From Myxococcus xanthus (GTDB lineage: Bacteria > Myxococcota > Myxococcia > Myxococcales > Myxococcaceae), in NCBI RefSeq assembly GCF_006402735.1, contig NZ_CP017174.1, forward strand, positions 4,095,001 to 4,159,000: a stretch of 64,000 nt of DNA. Reading direction: 5' to 3'. Numbering within the stretch: the stretch's first letter is position 1; the number at the start of each line of letters is the position of its first letter. Below are positions 1-64,000 of this stretch, in pieces. The position numbers were made by a program, and so were the translations under genes. The notes under the pieces are model-generated. The model did no database searches and had not been told where the DNA came from. It saw only the letters and a list, made by a program, of their open reading frames with translations.

Positions 1-2
1 TC

Positions 3-641
3 TCCCGCGCGGAGATCGACGAAATCATCCTGGTGGGCGGCCAGAGCCGCATGCCGCTGGTGCAGCAGAAGATCCAGGCGCATTTCGGCAAGGCGCCGCG
101 CAAGGGCGTCCACCCGGACGAGTGCGTGGCCCTGGGCGCGGCGCTGCTGGGCGACTCGCTGGGCAGCATCGACGCGGTGACGCTGCTGGACGCGCTGTCC
201 ATGCCCATCGGCTACGCGATGCCCAACGGGCGCGTGAAGCGCATCATCGAGAAGAACTCGCTGATTCCCATGGTGAAGAGCTTCCGCCTGCCTCCGCCGA
301 AGGAGCCGGGCTCGCCCTTCATCGAGCTGGACATCTACCAGGGGGACAGTGACCTGCTGGTGGACAACGAATATCTGGGCACGGTGCGCGTGCCCTCGGC
401 CGCCGCCGGCCGGAAGATCGACTTCCGCCTCACCGAGGAGTGTCTGCTCCAGGTGACGGTGGAGGAAGCGAGCGGCATGCGCAAGGTGGACCTCGCCACC
501 CGCGACACGCCGGAGCAGCTCAAGCGGGCGCTCCAGGAGGTCGCGTCGCGTCACTCACAGCAGGTGCCCAGCTCCAGCAGCAGCGGGAGCGACGACCGGG
601 GGCTCTTCTCGAGTATCAAGAGCATCTTCCGGAGGGGCTAG
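3..641 (+). CDS. Hsp70/DnaK-family chaperone, C-terminal part
   Basis: The 3' part of an Hsp70 gene whose 5' end lies outside the window. The first visible residues carry the end of the Hsp70 ATPase domain, including the conserved VGGQSRMP segment and the DECVALGAALLG segment. A beta-sandwich-like region follows (roughly residues 60-160), then a short Ser-rich linker and a basic tail. The substrate domain is shorter than in DnaK and has no acidic EEVD-like tail, so this is probably a DnaK paralogue, not the main chaperone. Hsp70 proteins fold or remodel clients using ATP. Nine bases separate its stop from the next gene, so the two are probably co-transcribed. Confidence 0.85.
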   Translation, partial: SRAEIDEIILVGGQSRMPLVQQKIQAHFGKAPRKGVHPDECVALGAALLGDSLGSIDAVTLLDALSMPIGYAMPNGRVKRIIEKNSLIPMVKSFRLPPPKEPGSPFIELDIYQGDSDLLVDNEYLGTVRVPSAAAGRKIDFRLTEECLLQVTVEEASGMRKVDLATRDTPEQLKRALQEVASRHSQQVPSSSSSGSDDRGLFSSIKSIFRRG

Positions 642-649
642 GAGTCCAG

Positions 650-1075
650 ATGGCGAAGTTCCCGTCGAAGGAGTGGGTGGACGAAGCGGTCCGCCTCACC
701 AATGAGGATCCCGAGTGCGCCATGGCCGGCAAGGGCTGGAAGGGCGACTTCGGGGCGGTGGTGGAAGCCGAGCCCGGCATGCTGGCGAGGGCTTTCGTGG
801 TGCACGTCGTCCCCGGTGACTGCCGCATCGAAAAGGCGCGCGTCCTGGCGGATCCAGACGACCTGGACGAGCTGGAGCCGGTGTACCTGGCCCGCGCGCC
901 CTACAGCGTCTGGAAGCAGCTCCTCAAGGGGACGCTGGACCCGGTGGAGGCGGTGCTCAAGCGCCGCATCTCCATGAAGGGCGACCTGCAGCCGCTGATC
1001 GAACGCATGAAGTACAAGGGCATCGCCGACCGCGTCTTCGCGCAGCTGCAGACGCAGTTCATCGACGAGCCCTGA
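650..1075 (+). CDS. SCP2-like (sterol carrier) domain protein
   Basis: A 141-residue cytoplasmic protein. The centre and C-terminus resemble SCP2-type lipid-binding folds: alternating strands, then a motif in which an aromatic/Trp segment (YSVWKQLLKGTLDP) is followed by a Lys-Gly-Asp segment near residue 108. The family binds lipids or acyl chains non-catalytically. The ATG at 650 has a GGAG Shine-Dalgarno overlapping the stop of the preceding Hsp70 gene, and the next gene starts 12 bases downstream, so this is the middle gene of a three-gene unit. The substrate cannot be read from sequence, and the family call is by pattern only. Confidence 0.6.
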   Translation: MAKFPSKEWVDEAVRLTNEDPECAMAGKGWKGDFGAVVEAEPGMLARAFVVHVVPGDCRIEKARVLADPDDLDELEPVYLARAPYSVWKQLLKGTLDPVEAVLKRRISMKGDLQPLIERMKYKGIADRVFAQLQTQFIDEP

Positions 1076-1087
1076 GCGAGGCACCCC

Positions 1088-1357
1088 ATGGGAATCACGG
1101 ACGACCTGAAGAAGCAGGCCCTCAACGTGTCGGGCAAGGCCATGGAGAAGCTCATGGCTGACGACCGCCGCGCCATGGCCATTGCCAACGCCATTGGGAA
1201 AGCACAGCGCGGCAAGCAGGCGCTCGACCGGGGGCAGGAGGAGCTGATGAAGGCGCTGAACTTCGCGCCCCGCAGCGAGTTCAAGGCCCTGGGCAAGCAG
1301 CTGTCCGGCCTCAAGCGCCGGCTGCGCGAGCTCGATGAGAAGCTCGGCGCGCTGTAG
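1088..1357 (+). CDS. small helical protein of unknown function
   Basis: An 89-residue protein that looks almost entirely alpha-helical, with many Lys, Arg, Glu and Ala residues and a probable coiled coil at the C-terminus (residues 60-89). No signal peptide, Cys motif or known domain is visible. It starts 12 bases after the SCP2-like gene and ends before tRNA-Val. Its place after an Hsp70 homologue suggests a helper or membrane-associated role, but that is inference only. Codon use matches the neighbours, which supports it as real. Confidence 0.6.
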   Translation: MGITDDLKKQALNVSGKAMEKLMADDRRAMAIANAIGKAQRGKQALDRGQEELMKALNFAPRSEFKALGKQLSGLKRRLRELDEKLGAL

Positions 1358-1368
1358 TCGAAAATGCG

Positions 1369-1399
1369 TTGACACCTGAGCGGGCGAATGGCATCTACA
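1369..1399 (+). promoter_or_regulatory. candidate sigma-70 promoter for tRNA-Val
   Basis: A perfect TTGACA hexamer at 1369-1374 lies about 75 bases upstream of the tRNA. A weak -10-like segment (CATCTAC) sits 17 bases later. The -35 match is strong and the -10 match is poor. Confidence 0.4.
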
Positions 1400-1447
1400 C
1401 CCGCGTTCGCCGCTGGCAACACCGGCGGCGGTCAGCAGACAGCAGAA

Positions 1448-1519
1448 GGGCGTATAGCTCAGCGGTAGAGCACTGCCTTCACACGGCAGGGGTCGCAGGT
1501 TCAAACCCTGCTGCGCCCA
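1448..1519 (+). tRNA. tRNA-Val (anticodon CAC)
   Basis: The 72 bases fold into a full cloverleaf. The 7-bp acceptor stem pairs GGGCGTA with TGCGCCC, the D arm is GCTC/GAGC, the anticodon stem is CTGCC/GGCAG around the loop TTCACAC, and the T arm is GCAGG/CCTGC around TTCAAAC. The anticodon CAC reads the valine codon GUG. The 3' CCA is not encoded. Confidence 0.95.
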
Positions 1520-1525
1520 CTCAAG

Positions 1526-1566
1526 AAAGGCCGTGAGTCCGAATCGGGACTCACGGCCTTTTTGCT
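1526..1566 (+). terminator. intrinsic terminator after tRNA-Val
   Basis: A 14-bp perfect stem (1527-1540 with 1547-1560) with a 6-base loop is followed by a T-rich run to 1570. It ends the tRNA transcript. The A-rich side also gives some T on the opposite strand, so it may act in both directions against the converging terC-like gene. Confidence 0.9.
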
Positions 1567-1666
1567 TTTTGGGCTCCGTCTCCGCCGCTGCGCCGGACGC
1601 AAGAAAGCCCACCCCGCATACCGCGCGGAGTGGGCTTGGGATTGCGGCGTGAGGCCGCGGTGCGGC

Positions 1667-2626
1667 TCAGACCTTGGGCGCGTCGGCGTCGCCGGTGGGC
1701 GTGTTCCGGGACTTGATGAGCGACGCGACGATGCTCGCGCCCAGCAGGCCGGCGATGACCGACAGGGACACCTCGGGCGGCACCTTCACGAAGTCGATGA
1801 CCGCCATCTTCGTGCCGACGAAGACGAGCACCGCGGAGAGGCCCACCTTCAGGTAGCTGAACTTCTCCACCGCGCCGGCCAGCATGAAGAACATGGAGCG
1901 CAGGCCGAGGATGGCGAAGATGTTGGACGTGAAGACGATGAAGGGGTCCGTCGTCACGGCGAAGATGGCGGGGATGGAGTCGAGCGCGAAGAGGATGTCC
2001 GACGCCTCCACCAGCAACAGCGCCATCAGCAGCGGCGTGGCCAGCTTGCGGCCGTTCTCCACGGTGAAGAAGTGGTGCCCGTCGAAGTTGGGCGTCGAGG
2101 GGATGGTCCGCCGGGCCAGACGCATCAGCGCGCCTTCCTCCGGGTTGTCCTCCTTGTTGCGCTGGAGGAAGAGCTTCACGCCCGTGAGGATGAGGAAGCC
2201 GCCGAAGACGTAGATGAGCCAGTGGAAGCGGGCCAGCATCGCCACGCCCGCGAAAATCATGATGGCTCGCAGCGCCAGCGCGCTGAGGATGCCCCAGAAG
2301 AGGACCCGGTGCTGGTACAGCGAGGGGATTCGCAGCGCCGAGAAGATGACGACGAAGACGAAGATGTTGTCGACGGAGAGCGACTTCTCGATGAGGTAGC
2401 CGGTGATGAACTGGAGGCCGGGCTCGGGCCCGAACTTCCACCAGACACCCGCGCCGAAGACGAGCGCCAGGCTGACCCACAACGCGCTCCAGCCCAGGGC
2501 CTCCTTGAACTTCACCACGTGGGCTTTGCGGTGGAAGACGCCGAGATCGAGCGCCAGCATCGCGATGACGAAGGCGACAAAGCCGGCCCACAGGCCCGGA
2601 CTGCCGACGCTTGGGAAGGTTTCCAT
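1667..2626 (-). CDS. TerC-family integral membrane protein
   Basis: A 319-residue polytopic membrane protein of the TerC/Alx family. At least seven hydrophobic helices are visible. The family's acidic membrane motifs are present: a helix with ALDLGVF near residue 26, the LSVDNIFVF segment near residue 84, and DILFALDSIPA near residue 211. TerC/Alx proteins are linked to manganese or other metal export and to tellurite resistance. The ATG at 2626 is clear but has no obvious Shine-Dalgarno. Upstream lies a 350-base spacer shared with a divergent gene. The exact substrate is not known from sequence. Confidence 0.9.
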   Translation of the reverse strand: METFPSVGSPGLWAGFVAFVIAMLALDLGVFHRKAHVVKFKEALGWSALWVSLALVFGAGVWWKFGPEPGLQFITGYLIEKSLSVDNIFVFVVIFSALRIPSLYQHRVLFWGILSALALRAIMIFAGVAMLARFHWLIYVFGGFLILTGVKLFLQRNKEDNPEEGALMRLARRTIPSTPNFDGHHFFTVENGRKLATPLLMALLLVEASDILFALDSIPAIFAVTTDPFIVFTSNIFAILGLRSMFFMLAGAVEKFSYLKVGLSAVLVFVGTKMAVIDFVKVPPEVSLSVIAGLLGASIVASLIKSRNTPTGDADAPKV

Positions 2627-2975
2627 ATGGGAGCGTCAGATAAGAGTCATCCGAGTCTTCCACAAATAGGAATTCCAGCCGAACTCCATCGGGAAAACCG
2701 AAGGACCCGGGCAAAATGCGGCCGTGCTCCCTCTGTCGCTCAGGGGGCATACGGTTAGTCAAAAACATCCCAAATGTTTGGGAAGTGGTTTTGAAGGCGA
2801 CGGGTTTGGAACCGTCCCGGTTGGAAAAATCAAACACGGGGCTATGAGACCAGCCAGGCGTCACCGTCCCTGAGGGCAGTTACTCCTCCCGGCGGAAGGA
2901 CGCGTCGAGCCGACTCCAGGCGATAGGCGCCTGGGGACTCGTCACCCTCATGCCTCAAGCAGTAAGGACGCTATT
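2627..2975. other. intergenic region between divergent genes
   Basis: A 349-base spacer between the minus-strand TerC-family gene and the plus-strand lipoprotein gene. It holds an inverted repeat CCCAAA-tg-TTTGGG at 2769-2782 within an A/T-rich patch, a plausible operator or promoter zone for either gene. I looked for a manganese (yybP-ykoY) riboswitch upstream of the TerC gene and could not find both conserved halves. No open frame here looks coding. Confidence 0.5.
2769..2782. promoter_or_regulatory. inverted repeat in divergent intergenic region
   Basis: Two 6-bp arms (CCCAAA and TTTGGG) are separated by two bases, flanked by runs of A and T. A repeat of this kind in a divergent spacer is typical of a dimeric regulator site; the regulator is unknown. 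Confidence 0.3.
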
Positions 2976-4064
2976 TTGACTCGGAATCGTTTTCTGTCCT
3001 CGACGTGTGGTGCGCTCTTCGCTCTCGCCGCCATCACGGGCTGCGGGAATGAAGCTGGCAACGAGGATTCGAATGCGCCAGGGCGGACCGAGCCCCCTGG
3101 TCAGTCTCCGCAGGTGCCTGCTCCCTCTCCGTCCGAGCAGACGCCCGGTGGCCAGACCCCCGGCACCCCGGAGCCTGGGGACTCTGACACGTCGCCGGAT
3201 GACCCTGTCGCCACCACGCCGCCCGACGAGCCCTCGACCAATCCCGAGGACCCGTCGACCGAGCCCGAGCAGCCTGTCGAGTCGGGCGCGGACAAGTTCG
3301 GCGTGACGATGATCCACCCGTCCGCCGCCGGTGGTGAGCAGTGGTTCCTGGCCGACGACGCGATGTCCGACAGTCGTTTCGATCCGCAGGACGACCTTAC
3401 GCGCAACTCGGACGGCTCCTGGAATCTCAAGAGCGACAAGGTGCGCATGAACGTCTTCACGTCCACCGGCTACAAGCCGAAAGAGATCGCCACGTATGAC
3501 CGTGACGTGCTCGCCAGCCGTGGCTACATGCAGTCGCCAAACGACTGGAAGAACATCGAGATGACGGGCTTCGTGAAGCTCAATTCCGCGTCCGATGAGT
3601 CCGACAACTTCGACATGTATGCGCGTGGCGGGAAGCACAACGACGACCACGAGGGCTGTGAGGGCAGCAGCTATAAGGGCGCGCTGCACTTCAATGGCCA
3701 GGCTCGTTTCCAGAAGGAGGCGTGGCACGTCTCCTACGAGCAGGCGCCGTACAAGAAGGTGACGGAGCCGCTGACGGGCCGCTGGGTGGGCTTCAAGACG
3801 GTGATGCGGAACACGCAGGTCAACGGCAAGGAGGCCGTGCACCTGGAGATGTACCTCAACGAGAACGCCGACAAGGTCTCCTGGGAGAAGGTCTACGACT
3901 TCGTGGACGCCGGTGACTGGGGTGGTGACGCCGAGCACTGCGGCGGCGCGGATGGCGCGATTCCGCTCACGTGGGGCGGCCCCATCGCCACGTTCCGTTG
4001 GGACAGCACCGACGACGTGGACTTCAAGTGGCTGTCCGTGCGCGAAATCGCGCCGGAGCAGTGA
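2976..4064 (+). CDS. secreted lipoprotein with jelly-roll carbohydrate-type domain
   Basis: A 362-residue predicted lipoprotein. It starts at a TTG (2976) preceded by an AAGGA ribosome site, and the upstream ATG at 2950 runs into a stop. A signal peptide ends in a lipobox (ITGC, Cys about residue 23). A long low-complexity linker rich in Pro, Glu, Asp, Ser and Thr (residues 27-105) follows. The folded part (residues 108-362) alternates beta strands with aromatic and Asp-rich loops, such as the WGGPIATFRWD segment near the end, in the style of polysaccharide lyase or carbohydrate-binding beta-sandwiches. It is probably tethered to the outer membrane, where it would bind or cleave a polysaccharide. 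Substrate and catalysis are not established. Confidence 0.6.
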   Translation: MTRNRFLSSTCGALFALAAITGCGNEAGNEDSNAPGRTEPPGQSPQVPAPSPSEQTPGGQTPGTPEPGDSDTSPDDPVATTPPDEPSTNPEDPSTEPEQPVESGADKFGVTMIHPSAAGGEQWFLADDAMSDSRFDPQDDLTRNSDGSWNLKSDKVRMNVFTSTGYKPKEIATYDRDVLASRGYMQSPNDWKNIEMTGFVKLNSASDESDNFDMYARGGKHNDDHEGCEGSSYKGALHFNGQARFQKEAWHVSYEQAPYKKVTEPLTGRWVGFKTVMRNTQVNGKEAVHLEMYLNENADKVSWEKVYDFVDAGDWGGDAEHCGGADGAIPLTWGGPIATFRWDSTDDVDFKWLSVREIAPEQ

Positions 4065-4330
4065 GCCGCTGATTCCTGGCGCGTCCGCTGAACGGAGGCG
4101 CGCCTGAACAGAAGTCCGCAGTCCCACGAGGGCGTGGGGGACCCGACGAGGTCCTCCGCGCCCTTCGTGCGTCCATGGACGGGAAGGTCCACCTCCCGGG
4201 CGGGTGGCGAGTGTGGCTTCGGCCTCCCCACCTTGCGGGCGTCGACGCGCCAGCCAGCCGCCGGCAGCCCTGTTTCGTCGGGGCTCGGCGCTCAGGCCGG
4301 CCCACTGGCTGTCAGAGAGGAAGACTTCCC

Positions 4331-5938
4331 ATGCACATCACTTTCCTGGGCCACGCCGGGTTCGTCGTGGAGACGGCGGGGGCCATTGTCGTCATGGACC
4401 CGTGGCTGTCGTCCCGCGGGGCATTCGACTCGGCGTGGATGCAGTTGCCGTGCAACCACCACCTGGCGCCGCGCGTGCGGGAGAAGCTGGAGACGCCCGG
4501 CAAGGAGCGCTACCTCTACGTCAGCCACGAGCACAAGGACCACTTCGACCCGGAGTTCCTGGCCACCATCCGCCAGAGGGACTTCACGGTGCTGGTGCCG
4601 CGCTTCCACCGCTCCGAACTGCAGGACGTGTTCGCCAGGTATGGCTGCAAGCAGGTCCTCGCCTGCGAGGACGGCCACGAGGTCCCCATCAAGGGCGGCT
4701 ACGTGAAGCTGTTCGTGTCGGAGCAGGGGACCAACCGTGACTCCGCGGTGATGGTGCGCGGTGACGGGCAGTGCTTCCTCAACATCAACGACTGCAAGCT
4801 CCATGACCGGATGGGGCGCATCGTCGCGGAGGAGGGGCCCATCGACGTGTTCTCCGCGCAGTTCTCCGGGGCCATCTGGCACCCCACCTGCTACGAGTAC
4901 CCGACGGAGACCTACGCGGCCATCTCGCTGAAGAAGCGGGAGAGCAAGTTCGAGGCGGTGGCGCGCACGCTCGAGGTGATTCATCCGCGGGCGTACATCG
5001 CGGCGGCCGGGCCCGCGGCCTTCCTGGACCCGGCGCAGTTCCACCTCAATTTCGAGAAGGTGAACATCTTCCCGAACGCGACGCAGCTCTTCGCCTTCCT
5101 GCGGCAGCGCCTGCCCCAGGGGAAGACGCGCTACCTGGAGCCGATGCCCGGGGACGTGCTGGACGCGAAGTCGCTGGAGTTCGTCTCGCAGGTGGCCGAG
5201 CGCGTGACGCCGGAGAACCTGAAGGCGTACCTGCACGACTACGCGAAGCGGCAGGAGTCCGTGTTCCGCGAGCGGCGGCGCAACCTGCTCGTCGCGGAGG
5301 TGGCGGAGATTCACGAGCGGCTGCGCGTGGAGCTGCAGCGCAAGCTGGACCTCCTCGACCTGCACGAGCGCGTGGGCATGCCGCTCTACGTGGAGCTGAC
5401 GGAGCTTCCGGAGCAGCTGCTGCGCGTGGACTTCAAGGCGCGCCGTGTCCACGTGGTGGCGGACATCCAGGAAGAGGTCCGCTACACGCTGAAGACGAGC
5501 GCGGCCGACGTGGGGCGCGTGTTGGACCGCAAGCTCACGTGGGAGGACTTCCTGCTGTCGTTCCGCCTGCGCCTGAGCCGCAACCCGGACGTATACGAGC
5601 CGGTGCTGCACGGCTTCCTGGGTGTGGAGATCGAGGACATGCGCGAGTTCTGCGAGGGCATCCGCTCCACCGAGTCCCAGCGGGAGCGCACGGTGGTGGA
5701 GGCCGGTGGGCGGCGCTTCTCCATCCAGCGCTTCTGCCCCCACCAGGGCGCCGACCTGTCCGAGGGCTGGGTGGAGGAGGGGCGCTACCTGGTGTGCCCG
5801 CGCCACCGTTGGCAGTTCGACCTGGACGCCGGAGGCGTGTGCACGCAGAACACGTCCACGCTCTGCGCGGAGCTGCTGCCCGAGCGCGAGCAGGAGAAGC
5901 CCCAGACGCCGGCGGCGGACCCGCAGCCTCAGCTGTAA
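4331..5938 (+). CDS. metallo-beta-lactamase fold hydrolase fused to a Rieske [2Fe-2S] domain
   Basis: A 535-residue cytoplasmic protein with two recognisable parts. Residues 1-300 form a UlaG-like metallo-beta-lactamase domain with the metal motif HEHKDH at 66-71 and further His residues near 180. Residues about 460-515 form a Rieske domain: C469-x-H471, then 17 residues, then C489-x2-H492. A helical region (300-450) links them. Vertebrate CMP-sialic acid hydroxylase joins the same two folds in the opposite order, so an oxygenase or amino-sugar role is possible but unproven. The ATG at 4331 follows an AGAGGAA ribosome site; longer in-frame starts lack one. Confidence 0.8.
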   Translation: MHITFLGHAGFVVETAGAIVVMDPWLSSRGAFDSAWMQLPCNHHLAPRVREKLETPGKERYLYVSHEHKDHFDPEFLATIRQRDFTVLVPRFHRSELQDVFARYGCKQVLACEDGHEVPIKGGYVKLFVSEQGTNRDSAVMVRGDGQCFLNINDCKLHDRMGRIVAEEGPIDVFSAQFSGAIWHPTCYEYPTETYAAISLKKRESKFEAVARTLEVIHPRAYIAAAGPAAFLDPAQFHLNFEKVNIFPNATQLFAFLRQRLPQGKTRYLEPMPGDVLDAKSLEFVSQVAERVTPENLKAYLHDYAKRQESVFRERRRNLLVAEVAEIHERLRVELQRKLDLLDLHERVGMPLYVELTELPEQLLRVDFKARRVHVVADIQEEVRYTLKTSAADVGRVLDRKLTWEDFLLSFRLRLSRNPDVYEPVLHGFLGVEIEDMREFCEGIRSTESQRERTVVEAGGRRFSIQRFCPHQGADLSEGWVEEGRYLVCPRHRWQFDLDAGGVCTQNTSTLCAELLPEREQEKPQTPAADPQPQL

Positions 5939-6083
5939 TTAATGCCGTGTTCCCTGGGCGCCGCGCGGTTGCCGTGGCGCCCGGGGGGACGCGCAAGCGC
6001 GGATCCGGTGACGGCGTGTCTCTGGCGCGCCTCCCGGATCGGCCGTGGGCGTTCTGTGAGCTGGCGCGGAAGGTCCGCACACT

Positions 6084-6821
6084 TCAGGGCGGCGGCGTGG
6101 AGAGCTGAAGACTCAGCCGAACGTTGTCCGAGCGCAGGCCCACCGGGGCATCCGGCGCGAGCGCCTCTTCGGGCACCTCGCCCGTCCACGCGAGCGTGTC
6201 GTCCGCCCAGACGCGGAGGACCTTGCCGTCGAGCTGGGCGCGCAGCGTGTGGGGCTCGCCTGTCGAGGGCGCTTCGAGCCGGACGTGCTGCTCGGGGTGC
6301 AGGATGGTGTAGCCCCGGTTGCCGCACTCGCGGCTGGTGTGCTGTCCCGGGTTGCGCTTGAAGTTGACGACGATGCCCGGCTTGGGTGCCAGCCGCCACA
6401 TCGCGTACAGCACGTTGCAGGCATCCACCGCGAAGAGCTTGAGACCCACCTGCTGGCGCTGCTCCCCCGATGCCAGGGCCACCTGGCGATCAGTGGGGCC
6501 TAGAATGGTGAAGCGCAGCGCCACGTTGCTCGTCGTGCTCCCTGGGACGATGGCGCGCATGCGCGGCCCGTCGACGAGGAACTGCTCGCCGGGGCCGGGC
6601 TCCAGGCTTCCTTCAGTGACCGTCAGTCGGGACAACGGGACGCGCGTCAGCATGGGCCTGCCTTTCTTCCGGTGAGCCCCTGGGAGGTGCGGCTCATCCC
6701 GTTCCTTCGGCGCGAGCCGTTGCCCCATACCGCCATCCCGGCCTCCATCCGCCGGACTGGAGCCGGCGCCTAGCAGCGCGGCCAGGACGCCGCAGCCCAC
6801 GATCAGCCGGCGCGGTGTCAC
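6084..6821 (-). CDS. periplasmic jelly-roll (LamG/DUF1080-like) protein of polysaccharide operon
   Basis: A 245-residue protein with a hydrophobic N-terminus and a small-residue cleavage zone about residues 18-25, so probably exported. The rest is beta-rich. The C-terminal pattern (LRAQLDGKVLRVWADD, then PVGLRSDNVRLSLQL) matches the end of concanavalin-A-like LamG or 3-keto-disaccharide hydrolase-type folds, which bind sugars. It starts at a GTG overlapping the stop of the upstream gene by 4 bp (GTGA), so its translation is coupled to the TolC-like protein. It is the last gene of the glycan operon. A sugar-binding or polymer-processing role is inferred from fold and context. Confidence 0.55.
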   Translation of the reverse strand: MTPRRLIVGCGVLAALLGAGSSPADGGRDGGMGQRLAPKERDEPHLPGAHRKKGRPMLTRVPLSRLTVTEGSLEPGPGEQFLVDGPRMRAIVPGSTTSNVALRFTILGPTDRQVALASGEQRQQVGLKLFAVDACNVLYAMWRLAPKPGIVVNFKRNPGQHTSRECGNRGYTILHPEQHVRLEAPSTGEPHTLRAQLDGKVLRVWADDTLAWTGEVPEEALAPDAPVGLRSDNVRLSLQLSTPPP

Positions 6822-7957
6822 GGCGACCGGGCACCCAGGAAGGACTGAAGCGATTCCACATGGGCACGCAAATAGGCCTGCTCCGCGCGCAGACGGGTGA
6901 GTTCCATCATCAGGTAGCCGCGGAAGCGGCGAATCTCCCGCGTCTGGAGCGCGTCCATGGACTGGAGCTGCGCTTCCAGGTCCGACACCAGGGTGCTCAC
7001 CTCACGCAGCCGGCCCTCCTCGGTGCGGTGGACGGTACGCAGCTCGGCGACCAGCTCGTTGATCCGCTGGGGCACGCCCGACACGTCATCGAGCGTCGCG
7101 CGGCGGCGGCCCTCCCTCGCCCGTGCGTTGGCCGAGCCCTGCCACAGGTGGCCCAGGTTGTAGGACAGCGTGAGCTGCCCGAAGAGGGGCAGGTTCTGGT
7201 CGACGTCGATGAGCTCGTCGTACCCACCGCGCACGTTGATGCGCCAGGCGCGCGAGCGGCGCAGCGCACCGTTATACGCCTCGAGCTGGTCATCCGCGGC
7301 TCGCAGCTCGTTCAGCACGCTCTCCAGCCGCTGACCTTCTTGAAACGAAGGCCGGGCCGCCAGCCGCTCGCGAGCAATCTGTGTGTTGCTAGAGAGCTGT
7401 CGCAGCCCATCCAGCCGGACCTGCACCGCGTTCAGCTCCTCCAGCGTCACCATGCCCTGCTTCATGTCGTTGCGAAGCGACGTGAGCAACGCCTCGGCGT
7501 GGGGCAGCGCCTCCTCCAGCACGCGAGCCCGCGCCTCCAGCGCGGCCTGTTCGCCCAGGCCGCTGCCCTGGCGGATGGCGGACTCCAGCACCGTCACCGC
7601 GCGTTGCCGGCGGCACTCCGCTTCCGCGCGCTTGTGGATGGTACGGCCGCGGTAGATGCCCAGGAAGTCGTACATCAACCCCGCCGTCACACGCGGGGTG
7701 GGCTCACCCAGCGGCGTGGTGCCGGCGCCTCCGCTGGCTTCGCCCGCGTTGACCACGCCGAAGGCCCCGAACAGCTCGGGCGCCAGCTCGAGCGCGGCCT
7801 CCGCGCTGCCCACGCCGCGGACGAAGTCGCAGTAGCCGGCGGCCCGGTCCTCGCCGGACGGCGACGTGAGTTCTCCCGCGGGAGGAGGCGCCGGCTGGGC
7901 CAGCGCCATCCGCGCGGCGAGTGACAGCAATGCGCCACAAGTGACGGTCATCCGCAT
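6818..7957 (-). CDS. TolC-like outer membrane factor of polysaccharide operon
   Basis: A 379-residue exported protein with a signal peptide of about 20 residues ending in ALA. Long heptad-rich helices (residues 100-245 and 280-375) flank a strand-rich segment at about 245-280 (NVRGGYDELIDVDQNLPLF, then LTLSYNLGHL). That helix-strand-helix plan is typical of TolC-type outer membrane factors, which form a trimeric barrel plus periplasmic tunnel. The first barrel hairpin would be around residue 85-95 (RVTAGLMYDFLG). Upstream is a HlyD-like protein and a glycan synthase, so it is the likely outer membrane exit. It is somewhat short for TolC (usually above 420), so a reduced or atypical member is possible. 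Confidence 0.6.
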   Translation of the reverse strand: MRMTVTCGALLSLAARMALAQPAPPPAGELTSPSGEDRAAGYCDFVRGVGSAEAALELAPELFGAFGVVNAGEASGGAGTTPLGEPTPRVTAGLMYDFLGIYRGRTIHKRAEAECRRQRAVTVLESAIRQGSGLGEQAALEARARVLEEALPHAEALLTSLRNDMKQGMVTLEELNAVQVRLDGLRQLSSNTQIARERLAARPSFQEGQRLESVLNELRAADDQLEAYNGALRRSRAWRINVRGGYDELIDVDQNLPLFGQLTLSYNLGHLWQGSANARAREGRRRATLDDVSGVPQRINELVAELRTVHRTEEGRLREVSTLVSDLEAQLQSMDALQTREIRRFRGYLMMELTRLRAEQAYLRAHVESLQSFLGARSP

Positions 7958-8008
7958 AGTCGAGTGTCTCCGGCTCCGAGGCCGTCTCCAGGCAAAGGGG
8001 GGTGGGAC

Positions 8009-9109
8009 TCACAGCAGCAGCGGCGGCCGGCCCAGGTGGAGCAGGTCTTGCCGGGCGGAAGGAGCGTCCGACAGTTGGACCTCCACCATGACGCCGCGGA
8101 GCATGTACTGGCGGATGGGGTGCTTGAGGGACACCTCACCCTCGAGCACGCGCCCGATGACGCCCACCTCGTGGCACCAGAAAACACTGGCCGCGCACGA
8201 GTACAGCGGCGTGCCCTGCTCGGCGTTCGGGATGTTCTCGTACGGGACGAAGGCGACCGTGAGGTCCTTCTCGATGGCCTTGAGGTACGGCGACGCACGC
8301 AGCGACGCAATCAGCGTGTCGTAGCGCAGGGCCACCTCGTCCAGGGCGGCCAGGTCCGTCTGGAGGCTCTTCAGCGTCGCCTCCGCGCGGGCCTGCTCCA
8401 GGACGGAGTGCGTGTACTCGCGCTCCAGCAGCAGCACGTCGGACGTCATGCCCTGGGGCGTCTCGTCCTTGCCCATGCCGGACTGCACCGCCGAGAGGCC
8501 GGCAATCTCCCGCTGGAGCGAATCCAGCCGCGTCTCCAGGTCCGCCGAGGACTGCGCCAGTGACAGGTTGCTCTGCGCCAGCTGCGCCAGGTGGTGGTTG
8601 ATGGTGAGCTTCTCCTCCTGCTCCATCAGGCGCGCGTCGTACAGCGCGTCGGTGCGCGTGCGCGCCAGTCCGGCGTAGGCGCGGTTGGACTGGAGAATCT
8701 CCGCCCGGGCGTTGCTGTACTCACGCCGCAGCAACGACAGGCGCCGTGCCACCCGGTCCTTGGCGTCGCGCTCGCCGCGCAGGGCGACGAGGAAGCGCTG
8801 CTGGAACGCGCGCTCCGCGGCGATGGAGCGCTCGGCGTCGGCGATGCGGTTCTCCACCGACCGACGGTCCGACAACACGTGGTCGCGCGCGGACGTCTGC
8901 GCGGCCACCTGGGTATTGAGCGTGAGAATCTGTGGGTCCGTCGGCGAGATGACCGTGGGTGTCACCCAGCTGCGGCTCACCAGGAAGAAGCCCTGGACGG
9001 ACAGGAAGGACACCAGCCCGAGCATGATGAGCGTGAGCAGCAGGGAACCGATGAACTTGTAGGCCGAGACGGCGATGCTGTTGACGCGATTGGCGACGCG
9101 TTGGTTCAT
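8009..9109 (-). CDS. HlyD-like inner membrane coiled-coil protein of polysaccharide operon
   Basis: A 366-residue protein with one N-terminal transmembrane helix (about residues 17-45). A long coiled coil (60-255) follows, then a beta-rich C-terminus (265-366) resembling the barrel of membrane fusion proteins such as HlyD, or Alg44 without its PilZ domain. Its ATG overlaps the stop of the glycosyltransferase by 4 bp (ATGA). It would bridge the inner membrane synthase and the TolC-like protein across the periplasm. No PilZ or other cyclic-di-GMP motif is visible. Two Cys residues near 307 and 313 in the barrel part could form a disulfide. Confidence 0.65.
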   Translation of the reverse strand: MNQRVANRVNSIAVSAYKFIGSLLLTLIMLGLVSFLSVQGFFLVSRSWVTPTVISPTDPQILTLNTQVAAQTSARDHVLSDRRSVENRIADAERSIAAERAFQQRFLVALRGERDAKDRVARRLSLLRREYSNARAEILQSNRAYAGLARTRTDALYDARLMEQEEKLTINHHLAQLAQSNLSLAQSSADLETRLDSLQREIAGLSAVQSGMGKDETPQGMTSDVLLLEREYTHSVLEQARAEATLKSLQTDLAALDEVALRYDTLIASLRASPYLKAIEKDLTVAFVPYENIPNAEQGTPLYSCAASVFWCHEVGVIGRVLEGEVSLKHPIRQYMLRGVMVEVQLSDAPSARQDLLHLGRPPLLL

Positions 9110-10359
9110 GGTGTAGTGCCCTCACCAGCATGGGTGGGAGGAAAGCGGCCCCCGGAGTCGGCCGGCGACGTCTCGGGAGCGGTGTTGGCGCTGCCCCGTG
9201 TCTCCCAACTCCCCGAGTCCAGCGTCAGAAGTGCCAGCGGTGTGAAGAGCGCGTACGTCACCGGCATCAGCAGGGCCATGGGCAGGAAGCTGGCGCCGTG
9301 GACCCGGCGGTCCGCGGGAAGGTGCCGCGTTTCGATTCGATAGATGACTCCCAGCAATCCGATGATGAGGAAGTGGAAGGCGAGGATGTCCCAGAACTCG
9401 CCGGTCAGGACGTTGTGCACGATGACCAGCGGGTAGGAGAGGAGCAGCGCGAGCTGTGACACGTAGTGGACCGTCACCACCGGATGGAGCCGCCAGGCGT
9501 GTGACAGGCCGCCCAGCAGGTCCACCAGGTTGGAGCGGCGCCACCGGAGTTGCTGGGAGAAGTACCCGGCCAGCGTCGACGGCGCGGCGGTGAAGCAGAA
9601 GGCGTCCAGCGTGTAGACCGTCTCGTAGTCGTGCTTGACGATCTGCCGCGTGAGGAACCGGTCCTCGCCGTACTTGATGGGGATGCCCGCGATGGCTCGC
9701 GCCTCGAGGATGGGCTCCAGCTCCAGCAGCACGTGGCGGCGGTACGCGGTGAGGCAGCCCGACAGGCACATCACCTGGCGGAAGCTGCGCTCCAGGTCCT
9801 TGAGCCACTCCTGGGCGAAGTGGAACTTGATTTCAATCATCCGCGTCATCCAGTTGTGATGACGGTTCGTCACGTAGGTGCGGCCGCCCACCGCGGCGAT
9901 GCGCGGGCTGACGAAGCGGCGCACCAACTGGCGGACGGCGGCCTTGTCGACGATGACGTCCGAGTCCACCGAGACGATGATTTCCGCGTCCGTGGCGGCC
10001 TTCACCGCGCGGTTGATGCCCTTGCGCTTGCCCATGTTCTCCGGGTTGCGCATGACGATGACGTTGGGATTTCCCTCCGCCGCCTTCAGTGCCCAGGCGT
10101 AGCTGTCATCCTTGGAGCAGTCATCCACCACCACGATTTGCAGCAGGTGGCTGGGATAGTCCTGCTCCAGGAGACTGCGAACGCCGTGGTAGATGCCTTC
10201 GCCTTCGTTGAACAGCGGGATGACGATGGCGACTCGTGGGAGGTAGGTGTCGTCGACTCTGTCGAACTGCCGCCCCTTCAGGCGCCGTAGCAATGGCCCG
10301 AGGACATAGCGGTTCATCAGAACCACCATGAAAAGTAACTGAATTGGAAAGAGCTCCAT
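9106..10359 (-). CDS. processive family-2 glycosyltransferase (NodC/hyaluronan synthase/Alg8-like)
   Basis: A 417-residue polysaccharide synthase. The GT2 motifs are all visible: VVDDCSKDD around residue 80, DSD at 132-134 for metal/nucleotide-sugar binding, GEDR at 231-234 with the catalytic acid, and QQLRW at 269-273, the hallmark of processive enzymes. A short hydrophobic N-terminus and at least four C-terminal membrane helices (290-380) form the translocation channel. The motif set is closest to NodC, HAS and Alg8. It is the first gene of a four-gene operon with HlyD-like, TolC-like and jelly-roll proteins. The polymer made cannot be read from sequence. Confidence 0.9.
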   Translation of the reverse strand: MELFPIQLLFMVVLMNRYVLGPLLRRLKGRQFDRVDDTYLPRVAIVIPLFNEGEGIYHGVRSLLEQDYPSHLLQIVVVDDCSKDDSYAWALKAAEGNPNVIVMRNPENMGKRKGINRAVKAATDAEIIVSVDSDVIVDKAAVRQLVRRFVSPRIAAVGGRTYVTNRHHNWMTRMIEIKFHFAQEWLKDLERSFRQVMCLSGCLTAYRRHVLLELEPILEARAIAGIPIKYGEDRFLTRQIVKHDYETVYTLDAFCFTAAPSTLAGYFSQQLRWRRSNLVDLLGGLSHAWRLHPVVTVHYVSQLALLLSYPLVIVHNVLTGEFWDILAFHFLIIGLLGVIYRIETRHLPADRRVHGASFLPMALLMPVTYALFTPLALLTLDSGSWETRGSANTAPETSPADSGGRFPPTHAGEGTTP

Positions 10360-10560
10360 CCGTCCCTGCCCCCCATCACGCCACTAGCAGCCCTTGTCGC
10401 TGCCCCTGCATCCGCCACGACCCCCAAGATGGGCGAGCGAAAGGTTGGCGGGGACGACGGTGTGTGCCAACTGCCTCGGGGGTCAGAGACAGTGGCCATC
10501 AGTGGCCATGCCACGCAGAAGCACGCAGGAGCGAGCAGGCGGCGGTGGTAGAAAGGGGGC

Positions 10561-11337
10561 ATGCCGACAGACTTCCAGCCCCTGGCGCTGCGTCCGGATG
10601 AAGTCCATGTATGGATTGTCGAGCCCGAGCGCATCGACGACCGGCGCCTCCTGGATGCCTACTGGTCGCTGCTGGACGCGAAGGAGCGCGACAAGCAGCA
10701 GCGCTTCCGCTTCGAGCGGCACCAGCGTCAGTACCTGGTGAGCCATGCGCTGGTGCGGTTGACGCTGTCGCGCTACGCGCCGGTGCCGCCGGAGGCCTGG
10801 GCCTTCGACACCAACGCGTATGGCCGGCCGATGGTGCGGGGGGAGTGGGGCCCAAAGCTGCGCTTCAACCTGTCCCATACGGACGGCATGGCGCTGGTGG
10901 CGGTGGGCTGGGACGCGGAGCTGGGCGCGGACGTGGAGGACGCGCAGCGCAAGGGGGAGACGGTGGAGATCGCCGACCACTACTTCGCCGCGTCGGAAGT
11001 GGCGGCGCTGAAGTCCCTGCCGCCGGAGCGGCACCGGGAGCGCTTCTTCGAGTACTGGACGCTGAAGGAGTCCTACATCAAGGCGCGCGGCGCGGGGCTG
11101 TCACTGCCGTTGGAGCAGTTCGCCTTCCACCTGGAGCCGGGACAGGCGCCGCGCATTTCCTTCGACCCACGGATGCAAGACGTGCCGGAGGCGTGGCAGT
11201 TCGTGCAGTTGCGCCCGTCGGAGCGGCACCAGGCGGCGGTGGCGGTGAACCGGCCCCGTGGGCAGCCGCTGACGGTGCGCTGGCAGTTCACCGTGCCGCT
11301 GGCCGGGGACACGCCGCCCCGGTTCCAGGCGGCGTAG
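10561..11337 (+). CDS. 4'-phosphopantetheinyl transferase, Sfp type
   Basis: A 258-residue enzyme that moves the phosphopantetheine arm from coenzyme A to carrier-protein domains of polyketide, non-ribosomal peptide or fatty-acid synthases. Family motifs are clear: NLSHTDG near residue 103, GADVED at 122-127 (magnesium ligands) and WTLKESYIKA at 166-175. The size fits the Sfp group. The ATG follows a GAAAGGGGG ribosome site. A type II thioesterase gene converges on it 9 bases downstream, so both may serve secondary-metabolite synthases located elsewhere; no synthase is in this window. Confidence 0.93.
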   Translation: MPTDFQPLALRPDEVHVWIVEPERIDDRRLLDAYWSLLDAKERDKQQRFRFERHQRQYLVSHALVRLTLSRYAPVPPEAWAFDTNAYGRPMVRGEWGPKLRFNLSHTDGMALVAVGWDAELGADVEDAQRKGETVEIADHYFAASEVAALKSLPPERHRERFFEYWTLKESYIKARGAGLSLPLEQFAFHLEPGQAPRISFDPRMQDVPEAWQFVQLRPSERHQAAVAVNRPRGQPLTVRWQFTVPLAGDTPPRFQAA

Positions 11338-11346
11338 ACGGCGGAC

Positions 11347-12159
11347 TCAGGGCGCGCGGCCCATCCACCGGTTCAGGTCCTCGCTGATGTGCGCGAGGAG
11401 GGCGTCCCGCTGCGACTTGATGAAGAAGTGGCCGCCGGGGAAGAGGCGGACGCGGACGTCCTCACTCCGCGTCTCGTCGCGCCAGCGCTCCAGGTTCGCG
11501 GTGGGGACGTGCTTGTCCTCGGGCGAGCCGACGACGGAGATGGGGACCTCCAGCTTCGCGGGCTGGGGGCCGTCCTCCGTGAAGGCGATGCCGAAGTCGG
11601 CGCGCAGCATGGGCAGCACCAGCTCCAGCAGCTCGCGGTGCTGGAAGATCTCCTCGGGCGTGCCGTCGTAGCGCCGCAGCTGCGCGATGAACTCCGGTTC
11701 GGGCAGGTGGTGGATGGGCTCGCGGGTGTTGACGGACGGCGGCCCGGCGGCCCCCAGGAACAGGCCCACGGGGCGCGGGCCATTGCGGGCCTGGAGGCGC
11801 CGAGCGAGCTCCAGGGAGATGCGAGCGCCCATGCTGTAGCCGAAGAAGGCGAAAGGCCGGTCCAGCAGCGGCGCGATGGCGGGCAGCAGCGCGTCCACCA
11901 GGGCAGGCAGGCTGCCAATGGGCTTCTCCGACAGACGGCGCTCGCGCCCGGGGAGCTGGACGGGGCACAGCTCCACACCTGCCGGCAGGCCCTGGCTCCA
12001 CTGGTTGTAGATGGCCACGCTGCCACCGGCGTACGGCAGACAGAACAGCCGCAGCCGCGGGTCCGTCAACGGCTTCCGGGTGGGGAACCAGCGGTCGGGG
12101 GCATGAGGGCTCAAGTTGGACGCGCTTTGCATGACGTGAAGGCTCTGTCGCATGGCCAC
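11347..12159 (-). CDS. type II thioesterase (alpha/beta hydrolase) for PKS/NRPS
   Basis: A 270-residue alpha/beta hydrolase of the external thioesterase family that removes stalled acyl groups from carrier proteins. It shows LFCLPYAGGS at residues 38-47, the oxyanion/nucleophile motif GYSMGA with Ser109, an acid in the GSPEDKHV segment and the His of FPGGHFF near the end. The size matches GrsT-like enzymes. The start is uncertain: GTG at 12159, ATG at 12153 and ATG at 12132 are all in frame, and none has a strong ribosome site. It converges on the phosphopantetheinyl transferase, which supports the secondary-metabolism role. Confidence 0.88.
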   Translation of the reverse strand: MAMRQSLHVMQSASNLSPHAPDRWFPTRKPLTDPRLRLFCLPYAGGSVAIYNQWSQGLPAGVELCPVQLPGRERRLSEKPIGSLPALVDALLPAIAPLLDRPFAFFGYSMGARISLELARRLQARNGPRPVGLFLGAAGPPSVNTREPIHHLPEPEFIAQLRRYDGTPEEIFQHRELLELVLPMLRADFGIAFTEDGPQPAKLEVPISVVGSPEDKHVPTANLERWRDETRSEDVRVRLFPGGHFFIKSQRDALLAHISEDLNRWMGRAP

Positions 12160-12238
12160 GGAAAACGGGTCAAGTCCCGGAGGCCGCGTGGCGTGTTAGC
12201 GTTTCGGGGACGCGCAGGGGCGTCATTCTGGAGTCACA

Positions 12239-12796
12239 ATGGGGCGTTCCGCGGGCTTCATACTCTGGCTGACAGGTCTGTCAGGTGCGGGCAAGAGCAC
12301 CTTGTCCCGTACCCTGCGTGCGCACCTGACCGCGTCGATGCCCGTGGAGGTGCTGGACGGGGATGAGGTGCGCACCTGGCTGTCCCGCGGACTGGGCTTC
12401 ACCCGCGAGGACCGCGAGGAGAACGTTCGCCGCATCGGTCATGTGGCCCGGCTGCTGGCGAAGCACGGGGTGGGCGTCATCGCCGCGGCCATCTCGCCCT
12501 ATGCGAGCTCGCGCGCCGAGGTGCGCCGGCTGGCCGAGGAGGCGGGCATCCCCTTCGTGGAAATCCTTGTCCAGGCGCCTCTGGACGTGCTCATCGCCCG
12601 GGACGTGAAGGGGCTCTACAAGAAGGCGCTGGCCGGCGAGCTGGCGCACTTCACCGGCGTGTCGGACCCCTATGAGGTGCCTGACGCGCCCGACGTCACC
12701 GTCCGCTCGGATGTGGACACCGTGGAGGCGGGCCTGCGGCGCGTCTTGGAGACGCTGCGAAGGCGGGGCCTGCTCGACGCCGCGGCGGCGGCGTGA
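12239..12796 (+). CDS. cysC: adenylylsulfate (APS) kinase
   Basis: A 185-residue enzyme that phosphorylates adenosine 5'-phosphosulfate to PAPS, the sulfate donor for assimilation and sulfation. The P-loop GLSGAGKST is at residues 13-21. The DGDEVR motif and the [10 protein letters not shown]-type segment that bind APS follow, and GLYKKA lies near residue 123. Length fits stand-alone CysC. No sulfurylase or PAPS reductase gene adjoins, so it may supply sulfotransferases rather than cysteine synthesis; that is inference. It is divergent from the thioesterase gene, with an 80-base spacer. Confidence 0.93.
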
Positions 12797-12853
12797 AGCG
12801 CGTCCCCGAGGTGGCGGAACGTCCGCGCACCCCGGGGGAACGGAGCCGCGGAC

Positions 12854-14443
12854 TCAAGCGAGGATGCGCTCCATCTTCACGTAGGGGCGCTCGGCCTGAA
12901 TGCCCTTCGTGCGGCAGTGCTCCAGGAACTTGTTCGACTCGACAATCTGTGGGGCCTTGTCGTCATAGACGAGGATCATCACGTGGCGCAGCCACGGCTC
13001 CTGGCCCATGGCGTAGACGTAGACCTCCTTGGGCGACAGGTAGTTGGTGATTTCGATGGCGCGAGCGCTGTCGGAGCCGTTGAGCCGGCGGGCCTGGTCC
13101 ATCTTCCGGGGCAGGGGATTGCACAGCAGCGGGCCGTACATCCAGCTCATCGGGCCGCCTTCGCACTCCATGCCGAGGAACAGCACGTCGATGGTGCCGA
13201 CGATGTCGCGCAGGTGCTGGTACATGCGCGGCTCGATGGCGTTGGAGTCCGCCGCCATCAGCATGGACTTGCCGCCCAGGCGCACCAGGTGCGCCGTCTT
13301 GGCCTGGATGGCCAGGTCGCTGTGCTCGCCCAGGAAGGGCAGGCCGGTGATAGAGCCGCCCGGCACGGGGATCTCCTGGAGGTCGTCGATCTCCACCACG
13401 TTCTTGAAGCCGTTGTGGTGGAGCATCAGCCTCAGCGATGGGTCCGCCAGCGAGTTGCCGTTGTTGCGCGGGACGATGATGCAGCCCACCCGGTGCCGAA
13501 GCTGGATGAGCGTCTCCATCATCAGGTGGTCGGCGTGGCCGTGGGTGAGGACCACGTAGTCGATGCGCTCGGGCAGGTCGGAGTGGGTGAAGCGGGGGAG
13601 CTCCGTGGGGAACTCGTAGCTGATGACGGGGTCGGTGAGGATGCTGACGTCCTTCGTCTCCAGCAGCACGCAGGCGTGGCCGAAGTAGCGCACGCGCACG
13701 CCCTCACCGGTGTAGCGCTCCGTGCGGCGGGGCTCGGTTTCGGTGAAGAGCGCGGCGAAGGCGTCCGCGGCGGAGGCGGGCACGCCGAGCATCTCCGCGA
13801 CCTGGCCGGGCGAGCCCGGCGTGTGGCGCATGCGGAAGAGGGCGTCCAGGCCTTCGTGCTTGTAGGGGACGCGCAGCCACAGGGGCGTGTCCTCCTCCAG
13901 GCGGGGCGTGCTGAAGATGTAGGGCCGCCAGTCGCCGTCCACCTGCATGAGCGTCACGCTCTGCGAGGACTCCTTGTGGAAGGGGCTGCGGTACAGGAGC
14001 GGCTCGATGTACCGCGCGCTGGCGCGGTTGCTCAGGTCGTACGTGAGCTCCACGTAGCCGCGGAGGATGTCGGGCACCTTGGCGTAGAGGCCCTCCAGGG
14101 AGCCGCCGTTGTTGGGCGCCATGAGCTGCTCCAGCTCGGCCACCGCCTTGGTGTACGCGAGCATGTTGGCCTGCTCCTTCTGCGTCCGCTCCAGGAGCTC
14201 CTTCACGCGCGGGGCCTTCGCCGCCGGGTGGTTGATGAACGGGCCGCCCATCAGCATCGGGTTCTTCAGGGCCGCCACGTGCACGTCCGGATTCGCCACG
14301 AAGGACTGCATCAGCTTCTGGTGCAGGTTCGTCACGAACAGCGGGGCCGTCGCCGGAGACAGCAGGTACCACCACGCGTACCACTGATTGTAGAGCGGCT
14401 CGATGGCGACGTTCGGCTTGAGGTACATGGGTCGGTCCAGCAT
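12854..14443 (-). CDS. metallo-beta-lactamase fold hydrolase with long N-terminal domain
   Basis: A 529-residue protein. The C-terminal half is a metallo-beta-lactamase domain with the zinc motif HGHADH at 301-306 and further His/Asp ligands downstream (GEHSD and AADSN segments). The first 230 residues form a helical domain that starts with an aromatic-rich stretch (NQWYAWWYLL) and has no family I recognise. The start at 14443 is fixed by a GGAGGA ribosome site 7 bases upstream; longer in-frame starts have none. The substrate is unknown. With the Rieske fusion at 4331 it is the second such hydrolase within 10 kb. Confidence 0.75.
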   Translation of the reverse strand: MLDRPMYLKPNVAIEPLYNQWYAWWYLLSPATAPLFVTNLHQKLMQSFVANPDVHVAALKNPMLMGGPFINHPAAKAPRVKELLERTQKEQANMLAYTKAVAELEQLMAPNNGGSLEGLYAKVPDILRGYVELTYDLSNRASARYIEPLLYRSPFHKESSQSVTLMQVDGDWRPYIFSTPRLEEDTPLWLRVPYKHEGLDALFRMRHTPGSPGQVAEMLGVPASAADAFAALFTETEPRRTERYTGEGVRVRYFGHACVLLETKDVSILTDPVISYEFPTELPRFTHSDLPERIDYVVLTHGHADHLMMETLIQLRHRVGCIIVPRNNGNSLADPSLRLMLHHNGFKNVVEIDDLQEIPVPGGSITGLPFLGEHSDLAIQAKTAHLVRLGGKSMLMAADSNAIEPRMYQHLRDIVGTIDVLFLGMECEGGPMSWMYGPLLCNPLPRKMDQARRLNGSDSARAIEITNYLSPKEVYVYAMGQEPWLRHVMILVYDDKAPQIVESNKFLEHCRTKGIQAERPYVKMERILA

Positions 14444-14623
14444 GGCGAGCTCCTCCGAGCGAGGTCCGGAAAACGTCGGGAACTTGGCAAACTTGGAGCC
14501 CGTAGATACACGGATTCGAAGGGTGATGCACGGGACCAACGCAGCGCAGCTTTTGCGTTAGTGCAACCGTGCGAGCATTCGGGCGCATCCCTTTCATCGT
14601 GCAGCTCGAGCAAGGAGCGTCCC

Positions 14624-14920
14624 ATGAAGGCAGCTTGGAATGTTGTGATGGCCCTGATGGTGGGAGTGGCTGTGGGCTGTGGCGTTGGCGCCATGGATCC
14701 GGAGGGCGCGCAGGATGAGGCGCTCGACACGTCGGAAGCCACGCTCGCGGTCTGTGGAGATGGTGTCTGCGAAATCGGAGAGCGGTTGAGCTGTCCCCTG
14801 GATTGCCCACGTGGCGAGTTCTGTGGAAACGGCGCGTGCTGCCCTGGGGAGACGGCCCGGACCTGTCCCGAGGACTGCACGCAGGGGGACCCCGGGCGTT
14901 ACTGCTATCGATCGCACTGA
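14624..14920 (+). CDS. small Cys-rich lipoprotein
   Basis: A 98-residue predicted lipoprotein. The signal peptide ends in AVGC (Cys about 21). The mature part carries two copies of a Cys-rich module: CGDGVCEIGE then CPLDC, and CGNGACCPGE then CPEDC. This repeat occurs in many secreted myxobacterial proteins, where the cysteines likely form disulfides. The start at 14624 follows AAGGAG at 14612-14617. The function is unknown. It is divergent from the metallo-beta-lactamase gene and stands at the left edge of the accessory region. Confidence 0.75.
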   Translation: MKAAWNVVMALMVGVAVGCGVGAMDPEGAQDEALDTSEATLAVCGDGVCEIGERLSCPLDCPRGEFCGNGACCPGETARTCPEDCTQGDPGRYCYRSH

Positions 14921-15000
14921 GTCGCCGCGGGCGCGCGAGCAGCGAGGTTCTCTTTGTTCGCGCGCCGTTCCGCCGTGTCAGGTAGGGCGGGGCGTCTTCG

Positions 15001-15273
15001 CTACATCGCGAAGCAGCCGTAGACCTTCTCGTAGTAGGAGGTCTTCGTTCCGTTGAGGACCGTCTCTGGCGTGCTGCAGCCGCAGAGGAGCTCACCGACC
15101 TTGGTGACCTTCGCGGGCTCCGCGTAGTACGTGATGACGTAGTCCCGGCCGGTGATGTCACGACAGGGGATCGCCTGGGCCTCCGTTTCGAGTCCGGCGG
15201 CCTCCTCTTCGATGCCGCCACAGCCCGTCATCAGCCCTACTGCCAGCAGACCCACCATGATGCCCGTACGCAT
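15001..15273 (-). CDS. small lipoprotein, possibly DUF6289-like
   Basis: A 90-residue predicted lipoprotein. The signal peptide ends in MTGC (Cys about 18). The mature part is short, with the pattern YVITYYAEPAKVTKVGELLCGC and a C-terminal Cys. That layout (Tyr pair, then a Gly-Glu segment, then Cys) recalls a small myxobacterial family I know as DUF6289; the match is from memory. The start at 15273 follows a GGGGA ribosome site 6 bases upstream, and a longer in-frame start lacks one. Function unknown. Confidence 0.65.
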   Translation of the reverse strand: MRTGIMVGLLAVGLMTGCGGIEEEAAGLETEAQAIPCRDITGRDYVITYYAEPAKVTKVGELLCGCSTPETVLNGTKTSYYEKVYGCFAM

Positions 15274-15451
15274 GAATTCCCCTTTTGTGAGACGGTGATG
15301 CGTTCCCAGGATAGCCAGAGAACGCGTCAATGGCACCCGGGGGCTGCGGACTGTCGGAATGCCAACGGGCCTGCTCGGCCTGTCGACGAGGTGCCCGTGG
15401 GGGGAAGAGCACCGCTTCGTGGCGGATGCCCTTCATCGTGAGGTCCGCGGG

Positions 15452-15706
15452 CTATGTCTGGATGGTGTTCATGACATTGATGGGCAATAGGAGATTGAAG
15501 ACCAGTGCCTCCGGCACGTGCGTGCTGTCAGGGTTCAGCGCCAGGTAGCGGGCAATGTCTCGGGCCTGCCGCAGTTGGATGGCGTCGCCGACGGCGCGGA
15601 TGTCCTGGAAAAAGCTGTCCACCACCGCGCGCAGCTTGCTGTCATTGAACAAGTATGAGTCCCGGCTCCTCGCCTGCTGGGCAGTAGCGCGGCGATCATC
15701 GGCCAT
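15452..15706 (-). pseudogene. 3' fragment of an unknown gene
   Basis: An 84-residue open frame at the left edge of the accessory island. The C-terminal 65 residues look like real helical protein (LRAVVDSFFQDIRAVGDAIQ, then ARYLALNPDSTHVPEALVF). No convincing start or ribosome site is present, and the AT-richer gene upstream ends only about 100 bases away. It is best read as the surviving end of a longer gene cut by insertion of the island, but a short intact gene cannot be excluded. Confidence 0.35.
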
Positions 15707-15806
15707 GCACTGCGATTGCACTGGGAGATAGGCAGCGTCGGGGCGGAAACCCTTGTCACCCCGGGCACGAAGATCGACTGAAGTGATCAGGCAAGGGCTG
15801 GGGCGG

Positions 15807-16781
15807 CTACTTTGGTGAAATGCGCTGTAGCAGTTCCACGGCAGTTGCCTGTGGGAGCGGTTCCGCTTGTTCGACAGAGTACCCACTGGGCTGCGACGAG
15901 AAGATCGTACTCGCAGCCTGAGCTAGAATTGCGTCTTTGACTCGTTCGTTTGCCGCAGACGCCGCGAATACGCCGAACGTGCTAAGCGCAACTGACCTGT
16001 GCCTGTTGACGATGTAGTTGTGCCGACTTGTTCTGTAGTTTCGAGCGCAGAGCGAGAGCGCGTAGAATGCGACCGACAAAACCAGGAACCTGGGAGCGTA
16101 TGCAAATATTGTCAGGGACATTGAGCCTTGTACAAGGGCCGCAGGAGTGTTTGCGCTGGCGAACCATGCGATCGCTGCGATAATTGTTGCTGCGACTGCG
16201 ACGCCGATGAGCCACTTGGTTGCGGAGTCTTTGTGCTCAATTGCTTCGTTGGCGAAGTGCTCTGACTGTCGGGCAATGACCGTATCTATGGAGAGCTTCT
16301 TGAGGTCGTCGGCAAGTTGTTCACATTCGACTCGCGTCTTCTTGACGGCCACCAGTTCGTTTTCGAGTTTTGACTGGGTGCTCTCGATGTTGGGGGATCT
16401 TTGCATCTCAAGGGCGATTATTGGGGCGGCGACTCTGTAGAGGGTGTTGTACTGGCTGCTTATTTCTTGGCTGTATGACTCTGGCGGGGTGGGGTTGGTT
16501 GTCGTCTTTCTGCTGCTGGGGGTTGTTAGGGTGGTAATTGCGCTGTGGATGCGACTCCTTAGTTCCTTGCTGGTTTTTGAGGGTATGTTGTTGATGTCTA
16601 TTGAGGCGATGGTCTTGAGGAGAGAGATGAGGTTGGTTAGGTCTGTCGTGGGGTCATGATCGGGGTCTGGCGTGCCGTCTCGTGTGATGGCGTTTTGAAT
16701 TTTCTCCATGTTGAGGTTGGAGATGTTTGATTCAAGGTGTTCGCGATAGTTGTTGTTGGGGTTGATTTGGTTGGTTGGCAT
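15807..16781 (-). CDS. membrane protein of unknown function with atypical base composition
   Basis: A 324-residue protein, notably richer in Asn, Thr, Ser and Ile than the neighbours because the DNA is visibly more AT-rich, a sign of recent transfer. Residues 1-110 are polar. A coiled-coil-like stretch (140-200) follows, then two or three membrane helices (about 203-225 and 232-262), and a polar C-terminus. The start at 16781 is the first ATG after the composition shift; a longer frame to 17042 looks non-coding. No known domain is recognised. The layout (polar sensor-like N-terminus, helix pair, short tail) is seen in some defence or stress membrane proteins, but no function is claimed. Confidence 0.6.
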   Translation of the reverse strand: MPTNQINPNNNYREHLESNISNLNMEKIQNAITRDGTPDPDHDPTTDLTNLISLLKTIASIDINNIPSKTSKELRSRIHSAITTLTTPSSRKTTTNPTPPESYSQEISSQYNTLYRVAAPIIALEMQRSPNIESTQSKLENELVAVKKTRVECEQLADDLKKLSIDTVIARQSEHFANEAIEHKDSATKWLIGVAVAATIIAAIAWFASANTPAALVQGSMSLTIFAYAPRFLVLSVAFYALSLCARNYRTSRHNYIVNRHRSVALSTFGVFAASAANERVKDAILAQAASTIFSSQPSGYSVEQAEPLPQATAVELLQRISPK

Positions 16782-17090
16782 GCGCGGAGCGTATCGCAGG
16801 CTGGTTTGGATGGCGAAGGGGTTGCGATTATTCGCTCCGCGACGCCCTCGTTCTCCGAAGTTTTTACCGTGTGCTTGCGAATGGGCCAACCCATGGTCCC
16901 GTGCCGTTGTGCCTCGGGTGGTTGCGCTCCTAGCTGGTTGCTTTCGCCAGCGACTCCTTGAGTTGTTTGTCCTTCCGCCCGATTGGGATGCAGGGCCGAC
17001 GAGGAGGATGGGGCACCCGAGGCTGGTGTGCTTCGCGTCCACCTTCCATCACACACATCTCGGGTGTCCACCGAACCGGGCCAAGCTCAG
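16782..17090. other. intergenic stretch in accessory island
   Basis: About 300 bases between the AT-richer membrane gene and the small broken operon that follows. Several open frames cross it, but none has a ribosome site or protein-like composition. I see no repeats or terminator. Confidence 0.4.
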
Positions 17091-17364
17091 AACGTGTACG
17101 ACTGCAACGCGGGGAGTGCTGGCGGGTGGCTTCCGTCGGATGCGTGGAAGGCCCAGGTGCTGACAGAAATCGTTTCCGGGCACCGCGGCGCGTCTGGGAA
17201 GTGGGCGGTGCGCGTGGTGCTGGAGGTTCTCCGTTGAACTGGGTGTTGCGTGGGATGGCGTCGCGAAACGCGACGTCACCTGCCCGAAATGCAGCGACGC
17301 TGGCTGCGTAACTCAGGGCCGGTGCGACGACCCGGAGGTCTTCTTCGGAGGCATTGGGCGATGA
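17091..17364 (+). pseudogene. frameshifted small zinc-ribbon-like protein gene
   Basis: Two frames read as one protein if a single base is removed near 17233-17235. The first frame gives a segment ending WAVRVVLEVLR then a stop. The next frame continues as ELGVAWDGVAKRDVTCPKC and goes on through further Cys residues to GGIGR-stop. The join would give a 90-residue protein with a CxxC...C...C pattern typical of a small zinc ribbon. The start is uncertain (a GTG at 17094 is possible). Its stop overlaps the next ATG by 4 bp (ATGA), as in an operon, which supports that it was once a real gene. Confidence 0.45.
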
Positions 17365-17486
17365 ATGACGTGGTCGCGTATGTCCTCATCACGCAGGGGG
17401 TCCTTCGCATCCTCTGGATTTGGAGTCTTCGCCTCAGACTTCAGAAGCTGGTGCGCCAGCAGGGGGATGCGCGCGAGGCGGCATGA
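17361..17486 (+). CDS. 41-residue small membrane-type protein
   Basis: A very short frame starting at an ATG that overlaps the previous stop and ending in a TGA that overlaps the next ATG, both by 4 bp. It encodes one hydrophobic helix (VVAYVLITQGVLRILWIW) followed by a basic tail. The tight two-sided overlap argues for a real co-translated gene. It resembles small prophage or plasmid membrane proteins in style, but no family is assigned. Confidence 0.4.
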   Translation: MNDVVAYVLITQGVLRILWIWSLRLRLQKLVRQQGDAREAA

Positions 17487-17617
17487 GGGCCTACTACGTA
17501 CCCGAGACAGGCGACGCATGCATCCCTCGGCGGTTCAACTTCCGTGGCGACGGCATGCGCGACGGACACAGGCTGGTTGCGGCCAACAGCTCCCGACGCT
17601 GCTCAGTGGGAACGACG
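17483..17617 (+). pseudogene. 5' fragment of an unknown gene
   Basis: Third gene of the small overlapping cluster. The first 40-45 residues (starting MRAYYVPETGDACIPRRF) look protein-like. Beyond about 17617 the frame runs through the oppositely oriented membrane protein gene and loses coding character. It is probably a gene truncated by a rearrangement. No domain recognised. Confidence 0.3.
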
Positions 17618-18334
17618 TCAGGAGGCCGATGCCTGAGTCGATGCGTTCCTGTCTTTGGAGATCGAAGACATCGCAATAGCTTTGTCGAAACTCAGCATCG
17701 GCTGGCCGTGACGAGCGATTGGTCCCAAGTCATCCCAAATCCTCTTGGTGGTGGCCACCAATTCGTCGTGACGCTCTTTGCTGGGAAAACGCTCACTCCC
17801 GACTTGGAGAGTGCCTGCTGGGTGCATTTTGTGCAGAGAGCGGAACGTCTTGTGGCCGGACAGGAGCGACGAACGTAGCACCCAAAGAGAATCAACACCC
17901 ATGAGGAGTTTTTCTGGGAGGTGCAGTGCGGCAAGTCCCCAGGACTCCAGGAGCGCGTCGCTTGCAGTCTCGATGCGATGGCGAGTACCGGAAGTGCGAC
18001 GGTCGTAGTGCTCGCCCGGAGAGAGGTGATGTGCATCCTTCTCGTTGGTTTCTCCATGCTTGTCGCTGTGGGGCGTGCCTATCAGAGCCGCGATGTCGGC
18101 TGGCAAGCATAGTGCCTCCAGTTCGCGAAATAGGCGGAATGACGCGACCCAAAGATGCTGGGCTGCCTCGCCGCGCCTCTCATCTGCCTTCGACGCGCGA
18201 AACGAGGCTAGTTCATTGGGGACGACGCTCCATGCCGTCCAGATGGCCGCAATGACCGCTCCGAGGGCACCAAGACCGCCCGCCAAGGATCCGACGGTAT
18301 CGAGGATGTTCCGTAAGCTTTCGGCATCGTCCAT
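17618..18334 (-). CDS. membrane-anchored protein of unknown function
   Basis: A 238-residue protein with one N-terminal transmembrane helix (about residues 14-38) and a long polar, mainly helical cytoplasmic part. No catalytic motif is recognised. Its ATG lies inside a perfect inverted repeat at 18331-18349, which could be an operator or an mRNA hairpin over the start. It is divergent from the HIRAN-domain gene. Base composition is lower in GC than the core genes. Sited in the accessory island; a defence or regulatory function is possible but not shown. Confidence 0.6.
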   Translation of the reverse strand: MDDAESLRNILDTVGSLAGGLGALGAVIAAIWTAWSVVPNELASFRASKADERRGEAAQHLWVASFRLFRELEALCLPADIAALIGTPHSDKHGETNEKDAHHLSPGEHYDRRTSGTRHRIETASDALLESWGLAALHLPEKLLMGVDSLWVLRSSLLSGHKTFRSLHKMHPAGTLQVGSERFPSKERHDELVATTKRIWDDLGPIARHGQPMLSFDKAIAMSSISKDRNASTQASAS

Positions 18335-18349
18335 AGCGTGACGCTATGG
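18331..18349. promoter_or_regulatory. 8-bp-arm inverted repeat over a start codon
   Basis: CCATAGCG and CGCTATGG are separated by TGA. The left arm contains the start codon of the minus-strand membrane protein. In DNA it could bind a dimer; in mRNA the hairpin would hide the start. Confidence 0.4.
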
Positions 18350-18559
18350 CTGCCACCTACGTCACGCCACTGCTTGAGAGGGGCACCCGAGGAGGGGCTT
18401 GCTAGCTGCCGCCTGTGCGGCCAGCCCTTGGGATCCTGTGCCCGAGGCTTCCCTTTCGAACTCTGCCAAACGCGCGGAGATGGCGGGCCATGCTGGACGT
18501 GTCGATTCCTGATTTCCTATGGTCGCCGACCTTTCGCTCAGCATGAGGTGGGACAGTCC

Positions 18560-19387
18560 ATGGAGTTGCTGTGCTTTCTCGGATCGTTTGCTTCGGCATG
18601 TGGCGTGTCTGTCTACCTTTTGGGGAAGTGGCTGAGCCGCCGCCGCGCTGCTGCTGCGTCCGCGCTGGCGCTGGTCACCACGCATCAGGGGAAGCTGACA
18701 TCCTTGCCGCGCGGGGCAGTGGTTGAGGTGGTCGGCGAGTCCCACTATCAGGAGACGCTGGAAGCCCTCTCCGAGGAGCGGACGGGCCGGAGCCAACGCA
18801 TCGCCACGACAGCCCACCTGGTGCGCGAGCGCGTCAACCGCTTCGACGAGAACGCCGTGGCCGTCGTCATCGAGGGACGCTTGGTGGGGTACCTGTCCCG
18901 GGCGGACGCGCTGGGGTTCCGTGCCCTCATTGAGGAGATGGAAGCACGTGGTGAGATTGCCGCCTGCGCCGCCACAATCGTTGGGGGCTGGTCCCGCGGG
19001 GAAAGGGGCAGCGGGAAGTTCGGCGTGAAGCTGGACGTCATGCACCCGGACAAGGCGCCCGCAGATGCCACCATTATCTCCCATGCGGTGACGGGGCTGT
19101 GGGAGGCGAAGGGGCCCGCCGGCCGGAGGAAAGTGGTCCAGCGCGCGCTGGAGTCGCTACGGACGGAGGATGCGAAGACGCAGCTCCTCAACGAGGCATC
19201 GTCTGTGGAGGTGGTGGCGGCGTTGGAGCAGTCTGCGGGCCTGAAGACGCCCGCCGCCAAGCGACGGAGGCTCCAAGCCGCGCTGGACGCATTGAGGGCG
19301 GACGAAGTGCCGGACGAGCTACAGCGCCAGCAGGTGGAGTGGTTGGAGGCGGCGCTCCGGGACCTCGACGCGCCGCCCGAAGCCTAG
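18560..19387 (+). CDS. membrane-anchored HIRAN-domain protein
   Basis: A 275-residue protein. Residues 1-20 form a membrane helix followed by a basic stop (KWLSRRR). Residues 55-150 form a HIRAN domain: GESHYQETLE, then a basic RVNRFDENAVAV segment, then GRLVGYLSRADALGFR. HIRAN domains bind DNA 3' ends and damaged DNA and occur in nucleases and remodelers such as HLTF. The C-terminus (190-275) is helical. The start at 18560 follows GAGGTGG; earlier in-frame starts lack a site and would add Cys-rich residues. A stand-alone HIRAN protein in an island next to transposons suggests a role in DNA repair or defence (inference). Confidence 0.7.
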   Translation: MELLCFLGSFASACGVSVYLLGKWLSRRRAAAASALALVTTHQGKLTSLPRGAVVEVVGESHYQETLEALSEERTGRSQRIATTAHLVRERVNRFDENAVAVVIEGRLVGYLSRADALGFRALIEEMEARGEIAACAATIVGGWSRGERGSGKFGVKLDVMHPDKAPADATIISHAVTGLWEAKGPAGRRKVVQRALESLRTEDAKTQLLNEASSVEVVAALEQSAGLKTPAAKRRRLQAALDALRADEVPDELQRQQVEWLEAALRDLDAPPEA

Positions 19388-19591
19388 CCTGGCACGTAGT
19401 TCCAGCGGGCATACGGCGCGCCTCTCATGCGCCTGCGTCCGCTGAGCGATACTGGAGTTGCGATGCCTGCTTGCTCTCAACCTGCCCAGTGCTCCGAGGC
19501 CGACTGCCGCAACGCGGCCGCGCCCCGGTGCGTATTCTGAAGTTGCCCCGGTTTCGTGGAGTCCCCCCCGCTGTGCGAAAAGGGTTCCACG

Positions 19592-19942
19592 ATGCCGAAG
19601 TCACGCCCCCCATACCCGCCGGAGTTCCGTGATCGGGTCGTCGAGCTGCTGAAGGCCGGCCGGTCCGGCAAGAGTCTCGCAAGAGAATTCGGTTGCACCG
19701 AGCAGAGCATCCGCAACTGGAAGAAGCAGTTGGAGGAGAGCTGCAGTGGCGCCCCCAGCAGCAACGGCGAGAGCAGGCCAGCACCCAGGGCGAGCAGTGC
19801 CGCCTCGGAGGAGCGAGCCGAACTCGAGCGGCTGCGGCGCGAGGTGCGGGTGCTGCGCGAGGAGCGCGACATCCTAAAAAAAGCTGCGGCCTGGTTCGCG
19901 CAGGAGTCCGTGGCGACGCCCAGGCGGCGTACCGACTCGTGA
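19592..19942 (+). CDS. IS3-family transposase OrfA
   Basis: A 116-residue protein with an N-terminal helix-turn-helix (YPPEFRDRVVELLKAG, then SLAREFGCTEQSIRNWKKQ) and a C-terminal leucine-zipper-like coil (residues 75-100). It binds the element's inverted repeats. A run of seven A followed by G at 19876-19883 is a classic slippery site for the -1 frameshift that fuses OrfA to OrfB, and the shift leads exactly into the orfB frame. The orfB downstream is disrupted, so full-length transposase cannot be made from this copy. Confidence 0.88.
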   Translation: MPKSRPPYPPEFRDRVVELLKAGRSGKSLAREFGCTEQSIRNWKKQLEESCSGAPSSNGESRPAPRASSAASEERAELERLRREVRVLREERDILKKAAAWFAQESVATPRRRTDS

Positions 19943-20057
19943 AGGCGAACCAGGCCGTCCACTGCATCACGACGCTCTGCCGTGTCTTGGAGGTGTCCGA
20001 GAGCGGCTACCACGCGTGGCGGACGCGCCTGCCCTCGAAGCGCGCGGTCGCTGACGC
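19882..20057 (+). pseudogene. 5' part of IS3-family transposase OrfB, split by IS21
   Basis: The -1 frame after the slippery site reads SCGLVRAGVRGDAQ, then ITTLCRVLEVSESGYHAW, the usual start of an IS3-family integrase. The frame is cut at 20057 by the IS21-family element. Joined to the part starting at 22628 it reads RAVADAGLSERIRAIH without a break. No catalytic residue is in this part. Confidence 0.85.
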
Positions 20058-20073
20058 CCTCAATGGTCACGTG

Positions 20074-20114
20074 AAAACCGGCCAAAGAGGGTCCCTTCAA
20101 AACCGGCCAAAGGG
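20074..20114. repeat. terminal repeats at left end of IS21-family element
   Basis: Two direct copies of AAAACCGGCCAAAG-type sequence at 20074-20090 and 20099-20114. IS21-family transposases bind several such repeats at each end. Confidence 0.85.
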
Positions 20115-20137
20115 AGAGGACCGAGACAGGAGGACTC

Positions 20138-20902
20138 CTACCCCGCGGACTCGGAGGTCCGCAACTCCATGGCCCCCTTGGTGCGCCAGCTGCGGGGACC
20201 GAATTGGACGACGTGGGCATGGTGCAGCAGACGGTCGAGCATGGCGGCCACGGCGGCGTTGTCCCCCAAGAGCTTCCCCCAGTCCTCCACTGGCCGGTTG
20301 GAGGTGATGAGGGTGGAAGCCTTCTCGTAGCGGCGCATGATGAGCTCGAGCAGGTCCTCGGCGGCGGTGGCCGGCAGCTTGCGCATGCCGAGGTCATCGA
20401 TGATGAGCAGAGGCGCGCCGGTGAGCGCATCGAGCTTCTGGCGTCGGGTGCCTTCGAGGCTTGCTTCGGCGAGCTCCTCGAGCAGGTGGTGCGCCTCGCG
20501 GTAGAGGACGCGATGGCCCTGGGACTGGATGACGGCGCGGCCGAGGGCCTGGGCGATGTGACTCTTGCCGGTGCCTGGAGGGCCAAGGAAGAGCGCGTCC
20601 TCGCGCCGCTCCACGAAGCCGCCGGTGGCCAGCTCGAAGACGAGGCGGCGATTCATCTTCTTGTTGAAGTCGAAGTCGAAGCCGTCGAGCGTCTTGCCCG
20701 CGTCGCGGAAGGCGCCCTGCTTGAGGCGGCGTTGGATGAAGCTGTCGCTTCTGCGAGTCAACTCGTCGTTGACGAGGGCGGAGAGGAAGTCGAGTGGAGC
20801 GAGCTTCTCGGCTTGCGCCTGGAGGATGCGGGCCTCGACGGCCTGGGCCATGCCGGACAGGCGCAAGGTGGTGAGGGCGCGGGTGATTTCGACGAGATTC
20901 AT
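20138..20902 (-). CDS. istB: IstB-like ATPase of IS21-family element
   Basis: A 254-residue AAA+ ATPase that helps IstA choose and activate target DNA. A helical N-terminal domain (1-75) is followed by the Walker A motif GPPGTGKSH around residue 105, Walker B LLIIDDLGM around 165, and a sensor region STLITSNRP. Length fits IstB (about 250). It starts at an ATG overlapping the istA stop by 4 bp, typical of the family's translational coupling. Confidence 0.95.
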   Translation of the reverse strand: MNLVEITRALTTLRLSGMAQAVEARILQAQAEKLAPLDFLSALVNDELTRRSDSFIQRRLKQGAFRDAGKTLDGFDFDFNKKMNRRLVFELATGGFVERREDALFLGPPGTGKSHIAQALGRAVIQSQGHRVLYREAHHLLEELAEASLEGTRRQKLDALTGAPLLIIDDLGMRKLPATAAEDLLELIMRRYEKASTLITSNRPVEDWGKLLGDNAAVAAMLDRLLHHAHVVQFGPRSWRTKGAMELRTSESAG

Positions 20903-22533
20903 GTCTCGGTGTCTCCTGGGTGAGGGGTGGGTTGAGTCAGACGGACGATGACGTCGCGGTAGTGGGTGAGCTCGCGGATGAGCGGGTCGACCTGGCGCAG
21001 GGTGACGGGAGTGGGCGTGCGTCTTTCGAGGTAGCGGCGCACGAAGCGGTAGGTGGGGACGCCCACCTCGAGAGCCACCTCGCAGGCGTCGTCCAGGGCA
21101 GCGGCGCCGTGCTTCTTCACCAGGGACAGCACGCCCAGGATGCGGCGGGTGCCCACCTCTCCTTCTCGGCGGTGCACCTCGGCGCAAAGGGCGGCGACGC
21201 CGCGTCCGGCCCTGGCGGCGCGCTCGAGAAGTTGCACGGTGGTGCGCGGCGCGTGGGAAGGCCTGTCCTCCTCGCGTGTGCGGTGGTGGCCGCGAGGGGC
21301 CCGGGTGTGCTCCCGGAGCAGTTGCCCCGTAGCGGGCAGCAGCAGGCGGACGTGGAGGCTGTCCCACTGCACGTGCAGCTTGCGGCCGATGTGTCCCGGG
21401 GGCACCGAGTAGTACGCGCCGTCCACCTCGACGTGCCCGTCCAGGTGCACCACTCGCTCACCGTAGGCGTAGTAGCGGAAGGGCTCCACGGGCAGGGCCA
21501 GCAGCCATGGGCGCTCCTCGCCGAACATGGCGGCCACCTGGCGCTTGGTGGTGCCGTGGATTCGGGTGTCCGCCCACTTCGCCTCCCACGCGTCGAGGTA
21601 GACCTGGGCGGCCTCCAGCGACTCGAAGCGCAGGCCCTTCAGCGGCGTGCGCTGCGCGTGGCCCACCGCAGACTCCACCTTCCCCTTCCTGTCCGGGTGG
21701 CGGACTCGGGCCGGCAGGGCCGTGGCCCCGTAGTGGGCCAGCACGTCCCGGAAGAGCGGATTGAGGGCCGGCTCGTAGACGTCGGGCGAAAGCACCCCCT
21801 CACGCAGGTTGTCCAGCACCACCGTGCGCGTCACGCCTCCCAGCCGCCGGAAGGCCTCCTCGTGCAACTGCGCCCACGCGCGGCTGGAGGACTTCCAGCA
21901 CAACAGCCGCACTGACTTGCGGCTGTAGCCCAGCGTCATGACGAACATGCGCGTGCGCCGGTATTTCCCCGTCTCCGGGTGGCGCACCATGGGCCCCTCC
22001 CCATAGTCCACCTGCGCTTCCTCGCCCGGCGTTGTGTGGATGACGGCCTTGGCCTCCGGGCCCTGGCTGTCGCGCAACGCCCGGACGAAGCGGCGCACGC
22101 TAATGTAGCTGCCCGTGTAGCCCTGCGTGTCGACGAGCTCCTCGTAGATGGCGCGCCCGTTGCGGCCCACCTCCAGCCGCTGCCGCACCAGCTCGACGTA
22201 GGGCGCGACGATGCTCGCCGATACGTGCCGGACTCCGGCTCGGCTGCGCGGCATGGAGTCGGTGGTCCCCTCATTGGCCGGTTTTGCTCCGGCGGCCTCG
22301 GCCTCCGGCTCACTCGCCTCGGTGGTCCCCTCATTGGCCGGTTTTGACTTGCCCCACCGGCGCGGTGGACGGATGCCCACGCCCGCGGCCTTCAGGTAGC
22401 CGCTGGCCGTCTCACGGCGCACCCCCGTCGCATCCTCGATACGTCTCAGACTCCAACCCAACCGCCCCAGGGCGATGACCTGCTGCTTCTTCTCGTCGCT
22501 CAAGACGTTGCCCATCCCCCGGGCGGACTCCAC
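20899..22533 (-). CDS. istA: IstA-like transposase of IS21-family element
   Basis: A 544-residue DDE transposase. It has an N-terminal helix-turn-helix (ALGRLGWSLRRIEDATGV, then ETASGYL). The catalytic core has Asp in QVDYGEG, Asp in VVLDNLREG and Glu in RKGKVESAVGH. A C-terminal beta-barrel follows. Residues about 60-95 contain the octapeptide KPANEGTT twice; the DNA encoding them is the same sequence as the element's terminal repeats, so the binding repeats extend into the gene. The assumed start is the ATG at 22533; a second in-frame Met at residue 7 is also possible. Confidence 0.93.
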   Translation of the reverse strand: MESARGMGNVLSDEKKQQVIALGRLGWSLRRIEDATGVRRETASGYLKAAGVGIRPPRRWGKSKPANEGTTEASEPEAEAAGAKPANEGTTDSMPRSRAGVRHVSASIVAPYVELVRQRLEVGRNGRAIYEELVDTQGYTGSYISVRRFVRALRDSQGPEAKAVIHTTPGEEAQVDYGEGPMVRHPETGKYRRTRMFVMTLGYSRKSVRLLCWKSSSRAWAQLHEEAFRRLGGVTRTVVLDNLREGVLSPDVYEPALNPLFRDVLAHYGATALPARVRHPDRKGKVESAVGHAQRTPLKGLRFESLEAAQVYLDAWEAKWADTRIHGTTKRQVAAMFGEERPWLLALPVEPFRYYAYGERVVHLDGHVEVDGAYYSVPPGHIGRKLHVQWDSLHVRLLLPATGQLLREHTRAPRGHHRTREEDRPSHAPRTTVQLLERAARAGRGVAALCAEVHRREGEVGTRRILGVLSLVKKHGAAALDDACEVALEVGVPTYRFVRRYLERRTPTPVTLRQVDPLIRELTHYRDVIVRLTQPTPHPGDTET

Positions 22534-22605
22534 GTCCTACCCGGGCGTCAACGTCTCGGCCCTCCCCATTGGCCGGTTTTCAGGGGACCTTCATTGGCTG
22601 GTTTT
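22259..22605. repeat. terminal-type repeats at right end and inside istA
   Basis: Four copies of the CCCCTCATTGGCCGGTTTT-type repeat, in opposite orientation to the left end. Two are 28-bp identical blocks inside istA (22259-22286 and 22319-22346). One is at 22564-22580, and a variant is at 22591-22605. Only the last two are outside the coding frame. Confidence 0.85.
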
Positions 22606-22627
22606 GGGTGACCACTGAGGCTGACGC

Positions 22628-23357
22628 GGGCCTCAGCGAGCGCATTCGCGCCATCCACGCGATGAGCGACGGCACCTACGGCGTGCCGCGCATCCACGCC
22701 GAGCTCGCGGCGGAGGGCGTGCACATCGGCCGTAAGCGTGTCGCCCGTCTCATGCGGGCAGCTCGCCTCGAAGGCGTCAGTCGCCGCAGGTGGTGTGTCA
22801 CAACGACGCGCGACGAGCGCGTACGCCCTGCTCCCGACCTGGTCGACCGCAAATTCGTGGCCCCTGGACCCGACCAGCTCTGGGTTGCTGACATCACGTA
22901 CATCCCGACGCACGCCGGCTTCCTCTACCTCGCCGTTGTGCTCGACGCCTGGAGCCGCAAAGTCGTCGGCTGGGCAATGGCTGGCCACCTCAAGACGCAG
23001 CTCGTCGTGCAGGCACTCGACATGGCTGTGGGGCAGCGTCAGCCCCAGAGCGTCGTGCACCACAGCGACCAAGGGACGCAGTACACCTCGATTGGCTTCG
23101 GGCTTCGGTGCAAGGAAGCCGGCGTGCGGCCCTCCATGGGCAGCGTTGGCGACGCGTACGACAACGCGATGTGTGAGAGCTTCTTCGCCACACTCGAGTG
23201 CGAACTGCTCGCACGCCGCCGTTTCACGTCTCACGCCGAGGCGCGGATGGCCGTCTTCCGCTTCATCGAAGGCTGGTATAACCCGCTCAGGCGCCACTCC
23301 GCGCTCGACTACGAGTCACCCGCTGGTTACGAGAAGAAGCACCGCGCTGCCGCTTGA
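22628..23357 (+). pseudogene. 3' part of IS3-family transposase OrfB
   Basis: Continuation of the split OrfB. It contains the whole DDE core: Asp in WVADITYIP, Asp in VHHSDQGTQYTS and Glu in NAMCESFFATLE. It ends near the right inverted repeat. Without its first 60 residues and the OrfA fusion it is unlikely to work. An open frame that begins inside the IS21 end (22569) reads into this part, so some protein could be made. Confidence 0.88.
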
Positions 23358-23446
23358 GGGCGAAAGCGCGAAACGCTCTGCGGAACCGGGGCAACTTCAA
23401 TTCCGGTGATGGTGAGCACCTCAAGCGGGTGACGCGGGGCCGGTCG

Positions 23447-23701
23447 ATGTCAACGCCCCTGGCGCCGGCATATGTGTCCCCCTGGGAGCGCCTCACCGCC
23501 GCCGCCCTGGCCTACGCCGATGCCAGCGACGACGAGGAGGAGTTCGCCAAGGCCCGGGACAGGCTGCGCAAGGCGGCTATGGCCTACGCGCGCACCGCTC
23601 CGGCGCATCCGATGCCGCCCGCGCCATTTGCACCTCGGGTGCGCAAGGCGCGCACGCCGGGACAGCTTGAGTTGTGGCCAGGCCAGGCGGAGCGGCCGTA
23701 A
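23447..23701 (+). CDS. small acidic/Ala-rich protein of unknown function
   Basis: An 84-residue protein starting just outside the IS3 element. The N-terminal half is helical (WERLTAAALAYADASDDEEE, then ARDRLRKAAMAYAR) and the C-terminus is Pro-rich and basic. GC-rich coding bias supports a real gene. A ribosome site is not clear. Small proteins of this style are common in Mx-type prophages and plasmid-like islands, but I do not recognise a family. Confidence 0.45.
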   Translation: MSTPLAPAYVSPWERLTAAALAYADASDDEEEFAKARDRLRKAAMAYARTAPAHPMPPAPFAPRVRKARTPGQLELWPGQAERP

Positions 23702-23776
23702 GTCAACCGCAACCGCCTGGCACACGCGTTCATCGGAGAGCAGGCCAAGGGCACGACAGCCGTTGGCTGCTAAGGC

Positions 23777-24100
23777 TTAGCAGCACCAGCAACTCGTTTC
23801 GTTGCGGCAACAGCCGGCCGTGCAGTAGCAGTCCTGCGCCCCGTTTCTGGCTGAGCAACTCTTCCCGGGAGGCGGGGGAGGCGGGCGCGCCGAAGTCGAA
23901 TCCCCAGAGGCGTCGACGGCAGGGTTGGCGGCCATCGACAGCAGTTCCTCGCCTTCTTGCGACTCTGGCGCGAAGGTCGCCGCAGCGTCCTCACCCGAGA
24001 CAAAGCGGTCGATGGGCGTACCGTCGTTGAGGGACGCATTCCCACAGCCGACCATCACAGCAAACGCCACCGACAACAGCAGTGTGCGACCGACACTCAT
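23777..24100 (-). CDS. small Cys-rich lipoprotein
   Basis: A 107-residue predicted lipoprotein. The signal peptide ends in MVGC (Cys about 19). A polar linker with a polyproline run (PPPPPP) leads to a compact C-terminal Cys cluster with eight cysteines in about 24 residues (CYCTAGCC and CWCC segments), likely disulfide-rich or metal-binding. The start at 24100 follows GGAGGGG. A hairpin with 9-bp arms at 23766-23784 overlaps the stop and could end the transcript, though no T-run follows. It is the third Cys-bearing small lipoprotein in or beside this island. Confidence 0.65.
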   Translation of the reverse strand: MSVGRTLLLSVAFAVMVGCGNASLNDGTPIDRFVSGEDAAATFAPESQEGEELLSMAANPAVDASGDSTSARPPPPPPGKSCSARNGAQDCYCTAGCCRNETSCWCC

Positions 24101-24359
24101 ATTCCCCTCCCTGATTGAGTGCAGATGAGTCCGGGCCAATCCGCGAGGCTCGTCCGCAGACAACGGTGAAACGTCGTGGCGCACGTCCCTTGTGGGAATT
24201 CGCCCTCGTACTCCGGGGAGGGGTGGTGAGCGTCACCCGCTTCGGTGGCTCTCCCGCACTTCGTGTGGTTCCCCTCGGAGGAATGGGTAGATGCGGCAGA
24301 CGGCCAGCAGGGCGAATACACCCAGGGAATGGAAACGCTGTACTCCCTTCCTGGCTGTC

Positions 24360-24765
24360 GCGTGGAGCGGGTGATGCTCACCTGAACAGTGAGGACGCTC
24401 ACGTCGGTGTAGAAGCGCTGGGTTGTACGCTTGTCCTTGTGGTTGAGGAACTCAGGCACTAGGGGCGGCGCTGCGCCCTGTTCTACGCTCCAGGTCGTCA
24501 CCGAGTGGCGCATGACGCCGAAGGTGAAGGCGGGCACTCCAACTGCGACGCCGAGTGGGTCTGCCTCGAACCGCTCGAGCTGCTTCATGGCCAAACGGAG
24601 GTTGTGGCACCGCGTCGAGACATGGAACCGCTGCCCGCGAACGCGACGATCGATGATGAAGAGGGGCTGTCCATCCTGCTGCTTGTGGAAATAGCCGCCT
24701 GGCCAACGCTGCTTGCTGCTCACCGGCACCTCCGCCCACAAAGGTGCCACAACGGAGGCCGACAT
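24360..24765 (-). pseudogene. relic tyrosine recombinase (integrase) next to tRNA-Arg
   Basis: The start (residues 15-70) resembles the N-terminus of a phage-type integrase: GYFHKQQDGQPLFIIDRR, then RFHVSTRCHNLRLAMKQLER. The frame then jumps straight to the end of the catalytic domain: MRHSVTTWSVEQGAAPP, then LNHKDKRTTQRFY, with the RH motif and the final Tyr. About 200 residues between are missing, and the frame runs on without family resemblance to 24097. The tRNA-Arg 3' end lies within 10 bases of the start, the usual integrase/attachment-site arrangement. It marks the right end of an old integrative element. Confidence 0.7.
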
Positions 24766-24773
24766 GAATGCAG

Positions 24774-24847
24774 TGACCCCGACAGGAATCGAACCTGTGG
24801 CCTGCGGTTTAGGAAACCGCCGCTCTATCCAACTGAGCTACGGGGTC
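24774..24847 (-). tRNA. tRNA-Arg (anticodon CCU)
   Basis: The 74 bases fold into a cloverleaf on the minus strand. The acceptor stem is GACCCCG/CGGGGTC, D arm GCTC/GAGC, anticodon stem GCGGT/ACCGC around TTCCTAA, and T arm ACAGG/CCTGT around TTCGATT. The anticodon CCU reads AGG. No CCA is encoded. It is a likely integration site for the neighbouring island. Confidence 0.95.
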
Positions 24848-25022
24848 GTGCTCTCAAGTCACTGCGCTTTCTGGAGGAGGCCCGCCAGAAAGGTCCATCC
24901 ATGCTACCCAACGCGGGGGCGCATGCACAACGACGTGCGTTATAGCAGGCGGCCCGGCGCGCGCAACGCGCCAGCATCACCGTTTCCATCCTGCCGCCCC
25001 CTAGGGGCCCTGCCGGGCGCCC

Positions 25023-26072
25023 TCAGCGTGACGCGGGAACGTCCCGGAACCGGACCATGCGGCCCCGCTCTCCGTCCCAGACGTTGAGTCGCAGACAGGC
25101 CAGCACGTCCCTGGGGTGCAGGGTGGTGGTGCGCGGGTTCTGCAACTCGGGGATGGCGGCCATGGCCTCCGGCAGCCGGTAGAAGGGGATGCGCGGGTTG
25201 AGGTGGTGGACGTGGTGGTAGCCGATGTTGCCGGTGAACCACGCCATGACGGGGCCGCAGGCCAGGTAGCTCGAAGCCTCCAGGGCCGCGCTCGCGTGCG
25301 TCCAATCCTGGTCCTCGCGCAGCGCGACGTCCGGGAAGTTGTGCTGGGAGAAGAAGAGGTACGCCCCCAGCGCGTAGCCGATGGACAGCGGCAGCACCAT
25401 CGCCGTGAGGTACACGCCCAGGCCCCCGAAGTGGAACACCGCCACGCTGATGGTCACGTGGAGGAGCACGGCGAAGCCCGCGCTCCAGTAGCGCAGCGGG
25501 TGCTTCACGAACGGCACGAAGCACAGCCCACCCAGGAACGCGAGCGGGTACGCGAAGATCATCACGAGCGGATGCCGCTCCACCACATAGGCCAGCCGCT
25601 CCAGCGCTGTGGCCTCACCCCACTGCCGCGCCGTCCACGTGGTGAACGTCCCTGACGCGGAGGCAGCCAGCCGCGCCGTGTTCGCATGGTGGTGGTTGTG
25701 CGTCTCGCTCCAGACGCGCGGCGGCGTGAGCAGCAGCACCGCGTGGGTGTGGAACAGGGCCTTTCCGAGCCGCGAGCCCGACAGCAGTGAACCGTGCAGG
25801 TAGTCGTGGACCAGGATGAAGGAGCGGATCAGCACCAGCGCTTGCACCACGCTTCCCACGACGCGCAGGGGCCACCAGGAGGGAAGGGTGGCGAGCGCGA
25901 TGGCGCTCAGCAGGGCCACGAAGGTGGTGCCCACTTCCCACCAACTCCGCCGCGTGTCCTGTGCGGCGAAGGGCCGCGTGCGGGCGATGAGGTTCCGCTC
26001 GGCGTCTCGGGAGAGTGAGGTGAAGGCGCTGCTGCGGGTCGCGGAGTCCATTCGGAGGTCCAAGGCTGGCAC
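25023..26072 (-). CDS. membrane fatty-acid desaturase
   Basis: A 349-residue membrane di-iron desaturase that places a double bond in acyl chains. Three His boxes are visible: HDYLHGS near residue 89, HNHHHAN near 125, and GYHHVHHLN near 292. Hydrophobic helix pairs lie between them. The size and the third box (HxxHH) fit acyl-lipid/acyl-CoA desaturases. The start is either the GTG at 26072 or the ATG at 26051; neither has a clear ribosome site. It likely adjusts membrane fluidity; the substrate position is unknown. Confidence 0.9.
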   Translation of the reverse strand: MPALDLRMDSATRSSAFTSLSRDAERNLIARTRPFAAQDTRRSWWEVGTTFVALLSAIALATLPSWWPLRVVGSVVQALVLIRSFILVHDYLHGSLLSGSRLGKALFHTHAVLLLTPPRVWSETHNHHHANTARLAASASGTFTTWTARQWGEATALERLAYVVERHPLVMIFAYPLAFLGGLCFVPFVKHPLRYWSAGFAVLLHVTISVAVFHFGGLGVYLTAMVLPLSIGYALGAYLFFSQHNFPDVALREDQDWTHASAALEASSYLACGPVMAWFTGNIGYHHVHHLNPRIPFYRLPEAMAAIPELQNPRTTTLHPRDVLACLRLNVWDGERGRMVRFRDVPASR

Positions 26073-26233
26073 GGCGGCGGCTGCCGCCGATTCGAGTCCC
26101 TGGAACCATGCCCGCCCACTGTCATGCGCCCGTCATGGGCGGTGCTATTGGCAGACACCACTCACGGATGCTGTGATGCGTCGGAGGCCGCGCTGCCCCG
26201 TCGGGCCCATTTGGCTCGACGGGGCACGGCACG

Positions 26234-26965
26234 TCACGAGCGATGCTTGTTGGCCCGGAACTCGCTGGCCCACTGCTCGACGATGGATGCCACCTGCTCG
26301 CGCTCGGAGCGCTGCGCGGTCGGAATCACCAAGGCTTGGGCCAACTGCTGAAGGACCGGCGGGCTGTCGCCACTGGGCGTCGGGACCACGGGGCTGGCGC
26401 CCTTCTTGCGGACCCAGACGCGGGGCCCCTCGCTGGGACGCACGGGCTCCGGGGTGACGGCGATCTCCGGCGCCTCCGAAGACTCGCGGCGCTTCCGGCC
26501 CAGGATGACGTCCGGAATGCTGTTCGGTGCGGCTTCTTCCGTCCACGCGTGGTGCAGGCGGCCGGACGCCACCATGAGGCGCCGCTTCTGGTAGTGGGCC
26601 GCGCAGTAGCCCAGGCTGCGCACCGGCCGCTTGCAACCGATGACGGCGCAGGCCCGGGCTTCCGGGGCGGCTTCTTCCTCGGCGGTGTCGTCGGGCCCCG
26701 CATCCAGGGTCGCGAGCGACGACGCCAGGGCGTCCAGGGCCGCGTTCGGCAGCTCACGCCGCGGCTGGCGGCGGGGGGCGCTGGGGGACAGGCTCTCCGC
26801 GATGCGCAGAAGCGTGTCCGTCAGCGGCGACAGTTGCCCGGCGAGTTCCTCGGCCAGCACGGTGCGGAACGCGCGTTCCAGCGGCGGCAAGGATGACGCG
26901 GGAACGCGAGTGATTCGCGTGGATTGATGAGAAGGGGCGGAACGAAGGCTACGGGGTCTTGGCAT
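26234..26965 (-). CDS. protein with small Cys/His cluster, function unknown
   Basis: A 243-residue soluble protein. In the middle is a compact motif CAVIGCKRPVRSLGYCAAH-YQKRR: Cys-x4-Cys, then Cys-x2-His and a basic run, like small zinc-binding modules attached to nucleic-acid-binding proteins. The flanks are Pro/Ala/Glu-rich and probably disordered. The similarity is a pattern only. Basic residues after the His suggest DNA or RNA contact (inference). The ATG at 26965 has no strong ribosome site. Confidence 0.6.
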   Translation of the reverse strand: MPRPRSLRSAPSHQSTRITRVPASSLPPLERAFRTVLAEELAGQLSPLTDTLLRIAESLSPSAPRRQPRRELPNAALDALASSLATLDAGPDDTAEEEAAPEARACAVIGCKRPVRSLGYCAAHYQKRRLMVASGRLHHAWTEEAAPNSIPDVILGRKRRESSEAPEIAVTPEPVRPSEGPRVWVRKKGASPVVPTPSGDSPPVLQQLAQALVIPTAQRSEREQVASIVEQWASEFRANKHRS

Positions 26966-27367
26966 GTGGATGAGTGCCTGTGGTCGCTGCCGGTTGCTTC
27001 AGGGGACCGTGGAGCGGACGGCCGTTGCGTTAGCACACCTGTGGCCGACCGCCCAGGACAGCCTGTCAAAGGGCTCGTGAGTGGATGTTTCGCGGCGATG
27101 ACCCAAGCGGTGCGTCCCCATGTCAACACGGCCCACGTCCATTCAATCCCGAGCCGCACCCGCACCTTCCCAGGTATGTCGGAATCCTACCTGTCAAGTG
27201 GTCGGCAGGACATAACTTCCAGGGAGCACGCTTCTTCCTCGGCTGAAACAGACTACTGCGGAAGGATGCGCGTGTCGTGCAACTTCACTGAGAGGATTTG
27301 CCCGTGCGAAACATCTCGACTGTCGCGGTGTCCGTGGTTGCGCACCTACTGCCCCTGACGTGACGTC
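26966..27367. other. 402-base intergenic stretch
   Basis: Between two minus-strand genes. It holds the upstream region of the Cys/His-cluster gene and the end of the BTAD regulator transcript. A plus-strand frame crosses it but has many Cys/Ser residues, no ribosome site and no protein-like pattern. No terminator or repeat was seen. Confidence 0.4.
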
Positions 27368-29545
27368 TCAGCGCTCCACGCGGGAGGCACCCTGCGTGGA
27401 TTTGCTTTCCGACTGGCGGCATCGCGATTCGGCCGCGCGAGCGTTCGCGGCCTCGTAGCCGCGACCCGCGGCTTCGAGCAACGCCGCCGCGCGAGCGTAG
27501 TGTCCGGCGGCCTGTCCCTTGGGCAGCAACTGTTCGTCAGCGTGCGCGGCGGCGAGCAGGAAGGGGAGGGCGCGGTCCTCCTGCCCCGCTTCCATCCAGT
27601 GGTGGGCCAGGATGATGGCGGGCGCGCCATCCCGTTCGAAGACGCGTGCAAGCCGGCCGTGCAGGAAGCGGGCGGCGGAGTCGGACACGCTGGCGTGGAC
27701 CGCTTCCAGGACCAGGTCGTGGGTGAAGCGCTCCGCCACGAGGAGCTGCGCGGACTCCAGCTCGGACAGCGCCGCGTGCAGCTCCGCCACGCTGACCTGG
27801 AGCGCCTCGGGCGCCAATGCGGCTCGGAAGTGGAGGTCCGCTCGCGCCGCCAGCTGCGCCGTGAGCCGGGCCAGGGGTGTGAGGCGCTCCAGACGGCGTT
27901 GGATGAGCGGCCCCACTCGGCCCGGAGGTGGGAGCCGGCGCGGCCAGTCCCGGTGGAGAGCGTCCGTTTCGATGAGGTGCTTCAGCGTCTCCACGATGTA
28001 CAGCGGGTTGCCCCCCGTGTAGCGCGTCAGCGCCTCGGCGTGAGGTTCCGCGCCCGGAAGCTCCAGGCCCGCGAGCAGTTGCCGGACCTCTTCGAGCGCG
28101 AGCGGTCCCACCTCGATGACTCGCGCGAGCCCCGTGTCCACGAGCTTGCGCACGTTGGCTTCGGAGTAGGGCGGGAGCTCTCCCTTGCGGTAGCAGTCGA
28201 TGAAGGCGGGCGCGCGGGCCGGCGCTTCGTACTTCCGCTCCATCAGCCGGGCCAGCGAGTACATGAACAGCTTTGCGCTGGCCTGGTCCCAGTATTGGAC
28301 GTCGTCGACGACGATGACCTGGTCACCTTCGTGCAGCAGGGTCATCGCCTCCGCGTGGGCCTCGTAGAAGCGCAGCTCGTCGGCCTCGGAGGCGAGCGGT
28401 GGCAGGGCGGTCCCATTGCCCAGCTCTGGCACGATGCGCGACAGCTCCGTCCGGACCCAGTCCGGCATCACGATGCCGGGCCGCCGGGCCAGGTGGGCTC
28501 GGACCGCGCGCGTCTGGGAGGCATAGGGCACCTCCTGGTCACCCGGGCGTGCTTCGAGCCGGAACCACGTCCCCACGGACGCGGCGAACTCCTCGGCGAG
28601 CCGTGTCTTTCCGCTGCCCGCGTCTCCCGCCACGAAGAGCAGCTGCCCCGCCTCCAGACCTTCCTGGAGCTGGCGCAGGGCGTGCTGCCTGCCCGCGAGG
28701 ACGGGCGGGCGCATCACGCTCATGGGCAGCGGTGCTCGGGTGGGCTGGGGGGAGGCGGTCCACGCCGCATCCTTTTCGATGTTGCGCACCAGGGTGAGCG
28801 TCTCCGGCATGGGAGAGACGCCAAGGTCGTGTGACAGCGTGCTGCGCAGCCGCTCGAAGGCCGCGAGCGCCGCGCCCCGGTCACCCCGGAGGTAGTGCAG
28901 GCGGATGAGGTGGCGGCCGGCCTGTTCGGACTCCGGCTCATGCTGCACCCAGGCCTGGGCCAGGGCCAGCGCGGTGGGCCAGTCCCGCGCGTCCATGCGG
29001 TGTTGGACTTCGGCCTCTCGGGCGTTGCGCACCCATCCCTCCACGGCGGCACGGGCTCCATCCAGCCACCGCGACAGCTCGTCGCAGTCGTCGAAGCTCA
29101 CCCCCGTCAGCAGGCCGACGCCGGTGCCCTGCAGCAGCGCTTGGAGGACATCGGAGGATAGGGGCTTGCCCGCGGCGCACTTCAGCCTCGCGAGGTCCAG
29201 CGTGACGTCTGGTGACAGGCCCAGTCGGTGGGAGTCCCCGTCCACCAGGTCCGTGCCGCCGCAGCTCAGCCGGAGCCGGCGCAGCAGTTGGCGCATGTTG
29301 TTGCGCACGGAGGCGGGTGGTGAGTCCGGCCACAGCAGGTGGGACACGGCGGCCTTCGACGCGGGGCCCTCCATGCCCAGGTAGGCCAGGAGGGTGGCGG
29401 CTCGGCGGTCCATCCTCACGCGCTGCCCGTCGGGACCTTCCAGGTGGGCATGGCCCAGGACCCGAGCGCTCCATCCCGGCAGCTTCACCTGCGCCACTCC
29501 GTCATGAGACTCCGCTTCCGGCCAGTTCGACCCCATATCGAACAT
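27368..29545 (-). CDS. BTAD-domain transcriptional regulator with AAA-type ATPase
   Basis: A 725-residue regulator. An N-terminal winged-helix segment (20-110, with LLAYLGMEG and RNNMRQLLRRLRL) is followed by a bacterial transcriptional activation domain of helical repeats (120-265). An ATPase domain has Walker A GDAGSGKTR near residue 310 and Walker B VIVVDDVQYWD near 410. The C-terminus has helical TPR-like repeats. The layout is that of the SARP/AfsR or large LuxR-type ATPase regulators. Such proteins often switch on secondary-metabolite or developmental genes. The start is the ATG at 29545 or the one at 29536. No target gene is obvious nearby. Confidence 0.85.
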   Translation of the reverse strand: MFDMGSNWPEAESHDGVAQVKLPGWSARVLGHAHLEGPDGQRVRMDRRAATLLAYLGMEGPASKAAVSHLLWPDSPPASVRNNMRQLLRRLRLSCGGTDLVDGDSHRLGLSPDVTLDLARLKCAAGKPLSSDVLQALLQGTGVGLLTGVSFDDCDELSRWLDGARAAVEGWVRNAREAEVQHRMDARDWPTALALAQAWVQHEPESEQAGRHLIRLHYLRGDRGAALAAFERLRSTLSHDLGVSPMPETLTLVRNIEKDAAWTASPQPTRAPLPMSVMRPPVLAGRQHALRQLQEGLEAGQLLFVAGDAGSGKTRLAEEFAASVGTWFRLEARPGDQEVPYASQTRAVRAHLARRPGIVMPDWVRTELSRIVPELGNGTALPPLASEADELRFYEAHAEAMTLLHEGDQVIVVDDVQYWDQASAKLFMYSLARLMERKYEAPARAPAFIDCYRKGELPPYSEANVRKLVDTGLARVIEVGPLALEEVRQLLAGLELPGAEPHAEALTRYTGGNPLYIVETLKHLIETDALHRDWPRRLPPPGRVGPLIQRRLERLTPLARLTAQLAARADLHFRAALAPEALQVSVAELHAALSELESAQLLVAERFTHDLVLEAVHASVSDSAARFLHGRLARVFERDGAPAIILAHHWMEAGQEDRALPFLLAAAHADEQLLPKGQAAGHYARAAALLEAAGRGYEAANARAAESRCRQSESKSTQGASRVER

Positions 29546-29695
29546 ACGGAACGGTACCGGAAACAGGTCTTTGGATTAGTGGTTTTATTTGAATTAACTG
29601 TTAGGCCCAAGCCGTCTCGGGGCTTGGAACGCGGGAGTCTGGCCGGTACAACGCGCCCCTGGGCCCGCGGGCATGTCGTCCTGGCCCCGGCTGTC

Positions 29696-30964
29696 ATGAT
29701 CGCGAACCTCCACAACGCCGACATCCCCCAGCCCGTGCTGGACGTCATCGCGCGGCTGCGCGAACTGGGCCACGCCGTCTACCTGGTGGGTGGCTGCGTC
29801 CGGGACATGGTGCGCCTGGTCCACCCCAAGGATTTCGACGTGGCCACCAGCGCGCTGCCGCAAGAAGTCCAGGGCGCCTTCCGCAAGGTCATCCCCACGG
29901 GCATCCAGCACGGCACCGTCACCGTCCTCCAGAATGGCACGCACGTGGAGGTGACGACGTTCCGCTCGGAGGGGGATTACCTTGACGGCCGCCGGCCCAG
30001 CTCGGTGGCCTTCGAGCGCGACATCGTCAAGGACCTGTCCCGGCGCGACTTCACCATCAACGCGATGGCCTACAACCCGCTGGACCGCGAGTTGGTGGAC
30101 CCGTTCGGCGGACAATCGGACCTCCGGGCGCAGCTCATCCGCTGCGTGGGCTCCGCGCAGGAGCGCTTCTCCGAGGACGGCCTGCGCCCCTTGCGCGCCG
30201 TGCGCTTCGCCGCGGTGCTCGGCTTCGCGCTCGATGCCGCCACCCGCGACGCCATCCCCGCCACGCTCGGCGTCTTCCGCAAGGTCGCGCTGGAGCGGGT
30301 GCGTGAGGAACTGGTGAAGCTGCTCCTGTCACCCCGGGCGGAGAGCGGCCTGCGGTTGCTCGCGGACACCGGGCTTCTGGACGTGTTCCTTCCGGAGCTG
30401 GCGCGCGCGGAAGCCTCGGCCGCCGCGTCCGTCCGGGCCGCGGTGCAGGCCTCGCCGCTGGAGGTGGAGGTCCGCGTCGCGGTGCTGCTGGCCGATCTGG
30501 TGGACCGAGCCCAGGCGCGCGACATCGGCCTGCGGCTGAAGTTCCCCAACAAGGTGGCGGACCTGGTGGCGCTGCTCGTCGAACACGCGAAGGCGGAGAC
30601 TCGGGTGGGGGCGCCGGACGCCGCGCTTCGCCGGCTCCTGGCTCGCCTGGGCCCGCCGCAGCTTCCGCTGTGGGCAGCGGTCGTTCGCGCCCGGGTCGGC
30701 GTCCGCCAGCCGGACGCGCTCCCAGCGGTGGAGGCGCTCATTGCCCGCGTGGAGGCGCTCGCCGCCGCGAAGCCGCCGTTGACGGCGAAGGACCTGTCGC
30801 TGACGGGAGGCGACATCATGGCCGCCCTGGGCGTGGGGCCTTCTCCCATCGTGGGCGAGGCCACCCGGTTCCTCGTCGAGTCCGTCCTGGATGATCCAGG
30901 CCTGAACACGGCCGACGCCTTGCGGCAGCGGTTGCAGGCGTGGCAGGCGCAGGCTGCTCGCTGA
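29696..30964 (+). CDS. CCA-adding/poly(A) polymerase family nucleotidyltransferase
   Basis: A 422-residue class II nucleotidyltransferase. The GGCVRD motif is at residues 32-37 and the metal-binding DFD (KDFDVAT) at 46-48. The RRDFTINAMAYN segment and the RFSEDGLRPLRAVRFA segment match the head and neck of tRNA CCA-adding enzymes and PcnB-type poly(A) polymerases. The C-terminal half is Ala-rich and helical, without an HD phosphohydrolase motif. It either repairs tRNA 3' CCA ends or adds tails to RNA; the two cannot be told apart safely by eye. The ATG at 29696 gives the expected N-terminus. Confidence 0.88.
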   Translation: MIANLHNADIPQPVLDVIARLRELGHAVYLVGGCVRDMVRLVHPKDFDVATSALPQEVQGAFRKVIPTGIQHGTVTVLQNGTHVEVTTFRSEGDYLDGRRPSSVAFERDIVKDLSRRDFTINAMAYNPLDRELVDPFGGQSDLRAQLIRCVGSAQERFSEDGLRPLRAVRFAAVLGFALDAATRDAIPATLGVFRKVALERVREELVKLLLSPRAESGLRLLADTGLLDVFLPELARAEASAAASVRAAVQASPLEVEVRVAVLLADLVDRAQARDIGLRLKFPNKVADLVALLVEHAKAETRVGAPDAALRRLLARLGPPQLPLWAAVVRARVGVRQPDALPAVEALIARVEALAAAKPPLTAKDLSLTGGDIMAALGVGPSPIVGEATRFLVESVLDDPGLNTADALRQRLQAWQAQAAR

Positions 30965-31060
30965 GCCGGCGGGCTGCGCGGGGTGAAGGGTGTCGGGAAA
31001 GGGCGCCCTCCGCGTCCCCCCGCGTGCGCCCGGACGCGCGGGCGTGTAGGAAGGAGCACC

Positions 31061-32107
31061 ATGCGAGTCGTCGTTGCAATGAGCGGCGGGGTGGATTCCT
31101 CGGCCGCGGCTGCCCTGCTCAAGGAGCAGGGCCACGAGGTCATCGGTATCACCCTGCGCGTCTGGTCCTACGAGGGCAAGGCGACGTGTGGGAGCTGCTG
31201 CAGCCCGGATGACATCGATGACGCGCGGGCCGTGGCCCAGACGCTGGGGATTCCCTTCTACGTGGCCAACGCGGAGGAAATCTTCCAGGACCGGGTCATC
31301 AACCCCTTCGTCCAGTCATACCTGGGCGGGCGCACGCCCATCCCCTGCGTCGCCTGCAACCGGGACGTGAAGTTCAACTTCCTCCTCAAGCGCGCCCGCG
31401 CGCTCGGCGCCCGGCTGGCCACGGGCCACTACGCCCGCGTGGAGGAGGTGGACGGCCGCTTCGTCCTGCGTCGCGCCGTTGATGCCGCCAAGGACCAGAG
31501 CTACTTCCTCTTCACGCTCGGCCAGGACGAGCTGCGCGACATCCTCTTCCCCGTGGGCGGCATGACGAAGGCGGAGGTCCGCGCCGTCGCGGAGCGGCAC
31601 GGCCTGGTCACCAGTCAGAAGCCGGAGAGCATGGAGATCTGCTTCGTGCCGGACGGCGACTACGCGGGCTTCGTGGAGAAGGTCGCCGGGCCGCAGCCGG
31701 CCGGGGACATCGTGGACACCGAGGGCAACGTGCTCGGCACCCACCAGGGCATCCACCGCTACACCGTGGGCCAGCGCAAGGGACTCAACCTGGGGGGCGG
31801 CGAGATTCGTTACGTCCACCGGCTGGAGCCGGAGACACAGCGTGTGGTGGTGGGCCCCGCCGAGGGTACCGGCCGCGACAACTTCGGTCTGCTCCAACCC
31901 CACTGGGTGGACGGGCCGCCTCCGGCCAGTCAGCCGGTGGAGGTCCGCATCCGGCACCGCCACTCGGGCGCGCAGGGGCGGGTGCATGTCTCGCCGCACG
32001 GGCTCGTCTCCGTGAAGCTGGATGCGCCCGCGCGCGCCGTCACCCCCGGGCAGGCCGCGGTGGTCTACGATCAGGACCGCGTGCTCGGCGGCGGTTGGAT
32101 TGTCTGA
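31061..32107 (+). CDS. mnmA: tRNA-specific 2-thiouridylase MnmA
   Basis: A 348-residue enzyme that puts sulfur on U34 of tRNAs for Lys, Glu and Gln. The PP-loop SGGVDSS is at residues 8-14, with Cys99 in CVACN as the catalytic base/acceptor and Cys194 in [10 protein letters not shown] as the persulfide residue. The C-terminal beta-barrel (from about 280) follows. Length is normal. The ATG at 31061 follows AAGGAG. About 97 bases separate it from the nucleotidyltransferase gene, and both act on tRNA, so co-transcription is plausible. Confidence 0.96.
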
Positions 32108-32135
32108 CCCCGCGTTGCCTCGGAGGGTGCAGCAC

Positions 32136-32918
32136 ATGGCACAGCGCCTCGTGGGATGTCTGATCGCGGTCGTCACCGTCTTCGTGGCCGCTGGCTGCAA
32201 GGAGCGCTCGGACAAACCCGTCGCGGGGCTGCTCGCCGCTGGTGCGCCGGTGCTGCGCGCGGAAGGCAAGCAGTGGCGGCCCATCGCCGTCGGCTCACAA
32301 CTGCTGGGGCATGACGAGCTGAAGGCCACCGGCCCCGCGGTGCTGGAGTTCTTCGGCGGTGGCCTGCGCTTCCTGGAGAAGGGCGACACGCTGGAGGTGG
32401 GCGAAGCGGACGAGGCGAAGCTCCATGGTGTCAACCTGCCGTCCCGCCACATCGTCGAGGGCAATCTCCAGGAGGCGCCGCGCCCGCTGCGCATCATCGC
32501 CGCGCGTTACACCCACGTGCAGGTGACGCCCGCGAGCGCTCAGCAGGAAGACCCGTACAGCTCCAACGGCTACTTCGCCGCCTTCTTCACGCCCAACGGG
32601 CTGTCGCCCAACAAGGCCTCTGACGAACCGTCGCGCGATGGCCCTCGCAAGCCGTTGCCGCCTCCGCCACACCGCCCCCGCGTGCCCCACATCCACGCGG
32701 GCAACCTGGGCGAGGGCGGTCTGGTGGCCACCGTGGAGGACGGCTTCATCGTGGCGGAGACGGACGACCTGGCCACCGCCGTGCTGATGGAAGGGGGCGA
32801 TGTGCCTCTGGGCCGCACGGTGCGACTGATGGTGCCCGACGGCGCGGAGGTGGTCCTGCGCACGCAGCAGGGACGCAAGATTGAAGTCGAGGGGCCCGCG
32901 GACGTCCGGTTGCGGTGA
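32136..32918 (+). CDS. lipoprotein of unknown function, possibly FecR-like
   Basis: A 260-residue predicted lipoprotein. The signal peptide ends in AAGC (Cys about 22). The mature part is beta-rich. The pattern APVLRAEGKQWRPIAVGSQL followed by ELKATGPAVLEFFGGGLRFL resembles FecR-type periplasmic domains, which carry repeats of 'set tone then strand' strands. A Pro/His linker (180-205) leads to a second beta region at the end. Start: ATG 32136 after GGAGGG. The function is not known; a surface or signalling role is possible. Confidence 0.6.
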   Translation: MAQRLVGCLIAVVTVFVAAGCKERSDKPVAGLLAAGAPVLRAEGKQWRPIAVGSQLLGHDELKATGPAVLEFFGGGLRFLEKGDTLEVGEADEAKLHGVNLPSRHIVEGNLQEAPRPLRIIAARYTHVQVTPASAQQEDPYSSNGYFAAFFTPNGLSPNKASDEPSRDGPRKPLPPPPHRPRVPHIHAGNLGEGGLVATVEDGFIVAETDDLATAVLMEGGDVPLGRTVRLMVPDGAEVVLRTQQGRKIEVEGPADVRLR

Positions 32919-32992
32919 GGGGAGGGGGAGGGCGGTTTGTCCTTTGGGGGCCCGCTTCGCTAGAGTCCTCGGTCGCCCAGCGGGAGGTGTGC

Positions 32993-33376
32993 ATGACGCG
33001 CAGTGAGCTCATCGAGCGCATCGTGGAGCGTGCCCCGCATGTTCCACGGCGTGAGGTAGAGGCCATCGTCCACGCCGTCTTCGAGGAAATGTCCCAGGCC
33101 CTGATCGCCGGACGGCGAATCGAGCTGCGGGGCTTCGGCGTCTTCTGCGTCCGCACGCGCCGGGCTCGCACGGGCCGTAACCCCAAGACGGGCCAGCGCG
33201 TGTCGGTGCCCGCGCGGCGCACGTTGTCCTTCGCCGCCGGTAAGGAGTTGCGGGAGCGGCTCAATGCCCCGCCCGCCACGGCGGCGTCGCCCGTTCCGGA
33301 CACCCCACCCGGCGAGGCGCTGTCGCCGCTGCCGCTCGCCGCGGGGGCCTCGTTCTCCGTGCCCGTCACGGGTTGA
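32993..33376 (+). CDS. IHF/HU-family DNA-binding protein
   Basis: A 127-residue protein. Residues 1-90 match the HU/IHF fold: MTRSELIERIVERAP, the DNA-arm segment GRRIELRGFGVFCVRTR with GRNPKTGQ following, and a C-terminal helix LSFAAGKELRERL. It is nearest to IHF-beta in style. Residues 91-127 are an extra Pro/Ala-rich tail not found in classic IHF. It bends DNA in the nucleoid, at promoters or in recombination. The ATG at 32993 follows GGGAGG. Confidence 0.9.
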   Translation: MTRSELIERIVERAPHVPRREVEAIVHAVFEEMSQALIAGRRIELRGFGVFCVRTRRARTGRNPKTGQRVSVPARRTLSFAAGKELRERLNAPPATAASPVPDTPPGEALSPLPLAAGASFSVPVTG

Positions 33377-33510
33377 CGGTGAGGCTTGGAGTCGTTCCGC
33401 GAATTTGACCGGCCCAGGGGTGGGGCGTACTTTGCCCTCCATGCCGTCGCTACAGGCCGCAACACGGATTTCGTGTGGCCGTTGCGACCGCGCCCGAGGA
33501 CTTTCAAGCC

Positions 33511-34389
33511 ATGCGTGATGCTCACCGGATGAAGGAGAAGTTCGACGTCTCTCTGGACAACCGGCAGATCGTCAGCCTGCTCATCGCCGGCATTGTCGTG
33601 ATGGGCGCTGTCTTCGTGCTGGGGGTCGTCGTCGGCAAGAAGCTCGCGGGCAACGCGGATGCCGTGGCCGCGCCGGACCTGCTCTCCGCGTTGGATGCCA
33701 ACGCGCAGGCGCTCCAGAACGTGCAGCAGGAGCAGCCGCTCACCTTCCCGGACGAGCTGACCCGCAAGGCCGCTGCCGATCCGGTGGCCCCGCCGCAGCC
33801 CAAGCCCGCCGTCGCCAAGGCCCCGCCGCCGGCGGAGAAGCCCGCCGCCGCGAAGCCGCCCGAGTCGAAGCCGGCCACCGCGCAGCGCGCCGCGCTGGCG
33901 CCCACGCCGGACCCGGACACGGGGGAGCTGCCGCCGGAGGAGCCCAAGGCCGAGCCGGAGCGCGTCGTGGTCGCCGAGGCCCCCACCGCACCGACTCCCG
34001 CGAAGGCCGTGCCGGTGTCGGGCAAGGTGGAGGCGTCCGCCGTCCCCACGCGCACCACCACCACGGAGGGTGGCGGCCTGAAGGAGGCCATTGCCCGCGC
34101 CACCCAGCAGCCGGCGCAGCCCGCCTCGCCGCCCGCGCAGGCCGTGAAGGGTGGGGCCTTCACGCTCCAGCTCTCGGCGTTCCAGGACAAGCAGGAGGCC
34201 GACCGCTTCGCCGCTCGGTTGCGTGATCGGGGCTATGCCCCCTATATCCTGACGGCCGAAGTGGCCGGTAAGGGCACGTGGTACCGCGTCCGCATGGGAA
34301 GCTTCGCCTCCCGGGATGCGGCCACCCGGTATCTGTCAGACTTCAAGCGTGAGACTTCGCTCGACGCATTCGTGGCCGGCACGAACTAG
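33511..34389 (+). CDS. SPOR-domain membrane protein
   Basis: A 292-residue protein with a short cytoplasmic start, one transmembrane helix (about residues 22-44) and a long Pro/Ala/Lys-rich linker (75-205). A C-terminal SPOR domain (215-288) shows FTLQLSAFQDKQEADRFA, then GTWYRVRMGSFASRDAA. SPOR domains bind denuded septal peptidoglycan, so this is likely a division-site protein such as FtsN or DamX. The ATG at 33511 has GAGGA 10 bases upstream; a GTG at 33475 would add 12 residues and is less supported. Confidence 0.85.
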   Translation: MRDAHRMKEKFDVSLDNRQIVSLLIAGIVVMGAVFVLGVVVGKKLAGNADAVAAPDLLSALDANAQALQNVQQEQPLTFPDELTRKAAADPVAPPQPKPAVAKAPPPAEKPAAAKPPESKPATAQRAALAPTPDPDTGELPPEEPKAEPERVVVAEAPTAPTPAKAVPVSGKVEASAVPTRTTTTEGGGLKEAIARATQQPAQPASPPAQAVKGGAFTLQLSAFQDKQEADRFAARLRDRGYAPYILTAEVAGKGTWYRVRMGSFASRDAATRYLSDFKRETSLDAFVAGTN

Positions 34390-34416
34390 AGCGGGACGAG
34401 GAAGACGGGAAGCGCC

Positions 34417-34779
34417 ATGACGACGACGAAGCGGGTGGAGAAGCCCTGGGGATACGAACTCATCTGGGCTCACACCGAACGCTACGTGGGCAAGCTGCTG
34501 CACGTGAAGCAGGGCCACAAGCTCAGCCTGCAGTTCCACAACCGCAAGGATGAGACCATCCACGTGCAGAGCGGCAAGCTGCTCTTCGTCGTCGACGAGG
34601 GTCAGGGGCTCATCGAGAAGGAGATGAACCCCGGTGAGAGCTACCACATCAAGCCGCTCACCAAGCACCGCATGGTGGCGCTGACCGACTGTGACATCCT
34701 CGAGGTCAGCACCCCGGAGCTGGACGACGTGGTCCGGCTCGAGGACGCCTACGGGCGCACCGGCACCAGCAACCCGTAG
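34417..34779 (+). CDS. cupin protein, mannose-6-phosphate isomerase-like
   Basis: A 120-residue single-domain cupin. Metal ligands of the first cupin motif are seen in LQFHNRKDETIHVQSG and of the second in GESYHIKPLTKHRM. The N-terminus (EKPWGYELIW) is that of type II phosphomannose isomerase/mannose-1-phosphate guanylyltransferase cupins. It may interconvert or bind a sugar phosphate; free-standing members also include sugar epimerases. It starts 27 bases after the SPOR gene, so the two are likely in one transcript. Two nucleotide-sugar SDR genes lie close by. Confidence 0.8.
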   Translation: MTTTKRVEKPWGYELIWAHTERYVGKLLHVKQGHKLSLQFHNRKDETIHVQSGKLLFVVDEGQGLIEKEMNPGESYHIKPLTKHRMVALTDCDILEVSTPELDDVVRLEDAYGRTGTSNP

Positions 34780-34803
34780 CCGCTGTCCACCGCGGCGGCC
34801 CGC

Positions 34804-35403
34804 CTACTCGCGGGCCGTGTTGTTCGGGTTGCGGGTCCACTTGTCCACCGTGCCGTCCCCGTCCAGGTCCTCGCCGATGCGGTCCACCTGGCCACCTTCC
34901 CAGTACTCCCAGTAGTCGATGCGGCCCGTCCCTCGCGTGTCGCGCTCCTTGCGCACCAGCTTGCCGCCTTCGTAGTAGGTGAAGCTGTCCGGGCGGCCGT
35001 CACCGTTGGTGTCGCGCTCGCGGCGCGTGTTGACGCCCTTCTCGTGGAAGTAGGTGGCGTCCACGCGCCCGTCGAAGTCCAGGTCCAGCGACTCACGCGC
35101 CTTGTCGCCGTTGGCGTCGAAGTAGCGCGTCAGGTCCACGCGGCCGTCCCAGTTCAGGTCCAGCTCCTGGCGCACCTTCCGCCCGTCCACCGTGTAGGTC
35201 CACACGTCCGGGCGGCCGTCGCCGTTGGCGTCCTGCTGCGTGACTTCCTCGTTGGCCCCGCCTTCCGGGCGGATGGCCTCGCCGGCCTGCCGGGCCCTCG
35301 CGGCGCCCGCGCCGTCCTGCTCCGCCGACTTGCTACTGGCGCAGCCAGCCAGGGCACCCGAGGCCATGAAGCCCAGGAAAATCAACTGCTTGTAGCGTGG
35401 CAT
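34804..35403 (-). CDS. lipoprotein with EF-hand-like aspartate repeats
   Basis: A 199-residue predicted lipoprotein. The signal peptide ends in LAGC (Cys about 21). The mature part holds about seven repeats spaced 18-24 residues, such as DANGDGRPD, DLNWDGRVD, DLDFDGRVD, DTNGDGRPD and DLDGDGTVD. This is the calcium-binding loop pattern DxNxDGxxD of dockerin/EF-hand proteins. Each repeat is followed by a Tyr/Arg-rich strand, suggesting a repetitive beta structure. It is probably a surface-tethered calcium-binding protein. The start at 35403 follows GGGAG. Confidence 0.75.
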   Translation of the reverse strand: MPRYKQLIFLGFMASGALAGCASSKSAEQDGAGAARARQAGEAIRPEGGANEEVTQQDANGDGRPDVWTYTVDGRKVRQELDLNWDGRVDLTRYFDANGDKARESLDLDFDGRVDATYFHEKGVNTRRERDTNGDGRPDSFTYYEGGKLVRKERDTRGTGRIDYWEYWEGGQVDRIGEDLDGDGTVDKWTRNPNNTARE

Positions 35404-35497
35404 TGAGAACTCCCAGTGTCTGGGGGCCGCCTGGCGACGTCATTCGCACGAGATGCTTTCGCGCGACACGTCATTCCATATATTTTCACATATCGCC

Positions 35498-35677
35498 ATG
35501 GCCCGAAAGAAAGTCAGCACCACCATCTACATCACCCCGGAGCAGAACGAGCTCCTCAAGGCGCTGAACCAGAAGACGAAGGTGCCCGTGGCCGAGTACA
35601 TCCGCCAAGGCATCGACCTGGTCCTGGAGAAGTACAAGGCGCAGCTGCCGGGGCAGTCGACGTTCGACGAGCTGTGA
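35498..35677 (+). CDS. ribbon-helix-helix DNA-binding protein
   Basis: A 59-residue protein. The N-terminal strand [13 protein letters not shown] is followed by two helices ([10 protein letters not shown] and [17 protein letters not shown]), the plan of CopG/Arc-type ribbon-helix-helix repressors. The end after residue 50 is short. The preceding 94 bases are AT-rich. It sits 14 bases upstream of the UXS-like SDR gene and may regulate it or its own promoter (inference). A toxin partner is not seen, so an antitoxin role is unlikely. Confidence 0.75.
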
Positions 35678-35691
35678 GAGAGAGGCGTGAC

Positions 35692-36660
35692 GTGAAGAGC
35701 ATGCGTGGCAAGCGGGTAGCGGTCCTGGGCGGCGCCGGCTTCGTCGGGTCGCACCTGTGTGAGCGTCTTCTGGATGACGGCGCGGCGGTGGTCATCGCCG
35801 TGGACAACCTCATCACGGGCAACGAAGAGAACCTGCGCACGCTGAACGGGCGGCCGGGCTTCTCCTTCGTCAAGGCGGACATCACCGAGCGCATCCCGGT
35901 GGAAGGGCCGCTGGACTACGTCTTCAACATGGCCTCACCGGCCTCGCCCATCGACTATGCGCAGCTCCCGCTGGAAACGCTGCGTGTGGGCTCCATTGGC
36001 ACGGAGAACGGGCTGAAGCTGGCGGAGGCGAACAAGGCGGTGTTCCTGATGGCCTCCACGTCGGAGGTGTACGGGGATCCGCTGGTGCATCCGCAGCGCG
36101 AGGACTACTGGGGCAATGTGAATCCCATTGGCCCCCGGTCCGTGTACGACGAGGCCAAGCGCTATTCGGAGGCCATCACCGCGGCCTACGGGCGCACCAA
36201 GGGCGTGCAGGTCCGCATCGTCCGCATCTTCAACACCTACGGTCCGCGCATGCGCCTCAATGACGGCCGCGTGGTGCCGGCCTTCGTGGGCCAGGCCCTC
36301 AAGGGCGAGGACTTCACCGTCTTCGGGGACGGCAGCCAGACGCGCTCGTTCTGTTACGTGAAGGACCTGGTGGACGGGCTGGTCCGGCTGATGCTGTCGG
36401 ATGAGCCGAACCCGGTGAACATCGGCAATCCCCGGGAGATGACCATCCGTCAGTTCGCGGAGGCCGTGCGCGCGGCGGCGGGCGGGGGCGGGACCATCAT
36501 CGAGAAGCCGCTGCCCAAGGATGATCCGAAGCAGCGTCAGCCGGACATCACCCGGGCGCGGACGCTGCTGGGCTGGGAACCGAAGGTGCCGCTGGAAGAG
36601 GGTCTTCGGGAGACCATTGCGTGGTTCCGAGAGGTTGCCGGTACGAGGCCCCCGGCATAG
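35692..36660 (+). CDS. NAD-dependent nucleotide-sugar decarboxylase/epimerase, UXS-like
   Basis: A 322-residue extended SDR enzyme. The Rossmann motif [10 protein letters not shown] is near residue 14, the Thr/Ser-Tyr-Lys triad is seen in ASTSEVYG and YDEAKRYSE, and the NTYGPRM loop is present. The sequence is closest to UDP-glucuronate decarboxylases, which make UDP-xylose. A GTG at 35692 with GAGAGG 6 bases upstream is preferred over the ATG at 35701. It is followed by another epimerase, so both probably supply sugars for surface glycans. Confidence 0.85.
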
Positions 36661-36705
36661 TTTGCCGGCGCGAAGATCCTGCAAGGCCTGCAGGCGGGAG
36701 GTTGC

Positions 36706-37650
36706 GTGAAGGTCCTGGTGACAGGTGGCGCGGGCTTCATTGGCTCGCATGTGTGCGATGAGTTCCTGCGCGGTGGACACGACGTCGTCGCGTTGGATGA
36801 CTTGTCCGGCGGCAAGCGGGAGAACCTGGACCCGCGTGTGCGCCTGGCGGTCCACGACATCCGCAGCCGCGAGGCGTCGGAGCTCATCAAGTCCGAGAAG
36901 CCCGACGTGCTCTGCCATCTGGCGGCGCAGATGGACGTGCGCCGCAGCGTGGACGACCCGAGCTTCGACGCGGACGTGAACATCCGCGGCATGCTCAACC
37001 TGCTGGAGGCCGCCCGCGTCTCCGGGGTGAAGAAGGTCATCTTCAGCTCCACCGGCGGCGCCATCTACGGCGAGCAGGACGTGTTCCCCGCGCCGGAGAG
37101 TCACCCCACGCGGCCCATTTCTCCGTACGGTGTCTCCAAGGCGTCCGGTGAGCTGTACCTGGGCTACTACCGGGCGCAGTACGGCCTGCCCTACGTGGCG
37201 CTCCGCTACGCCAACGTCTACGGCCCGCGGCAGAACCCGCACGGCGAGGCGGGCGTGGTGGCCATCTTCAGCCAGCGGCTGATCGCCGCTCAGGGCTGCA
37301 CCATCTTCGGCGAGGGCAAGCAGACCCGCGACTTCGTCTTCGGTCCGGACGTGGCCCGCGCCAACCGGCTCGCCTTCGAGAACGACTACGTGGGCGCCAT
37401 CAACATCGGCACGGGTGTGGAGACGGACATCAACCGCCTCTACGCACTGCTGGCCGAGGCGGCGGGCTCCAGCGTCTCCGTCGCCCACGCGCCCGGCAAG
37501 CCGGGGGAGCAGATGCGCTCCTGCGTGGACAACGCGCTGGCGAAGAAGGTGCTTGGCTGGGAGCCGAGCGTCGACGTGCGGGAGGGCCTGCGCCGCACCA
37601 TTGAGTACTTCCGCCAGAAGGCCGGCGCGCCCGCTCGCGCGCACGGCTGA
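36706..37650 (+). CDS. NAD-dependent epimerase, UDP-glucose 4-epimerase-like
   Basis: A 314-residue extended SDR enzyme with VTGGAGFIGSH at residues 5-15, the FSSTGGAIYG segment with the catalytic Ser/Thr, and YGVSKASGE with the Tyr and Lys (SPYGVSK). The C-terminal half fits GalE-type UDP-sugar 4-epimerases. It starts at a GTG after GGGAGG, 45 bases beyond the previous gene. Substrate could be UDP-glucose or a related sugar. Confidence 0.85.
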   Translation: MKVLVTGGAGFIGSHVCDEFLRGGHDVVALDDLSGGKRENLDPRVRLAVHDIRSREASELIKSEKPDVLCHLAAQMDVRRSVDDPSFDADVNIRGMLNLLEAARVSGVKKVIFSSTGGAIYGEQDVFPAPESHPTRPISPYGVSKASGELYLGYYRAQYGLPYVALRYANVYGPRQNPHGEAGVVAIFSQRLIAAQGCTIFGEGKQTRDFVFGPDVARANRLAFENDYVGAINIGTGVETDINRLYALLAEAAGSSVSVAHAPGKPGEQMRSCVDNALAKKVLGWEPSVDVREGLRRTIEYFRQKAGAPARAHG

Positions 37651-37921
37651 GTGGCGTCCAGCGCCCCCGCTGGCAGACGAGGCGGGGGAGGGCGGTACCC
37701 CATCCCACGAGCGTACCCGGGCCGGCCCTGAGGGCCGGGGACCGGGCGTGCCGGGAGGGGGCTCAGGGCCTGTCCCAGGGGAGTTCGCCCGGGACGGGCG
37801 CTGATGACTGGGGAACAAACAAGCTCCCCCGGTGGGTTGCTCATCGGGTGTACGCGTGCGCGTAGATTTTCGCGCGATTCCCTGTTACGCACGCCCGCTT
37901 CTTCCGACGAGCGCCCTGAAC

Positions 37922-39729
37922 ATGCCGGCTGAAAACGCGCACATCCGCAACTTCTGCATCATCGCCCATATCGACCATGGAAAGTCGACGCTGGCGGATC
38001 GTCTCCTCGACAAGACGGGGACTCTGACCAAGCGCGAGGCGCAAGCCCAGTTCCTCGACAACATGGACATCGAGCGCGAACGGGGCATCACCATCAAGGC
38101 CCAGTCCGTGCGGATGAACTACACCGCGAAGGACGGCAAGCAGTACGTCCTCAACCTCATCGACACGCCGGGACACGTCGACTTCGCCTATGAGGTCAGC
38201 CGAAGCCTGGCCGCGTGCGAAGGCGCGCTCCTGGTGGTGGATGCGTCGCAGGGCGTGGAGGCCCAGACGCTGTCCAACGTCTACATGGCGTTGGACCACA
38301 ACCTGGAAATCATCCCGGTCATCAACAAAATCGACCTGCCGAGCGCGGACGTGGAGCGCACCCGGTCGGAGATTGAAGACGTCATCGGCATCGATGCGTC
38401 CGTCGCCGTGCCGTGTTCCGCCAAGGAGGGCATCGGCATCCAGGAGATCCTGGAGTCCGTCGTCCAGAACGTGCCGCCTCCGAGCGGCTCCGCGGACGCG
38501 CCGCTCAAGGCGCTCATCTTCGACTCCTGGTACGACAACTACCGGGGCGTGGTGACGCTGGTTCGCGTGCTGGAAGGCACGCTCAAGCTGAAGCAGAAGA
38601 TCAAGCTGTTCAGCAACAACAAGGTCTTCGAGGTCCAGGAACTGGGCGTGTTCAGCCCGTTCTCCCGCCCGGTGCAGCAGCTCATCGCGGGCGAGGTGGG
38701 CGTGCTCGTGGCCAACGTGAAGGAGCTGCAGGACGCCAAGGTCGGTGACACCGTCACCGATGAGGCGCGTCCCACGGCCGAGCCGTTCCCGGGCTTCAAG
38801 GAAGTGAAGCCCATGGTGTTCTCCGGCATCTTCCCGGTGGACTCCGCGGACTACGAGAACCTGCGCGACGCGCTGGCGAAGCTGGTGCTCAACGATTCGG
38901 CCTTCACCTATGAGCCGGAGTCGTCCACCGCGTTGGGCTTCGGCTTCCGCTGCGGCTACCTGGGCCTGCTGCACATGGAGATCGTTCAGGAGCGCCTGGA
39001 GCGCGAGTACAACCTGAACCTCATCACCACCGCGCCCAGCGTGGTGTACCGCATCACCACCAGCAAGGGTGACACGCTGCTGGTGGACAACCCGGCCAAG
39101 CTGCCGCCGGTGCAGCACATCGAGAAGTTCGAGGAGCCCATCCTCACCTGCCACATCCACGTCCCCAACGACCACCTGGGCGCCATCCTCAAGTTGTGCC
39201 AGGAGCGCCGCGGTGTTCAGAAGGACATGAAGTACCTGGGCAGCAGCGGCCAGCGCGTGCAGGTCACGTACGAGATGCCGCTGGCGGAGGTCGTGTTCGA
39301 CTTCTTCGACAAGCTCAAGAGCGTGTCGCGCGGCTACGCCAGCCTCGACTACGAGCTGGCTACATCGAGTCCGACCTGGCCCGGCTGGACATCCTCATCA
39401 ACGGGGACCCGGTGGACGCCCTCAGCGTCATCGTGCACCGCGAGCGCGCCTACCTGCGCGGCCGCGAGGTGTGCCAGAAGCTGAAAGAGGTCATCCCGAG
39501 GCAGATGTACGAGGTGGCCATCCAGGCGGCGATTGGCGCGAAGATCATCTCGCGTGAGACCATCTCCGCCATCCGCAAGAACGTGCTCGCCAAGTGCTAC
39601 GGTGGTGACATCAGCCGCAAGCGCAAGCTCCTGGAGAAGCAGAAGGAGGGCAAGAAGCGCATGAAGCAGGTCGGAACGGTGGAGATTCCGCAGGAGGCCT
39701 TCCTCGCGGTCCTCAAGTCGGAGCAGTAG
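37922..39729 (+). pseudogene. lepA: elongation factor 4 (LepA), frameshifted in the given sequence
   Basis: The translation GTPase LepA back-translocates stalled ribosomes. The first frame (37922 to about 39360) shows the G1 loop AHIDHGKS, the DTPGH box, NKID and the LepA-specific domains. It is then lost after SLDYEL. The conserved end, [22 protein letters not shown] to [13 protein letters not shown], continues in another frame from about 39361 to 39729. Compared with other LepA proteins (DYELxGY), four bases seem missing near 39360. Either a real deletion or a sequence error makes the gene broken as given. All else is intact. lepB starts 3 bases after. Confidence 0.9.
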
Positions 39730-39732
39730 TCC

Positions 39733-40989
39733 ATGAACGCGGCCATGCCTTCCGCCACCCCTCCCGCGAAGCTCTCCGAGGCGATGTCGGCCCGCCGCAC
39801 GCCGGAGATGCTTCGCGCCCACCGTGTGCTGGTGTGGCGCGAGCGCCTCACCAGCCTCTGGGCTCCGTTGATCATCCTGGCGCTGCTGTACGTGCCGTAT
39901 ACGGTGATCATCGAGTACTCGCGCGCTTCCGCCGCGTGGGCCCAGCCGGTGATGAAGGGGCTGGGGCTGTTGCTGGTCCTCTACTTCGTGGCCCTGCTGG
40001 TGTGGCGCAACGTCTCCCCCAAGGAGAAGGCGCTGCGCGGCGTGCGCCACGAGGCGAACGAGCTGTTGGAGGAGAACGAGCGCATCCTCCGCAAGCCCGG
40101 CGTGAGCGCGAAGGTGGCGGGGCCGGTGCTGGACCGCATCGCCGAGCAGGCGCTGCGCGTGGAGCAGGCCTCCGCGGCGGGTGACGCGGAGCAGTTGCGC
40201 ACCGAGGTGAAGGGGCTGGAGGCGCTCACCGCGCAGCACCTGGGTGCGTTCCGCAAGCAGTCCGCCATGGACTTCCTGGGTGGGTTCGGCAAGGCGCTGC
40301 TGGTGGCGCTGGTGTTCCGCACCTTCATCGTGGAGCCGTACCGAATCCCCTCCGGCTCCATGCTGCCCACGCTGGAGATTGGCGACCAGGTCTTCGTCAA
40401 CAAGTTCATCTACGGCGTGCGCGTCCCGTTCCTCAACTTCGTGCCGTTCGTCATCGTCCGGCCGCCGGAGCGTGGAGACGTCATCGTCTTCAACAACCCG
40501 GTGAACGAGTCGGTGGACTACATCAAGCGCGTGGTCGGCGTGCCGGGCGACGTGGTGGAGTTCATCAACGGCGTCATCCACATCAACGGCCAGCCGCAGA
40601 AGCGCGAGCTCGTCTCCAACGAGTTCACCGTCCACAACATCACCGACGACGGGCGCTGGTACGACCAGCAGGAGACCCTCTACGAGGAGAACCTGTCCGG
40701 CGTGGCGCATTCCGCGCTACAGACGCTGCCGCGCATGCCGCGCCGGGAGGGCCCCTACGAGGTCCCTCCGGGACATGTCTTCGCCGTGGGTGACAACCGG
40801 GACAACAGCGCGGACAGCCGCCACGGCCTGGGCGTCACGGGGTACGGCAAGGCGGAGTACGTCCCCTACGGCCACATCAAGGGCAAGGCGATGGTGGTGT
40901 GGCTGTCGCTGGGCTACCACGGGCTGCTGCACGGCCTGTTCGGTGGCACGGGCCTCCGCGTGGATCGGTTCTTCGAACCGGTCCGTTGA
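39733..40989 (+). CDS. lepB: signal peptidase I
   Basis: A 418-residue signal peptidase that cuts signal peptides at the inner membrane. The N-terminus has two membrane helices (42-62 and 76-92) and a helical insert. The catalytic motif IPSGSMLPTL holds Ser209, YIKRVVG has the general base Lys265, and GDNRDNSADSR marks box E. It is longer than E. coli LepB (324) because of the N-terminal extension and insert. The gene starts 3 bases after lepA, the classic lepA-lepB pair. Confidence 0.95.
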   Translation: MNAAMPSATPPAKLSEAMSARRTPEMLRAHRVLVWRERLTSLWAPLIILALLYVPYTVIIEYSRASAAWAQPVMKGLGLLLVLYFVALLVWRNVSPKEKALRGVRHEANELLEENERILRKPGVSAKVAGPVLDRIAEQALRVEQASAAGDAEQLRTEVKGLEALTAQHLGAFRKQSAMDFLGGFGKALLVALVFRTFIVEPYRIPSGSMLPTLEIGDQVFVNKFIYGVRVPFLNFVPFVIVRPPERGDVIVFNNPVNESVDYIKRVVGVPGDVVEFINGVIHINGQPQKRELVSNEFTVHNITDDGRWYDQQETLYEENLSGVAHSALQTLPRMPRREGPYEVPPGHVFAVGDNRDNSADSRHGLGVTGYGKAEYVPYGHIKGKAMVVWLSLGYHGLLHGLFGGTGLRVDRFFEPVR

Positions 40990-41074
40990 GGCGTTCGCTG
41001 GAAGCAGGCAGGCCGGCGCACCGCGCACGACGCTTGACGTGCCGCACGCCCCGGGGTACGCGGCGCCCCCGGCC

Positions 41075-41968
41075 ATGAGACACCTGCTTGGAATCGAAGG
41101 CTGGCGCCGGGACGAGCTGGAGTCACTGCTCGACCGGGCGAAGGCACACCTCCCCGGCGCTCCCGACACCACCCACCTGCTTCGCGGCAAGGTGGTGGCG
41201 AACCTCTTCTTCGAGGACTCCACCCGGACCCGAACGTCGTTCCACATGGCGGCGAAGGGGCTGGGGGCCAGTGTGCTCAACTGGACGCACACCGGCTCCT
41301 CGGTATCCAAGGGTGAGACGCTGCTGGACACCGCCCGCAACATCGAGGCGACGGGGCCGGTGGCCATCGTCATGCGTCACCGCTCGTCAGGAGCGCCGCA
41401 CCTGGTGGCGAAGCACGTGAAGTGCGCCGTCATCAACGCGGGTGACGGCACGCACGAGCATCCCTCCCAGGCGCTGCTGGACGCCTTCACGCTGCGCCAG
41501 CGCTGGGGCTCGCTGGACGGGCGCACGGTGCTCATCGTAGGGGACGTGCTGCACAGCCGCGTGGCCCGCTCCAACCTGCACTGCCTCAAGGCGCTGGGCG
41601 CCCGGGTGGTGATGTGCGGCCCGCCCACGCTGATACCGCCGGGGCTGGAGTCGCTGGGCGCGGAGGTGACGCACAACCTGGACGCGGCGCTCCCTCGCGC
41701 GGACGCGGTGATGTGCCTGCGCGTCCAACTGGAGCGCCAGGAGCAGGCGTTCCTGCCGTCCACGCGTGAATATGCACGGCTGTTCGGCCTCAACGCGGCC
41801 CGAGAGGAGCGGATGAAGGCGGGCGCGGTGGTGATGCACCCGGGCCCCATCAACCGGGGCGTGGAGCTGGCGCCGGCGGTGGCGGATGGCGCCCGCAGCG
41901 TCATCCTGGAGCAGGTGTCCAACGGCGTCGCCGTGCGGCGGGCCATCTTGGAGGTGTGTACGGCATGA
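41075..41968 (+). CDS. pyrB: aspartate carbamoyltransferase catalytic subunit
   Basis: A 297-residue enzyme that joins carbamoyl phosphate and aspartate, the committed step of pyrimidine synthesis. The carbamoyl-phosphate motif FFEDSTRTRTSF, GDGTHEHPSQALLD and HPGPINRG are all present. Length is typical. It starts 85 bases after lepB; the stop overlaps the pyrC start by 4 bp. No pyrI regulatory subunit or pyrR is next to it. Confidence 0.96.
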   Translation: MRHLLGIEGWRRDELESLLDRAKAHLPGAPDTTHLLRGKVVANLFFEDSTRTRTSFHMAAKGLGASVLNWTHTGSSVSKGETLLDTARNIEATGPVAIVMRHRSSGAPHLVAKHVKCAVINAGDGTHEHPSQALLDAFTLRQRWGSLDGRTVLIVGDVLHSRVARSNLHCLKALGARVVMCGPPTLIPPGLESLGAEVTHNLDAALPRADAVMCLRVQLERQEQAFLPSTREYARLFGLNAAREERMKAGAVVMHPGPINRGVELAPAVADGARSVILEQVSNGVAVRRAILEVCTA

Positions 41969-43278
41969 GCTCCACGGTGCTCTTCAGACGGGGGCGTGTC
42001 ATCGACCCTCGCAACGGGGTGGACGGCGTCCGCGACGTGCTGGTCCGCGACGGCAAGGTGGTGGAGGTGTCGGAGACCCTGCTGCCAGTGCCCTCCAGCG
42101 CCGAGGTGGTGGATGCCACCGGCAAGTGGGTGCTGCCGGGCTTCATCGACCTGCACGTCCACCTGCGCGAGCCGGGCGAGGAGGGCAAGGAGACGGTCCT
42201 CACCGGCTGCCGCGCCGCCGTGGCGGGTGGTTTCACCGCCGTGGTGGCCATGCCCAACACCAAGGTGGTCAACGACAACGCCATGGTGACGGAGCTGGTG
42301 CTGAACCGCGCCCGCGCCGCGGGCCTGTGCCACGTCTATCCCGCCGGGGCCATCACCAAGGGCCTCAAGGGCGAGGAGCTGGCGGAGATGGGCGAGCTCG
42401 TGTCCGCCGGCTGCGTGGCCATCACCGACGACGGCCGCCCGGTGATGAACGCGTCGCTGATGCGGCGCACGCTCCAGTACGCCACCCAGTTCGACGTGCC
42501 CGTCATGGTCCACGAGGAGGACCTGACGCTGTCCGCGGGTGGGGCCATGCATGAGGGCACCACCTCCACGCGGCTGGGGCTGCGCGGCATCCCTGCTTCC
42601 GCGGAGGTGGCGATGGTGGCGCGAGATCTGGTGCTGCTGGAGGAGACGAAGGGCCGGCTGCACGTGGCGCACGTGTCCTGCGAGGGCAGCGTGCGGCTCA
42701 TCCGCGAGGCCAAGCGCAGCGGTCTGCGCGTCACCTGCGAGGTGGCGCCGCACCACTTCATCCTGGATGACCGTGCCGTGGGGGACTACGACACCCACGC
42801 GAAGATGGCCCCGCCGCTGCGCGCGGACACCGACGTGCAGGCCCTGCGCGAGGCGCTGGTGGACGGGACGGTGGACGCCATCGCCACGGACCACGCGCCG
42901 CACGGCGTGTTGGACAAGCAGGTGGAGTTCGAGAAGGGCATCAACGGCATCGTGGGGCTGGAGACGGCCCTGGGGCTGACGCTGGAGCTGGTGCATGCGG
43001 GCGTGCTCACCGCGAACCGCGCGGTGGAGCTGCTGACGCACGGGCCCGCGAAGGCGTTCGGCCTGCCGGGCGGTCACCTGGCGCCTGGGGCGCCGGCGGA
43101 CGTCACGGTGGTGGACCCGGACGCGGAGTGGACGGTGGACGCCCACCAGTTCCATTCCCGCAGCCGGAATACACCGTTCCATGGCCGGAAGCAGAAGGGG
43201 CTCGTTATCCAGACGTGGGTCGCGGGCCACAAGGTGTTCGACAAGGGCCAGGTCGGCCAGAGCAAGGAGTCGCGGTGA
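41965..43278 (+). CDS. pyrC: dihydroorotase
   Basis: A 437-residue zinc amidohydrolase that closes the dihydroorotate ring. The metal motif [10 protein letters not shown] is near residue 60. A catalytic Asp occurs in ATDHAPH. The length and motif set fit the type I (class II-like) dihydroorotases found with pyrB. The ATG overlaps the pyrB stop (ATGA) and its stop overlaps the carA start by one base, so translation is coupled across the operon. Confidence 0.95.
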
Positions 43279-44402
43279 TGACAAAGCGGGCAGTGCTCGC
43301 CCTGGCGGATGGCACCACGTTCGAAGGCCGTGCGTTTGGCGCGGTGGGCGAAACGGTGGGTGAAGTGGTGTTCAACACGACCATGTACGGTTACCAGGAG
43401 GTCCTCACGGACCCCTCGTACGTGGGCCAGATTGTCACCATGTCGTACCCGGAGATTGGCAACGTCGGCGCCAACCCGGAGGACGAGGAGGGCGCCCGGG
43501 TGCACGCGGTGGGCATGGTGGTGCGCGCCCTCAGCGAGCAGCCGTCCAACTGGCGCGCGAAGGAGTCGCTGGACGCGTACCTGAAGCGCAACGGAGTGGC
43601 CGGCATCGAGGGCATCGACACCCGCCGCCTGGTGCGCCACCTGCGCACGCACGGCGCGCAGATGGGCGTCATCTCCAGCGAGGGCCAGTCCCCCTCTGCC
43701 CTGGTGGAGCGTGCCCGCTCCGCGCGCGGCATGGAGGGCCTGGACCTGGCCACGGGCGTGTCCACGAAGGAGGCCTACACCTTCACCCAGCCCTCGCCGG
43801 ACGTCTTCACCGGCTTGGGAGAGGTGCGGGTGCCGGCCGAGCCCCGCTTCGACGTGGTGGCCTACGACTACGGCCTGAAGAAGTCGATGCTGCACTTCCT
43901 GGTGGACGTGGGCTGCCGCGTGACGGTGGTGCCGGCCACCACCACGGCGGAAGAGGTGCTGGCGCGCAAGCCGAACGGCGTCTTCCTGGCCAACGGCCCT
44001 GGAGATCCGGCGGCGGTGAAGGGCGCGGACCGCACCGTGGCGGCGCTGCTGGGCAAGGTGCCGGTGTTCGGCATCTGCCTGGGGCATCAAATCATGGCGC
44101 TGGCCCTGGGCGGCCGGACGTACAAGATGAAGTTTGGCCACCGGGGCGGAAACCAGCCGGTGAAGGACCTCACGACGGGCAAGGTGGAAATCACCGCGCA
44201 GAACCACGGCTTCGCCGTGGATGACGCCAGCCTCAAGGGCCTGGCCGTCGTGACGCACATCAACCTCAACGACGGCACGGTGGAGGGTCTGGCTGTTCCG
44301 GACGCGCGGGCCTTCAGCGTGCAGTACCACCCCGAGGCCTCGCCCGGCCCCCATGACGCGCGCTATCTCTTCGACAGGTTCGCGAAGCTGATGGCGGGGT
44401 AG
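43278..44402 (+). CDS. carA: carbamoyl-phosphate synthase small (glutaminase) subunit
   Basis: A 374-residue class I glutamine amidotransferase that makes ammonia for carbamoyl phosphate. Nucleophile Cys267 is in GICLGHQ, with the His-Glu pair in QYHPEASPG. The N-terminal domain (1-150) is the CarA-specific part. The carB large subunit is not next to it and must lie elsewhere. A GTG at 43275 is an alternative start, one codon earlier. Confidence 0.96.
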
Positions 44403-44403
44403 G

Positions 44404-45084
44404 ATGGCGCCACCGAATATGACCTCGTCGCTGTCACCGCTCTCCTATCAGCCGTATCTGGATCAGCTCATCGCCTTTGGCAGTGCCGAGTCGCGCAAGG
44501 AGGACCTGCTCCAGGCCAAGGCGGAGTACTTCCGTCTGACGGGCGAGGTCTTCGAGGACGACAAGCTCTTCGAACTGCGGATGGCGTCCTTCCTGGACTT
44601 CTACCTCTATGACCGCGTCCCGCCGCTGACGAACAAGACGCCGGCCACGGAGTTCTACGAGCAGCGCCTGGCCGGTTCCGCGCCCGAGGAGGCCAACGCC
44701 TTCCGGAGCTTCACGGAGACGGTCCATGGTCTCTTCGAGGTCCGCAAGCTGGGCAAGGGCGAGGTCCGTCTGCGCGAGCTGTACTCGGGCAAGGACTTCG
44801 ACGTGACGGAGCGCCGCCACGTCGCGGGCCTGGAGACGGGGGACATCATCGAGGCGCGCCTCATCCCCTTCGGTGGGCACCTGCTGTTCTCCTCCGCGTT
44901 CTGCTACCACCCCCGCATGGCCGTGAAGGCCATCAAGGCGGAGGTGAAGCGCCGAAAGAAGAAGGAGCCGGATCGTACGCCCAACGAGCTGGTGTGGGAG
45001 TGCGCCCGCCGTGCGCTCAACATGGAGCGCTACCGGCAGCTCGCCGTCGAGAAGATCTACGACTTCGAGCAGAAGGTCCTCTGA
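44404..45084 (+). CDS. conserved protein of unknown function after carA
   Basis: A 226-residue soluble protein, mainly helical, with a beta-rich middle (100-170, including GEVRLRELYSGKDFDVTERR) and a basic C-terminus (KAEVKRRKKKEP). No membrane helix or known catalytic motif. It starts one base after carA, so it is in the pyrimidine operon by position; a second Met at residue 6 could be the start. The basic stretch hints at RNA or DNA binding. No function is claimed. Confidence 0.7.
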   Translation: MAPPNMTSSLSPLSYQPYLDQLIAFGSAESRKEDLLQAKAEYFRLTGEVFEDDKLFELRMASFLDFYLYDRVPPLTNKTPATEFYEQRLAGSAPEEANAFRSFTETVHGLFEVRKLGKGEVRLRELYSGKDFDVTERRHVAGLETGDIIEARLIPFGGHLLFSSAFCYHPRMAVKAIKAEVKRRKKKEPDRTPNELVWECARRALNMERYRQLAVEKIYDFEQKVL

Positions 45085-45141
45085 GCCCGCTGGCCGCGGA
45101 GCGCCCCGGTGACGGCATGTCCCGGGGCCCCGCTGGCCCGC

Positions 45142-46542
45142 TCAGATGCGGTGGATGCTCATCAGGTTGGTGTTGCCCGGGACGTTGAGTGGGACCCCGG
45201 CCACCACCACCACGGGCGTACCGGGCGCGCCGATCTTCTCCTTCCGGCACAACTGGCGCACCTGGCTGAGCATGGCGTCCGTGGTGGAGACGCGCGCCAC
45301 CTGCAGGCCCGTCACGCCCCAGTAGAGCGCCATGCGATTCACGGCCGTCTCGCTCGGCGTGAGGGCGATGATGCGCGCGCGGGGCCGGAACTCGGAGATG
45401 AGGCGCGCGGTGTGGCCGCTCTCCGTGTAGGCGACGATGGTGCCAATGCCCAGCTGTGTCGCCGCCGCCACGGCCGCCGCGGCCACGCCGGTGCCCAAAT
45501 CCTCGGAACGCTCGAAGGGGGAGTGGTGCTGGTGCTTCACCACGCCGCGCTCCGTCTCCTCCACGATGCACGCCATGGTGGACGCCGCTTCGATGGGGTA
45601 ATTGCCCGCGGCCGTCTCGCCGGACAGCATGACGGCGTCCGCGCCGTCGAGGATGGCGTTGGCCACGTCGGACACCTCGGCGCGGGTGGGGCGCGCGTTG
45701 GCCACCATGCTCTCCAGCATCTCCGTGGCGACGATGACGAGCCCGCCCATGCGGTTCACCGCGCTCACCATGCGCTTCTGGATGGCGGGCAGGCGCTCCA
45801 GGGGCATCTCCACACCCAGGTCGCCACGCGCCACCATGATGCCGTCCGCCACGGCGGCAATCTCCTCCACGCGCTCCACCGCCTGGGGCTTTTCAATCTT
45901 CGCGATGAGGGGCGTCTTCAGCTTCGCCACGTGCGCGCGCGCCTTCTTGATGTCCTCGGGCGTGCGGACGAAGGACAGCGCCACGTAGTCCACGCCCACC
46001 TCCTGGCCAAAGGCCAGGTCCACCGCGTCCTTGCGGGTAATCGTGGGCACCGACATGGGCGAGCCGGGCAGGTTGAGGCCCTTGTGATTCTTGAGCACAC
46101 CGCCCACCTCCACGCGGCACTGCACGTCCTGCCCTTGGACGCGCAGCACCCGCAGCCGCACGCGCCCGTCATCCAGGAGGATTTCGTGGCCCTTGGCCAC
46201 GTCCTTCACCAGCGTCTTGATGGGGGTGGGGATGACGCCGTCCTGGCCCAGGACGTTGCGCGTCGTCACCGTGACGGACTGGCCCTGCTTCACCAGCAGC
46301 TGGCCCCCTTCGAAGCGGCCCAGGCGGATCTTCGGCCCCTGGATGTCCTGGAGGATGGCCACCGGCGTGCCCAGGCGCTTCGCGACCTTGCGGATGGTTT
46401 CCACCCGGCGGCGGTGCTCCTCGTGCGTGCCGTGCGAGAAGTTCAGCCGCGCCATGTTCATGCCCGCGCGGATGAGCCCTTCGATGACCTCGGGCGAGTC
46501 CGAAGCGGGGCCCAGGGTGCAGATGATTTTCGCCTTGCGCAT
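45142..46542 (-). CDS. pyk: pyruvate kinase
   Basis: A 466-residue glycolytic enzyme that makes pyruvate and ATP from phosphoenolpyruvate. It starts RKAKIICTLGPAS, has RLNFSHGTHEEH, the catalytic KIEKPQAVE and the MVARGDLGVE metal segment, and a C-terminal allosteric domain. Length is typical. The start at 46542 gives the family N-terminus; a Met at 46554 four residues earlier is possible. It converges on the gene after carA. Confidence 0.96.
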   Translation of the reverse strand: MRKAKIICTLGPASDSPEVIEGLIRAGMNMARLNFSHGTHEEHRRRVETIRKVAKRLGTPVAILQDIQGPKIRLGRFEGGQLLVKQGQSVTVTTRNVLGQDGVIPTPIKTLVKDVAKGHEILLDDGRVRLRVLRVQGQDVQCRVEVGGVLKNHKGLNLPGSPMSVPTITRKDAVDLAFGQEVGVDYVALSFVRTPEDIKKARAHVAKLKTPLIAKIEKPQAVERVEEIAAVADGIMVARGDLGVEMPLERLPAIQKRMVSAVNRMGGLVIVATEMLESMVANARPTRAEVSDVANAILDGADAVMLSGETAAGNYPIEAASTMACIVEETERGVVKHQHHSPFERSEDLGTGVAAAAVAAATQLGIGTIVAYTESGHTARLISEFRPRARIIALTPSETAVNRMALYWGVTGLQVARVSTTDAMLSQVRQLCRKEKIGAPGTPVVVVAGVPLNVPGNTNLMSIHRI

Positions 46543-46668
46543 AGGGCCGCGCATCCTAGGCGGCGGGGTGCCCGGCTTGACAGCCTTGCGCCCACGAGAC
46601 TAACTCTTCTGCCAACGCGGGCCTCTCACCAGGCGCCGCGGAGCCTTTGCGCTCTCGATGGCAGAGAG

Positions 46669-46708
46669 AGAAAGCCCGGCATCCCTGGGAGGGGGGGCCG
46701 GGCTTTCT
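46669..46708 (-). terminator. intrinsic terminator downstream of nuclease-domain gene
   Basis: A 12-bp stem (AGAAAGCCCGGC with GCCGGGCTTTCT) around a 16-base loop follows the minus-strand gene by 22 bases, and the strand then runs into a TTTCTCTCTC stretch. Confidence 0.8.
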
Positions 46709-46730
46709 TGCAAGTGCTCCGCGTCAGGAC

Positions 46731-47492
46731 CTAGAGCTCGATTTCCTTGCCCGTGCCCAGCGGCGCCTTGGGCATCGAGTGGCCCGGCGGCAGGCCCCGC
46801 ATGTCCATGTCGATAGGCGGCTCGCTCGGGGCACCCGGGGCAGGGAAGCCGGGCGCGTCCAGCGGCCCGCTGCCGCCCACGCCGGGGCCTTCCTGCTGGA
46901 GGCCCTCGATCTCCTCGCGGGTGATGCCGGCCAGCGTCAGCACCTTGCGGGTGACGCGGATGCGGGCATGGCTGGTGAGCGCCATGGCGATGGAGTCCGA
47001 CGGCCGGGCGTCCAGCGTCATCTTCTTCTTGCCCTGCTCCAGGAAGACGCGGCCCGAGTAGACGTTGTCACGCAGGTCGTCGATGCGGACCTCCGTCACC
47101 TTGGCGCCCAGCTCCGTCACCACGTCGTCCAGGAGGTCCTGTGCGAGCGGCTGGGGTGGCTGACGCTCCGCCAGCCGGAAGGCGATGGAGATGGCCGAGG
47201 CCTCGTCCACGAACACCGGGAGGACGATGCCCTTGTCCTTGGTGGCCAGGACCACGGCGTGGGCCTGGGCCTCCTCCAGCGGGACGACATCCTGCACCTC
47301 GAGCTCGACGAGCTCGGAGCAGGCCTTGGGGTCGTCTTCTCCTTCGGTGATGCAGGGCTGACCCTGAGCCTTTCCCAGGGCCGCCAGCGCTACTGGTGGA
47401 GTGAAGGCGGGAAACATCAGCAGCCCTCCGAGCGCCAGAAGCACGGCCGAGAGAGGTGCGACGAACAAAGTGGCGCGGTTGGGCGTTTTCAC
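46731..47492 (-). CDS. bifunctional-nuclease (DUF151) domain protein with export signal
   Basis: A 253-residue protein. Residues 60-195 match the BFN/DUF151 fold: HAVVLATKDKGIVLPVFVDE, then AISIAFRL, then TLDARPSDSIAMALTSHARI. BFN domains cut RNA and DNA in some plants and bacteria. Unusually, residues 6-38 form a long hydrophobic stretch ending near ALA, so the protein may be exported or membrane-anchored. The C-terminus (205-253) is Gly/Pro-rich and probably disordered. It starts at a GTG (47492) with a weak ribosome site. Confidence 0.75.
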   Translation of the reverse strand: MKTPNRATLFVAPLSAVLLALGGLLMFPAFTPPVALAALGKAQGQPCITEGEDDPKACSELVELEVQDVVPLEEAQAHAVVLATKDKGIVLPVFVDEASAISIAFRLAERQPPQPLAQDLLDDVVTELGAKVTEVRIDDLRDNVYSGRVFLEQGKKKMTLDARPSDSIAMALTSHARIRVTRKVLTLAGITREEIEGLQQEGPGVGGSGPLDAPGFPAPGAPSEPPIDMDMRGLPPGHSMPKAPLGTGKEIEL

Positions 47493-47598
47493 GCCTTTAA
47501 GCTACGCACCCGGCCATCTGCCGGGAGGGTTGCGCTCCAGGCCCGGTTACCCCCTGCTGCGTGGGGCGCTCCCCGGGCTGGAGGGCAGGCGAACAGGC

Positions 47599-47973
47599 TC
47601 AACGACGGTCGTCGTCGTCCTCGTCCTCGTCGTAGTCCTCCTCGTCGTCGACGTCCTCGTCCTCGTCCTCATCGAGGTCGTCGTCCTCCGAATCGTCCTC
47701 GTCGTCTTCCTCGTCGTCGTCGTCGAGCATGTCCTCCAGGTCCTCGGACTCCAACGTCATGGACACGGCGAACCGCTTGTCGAGCGCGGCGATCTGCGCG
47801 CGCATCTCCGTGAGCGCTGCGACGAAGTCCTCCGTGAGGTTGGCGGGCGCCTTGGCGTCGCAATGCGGGCAGACGATTTTTTCAGTCCCTTCGATGAGGT
47901 CCTGAGCGTCCAGCTCGAAGCTCGCCTCGCACTTCTGGCAGGTGAAGTCGATGCTCATGGTCGGGCGCGGCAT
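47599..47973 (-). CDS. zinc-ribbon protein with long acidic tail
   Basis: A 124-residue protein. The N-terminus has two CxxC pairs (FTCQKCEASF and IVCPHCDAK) about 21 residues apart, a zinc ribbon. A helical segment (55-80) follows, and the last 45 residues are almost all Asp and Glu. Such tails bind basic proteins or nucleic-acid-binding partners. GGAG lies 8 bases upstream of the ATG at 47973, favouring it over the ATG at 47958. Function unknown; a transcription- or RNA-linked role is inferred. Confidence 0.7.
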   Translation of the reverse strand: MPRPTMSIDFTCQKCEASFELDAQDLIEGTEKIVCPHCDAKAPANLTEDFVAALTEMRAQIAALDKRFAVSMTLESEDLEDMLDDDDEEDDEDDSEDDDLDEDEDEDVDDEEDYDEDEDDDDRR

Positions 47974-48053
47974 ACAAAGCACTCCAACCAGCTGTCAACG
48001 TCCGAGACGTGGGGACATTGGTCGGGGGCCTTGCTTCCGCTAGCGTTCAGGGC

Positions 48054-49874
48054 ATGGACCTTCCCAAGACGGTGGTGCATGCGCTCCATGACCGGGCCGC
48101 CCAGCAGGAGCAGCGCCCAGCCCTGTGGACGCGCCGTGGGGGCGCCTATGCGCCCACCTCATGGTTTGAATATGGGCAGCGGGTGCGGCGCTTCGCCCTG
48201 GGGTTGCACGCGCTGGGCGTGGGCACGGGCCAGCCGGTGGGCATCCTGAGCTTCAACCGCGAGGAGTGGCACGTCGCCGATCTGGCGGCCATCGCCATGG
48301 GGGGCGTCCCTGTCGGTCTCTACACCACCAGCGCCCCGGAGCAGCTGGAGTACATCCTGGGGCACTGTGAGTCCACGCTCCTGGTGGTGGAGAACGAGAA
48401 GCACCTGCGCACCGCCCTGGCCCTGCGCGAGCGGCTGCCCAAGCTGCGCCACGTGGTCGTCATCGATGCGCCCACGGTGCTTCCGGAAGGCGTGCTGCGT
48501 TACTCGGACGTCATGGCCCTGGGCACCGGCGCGGACGAGAAGCCCTATTGGGACAGCGTCCACTCCCTGACGCCGGAGGCCATGGGCACGCTCATCTACA
48601 CCTCTGGCACCACCGGCCACCCCAAGGGGGTGATGCTCAGCCACCACAACCTGGTGTGGACGGCGAAGCAGCTCACCGACTCGGTGACGTTCGGCCGGCC
48701 CGACGCGTCCTCGCTCGTGTCGTATCTGCCGCTGTCGCACATCGCCGAGCAGATCATCTCCCTCCACAGCCCCTTGCTGAACGGGGTGCAGGTGTACTTC
48801 GCGGCGTCGGTGGACACGATGCCGCAGAGCCTGCGGGAGGTGCGCCCCTCGTTCTTCTTCGGCGTGCCGCGCGTGTGGGAGAAGTTCAAGGCAAAGGCGG
48901 AGGAGGGACTGGCCTCGCAGCCGCCCTCGAAGCGCCGGGTGGTGGCCTGGGCGCGTCGAGTCGCCTCGGAGCGGCATGAGCGGGTGATGCGCCACCAGAG
49001 CGTCCCGATGACGCTGGAGGCCCAGTATCTGCTCGCCCGGCGGCTCGTCTTCGCCCCGCTGAAGGAGCGCATCGGCATGGAGCGGGTGTCCTTCTTCGCC
49101 ACGGCGGCGGCGCCCATCGGCCGGGACGTGCTGGACTTCTTCGCCTCCATCGACATGGTCATCCACGAGGTGTGGGGCATGACGGAGGTGACGGGCCCCG
49201 GCACGGTGAATACCGAGTCCCACACGCGGCTGGGCTCCGTGGGCCGGGCGATGATGGGGGTGGAGCTGCGCATCGCGGACGACGGCGAGCTGCTGGTGCG
49301 CGGCGGCAACGTCTGCATGGGGTACTACAAGAACCCGGAGGCTACCGCCGAGCTGCTGGTGGACGGGTGGCTGCACTCCGGTGACGTGGGCCAGCTGGAC
49401 CCGGACGGCTACGTCCAGATCACCGGCCGCAAGAAGGACATCATCGTCACCTCGGGCGGGAAGAAGACGTCACCCTCCAACATCGAGGAGCTGCTCAAGG
49501 CCCTGCCCGGCGTGGGCCAGGCGGTGGTGCTGGGCGAGCGCCGCAACTTCCTGGTGGCCTTGCTGACCCTGGACGCGGAGAAGGCGCGAGCCCTGGCCAA
49601 GGCGCAGGGGTGGCCGGAGGACGCCGCCCAGCTCGCGGAGGACGCCCGCCTGCATCAGTTCCTCCAGGAGCTCGTGGAGCGCGACGTGAATCCGAAGCTG
49701 TCCCGCTTCGAGACCATCAAGCGCTTCGCGGTGCTGCCGAAGGACTTCTCCGTGGAGGGCGGCGAGCTGACGCCGAAGCTGAGCGTGCGCCGCAACGTGG
49801 TGGCGGAGAAGTACGCCGACCTCGTGGAGTCGCTCTACGACGAGTCCCCGCAGGGCGGTTCTCGGACGGGCTGA
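48054..49874 (+). CDS. long-chain acyl-CoA synthetase (AMP-forming)
   Basis: A 606-residue member of the ANL adenylating superfamily. The P-loop-like motif YTSGTTGHPKG is near residue 183, then VWGMTEVTGPG near 380, the HSGDVGQLDPDGY motif near 445 and the hinge ITGRKKDIIVTSGGK near 460. The layout fits FAA1/ACSL-type long-chain fatty acid CoA ligases, which start beta-oxidation or lipid remodelling. The ATG at 48054 is the best start; a TTG/GTG before it lacks a site. It converges on gltA. Confidence 0.92.
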   Translation: MDLPKTVVHALHDRAAQQEQRPALWTRRGGAYAPTSWFEYGQRVRRFALGLHALGVGTGQPVGILSFNREEWHVADLAAIAMGGVPVGLYTTSAPEQLEYILGHCESTLLVVENEKHLRTALALRERLPKLRHVVVIDAPTVLPEGVLRYSDVMALGTGADEKPYWDSVHSLTPEAMGTLIYTSGTTGHPKGVMLSHHNLVWTAKQLTDSVTFGRPDASSLVSYLPLSHIAEQIISLHSPLLNGVQVYFAASVDTMPQSLREVRPSFFFGVPRVWEKFKAKAEEGLASQPPSKRRVVAWARRVASERHERVMRHQSVPMTLEAQYLLARRLVFAPLKERIGMERVSFFATAAAPIGRDVLDFFASIDMVIHEVWGMTEVTGPGTVNTESHTRLGSVGRAMMGVELRIADDGELLVRGGNVCMGYYKNPEATAELLVDGWLHSGDVGQLDPDGYVQITGRKKDIIVTSGGKKTSPSNIEELLKALPGVGQAVVLGERRNFLVALLTLDAEKARALAKAQGWPEDAAQLAEDARLHQFLQELVERDVNPKLSRFETIKRFAVLPKDFSVEGGELTPKLSVRRNVVAEKYADLVESLYDESPQGGSRTG

Positions 49875-49898
49875 GCGCACCGGCGCCGCGGGAAAGCG

Positions 49899-49940
49899 AA
49901 AGGGGCGGGAAACCTCGCGGTTCCTCGCCCCTTCGTGCTT
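49899..49940. terminator. hairpin between convergent acyl-CoA ligase and citrate synthase genes
   Basis: A stem of AAGGGGCG with CGCCCCTT, extended by a GGAA/TTCC pairing around the loop, lies in the 103-base convergent spacer. Only a weak T-run follows each side. It may end both transcripts. Confidence 0.55.
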
Positions 49941-49977
49941 CTGGCCCACGCGAGAAGCGCGGGCCTTGTGTCACGGT

Positions 49978-51279
49978 CTACTTGGCGGCGCGCTTGTCCA
50001 TGGGGACGTAGTCGCGGCGCGGGGCGCCCGTGAACACCTGGCGCGGACGGGCAATCTTCTGCTCGTTGTCCGTCACCATCTCCTCCCACTGCGCGCACCA
50101 GCCCACCGTGCGGGGGATGGCGAAGAGCACCGGGAACATCTCGACCTGGAAGCCCATCGCCTCGTAGATGAGGCCCGAGTAGAAGTCGACGTTCGGGTAC
50201 AGCTTCCGCTTCACGAAGTACTCGTCCTCGAGCGCGATGCGCTCCAACTCGACGGCGATCTCGAGCAGCGGGTTCTTGCCCGTCACCTCGAAGACCTCGT
50301 CGGCCACGCGCTTGATGACCTTGGCGCGCGGGTCGTAGGACTTGTAGACGCGGTGACCGAAGCCCATCAGCTTCTTCTCACCCTCGCCGCTCTTCACCGA
50401 CTTGATGAACTCCGGGATCTTGGAGATGTGGCCGATGTCGCGGAGCATGCGGAGCACCGCCTCGTTGGCGCCGCCGTGCAGCGGGCCGTAGAGGGCGCCG
50501 ATGCCCGCGCTGACCGCCGAGTACGGATCCACCTCGGACGAGCCCACCGTGCGCACGGACGTGGTGGAGCAGTTCTGCTCGTGGTCCGCGTGCAGGATGA
50601 AGAGGATGTCGAGCGCGCGCTCGAGCACCGGGTGGACCTTGTAGGTCGACGTGCCGATGCGCTTGATCATCGCCAGGAAGTTGGCGACGTAGGACAGGTC
50701 GTTGTCCGGGTAGATGTACGGCAGGCCCATCGTGTGCCGGTAGGAGAACGCGGCGATGGTAGGCATCTTCGCGATGAGCCGCGTGATCTGGATGCGGCGG
50801 CTCAGCGGGTCCTTGATGTTCTTCGCGTCGGGGTAGAAGCTGGACAGCGCCGCCACCGTGGAGCTCACCATGGACATGGGGTGCGCGTCGTAGCGGAACC
50901 CGTCCATGAAGCTCTTCACGTTCTCGTGCACGTACGTGTGGTGCGTGACGAGGTGGTTGAACTGCTCCAGCTCCTTCGGCGTGGGCAGCTCGCCGTTGAG
51001 CAGGAGGTAGGCGACCTCGAGGAAGCTCGACTTCTCCGCGAGCTGCTCGATGGGGTAGCCCCGGTACTCCAGGATGCCCTTGTCCCCATCGATGAAGGTG
51101 ATGGCGCTCTTACAGTTGGCTGTATTGAGGAACGCCGGGTCGTATCCCATCAACCCAAAGTCATCGTCGCCCGCTTTGATCTGGCGGAGAGCATTGGTGC
51201 GAATACAGCCGTTCTCGATCGGGACCTCGTAGGTCTTCCCGGTCCGATTGTCGGTGATCGTCAGCGTGTCCTTGGCCAT
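49978..51279 (-). CDS. gltA: citrate synthase
   Basis: A 433-residue hexameric-type citrate synthase that makes citrate from oxaloacetate and acetyl-CoA. Catalytic His residues are in LHADHEQN and GPLHGGANEA, with MGFGHRVYKSYDPRA carrying another active-site His, and the catalytic Asp is in PNVDFYSG. Length matches E. coli GltA (427). The ATG at 51279 is clear. It is monocistronic, with a convergent neighbour downstream. Confidence 0.97.
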   Translation of the reverse strand: MAKDTLTITDNRTGKTYEVPIENGCIRTNALRQIKAGDDDFGLMGYDPAFLNTANCKSAITFIDGDKGILEYRGYPIEQLAEKSSFLEVAYLLLNGELPTPKELEQFNHLVTHHTYVHENVKSFMDGFRYDAHPMSMVSSTVAALSSFYPDAKNIKDPLSRRIQITRLIAKMPTIAAFSYRHTMGLPYIYPDNDLSYVANFLAMIKRIGTSTYKVHPVLERALDILFILHADHEQNCSTTSVRTVGSSEVDPYSAVSAGIGALYGPLHGGANEAVLRMLRDIGHISKIPEFIKSVKSGEGEKKLMGFGHRVYKSYDPRAKVIKRVADEVFEVTGKNPLLEIAVELERIALEDEYFVKRKLYPNVDFYSGLIYEAMGFQVEMFPVLFAIPRTVGWCAQWEEMVTDNEQKIARPRQVFTGAPRRDYVPMDKRAAK

Positions 51280-51356
51280 GGGGCGGAGATTTCACAGGGC
51301 GGAGAGTGCTTTCAACAAAAAAGAACGATAAGTCTGCTGGTCGGACACTGAGGGTC

Positions 51357-52649
51357 TCAGCGTGCATCAGTTATCCGAACACCCACCCCCGACAACTGCC
51401 GCCAGAACCCAGGAAAGCTCTTTTCAACGCACTCCGGACCGGTGAGCGTCAGCGGCGTGCCGGACAGGACACACAGTGTCGCAGCTGTCATCGCGAGACG
51501 ATGGTCCCCCTCGCTGCTCATCTCGAAGCCCGAAGGTGGCGTGCGGGGTGGTTGGATCTGCAGCCGTTCCCCCTGAAGCTCCGTGGTTCCGCCGAACGCC
51601 TTCACGAGCGTCCGGATGCCCTCAAGACGGTCGCTCTCCTTGACGCGGAGGATGCCCACCTCCGTGAGCGTGGAGGGCGCCGGAAGCACGCAGGCGAGCG
51701 CGGCCAGCGTGGGGAGCAGGTCCGGGCACTCCTCGCCGGAGGCGCGCAGGCCTCCTGACAGTTGACCCTCCACCTTCAGCGTGAAGGGCGCACCGGTGGG
51801 CACCGCGCGCAGGCCCACCTGCTCAATCAACCGGACAATGGCGTCGTCCGGGTGGGCACTGTCCGTGTTCGCGCGGACCACGGTTCCGCCCGTCTTCCAT
51901 GCCACCAGCAGCAGGTAGCCCAGGGACGACCAGTCTCCCGGAAGCGTCGGGACGGCCGGGGGCGCCACGTACCCGGCGACGGTGTAGCTCGACGGTGAGC
52001 GCTGGATGTCGAAGCCGAAGCGCCGCAGCCACGTCAGCGTCAGCTCCAGGTAGCCCGCGCTGGTGAGGGGGCCGTCAATCTCCACGCGCCAGGGGCGGCG
52101 CTCGCGCAGGTACAGCGCCGCGCAGCCCAGCAGCAGGCTGGAGGCGTACTGGCTGCTCTGGGCGCCGGGCACGCGGAACACGGGTGCGATCGTCGACGTG
52201 TCACGGGGCGCGCGCAGCTCCACCGGCCAGGGCGAGCCCTCCGTGAGCATGAGGCCCGCGGGACCCAGGGCCTCGCGAAGGGACGTGAAGAGCGGGCCGT
52301 GGGGCCGCTCGCCCAGGCGGGGCGTGCCGGTGAAGCGCGCCTGTGCGCTGGGCGTCACCGCCGCCTGGGTGGCCAGGATGCGGAAGGGCGCACCGCCATC
52401 CGCGCAGTCGATGTCGCGCACGGCGTCCGGAGGCAGACGCAGGGCCTCGATGCCCTGGCGCAGCACGCGCACGTCGGCGGGGAGGTCCTCGTCCGCCTCG
52501 GCCTGCACCGAGGGCAGCGGCCATGTGCCCGTGAGGTGCCCCAGCACCAGTGCCCGCTGCGCGTCCGACTTGGACACCGGCGGGGTGAGGGGCGCGGCGT
52601 GCAGCGCGGAGGGGTCCACCCGGATGCGGGAAGCCTTCGCCGTGCTCAT
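51357..52649 (-). CDS. aroA: 3-phosphoshikimate 1-carboxyvinyltransferase (EPSP synthase)
   Basis: A 430-residue enzyme that transfers enolpyruvate to shikimate 3-phosphate. The N-terminus PPVSKSDAQRAL has the conserved Lys27. Further motifs are TSAGYLELTL and the VKESDRLEGIRTL segment near residue 346. The sequence is divergent from classic AroA, and the usual LGNAGT motif is replaced by CADGGAPFR. The start at 52649 overlaps the aroB stop by 4 bp (ATGA), which fixes it. It is the last gene of the aro operon. Confidence 0.88.
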   Translation of the reverse strand: MSTAKASRIRVDPSALHAAPLTPPVSKSDAQRALVLGHLTGTWPLPSVQAEADEDLPADVRVLRQGIEALRLPPDAVRDIDCADGGAPFRILATQAAVTPSAQARFTGTPRLGERPHGPLFTSLREALGPAGLMLTEGSPWPVELRAPRDTSTIAPVFRVPGAQSSQYASSLLLGCAALYLRERRPWRVEIDGPLTSAGYLELTLTWLRRFGFDIQRSPSSYTVAGYVAPPAVPTLPGDWSSLGYLLLVAWKTGGTVVRANTDSAHPDDAIVRLIEQVGLRAVPTGAPFTLKVEGQLSGGLRASGEECPDLLPTLAALACVLPAPSTLTEVGILRVKESDRLEGIRTLVKAFGGTTELQGERLQIQPPRTPPSGFEMSSEGDHRLAMTAATLCVLSGTPLTLTGPECVEKSFPGFWRQLSGVGVRITDAR

Positions 52650-53716
52650 GGGCGCACCCCCTTCGTCCACGCGGGCCACAAGGCACGCCAGCTCGGTTCG
52701 TCCACGTCTCGTACCTCGGTGGCGCCAATGGCCGTCAGCAGCACCATGCGCAGCTCGCCCTTGGCGCCGGCCTTCTTGTCGGCGGTGAGCAGCGCCAGCA
52801 CGTCCTTCATCGGCGCGCGGCGAAGCAGAGCGGCGGCGCGCTCGCGGCCCAGTACGCCAGGGCCATTGGCCAGGGCGGCTTCGACCTCGGCGGCCACGGG
52901 CTCCGGTGTCACGCCCAGGTGACGGCCCACGTCCAGGGCCAGCAGCATGCCCAGGCCCACGCCGTCACCGTGGGACAGCTTGAAGCGGGACACGCTCTCC
53001 AGCACGTGGCCGAAGGTGTGCCCGAAGTTGAGCACCCGTCGCAGCCCCGTGTGCTCGTACGGGTCCTGCGCGCAGATGCTTTCCTTGAGGGCGCGGGCGT
53101 CCTTCACCAGCTTCTCGAGCGCGGGCGGCTTGCGCACGTAGCGGCGGAAGAGTGGCGCGTCGAGGCTGGCCACCATCTTCCAGGCCTCCAGCGCGCCTTC
53201 GCGGCGCTGCGCATCGGAGAGGGTGTCGAAGAACTCGGGGCACACCCAGCCTTCGTCCGCGTAGTGGAAGACGCCGGCCGGGTTCTTCACCACGCGCCCG
53301 CGCACCGTCATGTCGACAGCGCCCTTGCCGCCGACGCTGCTGTCCACCGCCGCCAGCAGCGTGGTGGGGACCTGCACCAGGCGCACGCCGCGCTTGAGGA
53401 GGTGCGCGGCTACGGTGGAGACGTCACCGATGGTGCCGCCGCCCACGGCCACGAGCGTGCCGGAGCGCGGGAGGGCCAGGCCGTTGGCCAGGACCTTCTC
53501 CAGGGCGGTGAATGTCTTGGCGCTCTCGCCGCCGGTGAGCTGGATGATGGCGCGGGGGCTGCGCGCCTCCAGGGTGGGGATGAGGGTGGGGTGGAGCTTC
53601 GCGACCGTGCGGTCCACCACCGCCACGCTGCCCTCGGGCAGGTTCTTGGCGAGGCGGGCGAAGGTGCCCCAGCGGTCGGACGGCGGACGGTAGGCCCCGG
53701 GAGGAAGAGCACTCAT
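52646..53716 (-). CDS. aroB: 3-dehydroquinate synthase
   Basis: A 356-residue NAD- and metal-dependent enzyme that makes 3-dehydroquinate from DAHP. The motifs GGGTIGDV, TTLLAAVDSSVGGK, NFGHTFGHVLE and SHGDGVGLGM are all present and contain the metal ligands and catalytic residues. Length fits. The ATG at 53716 overlaps the aroC stop by 4 bp and its own stop overlaps aroA. Confidence 0.96.
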   Translation of the reverse strand: MSALPPGAYRPPSDRWGTFARLAKNLPEGSVAVVDRTVAKLHPTLIPTLEARSPRAIIQLTGGESAKTFTALEKVLANGLALPRSGTLVAVGGGTIGDVSTVAAHLLKRGVRLVQVPTTLLAAVDSSVGGKGAVDMTVRGRVVKNPAGVFHYADEGWVCPEFFDTLSDAQRREGALEAWKMVASLDAPLFRRYVRKPPALEKLVKDARALKESICAQDPYEHTGLRRVLNFGHTFGHVLESVSRFKLSHGDGVGLGMLLALDVGRHLGVTPEPVAAEVEAALANGPGVLGRERAAALLRRAPMKDVLALLTADKKAGAKGELRMVLLTAIGATEVRDVDEPSWRALWPAWTKGVRP

Positions 53717-54732
53717 GGCGCGTGGGGCCTCGCGTTGAGGTGGAGGACGAGGTCGGCGATGACGAGCGACACCATGGCCTCCAGCACCGGGACGGCGCGG
53801 GGCATGATGCACGGGTCGTGACGGCCACCCTTCGCATGCTCCTGTAGCGTCGCGGGCGGCTTGAAGAAGGTTCGGATCTGCATCGGCTCGCCATTGGCGA
53901 GCCCGCCCTGGATGCCGCCGTACGCGTCCTTCACGGCGTGGAACTGGATGCCGGGCTGGCCAATGCGCTCGAGCAGGTCCGGCGGGCCCCAGACGACGCC
54001 CGTGACGGCGCCGATGCTGCCCAGGGCCTGGGCGATGCGCGCCTTGAGCTTGCCGAAGATGGGCTCGCCCAGACCCACGGGCAGGCCCTCCACGCGCACG
54101 TCAATGGCGCCGCCCAGGCTGTCGCCCGCCTCCTTCGCGGTGAGGATGCGCTGGGACATCTCGTCGCGGATGGCGACGTCCGGGCAGCGCGTGGCGTGGG
54201 CGTCCACCTGCTCGCGGGTGAGTCCTGGCGCGGGTACGGCGGCCACCAGGTTGCCCACCTGGGACACGTAGGCGACGGTGCGGATGGAAGGCACGTCACG
54301 GGCGAGGTACGCCTCGGCGATAGCGCCGCCGATGACCCGGCAGAGCGTCTCGCGCCCGCTGGTGCGCCCGCCGCCGCGGTGGTCACGGTGCTTGAATCGC
54401 TCGCGCCACACGGCGTCCGCGTGGCCGGGCCGGTCCTCGGCCTTCAGCTTCTCGTAGTCCCCCGAGCGCTGGTTGGTGTTGCGCACGATGGCGGCGATGG
54501 GCGTGCCCAGCGTCTTGTCCTCGAAGACGCCGGACAGGATCTCCACCTGGTCCGGTTCGCTGCGCGCGGTGGTGATGGTGGACTGGCCGGGGCGCCGACG
54601 GTCCAGCGCGACTTGAATCTGCTCGCGCGTCAGGGGCACGCCGGCGGGGCAGCCATCCAGGATGGCGCCGAGCGCGGGCCCGTGGCTCTCTCCAAACGTC
54701 GTCAGGCGAAACAGTTCGCCGAAGGTATTCAT
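53713..54732 (-). CDS. aroC: chorismate synthase
   Basis: A 339-residue FMN-dependent enzyme that removes phosphate from EPSP to give chorismate. It has FRLTTFGESHG at the start, RPGHADAVW, HRDHRGGGRTSGRET, and the conserved end KGGRHDPCI. It is slightly short (family about 360) at the C-terminus. The ATG at 54732 overlaps the stop of aroDE by 4 bp. Confidence 0.96.
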   Translation of the reverse strand: MNTFGELFRLTTFGESHGPALGAILDGCPAGVPLTREQIQVALDRRRPGQSTITTARSEPDQVEILSGVFEDKTLGTPIAAIVRNTNQRSGDYEKLKAEDRPGHADAVWRERFKHRDHRGGGRTSGRETLCRVIGGAIAEAYLARDVPSIRTVAYVSQVGNLVAAVPAPGLTREQVDAHATRCPDVAIRDEMSQRILTAKEAGDSLGGAIDVRVEGLPVGLGEPIFGKLKARIAQALGSIGAVTGVVWGPPDLLERIGQPGIQFHAVKDAYGGIQGGLANGEPMQIRTFFKPPATLQEHAKGGRHDPCIMPRAVPVLEAMVSLVIADLVLHLNARPHAP

Positions 54733-56000
54733 GTCGCGGACTCCCAGAGTTGGCGCTGACGCCGGGCTTGCGCGATGAACCACGCCGCACCCAGCAGCAC
54801 CGGAGTACCGCCGCGACGGACAATCTCCGCGGCGATGCGCCGGCCCGGGGCGCCGTAGGCGATGACCGCCACACGGGCCCCGTCGAAGCGCAGGTCGTCA
54901 GGAGCGGGCACCCTATCGGGCCAGGTCCAGACGCCCGCCCCTGTGAGAGGCGCCTGGATGTCGGCGCGTCGCAAGACGCGCAAGTCGCAGCTCAGCTCCG
55001 CCGCCACGGACCGGAGCGCCGAGGTGGCGCCACCGTCCCCCAGGACGAAGACTTCGCGAGCCCCGAGCCGCTCGAGCACCGTGCGGGCGCCGAACGTGTC
55101 GGTATTGAAGGATTCCCACCGGTCGCCCCGGCGGACCAGCGTGTTGATGGCGTCCAGCGAGGACCCCGTGTGCTTCGCCAGCCGCAGCTTGAAGGGGCTG
55201 GTGACGGCGAAGCCCGCGTAGTGGGGCAGCAATGCGTCCACCACGGCCTCCACGGGCCCGTCCTCTGGCAGGTCGATGCGGTCGAAGGGCTGACGGTGGA
55301 TGCGCGGCGAGCGCGAGTGGACGATGGACGTCCCCAGGATGCCCAGCCGCAGCGGCGGCGCCACTGTGTACCGGTCCGCGCCGCGCAGCTCTCGCACGAC
55401 GTCGTCCAGCAGCCGCTGGCCGGGCGCCGCGACCCAGGCGCCTCCCGCCGCGACATAATCCAACACGTTGTTCCGGGCGAGCAGCGCCCGCGTGGGCAAC
55501 GCCACCGCGCCCATGCCCAGCACCGTGACACGCGTGGCACCGAAGCGCTCCACCATCCGCCGCTGCGTCTCCATCAGTGTGACGAGGTGTGCCGGGTCTG
55601 CCATCGGCTCCACATGCTTCACCAGGGCGTCGGCGGGCAGCTCACGTTCCCACAACTGGAGCGCTTCCTCGGTGGATAGCTGCCGGCTCGCGTGGTGCGA
55701 CGCGAGCAGCTTTCCCGGGGGTGCCGCCAGCGATGCCTGCTGCCCCGACGCGTCCATCAAATCCCTGTCCACGCGCCAGGCCGCGGCCACCCAAGGGGCG
55801 GGCAGCGGCTTGCCCCGCTCGGAGACGAGCAACGGCAGCACCGCCGCCAGCGCCTCGGGCGAGATGGCGTCCGGGGCGTGCAGGTCCGTACGGATCTCCA
55901 GGACGTCCGCCCCACGGCGCTGGCCGTCGCGCGCGAAGCGGACAGCGTCTTCGCCGATCAGGGTGGGGGGCAGGGTGACGACGCGCCGGGCGGGCGTCAC
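54729..56000 (-). CDS. aroDE: bifunctional 3-dehydroquinate dehydratase / shikimate dehydrogenase
   Basis: A 423-residue fusion. Residues 1-205 are a type I dehydroquinase: DVLEIRTDL at 33-40, a catalytic His in LLASHHAS (102-103) and the Schiff-base Lys128 in LVKHVEP. Residues 215-423 are a shikimate dehydrogenase with SRSPRIH (229-235), VTSPFK (Lys271), INTLV (Asn286), NTDTFG (Asp301) and the nucleotide-binding GDGGATSA. The dehydratase half is shorter than in E. coli. Plants have the same domain order. It starts at a GTG overlapping the aroK stop by 4 bp. Confidence 0.93.
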   Translation of the reverse strand: MTPARRVVTLPPTLIGEDAVRFARDGQRRGADVLEIRTDLHAPDAISPEALAAVLPLLVSERGKPLPAPWVAAAWRVDRDLMDASGQQASLAAPPGKLLASHHASRQLSTEEALQLWERELPADALVKHVEPMADPAHLVTLMETQRRMVERFGATRVTVLGMGAVALPTRALLARNNVLDYVAAGGAWVAAPGQRLLDDVVRELRGADRYTVAPPLRLGILGTSIVHSRSPRIHRQPFDRIDLPEDGPVEAVVDALLPHYAGFAVTSPFKLRLAKHTGSSLDAINTLVRRGDRWESFNTDTFGARTVLERLGAREVFVLGDGGATSALRSVAAELSCDLRVLRRADIQAPLTGAGVWTWPDRVPAPDDLRFDGARVAVIAYGAPGRRIAAEIVRRGGTPVLLGAAWFIAQARRQRQLWESAT

Positions 56001-56629
56001 AGGGGCACCTCGGGGGCAAGGCAGCCTCGGAGGAAGTCCTCCAGGGCCACGGTGGGGACGCGGGCGTGCAGAACCTCGCGCTCATTGAACACGGAGGACA
56101 ATTCTTCTTCGAGCGACACCTCGGCACGCAGCCGCGGGCGTGTCCGGTCCGTGAGCAGCCGCTCACGGTAGGTGTCGAAACATACGGGGACGACCAGGGT
56201 GAAGAGCCCGGTCAGCGCGTCCGGATGGTGGGACAGGAAACCGCCTCCCACGGCCACCAGCCCTCCGGCCGGCAGGGCTAGGAGGGCGCTTCGTTCAGCG
56301 GCCCGGAACTCTTGCGGCGCTTCGGCCACCCATCTGCGCAGCGGGCGCCCGTGCAGGCGCTCCAGGTGCGCATCCAGGTCCAGCCCGGGCCGCGCGAGCA
56401 TGCGGGCCACCATGGGCAACAGACGCGACTTGCCCGCGCTCCGGTGGCCGGCGAGCACCACCGTCTGTCCGGAGACGGGGAACAGGGAGGGGCCCGGGCG
56501 GGCTACCGCCTCCCTCAGTCCCGGCGCGAGCCGGGGATCCACCGAGGCGAGAATCTGTTCAACGAGGTGCCGCCGCTCCTCAGCGGACGGTGCCGACATA
56601 GACGTAGGCGGTGCCGAACGTGAGCGCAT
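55997..56629 (-). CDS. aroK: shikimate kinase, divergent
   Basis: A 210-residue P-loop kinase. GHRSAGKSRL at residues 61-70 is an altered Walker A (Ser where Gly is usual). DLDAHLE, EFRAAERSALLAL, VGGGF and RPRL follow and match the shikimate-binding Asp, Arg and Gly-Gly motifs and the lid Arg. An N-terminal extension of about 50 residues is unusual. The start is 56629 or 56599; either overlaps the menG end by 50 or 20 bases. Its position between menG and aroDE supports the role. Confidence 0.85.
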   Translation of the reverse strand: MRSRSAPPTSMSAPSAEERRHLVEQILASVDPRLAPGLREAVARPGPSLFPVSGQTVVLAGHRSAGKSRLLPMVARMLARPGLDLDAHLERLHGRPLRRWVAEAPQEFRAAERSALLALPAGGLVAVGGGFLSHHPDALTGLFTLVVPVCFDTYRERLLTDRTRPRLRAEVSLEEELSSVFNEREVLHARVPTVALEDFLRGCLAPEVPL

Positions 56630-57269
56630 GCGCGGACTTTGCCGCGTAGGCCCCGGACTGGTCCATCAGCTCCAGGAACTTGTCACCGGCCGGGAAGGAG
56701 GCGGATGTCTTGGGCAAATATTGGTACGCGGCGCGGTTGCCCGTCAGCAGCCCACCGATGGTGGGCATCACCGTCTTGCTGTAGAAGCGGAACAATGCCC
56801 CGAAGGCGCCCGTGGGCTGGCCGAACTCCAGCACCACCACGTGACCACCGGGGCGGACCACTCGCGCCATCTCCTTCAGGCACTTCACCGGGTCATCCAC
56901 GTTGCGGATGCCGAAGGAGATGGAGGCCACGTCGAAGCTGTCCGCCGCGAAGGGCAGGTCCATCGCGTCGGCCACCTGGAAGTCCACCTGGAGGCCCGCC
57001 TTCTCCGCCTTGGCGGGGGCGCTCTCAAGCATCTCCGGGCAGAAGTCCGTGCCCACGACACGGCCGGAGACGCCCACCTTGCGCTTGAAGGCCAGGGCCA
57101 GGTCGCCGGTGCCCGAAGCGCAGTCGAGGACGCGGTCTCCTTCCTTCGCGGTGCTGAGCCGGACGGCACTCCGGCGCCACAGCCGGTGGATGCCGAACGA
57201 GAGGACCTCATTCGTCACGTCGTACTTCGTGGCGATGGAAGAGAACATCTCACGGACTTCAGTAGTCAT
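56580..57269 (-). CDS. menG: demethylmenaquinone methyltransferase
   Basis: A 229-residue class I methyltransferase that methylates demethylmenaquinone (or a ubiquinone intermediate). It has [34 protein letters not shown] for SAM binding, FGIRNV and EFGQPTGAF, and ends with [13 protein letters not shown]. It is the UbiE/MenG family. No ubiquinone genes are near and menaquinone genes face it across the promoter, so menG fits better. The ATG at 57269 overlaps the DAHP synthase stop by 4 bp. Confidence 0.94.
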
Positions 57270-58177
57270 CGTGCCCTCACGACCTGGGCCGGGCTTTCCG
57301 GCCGCCAAAGGTGTCGGTCCACCGCGTCTAGCACGGCTGGCAGCCGTCGCATCAACGTCTCGAAGCGTTCGGGCGTCAGGGCCTGGTGCCCATCGCACAT
57401 GGCCAGCTCGGGCTTCGGGTGGACTTCAATCAACAATCCATCCGCCCCCGCGGCCGCGGCCGCCAGCGACATGGGGAGGATGAGCGCCGGGTCGCCCGTC
57501 GCATGGGACGGGTCGACGATGACGGGCAGGTGGGAGCGCTGCTTCGCCCAGGCCACCGCCGCCAGGTCCAGCGTGTTGCGCAGCTCCGTCTCGAAGGTGC
57601 GGATGCCGCGCTCGCACAGCATCACCTGTTCGTTGCCACCGTCGAGGATGTACTCGGCGGCCAGCAGCCATTCCTGCAACGTGGCCGACAGGCCTCGTTT
57701 GAGCAGCACGGGCTTGCGCACCTTCCCCAGCGCCCGAAGCAGCGAGTAGTTCTGCATGTTGCGCGCACCCACCTGGAGGATGTCCGTGGACTCCTCCATG
57801 AGGGGAATCTGCGCCGACTCCATCACCTCGCTGATGATGGGCATGCCGTGGCGGCGCCCGGCCTCCGCCAGGACGTGCAGGCCCGGCTCGCCCATGCCCT
57901 GAAATGCGTAGGGACTGGTGCGAGGCTTGAATACGCCACCGCGCAGGACATGGGCACCCGCGGCGGCCACCACCGAGGCGGCGTGCTGCACCTGCTCCGC
58001 GCCTTCCACCGCGCAGGGGCCAGCCATGACGACGAACCCGGGGCCTCCGATTTCCACGGGGCCCACTCGCACGCGAGTGCCTTCGGGCCGCTCCACGCGA
58101 AGCACCCGCAGCGCGCCCGGGGCCCGTCCGGACCCGGCTGGTTCGTCTGGCCGCTTGCCTCCCACGGACCCTCCCAT
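57266..58177 (-). CDS. 3-deoxy-7-phosphoheptulonate (DAHP) synthase, type I-beta
   Basis: A 303-residue enzyme that joins phosphoenolpyruvate and erythrose 4-phosphate, the entry step of aromatic synthesis. [47 protein letters not shown] and [10 protein letters not shown] match the KDSA-like (Thermotoga/Bacillus) group. There is no fused chorismate mutase or ACT domain. It is the first gene of the leftward operon. The ATG at 58177 lies close to an inverted repeat at 58182-58205. Confidence 0.94.
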
Positions 58178-58181
58178 TCAT

Positions 58182-58205
58182 GGAGTTCAAGAGGTTTTGA
58201 ACTCC
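58182..58205. promoter_or_regulatory. 9-bp-arm inverted repeat in the aro/men divergent promoter
   Basis: GGAGTTCAA and TTGAACTCC are separated by 6 bases (GAGGTT). It lies within the 104-base spacer between the DAHP synthase start (58177) and the menF start (58282), 4 bases from the former. A site there could repress or co-regulate both operons. The regulator is unknown. Confidence 0.55.
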
Positions 58206-58281
58206 TTGGTGCATGTATAGCCGAGATGGCTTAGAAGACAACCGAAGGTGATTGCGACGCAATCGCCGATGAGGAACGCTG

Positions 58282-59592
58282 ATGAAGACGCACAATCCCG
58301 TTGAGAGCCAGCGCTGGGTGGCCGGAATGACGCCCCTCGCGGTGGTGGATCCGCTCGCGGGTGCGGACGTATTGGGCGTTCCGACCGTCTATTGGGAGCG
58401 TCCGCTGGCGCAGGACGCGGCGGCGGGGTGGGGTGAGGCGGCGGTGGTGGAGGCGCAGGACGCCTCCGACATTCCTGGCGTGCTGGCCTCGCTGGGCCGC
58501 GCGCAGGTGCGCTGGCTGGGCGAAGCCCCGGAGTCGATGCCGGGCCCCTGGTTTGGCGGCATCCGTTTCGGTGACTCGGGCACGGTGGACACGGCGTGGG
58601 CGTCGCACGGTGTGACGCGCTGGACGCTGCCCGAGGTGCTGGTGTTCCGCACGGCGCGCGGCGTGTGCCTGGTGGCGTTCGCGCAGGAAGGCCGCGGGGG
58701 TGAGGACCTGGTGCGCTCGCGGCTGGAGCGCGTCCGTGCCTGCTTCCCGGAGGCGTACCGGCATGCGCGCGGCGAGCCCGTGGCGTTGGAGTTGCGCGCG
58801 TCGCGGCCGGACTTCGAGGCGCGGGTGCAGCGCGCGCTGGACGCGATTGCGTCCGGGCACCTCCAGAAGGTGGTGCTGGCGCGCCCGCTGGATGCGGAAG
58901 GGCCCGCGCCCTTTGATGTGGTGGACGTGCTGGCGCGGCTGCGTGAGCAGAATCCCCGCTGCGCCACCTTCCTGTTCCGCGCGCCGGACGACACGTGTTT
59001 CCTGGGCGCGACGCCGGAGACGCTGTGCCGGGTGGACGGTCAGGTGCTGGAGACGGAGGCCCTGGCGGGCACGGCCGCGCCCGGCCATGCGGACGGGCTG
59101 CGGGGCCATGACAAGAACGTGCGCGAGCACGCGTCCGTGGTGCGCTACCTCGTCACCGCGTTGACGCCGCTGGCGGAGCAGGTGTCTTCGGACGCGGAGC
59201 CCGCGCTGCTGGCCTTGAAGAACGTCGTGCACCTGCGGACGGGGTTTCGCGCCGAGCTGCGGCCGGGGGTGACGCCGGCGCAGGTGGTGGAGGCGCTGCA
59301 TCCCACGCCGGCCGTGGGTGGTACGCCCCGTGAGCGCGCACTGTCGTTCCTGGTGGAGCACGAAGGCCTGGACCGTGGGTGGTACGCGGGGCCGGTGGGC
59401 TGGGTGGGGCCTGGGCGGGCGCACCTGATGGTGGCGCTGCGCTCGGCGCGCGTGAAGGGCGCGAAGGCCCGGCTGTTCGTCGGCGTGGGGCTGGTGGCTG
59501 GCTCCAACGCGGACTCGGAGTGGCGGGAGACGGAGATGAAGAGCCTGGCCATGTTGCGGGCCTTGGGAGGCGGGGATGTCGTCCGACGCTAA
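58282..59592 (+). CDS. menF: isochorismate synthase
   Basis: A 436-residue chorismate-using enzyme that makes isochorismate, the first menaquinone step. The C-terminal half has the chorismate-binding motifs: LQKVVLARPL, FLGATPETL, EALAGTA, a HLRTGF segment, then GGTPRERAL, and GWYAGPVGW. The N-terminal part is divergent. It is first in an operon with menD, whose start overlaps its end by 17 bp. Confidence 0.92.
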   Translation: MKTHNPVESQRWVAGMTPLAVVDPLAGADVLGVPTVYWERPLAQDAAAGWGEAAVVEAQDASDIPGVLASLGRAQVRWLGEAPESMPGPWFGGIRFGDSGTVDTAWASHGVTRWTLPEVLVFRTARGVCLVAFAQEGRGGEDLVRSRLERVRACFPEAYRHARGEPVALELRASRPDFEARVQRALDAIASGHLQKVVLARPLDAEGPAPFDVVDVLARLREQNPRCATFLFRAPDDTCFLGATPETLCRVDGQVLETEALAGTAAPGHADGLRGHDKNVREHASVVRYLVTALTPLAEQVSSDAEPALLALKNVVHLRTGFRAELRPGVTPAQVVEALHPTPAVGGTPRERALSFLVEHEGLDRGWYAGPVGWVGPGRAHLMVALRSARVKGAKARLFVGVGLVAGSNADSEWRETEMKSLAMLRALGGGDVVRR

Positions 59593-61345
59593 CCTCAACG
59601 TGCTGTGGGCGCGCGCGTTGCTGGAAGAGCTCGTGCGCGGTGGGGTTCGTCACGCGGTGGTGTGTCCGGGTTCCCGGTCATCGCCCCTGGCCCTGGCCTG
59701 CGCCGGGACGGAGGGGCTGCGCACGTGGTCCGTCATCGACGAGCGCAGCGCGGGCTTCTTCGCCCTGGGGCTCGCGAAGCAGTCGCGCGCGCCGGCCGTG
59801 GTGGTGGCGACCAGCGGCACCGCGGGCGCGCACTTCTACCCGGCGGTCATCGAGGCCGCGCTGTCTCACGTGCCCCTGGTGGTGCTGACGGCGGATCGGC
59901 CCCTGGAGCTTCAGGGCTGGGGCGCGCCGCAGACCGTGCCACAGGCGCGCTTCTTCGGAGAGCACGCGCGCTTCTACGCGGACCTCGGTCAGCCCGAGGC
60001 GCATGACGCGGCGTTGATCCACATGCGTGCCACCGTTGCCCGCGCGGTCGTCAGCGCGTGGCGCACGCCGCGGGGCGCCGTGCAGCTCAACGTCCCGTTC
60101 CGCGAGCCGCTGGCCCCCATCGCCGAGCCCTTCGCCGAGGCGTCGCTGAGCGCGCTCGCGAAGTCGGGACGCGCCGGTGCGCCGCTGACGCGCATCGTCC
60201 CGCCCGAGCCGGTGCCGGACGCGGCCACCCTGGACGAGGTCCGCCGTAAGATTGCCGCGACCCCTCGCGGCGTCATCGTGTGTGGCCCGCGCGATGAAAC
60301 GGATGGATTCGCGGCGGCCATCAGCGCGCTGTCGCAGGCCACGGGCTACCCCGTGCTGGCCGAGTCCACCTCGCAGGCCCGTTATGGCGGCGGCCCGCTC
60401 ACGCTGTCCTATTACGACGCGATGTTGCGGCACGCGCCGTTCGCGAAGGCGCACCGTCCGGAGCTCGTGTTGCGCTTCGGAGGTGGGCTCACGCCGAAGG
60501 TGCCTCAGCAGTGGCTGGACGGCTCGGGCGCGGACATCGTCCTCTTCAGCGACGGGGGCGGGCTGTTCGACCCGGCGCACCGCGCATCCACGGTGGTGGA
60601 GGGCTCGGCGGTGGCGGCCTGTGAGGCCCTGACGCGAGGGCTCGCGCGTGGCGCGGGTCCATGGGCGCGAGGCTTCCTGGCCGCGGAGCATCGGGTGCGC
60701 ACGGCGCTGGAGTCCGCGTTCGCGGAGCAGCCCGACATTCTCTCCGAGCCGCGCATCGCTCGCGAGGTGGTGGCGGCGCTTCCGGCGGGCGCGCCGCTCT
60801 TCGTGTCCAGCAGCATGCCCATCCGCGACCTGGACGCCTTCGCGCCGGCGGGCACAGTGCCGCTGCGGGTGCTGGCCAACCGGGGGGCCAACGGAATCGA
60901 CGGCATTGTCTCCAGCGCGCTCGGCATGGCAGCGGCGGCGGGACGTCCCGCGGTGCTGCTCACGGGGGACCTGGCGTTGCTGCATGACGTGGGAGCCTTC
61001 GTCACCGCGTCGCGCACGCGAGTGCCGCTCACGGTGGTGGCGGTGAACAACGATGGCGGCGGCATCTTCTCGTTCCTCCCCATCGCCCAGATCGCGCCTC
61101 GGGACACGTTCGAGACGCTCTTCGGCACGCCGCATGGTGTGGACCTGTCCCACGCGGCGGCGCTGGGCGGCGCCCGGTTCCACCGGCCGGAGACGCCCGT
61201 TGCGCTCAGGTCGGCCGTGCGCGAGGGCCTGGAGGGCGGACTCCACCTGGTGGAAGTGCGCGTGGACCGCAACGCGAATGTGGATGAGCACCGGCGGCTG
61301 TTCGCTCGAATGGCGGCCTCACTGGGAGAAGGACCATGGGCGTGA
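59576..61345 (+). CDS. menD: SEPHCHC synthase MenD
   Basis: A 589-residue thiamine-diphosphate enzyme that joins isochorismate and 2-oxoglutarate. It starts with VCPGSRSSPLALA, has IDERSAGFFALGLA with the ThDP Glu, and the C-terminal NRGANGIDGIVSSALG and NNDGGGIFSFLP segments that hold the cofactor and metal. The length is normal. The ATG at 59576 overlaps menF and its stop overlaps the menH start by 10 bp. Confidence 0.96.
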   Translation: MSSDANLNVLWARALLEELVRGGVRHAVVCPGSRSSPLALACAGTEGLRTWSVIDERSAGFFALGLAKQSRAPAVVVATSGTAGAHFYPAVIEAALSHVPLVVLTADRPLELQGWGAPQTVPQARFFGEHARFYADLGQPEAHDAALIHMRATVARAVVSAWRTPRGAVQLNVPFREPLAPIAEPFAEASLSALAKSGRAGAPLTRIVPPEPVPDAATLDEVRRKIAATPRGVIVCGPRDETDGFAAAISALSQATGYPVLAESTSQARYGGGPLTLSYYDAMLRHAPFAKAHRPELVLRFGGGLTPKVPQQWLDGSGADIVLFSDGGGLFDPAHRASTVVEGSAVAACEALTRGLARGAGPWARGFLAAEHRVRTALESAFAEQPDILSEPRIAREVVAALPAGAPLFVSSSMPIRDLDAFAPAGTVPLRVLANRGANGIDGIVSSALGMAAAAGRPAVLLTGDLALLHDVGAFVTASRTRVPLTVVAVNNDGGGIFSFLPIAQIAPRDTFETLFGTPHGVDLSHAAALGGARFHRPETPVALRSAVREGLEGGLHLVEVRVDRNANVDEHRRLFARMAASLGEGPWA

Positions 61346-62193
61346 AGCTGGCCTACGAGACGTGGGGTGAGGGCTCCCGTCCGCTCGTGTTGCTGCATGG
61401 CTTCACCGGCAGCCGCAGGGCCTTCGACGGGCTGCGTCCGCTCCTGGGCCGCGACGTGCGCGCGGTGGCGGTGGACCTTCCCGGCCATGGGGCCACGCCG
61501 CTGCCGGACCAGCGGGGGCGTGAGGCCTTCGTGGAAACGGTGGACGCGCTCGTCGCGCTGGTGGACTCGCTGGGCCAGGGGCCCGTGGATCTGCTGGGCT
61601 ATTCGCAGGGGGCACGCGTGGCGCTTGCGGCGGCCGTGCGCGCGCCGGACCGCTTCGGCCGGCTCATCATGGAGAGCGGTTCGCCCGGGCTGCACCGGCG
61701 CCAGGAGCGCGCGGCCCGGCGTGAAGCGGACGGACAGCTGGCGGCCTTCATTCGTTCGCGAGGCGTGGACGCCTTCGTGGACCGCTGGGAGCAGCTGCCG
61801 CTGTTCGACGGCCTGCGCCAGCTTCCGCAGGAGCGCAAGGACGCGCTGTGCTCACAGCGCCGCGCCTGCACGGCGGAGGGTCTCGCTGGTGCGCTGGAGT
61901 GCCTGGGCCTGGGCGTCCAGCCGGATTTCTGGCCCGCGCTGCACGCCCAGCGGCTGCCCACGCTCCTGCTGACGGGCGCGGCGGATTCGAAGTTCACCCA
62001 GATTGCCCGCCGCATGGCCACGGAGCTGCCGGTGGTCTGGCGCCACGCTTTCGAAGGCTGTGGCCACGCGCCGCACCTGGAAGCGCCGGAGGCCTATGCC
62101 CGTGAAGTCCTCGGGTTCCTCCAGACGCCCTGGTACGAGGCCCCGCAGTTCGACAGCCCCATGACCGTGAGCGAGGGAAGGGTGACGTCGTGA
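61336..62193 (+). CDS. menH: SHCHC synthase MenH (alpha/beta hydrolase)
   Basis: A 285-residue alpha/beta hydrolase that eliminates pyruvate from the MenD product. The motifs are LLHGFTGSRRAF at residues 19-30, the nucleophile GYSQGARVA around residue 93, and GCGHAPHLE with the catalytic His near the end. It is placed between menD and menA, which supports MenH over a general esterase. The C-terminus is slightly longer than usual. Confidence 0.92.
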   Translation: MGVKLAYETWGEGSRPLVLLHGFTGSRRAFDGLRPLLGRDVRAVAVDLPGHGATPLPDQRGREAFVETVDALVALVDSLGQGPVDLLGYSQGARVALAAAVRAPDRFGRLIMESGSPGLHRRQERAARREADGQLAAFIRSRGVDAFVDRWEQLPLFDGLRQLPQERKDALCSQRRACTAEGLAGALECLGLGVQPDFWPALHAQRLPTLLLTGAADSKFTQIARRMATELPVVWRHAFEGCGHAPHLEAPEAYAREVLGFLQTPWYEAPQFDSPMTVSEGRVTS

Positions 62194-63113
62194 GCACGTC
62201 GGTTCCGGCGCCGGGCCCGCTGTCGGTGAAGCCCCGTCCCGGGGTGAAGCACTGGGTGATGGCGGCGCGTCCCAAGACGCTGACGGCGGCGCTGGTGCCG
62301 GTGTTGGTGGGCACGGGGCTCGCGTTCGGCTCGGGCGTGGGGCGCCTGCTGCCCGCGCTGGCGGCGCTGCTGGGCGCGGTGCTCATCCAGATTGGCACCA
62401 ACTTCATCAACGACTACTACGACTTCAAGAAGGGCGCCGACACGCACGAACGGCTGGGCCCTCAGCGCGTGACGCAGAGTGGCCTCATCGCGCCGGGCAC
62501 CGTGCTGGCGGGCGCGGGTGTGTGCTTCGCGCTGGCCACGGCGGTGGGCCTGTACCTGGTGGCGGTGGGGGGCTGGCCCATCATCGCCATCGGCCTGGCG
62601 TCGCTGCTGTGCGGCTACGCGTACACGGGCGGTCCCTTCCCCCTGGGCTACAACGGCCTGGGAGACGTGTTCGTCTTCATCTTCTTCGGCCTGGTGGCGG
62701 TGACGGGGACCTACTACGTGCAGGCGGGGACGGTGGACCCCGCGGCGTGGTGGGCGGCGGTTCCCGTGGGGGCCAGCGGCACGATGCTCATCGTCGTCAA
62801 CAACCTGCGCGACGTGACGACGGACGTGAAGGCTGGCAAGCGCACCCTGGCGGTCCGCTTCGGCACGGGCGTGGGGAAGGCGGAGTACATCCTGCTGCTG
62901 GTGCTGTCGTACGCCACGCCCTTCGCGATGTACGCGCTGAAGCTGGCCAGCCCCTGGGTGTTCCTGTCCCTGCTGAGCCTGCCCCTGGCGGTTCCCCCGC
63001 TGCAGCGGGTGCTGAGGCAGGAGGGCGCGGCGCTGAATCCGGCCCTGGGGTCCACGGCCAGACTGCAGCTCGTGTTTGGAGTGCTGTTCGCGTTGGGCCT
63101 CTACCTGCGATGA
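62190..63113 (+). CDS. menA: 1,4-dihydroxy-2-naphthoate polyprenyltransferase
   Basis: A 307-residue integral membrane prenyltransferase that attaches the isoprenoid chain. The first Asp-rich motif NDYYDFKKGAD and the second, LRDVTTDVKAGKRTL, bind the diphosphate. Eight or nine membrane helices are seen. It starts at a GTG overlapping the menH stop by 4 bp. The product is methylated by MenG, encoded in the facing operon. Confidence 0.95.
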   Translation: MSTSVPAPGPLSVKPRPGVKHWVMAARPKTLTAALVPVLVGTGLAFGSGVGRLLPALAALLGAVLIQIGTNFINDYYDFKKGADTHERLGPQRVTQSGLIAPGTVLAGAGVCFALATAVGLYLVAVGGWPIIAIGLASLLCGYAYTGGPFPLGYNGLGDVFVFIFFGLVAVTGTYYVQAGTVDPAAWWAAVPVGASGTMLIVVNNLRDVTTDVKAGKRTLAVRFGTGVGKAEYILLLVLSYATPFAMYALKLASPWVFLSLLSLPLAVPPLQRVLRQEGAALNPALGSTARLQLVFGVLFALGLYLR

Positions 63114-63122
63114 TGTGAGTCC

Positions 63123-64000
63123 ATGCGGATTGCCCAGGTTTCGCTCATTCCCCTCCGGTTGGAGCTGCGCCAGCCCCTGAAGACGTCTCAAGGGGCGCAC
63201 GCGGTACGAGAAGGCTTCCTCGTTCGCGTCCTCGACGAGGAGGGGCGCGAAGGTCTGGGCGAAGCGATGCCGTTGCCGGCGTTCGGCACCGAGTCGCTCG
63301 AAGATTGTGGCGTGACGCTGAACGCCTGGCTGTCCGAGCTGAAGGGCCAGTTCCTGGGCGACTCGGTCCGGGCCATCGAGGACACGTTGTCGCCGTTCCC
63401 CCCTGCCGTGGCGCGAGGCGACGGCGTGCGCATCCGGGCACGTCAGGTGACGCCAGTGGGCCCCATGCCGGCCGCGGAACACGCGCTGGAGCTGGCGCTG
63501 CTGGACCTGCTCGCGCAACGCCAGGGTGTGCCGCTGTGTTGGCTGCTGGCGGAGGAGTCGCGGACGGAAGTGGCGGTGAACGCGCTGCTGGGCGCCGACA
63601 CCCCCGAGGCCCTGGCGGAAGAGGCCCGGCAGGCCGTGGCCGAGGGCTTCGGTACGTTGAAGCTGAAAGTCGCCGGCCGGCCGCTGGACGCCGACGAGGC
63701 GCGAGTGAAGGCCGTGCGCGACGCGGTAGGGCCGGACGTAAAGCTCCGGCTGGATGCGAACGGCGGCTGGTCCGAGCCCGACGCGAAGCGCGCCCTGGAC
63801 CGGCTGGGCTGGTACGGCCTGGAGTTGCTGGAGCAGCCCACGCCGCCGGAGGACCTCGCGGCACTCTGGCGCGTTCAGCGCCGCGCCCCCTGCACGGTGG
63901 CGGCGGACGAGTCCCTGGCTTCTCCCGATGCGCTGCGGGCTCTGCTGACGGTGGACCCGTTGCTAGGCGGTGGACCGGCGGTGGGCGCGGTGGTGTTGAA
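63123..64000 (+). CDS. menC: o-succinylbenzoate synthase, partial at window end
   Basis: The first 292 residues of an enolase-superfamily enzyme that dehydrates SHCHC to o-succinylbenzoate. The barrel has the KLKV motif with catalytic Lys, a metal-binding RLDANGGW, the ELLEQPTPP segment and the AADESL segment. The ATG at 63123 is 9 bases after the menA stop. The last part of the barrel, with the second catalytic Lys, is cut off. An amino-acid racemase of the same superfamily is less likely given the neighbours. Confidence 0.9.
   Translation, partial: MRIAQVSLIPLRLELRQPLKTSQGAHAVREGFLVRVLDEEGREGLGEAMPLPAFGTESLEDCGVTLNAWLSELKGQFLGDSVRAIEDTLSPFPPAVARGDGVRIRARQVTPVGPMPAAEHALELALLDLLAQRQGVPLCWLLAEESRTEVAVNALLGADTPEALAEEARQAVAEGFGTLKLKVAGRPLDADEARVKAVRDAVGPDVKLRLDANGGWSEPDAKRALDRLGWYGLELLEQPTPPEDLAALWRVQRRAPCTVAADESLASPDALRALLTVDPLLGGGPAVGAVVL

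What the first reader, a model, noticed from the sequence alone, without database searches (positions are those of the whole stretch)
18560..19387. Stand-alone membrane HIRAN protein in the island
HIRAN domains normally sit inside nucleases or helicases. Here one is attached to an N-terminal membrane helix with a helical C-terminus, next to an unknown membrane protein and transposons. A membrane-bound sensor of broken or foreign DNA is an attractive but unproven idea.
Basis: inference. Interest (0 to 1): 0.55.

Follow-up and report, generated by a model that had tools for sequence, protein, structure and literature searches.

The report
Prophage membrane-anchored DNA-end-binding protein
A myxobacterium carries, in the remains of an old virus insertion, a gene for a membrane-anchored protein with a DNA-end-binding (HIRAN) domain; relatives recur in bacterial viruses, often beside their immunity switch, so it may help a resident virus guard the cell against incoming DNA, which is untested.

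Summary
The gene is real: 18560-19387(+), 275 aa, with an N-terminal membrane helix, a HIRAN domain and a helical C-terminal bundle, under purifying selection against its M. xanthus AM003 orthologue (dN/dS 0.19). The neighbouring "membrane protein" 17618-18334 is not shown to be a gene (dN/dS 0.93). The locus is a decayed prophage/island ending at tRNA-Arg.

The premise that HIRAN sits in helicases or nucleases fails here: a profile scan found 81 relatives in viral contigs, and 36 full-length relatives scanned show no nuclease or helicase domain. In 65 dereplicated viral loci, 31 have a terminal membrane helix (60 of 730 control genes); 22 have a repressor within two genes, 9 a tape-measure gene, 34 neither. 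In one phage group HIRAN is present in 5 and absent in 4 of 9 scorable slots behind a cI-like repressor. A pneumococcal prophage membrane HIRAN (ThaL) is already named, untested in what I read.

Best reading: prophage cargo holding a DNA-end binder at the cytoplasmic face of the inner membrane, most likely for superinfection exclusion. Anatomy and context are computed; DNA binding, location and exclusion are inferred.

The parts
18560..19387 (+). HIRAN gene, 275 aa: membrane helix + HIRAN + helical C-terminal bundle
   Evidence: ORF; Pfam HIRAN; dN/dS 0.19 vs AM003; AF2 model pLDDT 85.7
18566..18622 (+). predicted transmembrane helix, aa 3-21, followed by KWLSRRR (HIRAN predicted cytoplasmic)
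   Evidence: hydropathy; charge count done on the AM003 orthologue and 28 other N-anchored relatives
18692..19057 (+). HIRAN domain, about aa 45-166
19061..19369 (+). C-terminal five-helix bundle, aa 168-270, seen also in the AM003 and G107 orthologues; not searched for on its own
18545..18552 (+). putative ribosome-binding site GAGGTGGG
   Evidence: read from sequence
17634..19407 (.). stretch 90% identical to an AM003 contig, in another context there
17092..17237 (.). fragment matching a prophage gene of genome G018
19448..19528 (+). first part of a small prophage gene split by the IS; intact copies exist in other genomes
19529..23403 (.). IS3-type element (terminal repeats 19538-19561 / 23376-23399) holding an IS21-type element
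20058..22623 (.). IS21-type element, other near-identical copies in the genome
23404..23589 (+). second part of the split small prophage gene
24773..24847 (-). tRNA-Arg(CCT); its 3' end is the right edge of the variable region

Best explanation
The gene is prophage cargo, left in a decayed prophage remnant at a tRNA-Arg integration site. Its protein is held in the inner membrane by one N-terminal helix with the HIRAN domain on the cytoplasmic side. By analogy with solved HIRAN domains it would bind the 3' end of a DNA strand. Under the membrane of a lysogen it would catch the leading end of incoming linear phage DNA and hinder entry, circularisation or replication: superinfection exclusion. 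Shown by computation: the gene, its selection, the fold, the predicted anchor, the many phage relatives, and their link to repressor or tape-measure genes. Inferred: DNA binding, membrane location, expression in the lysogen, and exclusion itself.
For: Fold: lp_0118 Z 9.4 (rmsd 2.4, 92 aligned), HLTF HIRAN Z 8.4 (rmsd 2.6, 92 aligned); family profile hits HLTF at E 5e-7. Pocket: positions aligned with HLTF's N-x-aromatic-D are N93 and D96 in 36 of 36 chosen rows and F/Y/W/H at 95 in 34 of 36 (these positions were not part of the search pattern); HLTF Y93 stacks on DNA bases (PMC4666394 passage). Membrane: terminal helix in 31 of 65 viral relatives vs 60 of 730 genes of 100-350 aa on the same contigs, Fisher p 8e-15; K/R bias puts HIRAN inside in 25 of 29 N-anchored proteins (2 reverse, 2 ties). 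Immunity setting: repressor within two genes in 22 of 65 loci, 24 of 248 such genes vs 3 of 1011 further away; without seed proteins 17 vs 2, p 7e-11; upstream on the same strand in 18 loci. Independent library: phrog_4 repressor in 12 of 140 nearest neighbours, not among the 25 commonest families (so in at most 2) of 139 distant genes. Slot: HIRAN present in 5, absent in 4 of 9 loci with both a cI-like repressor and the anchor gene. RexA (Pfam E 6e-61) two genes after HIRAN and an S24 repressor before it in L116. Tape measure within two genes in 9 of 65. Window remnant beside matches to a terminase-bearing prophage.
Against: I found no experiment on any of these proteins; ThaL is named but no test of it appears in the passages I read. 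33 of 65 viral relatives have no predicted helix. 34 of 65 loci lie beside neither repressor nor tape measure. The window copy is not beside a repressor, no integrase was found in its remnant, and its expression is unknown. Integrases are not enriched near HIRAN: 3 of 248 vs 14 of 1011. At the place of HLTF Y72 (alignment recalled) this clade has H or N, so binding may differ; that residue was limited to H, N or R by the search pattern. Defence-model support in the neighbourhoods is thin.
Confidence: 0.45

Rival explanations
1. Anti-transformation guard. The membrane-held domain catches the 3' end of transforming single-stranded DNA as it emerges from the uptake channel, so that the prophage is not deleted by homologous recombination.
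For: Studied HIRAN domains bind ssDNA or dsDNA ends, HLTF's the 3' end (passages and a reference title); the named pneumococcal membrane HIRAN comes from a study of prophage deletion by transformation. That transforming ssDNA enters 3' end first, and that M. xanthus is transformable, are recalled.
Against: No test of ThaL in the passages read; hosts of most viral loci are unknown to me, so competence was not correlated.
Confidence: 0.15
2. Prophage state sensor. The protein senses DNA damage or foreign DNA at the membrane and feeds the repressor it is transcribed with, tuning induction.
For: Repressor upstream on the same strand in 18 of 65 loci; in another pneumococcal prophage a different lysogeny-module gene (szaL) affects activation by competence.
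Against: 9 of 65 copies lie by a tape-measure gene instead; HIRAN is absent from 4 of 9 comparable repressor loci.
Confidence: 0.15
3. Phage DNA replication or repair helper held at the membrane.
For: Authors assign HIRAN genes of Stenotrophomonas phages DLP4 and A1432 to the DNA module (passages).
Against: Those genes were not tested for belonging to this clade; here nearest neighbours are rich in repressor and tape-measure families, while ParB, methyltransferase, primase and helicase families lead among distant genes.
Confidence: 0.1
4. Part of a two-gene toxin/antitoxin or effector pair with the divergent frame 17618-18334.
For: Both lie on one 90% identical stretch in the window and AM003.
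Against: The partner frame shows no purifying selection and no homologue in the searches made; no match to it in the 19.5-kb G107 locus; no kinase or toxin family in the six window proteins scanned.
Confidence: 0.05

Closest known systems
[quoted passage not shown]
   Same: Membrane helix plus HIRAN in a prophage; a HIRAN protein lies between repressor and integrase in pneumococcal phages 11865 and IPP45; 39.6 bits to Pfam HIRAN
   Different: The 11865 protein has its helix at aa 106-124 and HIRAN at 214-271 and lacks the VGESxYQ motif; the window protein has the helix at aa 3-21, then HIRAN, then its own bundle. That the 11865 protein is ThaL is my inference from description, not accession
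lp_0118 of Lactobacillus plantarum (PDB 3k2y)
   Same: Stand-alone bacterial HIRAN fold, best structural match (Z 9.4)
   Different: Solved chain of 109 aa, called uncharacterized; no anchor in that chain
HLTF / Rad5 HIRAN domain
   Same: Fold and part of the end-binding pocket
   Different: Part of a eukaryotic helicase/ubiquitin ligase; no membrane helix
Membrane superinfection-exclusion proteins HK97 gp15, Sie2009, Ltp, P22 SieA (PMC10883804 passages)
   Different: No HIRAN is mentioned there; sequence relation not tested
SNIPE (PMC13190303 passages)
   Same: N-terminal membrane helix holding a cytoplasmic DNA-acting part at the site of injection
   Different: SNIPE has DUF4041 and a GIY-YIG nuclease; neither is matched here
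HipN/HipL HIRAN proteins (PMC8262856 passages) and PADLOC PDC-M03B
   Same: Bacterial HIRAN proposed to meet phage DNA ends
   Different: Those go with Hip kinases; none matched here; PDC-M03B only E 0.042

Membership tests
HIRAN domain family (PF08797) | profile match at the curated cut-off | tested here: inconclusive
   window protein 21.0 bits (domain alone 22.9) vs 24.7; AM003 orthologue 25.9 passes; 32 of 36 full-length relatives match at E<=0.001
HIRAN domain family (PF08797) | HIRAN beta-barrel fold | tested here: met
   predicted model: Z 9.4 to 3k2y, 8.4 to 4xzg and 4s0n; Foldseek ranks 3k2y and HLTF HIRAN first
HIRAN domain family (PF08797) | binds DNA ends | not testable with these tools
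   pocket positions N93/F95/D96 kept; no assay
ThaL-type prophage membrane HIRAN | transmembrane helix plus HIRAN | tested here: met
   predictions only
ThaL-type prophage membrane HIRAN | lies in a lysogeny module beside the repressor | tested here: not met
   no repressor among the neighbouring window proteins scanned, no integrase by tblastn in 15400-24900; 22 of 65 viral relatives do have a repressor nearby
Superinfection-exclusion membrane proteins | prophage-encoded membrane protein | tested here: met
   flanks match a prophage with terminase genes; predicted helix
Superinfection-exclusion membrane proteins | blocks entry of superinfecting phage DNA | not testable with these tools
   needs plaque and DNA-entry assays
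[quoted passage not shown]
   no such Pfam match at E<=1
HipN/HipL or PDC-M03 systems | adjacent Hip-type kinase | tested here: not met
   no kinase family in the window neighbours scanned; PDC-M03B only E 0.042

The most novel reading that the evidence does not exclude
Membrane-tethered stand-alone HIRAN proteins are a widespread, convergently anchored class of prophage guard: a nuclease-free trap for DNA ends at the inner membrane that stops incoming linear DNA (phage or transforming) at entry, encoded in interchangeable slots beside cI-type repressors and tape-measure genes, with the myxobacterial version adding a helical bundle of unknown role.
Probability: 0.3. Interest if true: 0.8.

Novelty: new variant of a known kind. 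Interest (0 to 1): 0.5.

Why it matters
If true, a domain known from eukaryotic fork remodelling would be used by prophages as a DNA-end trap at the membrane: a self/non-self rule based on place and on free ends rather than on sequence or modification. It would suggest a function for a phage gene family whose PHROG matches are all 'unknown function' (for the nine HIRAN proteins of the ten proteins scanned). Even if the function proves different, the recurrent anchoring and the repressor slot make it directly testable.

Tried and rejected
Rejected: (1) the longer GTG start at 18338: a 5-nt indel against AM003 lies in it. (2) A two-gene system with 17618-18334. (3) A defence-island reading: PADLOC matched the three window proteins scanned no better than E 0.0067. 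(4) Integrase linkage: 3 of 248 near vs 14 of 1011 far. (5) A second copy of the tRNA 3' end inside the window: none found; AM003 has a 46-bp copy with an integrase homologue nearby (27% identity, E 1e-18). (6) A known phage close to the G018 prophage: none at megablast sensitivity. (7) The C-terminal bundle has only middling matches to common helical arrangements; no relation is claimed, and it was not folded alone. (8) L133's HIRAN protein had no match in the phage collection, and the 165-aa gene in the same slot of phage AbIPP1 showed no similarity to it.

Limits: genes on viral contigs were called by a simple longest-ORF script, starts by a Shine-Dalgarno score, helices by a Kyte-Doolittle threshold; relatives used chosen starts, controls the longest ORF. 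Some starts are doubtful (L087 gains a helix with a longer start; L118's short hydrophobic start is missed). Seeds for the repressor, integrase and tape-measure counts came partly from near genes; only the repressor count was repeated without seeds. Dereplication was at 85% HIRAN identity, so related phages (L133, L134, L135, L138) count apart. The PHROG and PADLOC neighbour sets hold 140 of 230 candidate genes from 41 of 66 loci, one of them a plasmid; the distant set 139 genes from the same 41. Only the 25 commonest families are shown in such scans. The viral scan used the pattern [VI]VGES[HNR]YQ, so constancy of those residues is by construction, and 80 of 81 loci were kept. In one search repressor identity ranged from 24 to 100%; 4 of 13 loci without a recognised cI were dropped, of which 1 holds the HIRAN motif and 3 do not; four of the five HIRAN-bearing loci are contigs already known. 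Alignment A3 holds 36 rows of 41 considered (one search lists 40 besides the window; L006, L075, L099, L117, L121 left out).

Full report
What is there. The window is 64 kb of a 9.32-Mb single-contig genome of the genus of M. xanthus AM003. ORF 18560-19387(+) encodes 275 aa: a hydrophobic helix at aa 3-21 followed by KWLSRRR, a HIRAN domain, and a helical C-terminus. AlphaFold2 on a 36-row alignment gave mean pLDDT 85.7 with a helix at 2-40, a barrel at about 45-160 and five helices at 168-270. The barrel matches L. plantarum lp_0118 (3k2y, Z 9.4, rmsd 2.4 over 92) and human HLTF HIRAN (4xzg, Z 8.4, rmsd 2.6 over 92); Foldseek ranks the same entries first. Pfam HIRAN scores 21.0 bits, under its 24.7 cut-off, but the AM003 orthologue passes (25.9), 14 of 14 domain relatives match at E<=0.01, and the family profile finds HLTF at E 5e-7.

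Is it a gene? Against AM003 (88% aa) changes fall 24/16/66 on codon positions, dN/dS 0.19. Against a third myxobacterial copy (G107, 299 aa, 54% aa identity) they fall 104/81/175. The C-terminal part is the least changed versus AM003 (9.0% of nucleotides, 22 of 30 at third positions). The gene is rare: 2 of 100 genomes (own included); with the family profile 4 of 195 genomes of the phylum (own included).

The supposed partner. The frame 17618-18334(-) is open in AM003 too, but its 52 changes fall 20/16/16, dN/dS 0.93. It is in 2 of 100 genomes, the own one and AM003; no close relative was found in viral contigs, none by tblastn in plasmids, none in the G107 locus; it folds poorly from two sequences (pLDDT 46). 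It may be real, but nothing here shows it.

The setting. Left of the gene the match to relatives ends at about 15.4-15.7 kb in five genomes, except that G006 also shares 15662-17035 (90%); the match resumes at 24770-24774, the 3' end of tRNA-Arg(CCT). In AM003 the left flank runs into a 46-bp copy of the tRNA end with an integrase homologue nearby, so the site has been used for integration. Window pieces 17092-17237 and 19448-19528 plus 23404-23589 match a prophage of G018 that has terminase large and small subunit genes and a DUF4055 gene, which I take for the portal. The second piece is a small gene split by an IS3-type element that itself holds an IS21-type element. In AM003 the same small gene follows the HIRAN gene after about 0.86 kb, which holds another frame with a membrane helix. 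In G018 an unrelated-looking frame lies upstream of the small gene on the other strand (no profile run), and in genome G110 that region holds an HTH-M78 protein. So the HIRAN gene seems to sit in a variable cargo place of a decayed prophage; this is a reading of a few genomes.

Relatives. A profile scan of viral contigs gave 81 relatives, 80 kept; one search lists 94 HIRAN frames from the loci given to it. Of 36 full-length proteins (29 viral) Pfam at E<=0.001 finds HIRAN in 32 and otherwise one match to Tmemb_55A: no helicase or nuclease. After dereplication 65 phage or viral loci remain: 25 with an N-terminal helix, 6 C-terminal, 1 internal, 33 none. Terminal helices: 31 of 65 against 60 of 730 genes of 100-350 aa on the same contigs (Fisher p 8e-15). 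Several of the 33 start with short amphipathic stretches such as MGLLEWLFGK; this is my reading and has no control. The charge rule puts the HIRAN side inside in 25 of 29 N-anchored proteins, 2 the reverse, 2 ties.

Context. A repressor of XRE/CI type lies within two genes in 22 of 65 loci: 24 of 248 such genes against 3 of 1011 further away; leaving out seeds, 17 against 2 (p 7e-11); in 18 loci it is upstream on the same strand. PHROGs of 140 nearest neighbours phrog_4 repressors; in 139 distant genes no repressor family is among the 25 commonest. A tape-measure gene lies within two genes in 9 of 65 (seeds came from near genes and this count was not repeated without them); in L101 the gene two before is a tail assembly chaperone. 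Integrases are not enriched. 34 of 65 loci show neither repressor nor tape measure. In L116 the order is S24-type repressor, HIRAN, one gene, RexA (Pfam E 6e-61), all on one strand. In Psychrobacter-like phages the repressor before HIRAN has HTH and S24 domains; of 13 loci with the anchor gene, 9 also have a recognisable cI, and HIRAN is present in 5 and absent in 4 of these (of the other four, one has the HIRAN motif). Phage Psymv2 lacks it, and phage AbIPP1 has an unrelated gene there. Pneumococcal phages 11865 and IPP45 (two of seven Streptococcus phages matched) have repressor, HIRAN protein, integrase in a row on one strand. Nostoc phage Nsp-JY10 has HIRAN beside an XRE gene on the other strand. 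Arthrobacter phage Vulpecula is reported to have a HIRAN gene that appears absent from other AS1 phages (PMC10927666 passage).

Mechanism. HIRAN domains bind DNA ends (PMC8262856, passages and one section); HLTF Y93 stacks on bases (PMC4666394 passage). The aligned N-x-aromatic-D positions are kept in 36, 34 and 36 of 36 rows. HLTF Y72 seems replaced by H (23) or N (13); that alignment is recalled, and the search pattern allowed only H, N or R there. Membrane exclusion proteins of prophages block DNA injection (PMC10883804 passages), and SNIPE shows that a membrane-held protein can act on phage DNA as it enters (PMC13190303 passages). That HK97 gp15 lies next to the tape-measure gene is recalled. 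Together, the likeliest role is to hold a DNA-end binder at the entry site in lysogens. Each functional step is inferred.

What is in print. [quoted passage not shown] I saw no test of it. Other HIRAN proteins are tied to HipA kinases and to defence neighbourhoods (PMC8262856, PMC11706625 passages), and to two-gene neighbourhoods with ARPP (PMC9503650 passage). In the listings I saw for 'HIRAN domain' (40 of 113 papers), HIRAN with anti-phage/bacteria/defense (20 of 1,191), HIRAN with superinfection/prophage (12 of 966), thaL (1 of 1) and HIRAN with transmembrane and phage (9 of 9), no title points to a study of membrane HIRAN proteins as a family; most of these papers I saw only as listings, and the library lacks most subscription journals.

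Verdict. Observation partly confirmed; interpretation partly supported. The single locus is a rare prophage remnant; the interest lies in the family it reveals.

Noticed in passing
window 19529-23403: Nested insertion: an IS3-type element split by an IS21-type element of which five full-length near-identical copies lie elsewhere in the genome.
   Followed up: partly
L053 (G023 C311) about 5273-6600: AM003 carries a 46-bp copy of the tRNA-Arg 3' end with a tyrosine-integrase homologue nearby at the same chromosomal site.
   Followed up: partly
L116:6406-9668: S24-type repressor, membrane HIRAN, a 284-aa gene and a RexA homologue in one row on one strand.
   Followed up: yes
L008:849-9443: A Chloroflexi relative lies a few genes before a DNA methylase gene (Pfam N6_N4_Mtase at 6834-9443); one search shows a type III methyltransferase match in the pooled set.
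   Followed up: partly
L006:2812-3984: A Planctomycetota relative has HIRAN followed by what look like repeats and a DnaQ-type exonuclease start (IVDVETTGL, by eye), then masked bases.
   Followed up: no
L013:312-2393: An Amycolatopsis relative seems to carry two HIRAN-like stretches (by eye) and a membrane segment before them.
   Followed up: no
L051:4701-5321: AM003 has, just after its HIRAN gene and on the other strand, a frame with a membrane helix; no Pfam match.
   Followed up: partly
window 15810-17042(-): Frame with a C-terminal membrane segment; the DNA is also in G006 (90%) beside the same tRNA; no family match above cut-off for its 326-aa part.
   Followed up: no
window 23777-24184(-): Small frame with a lipoprotein-like start and a cysteine-rich end.
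   Followed up: no
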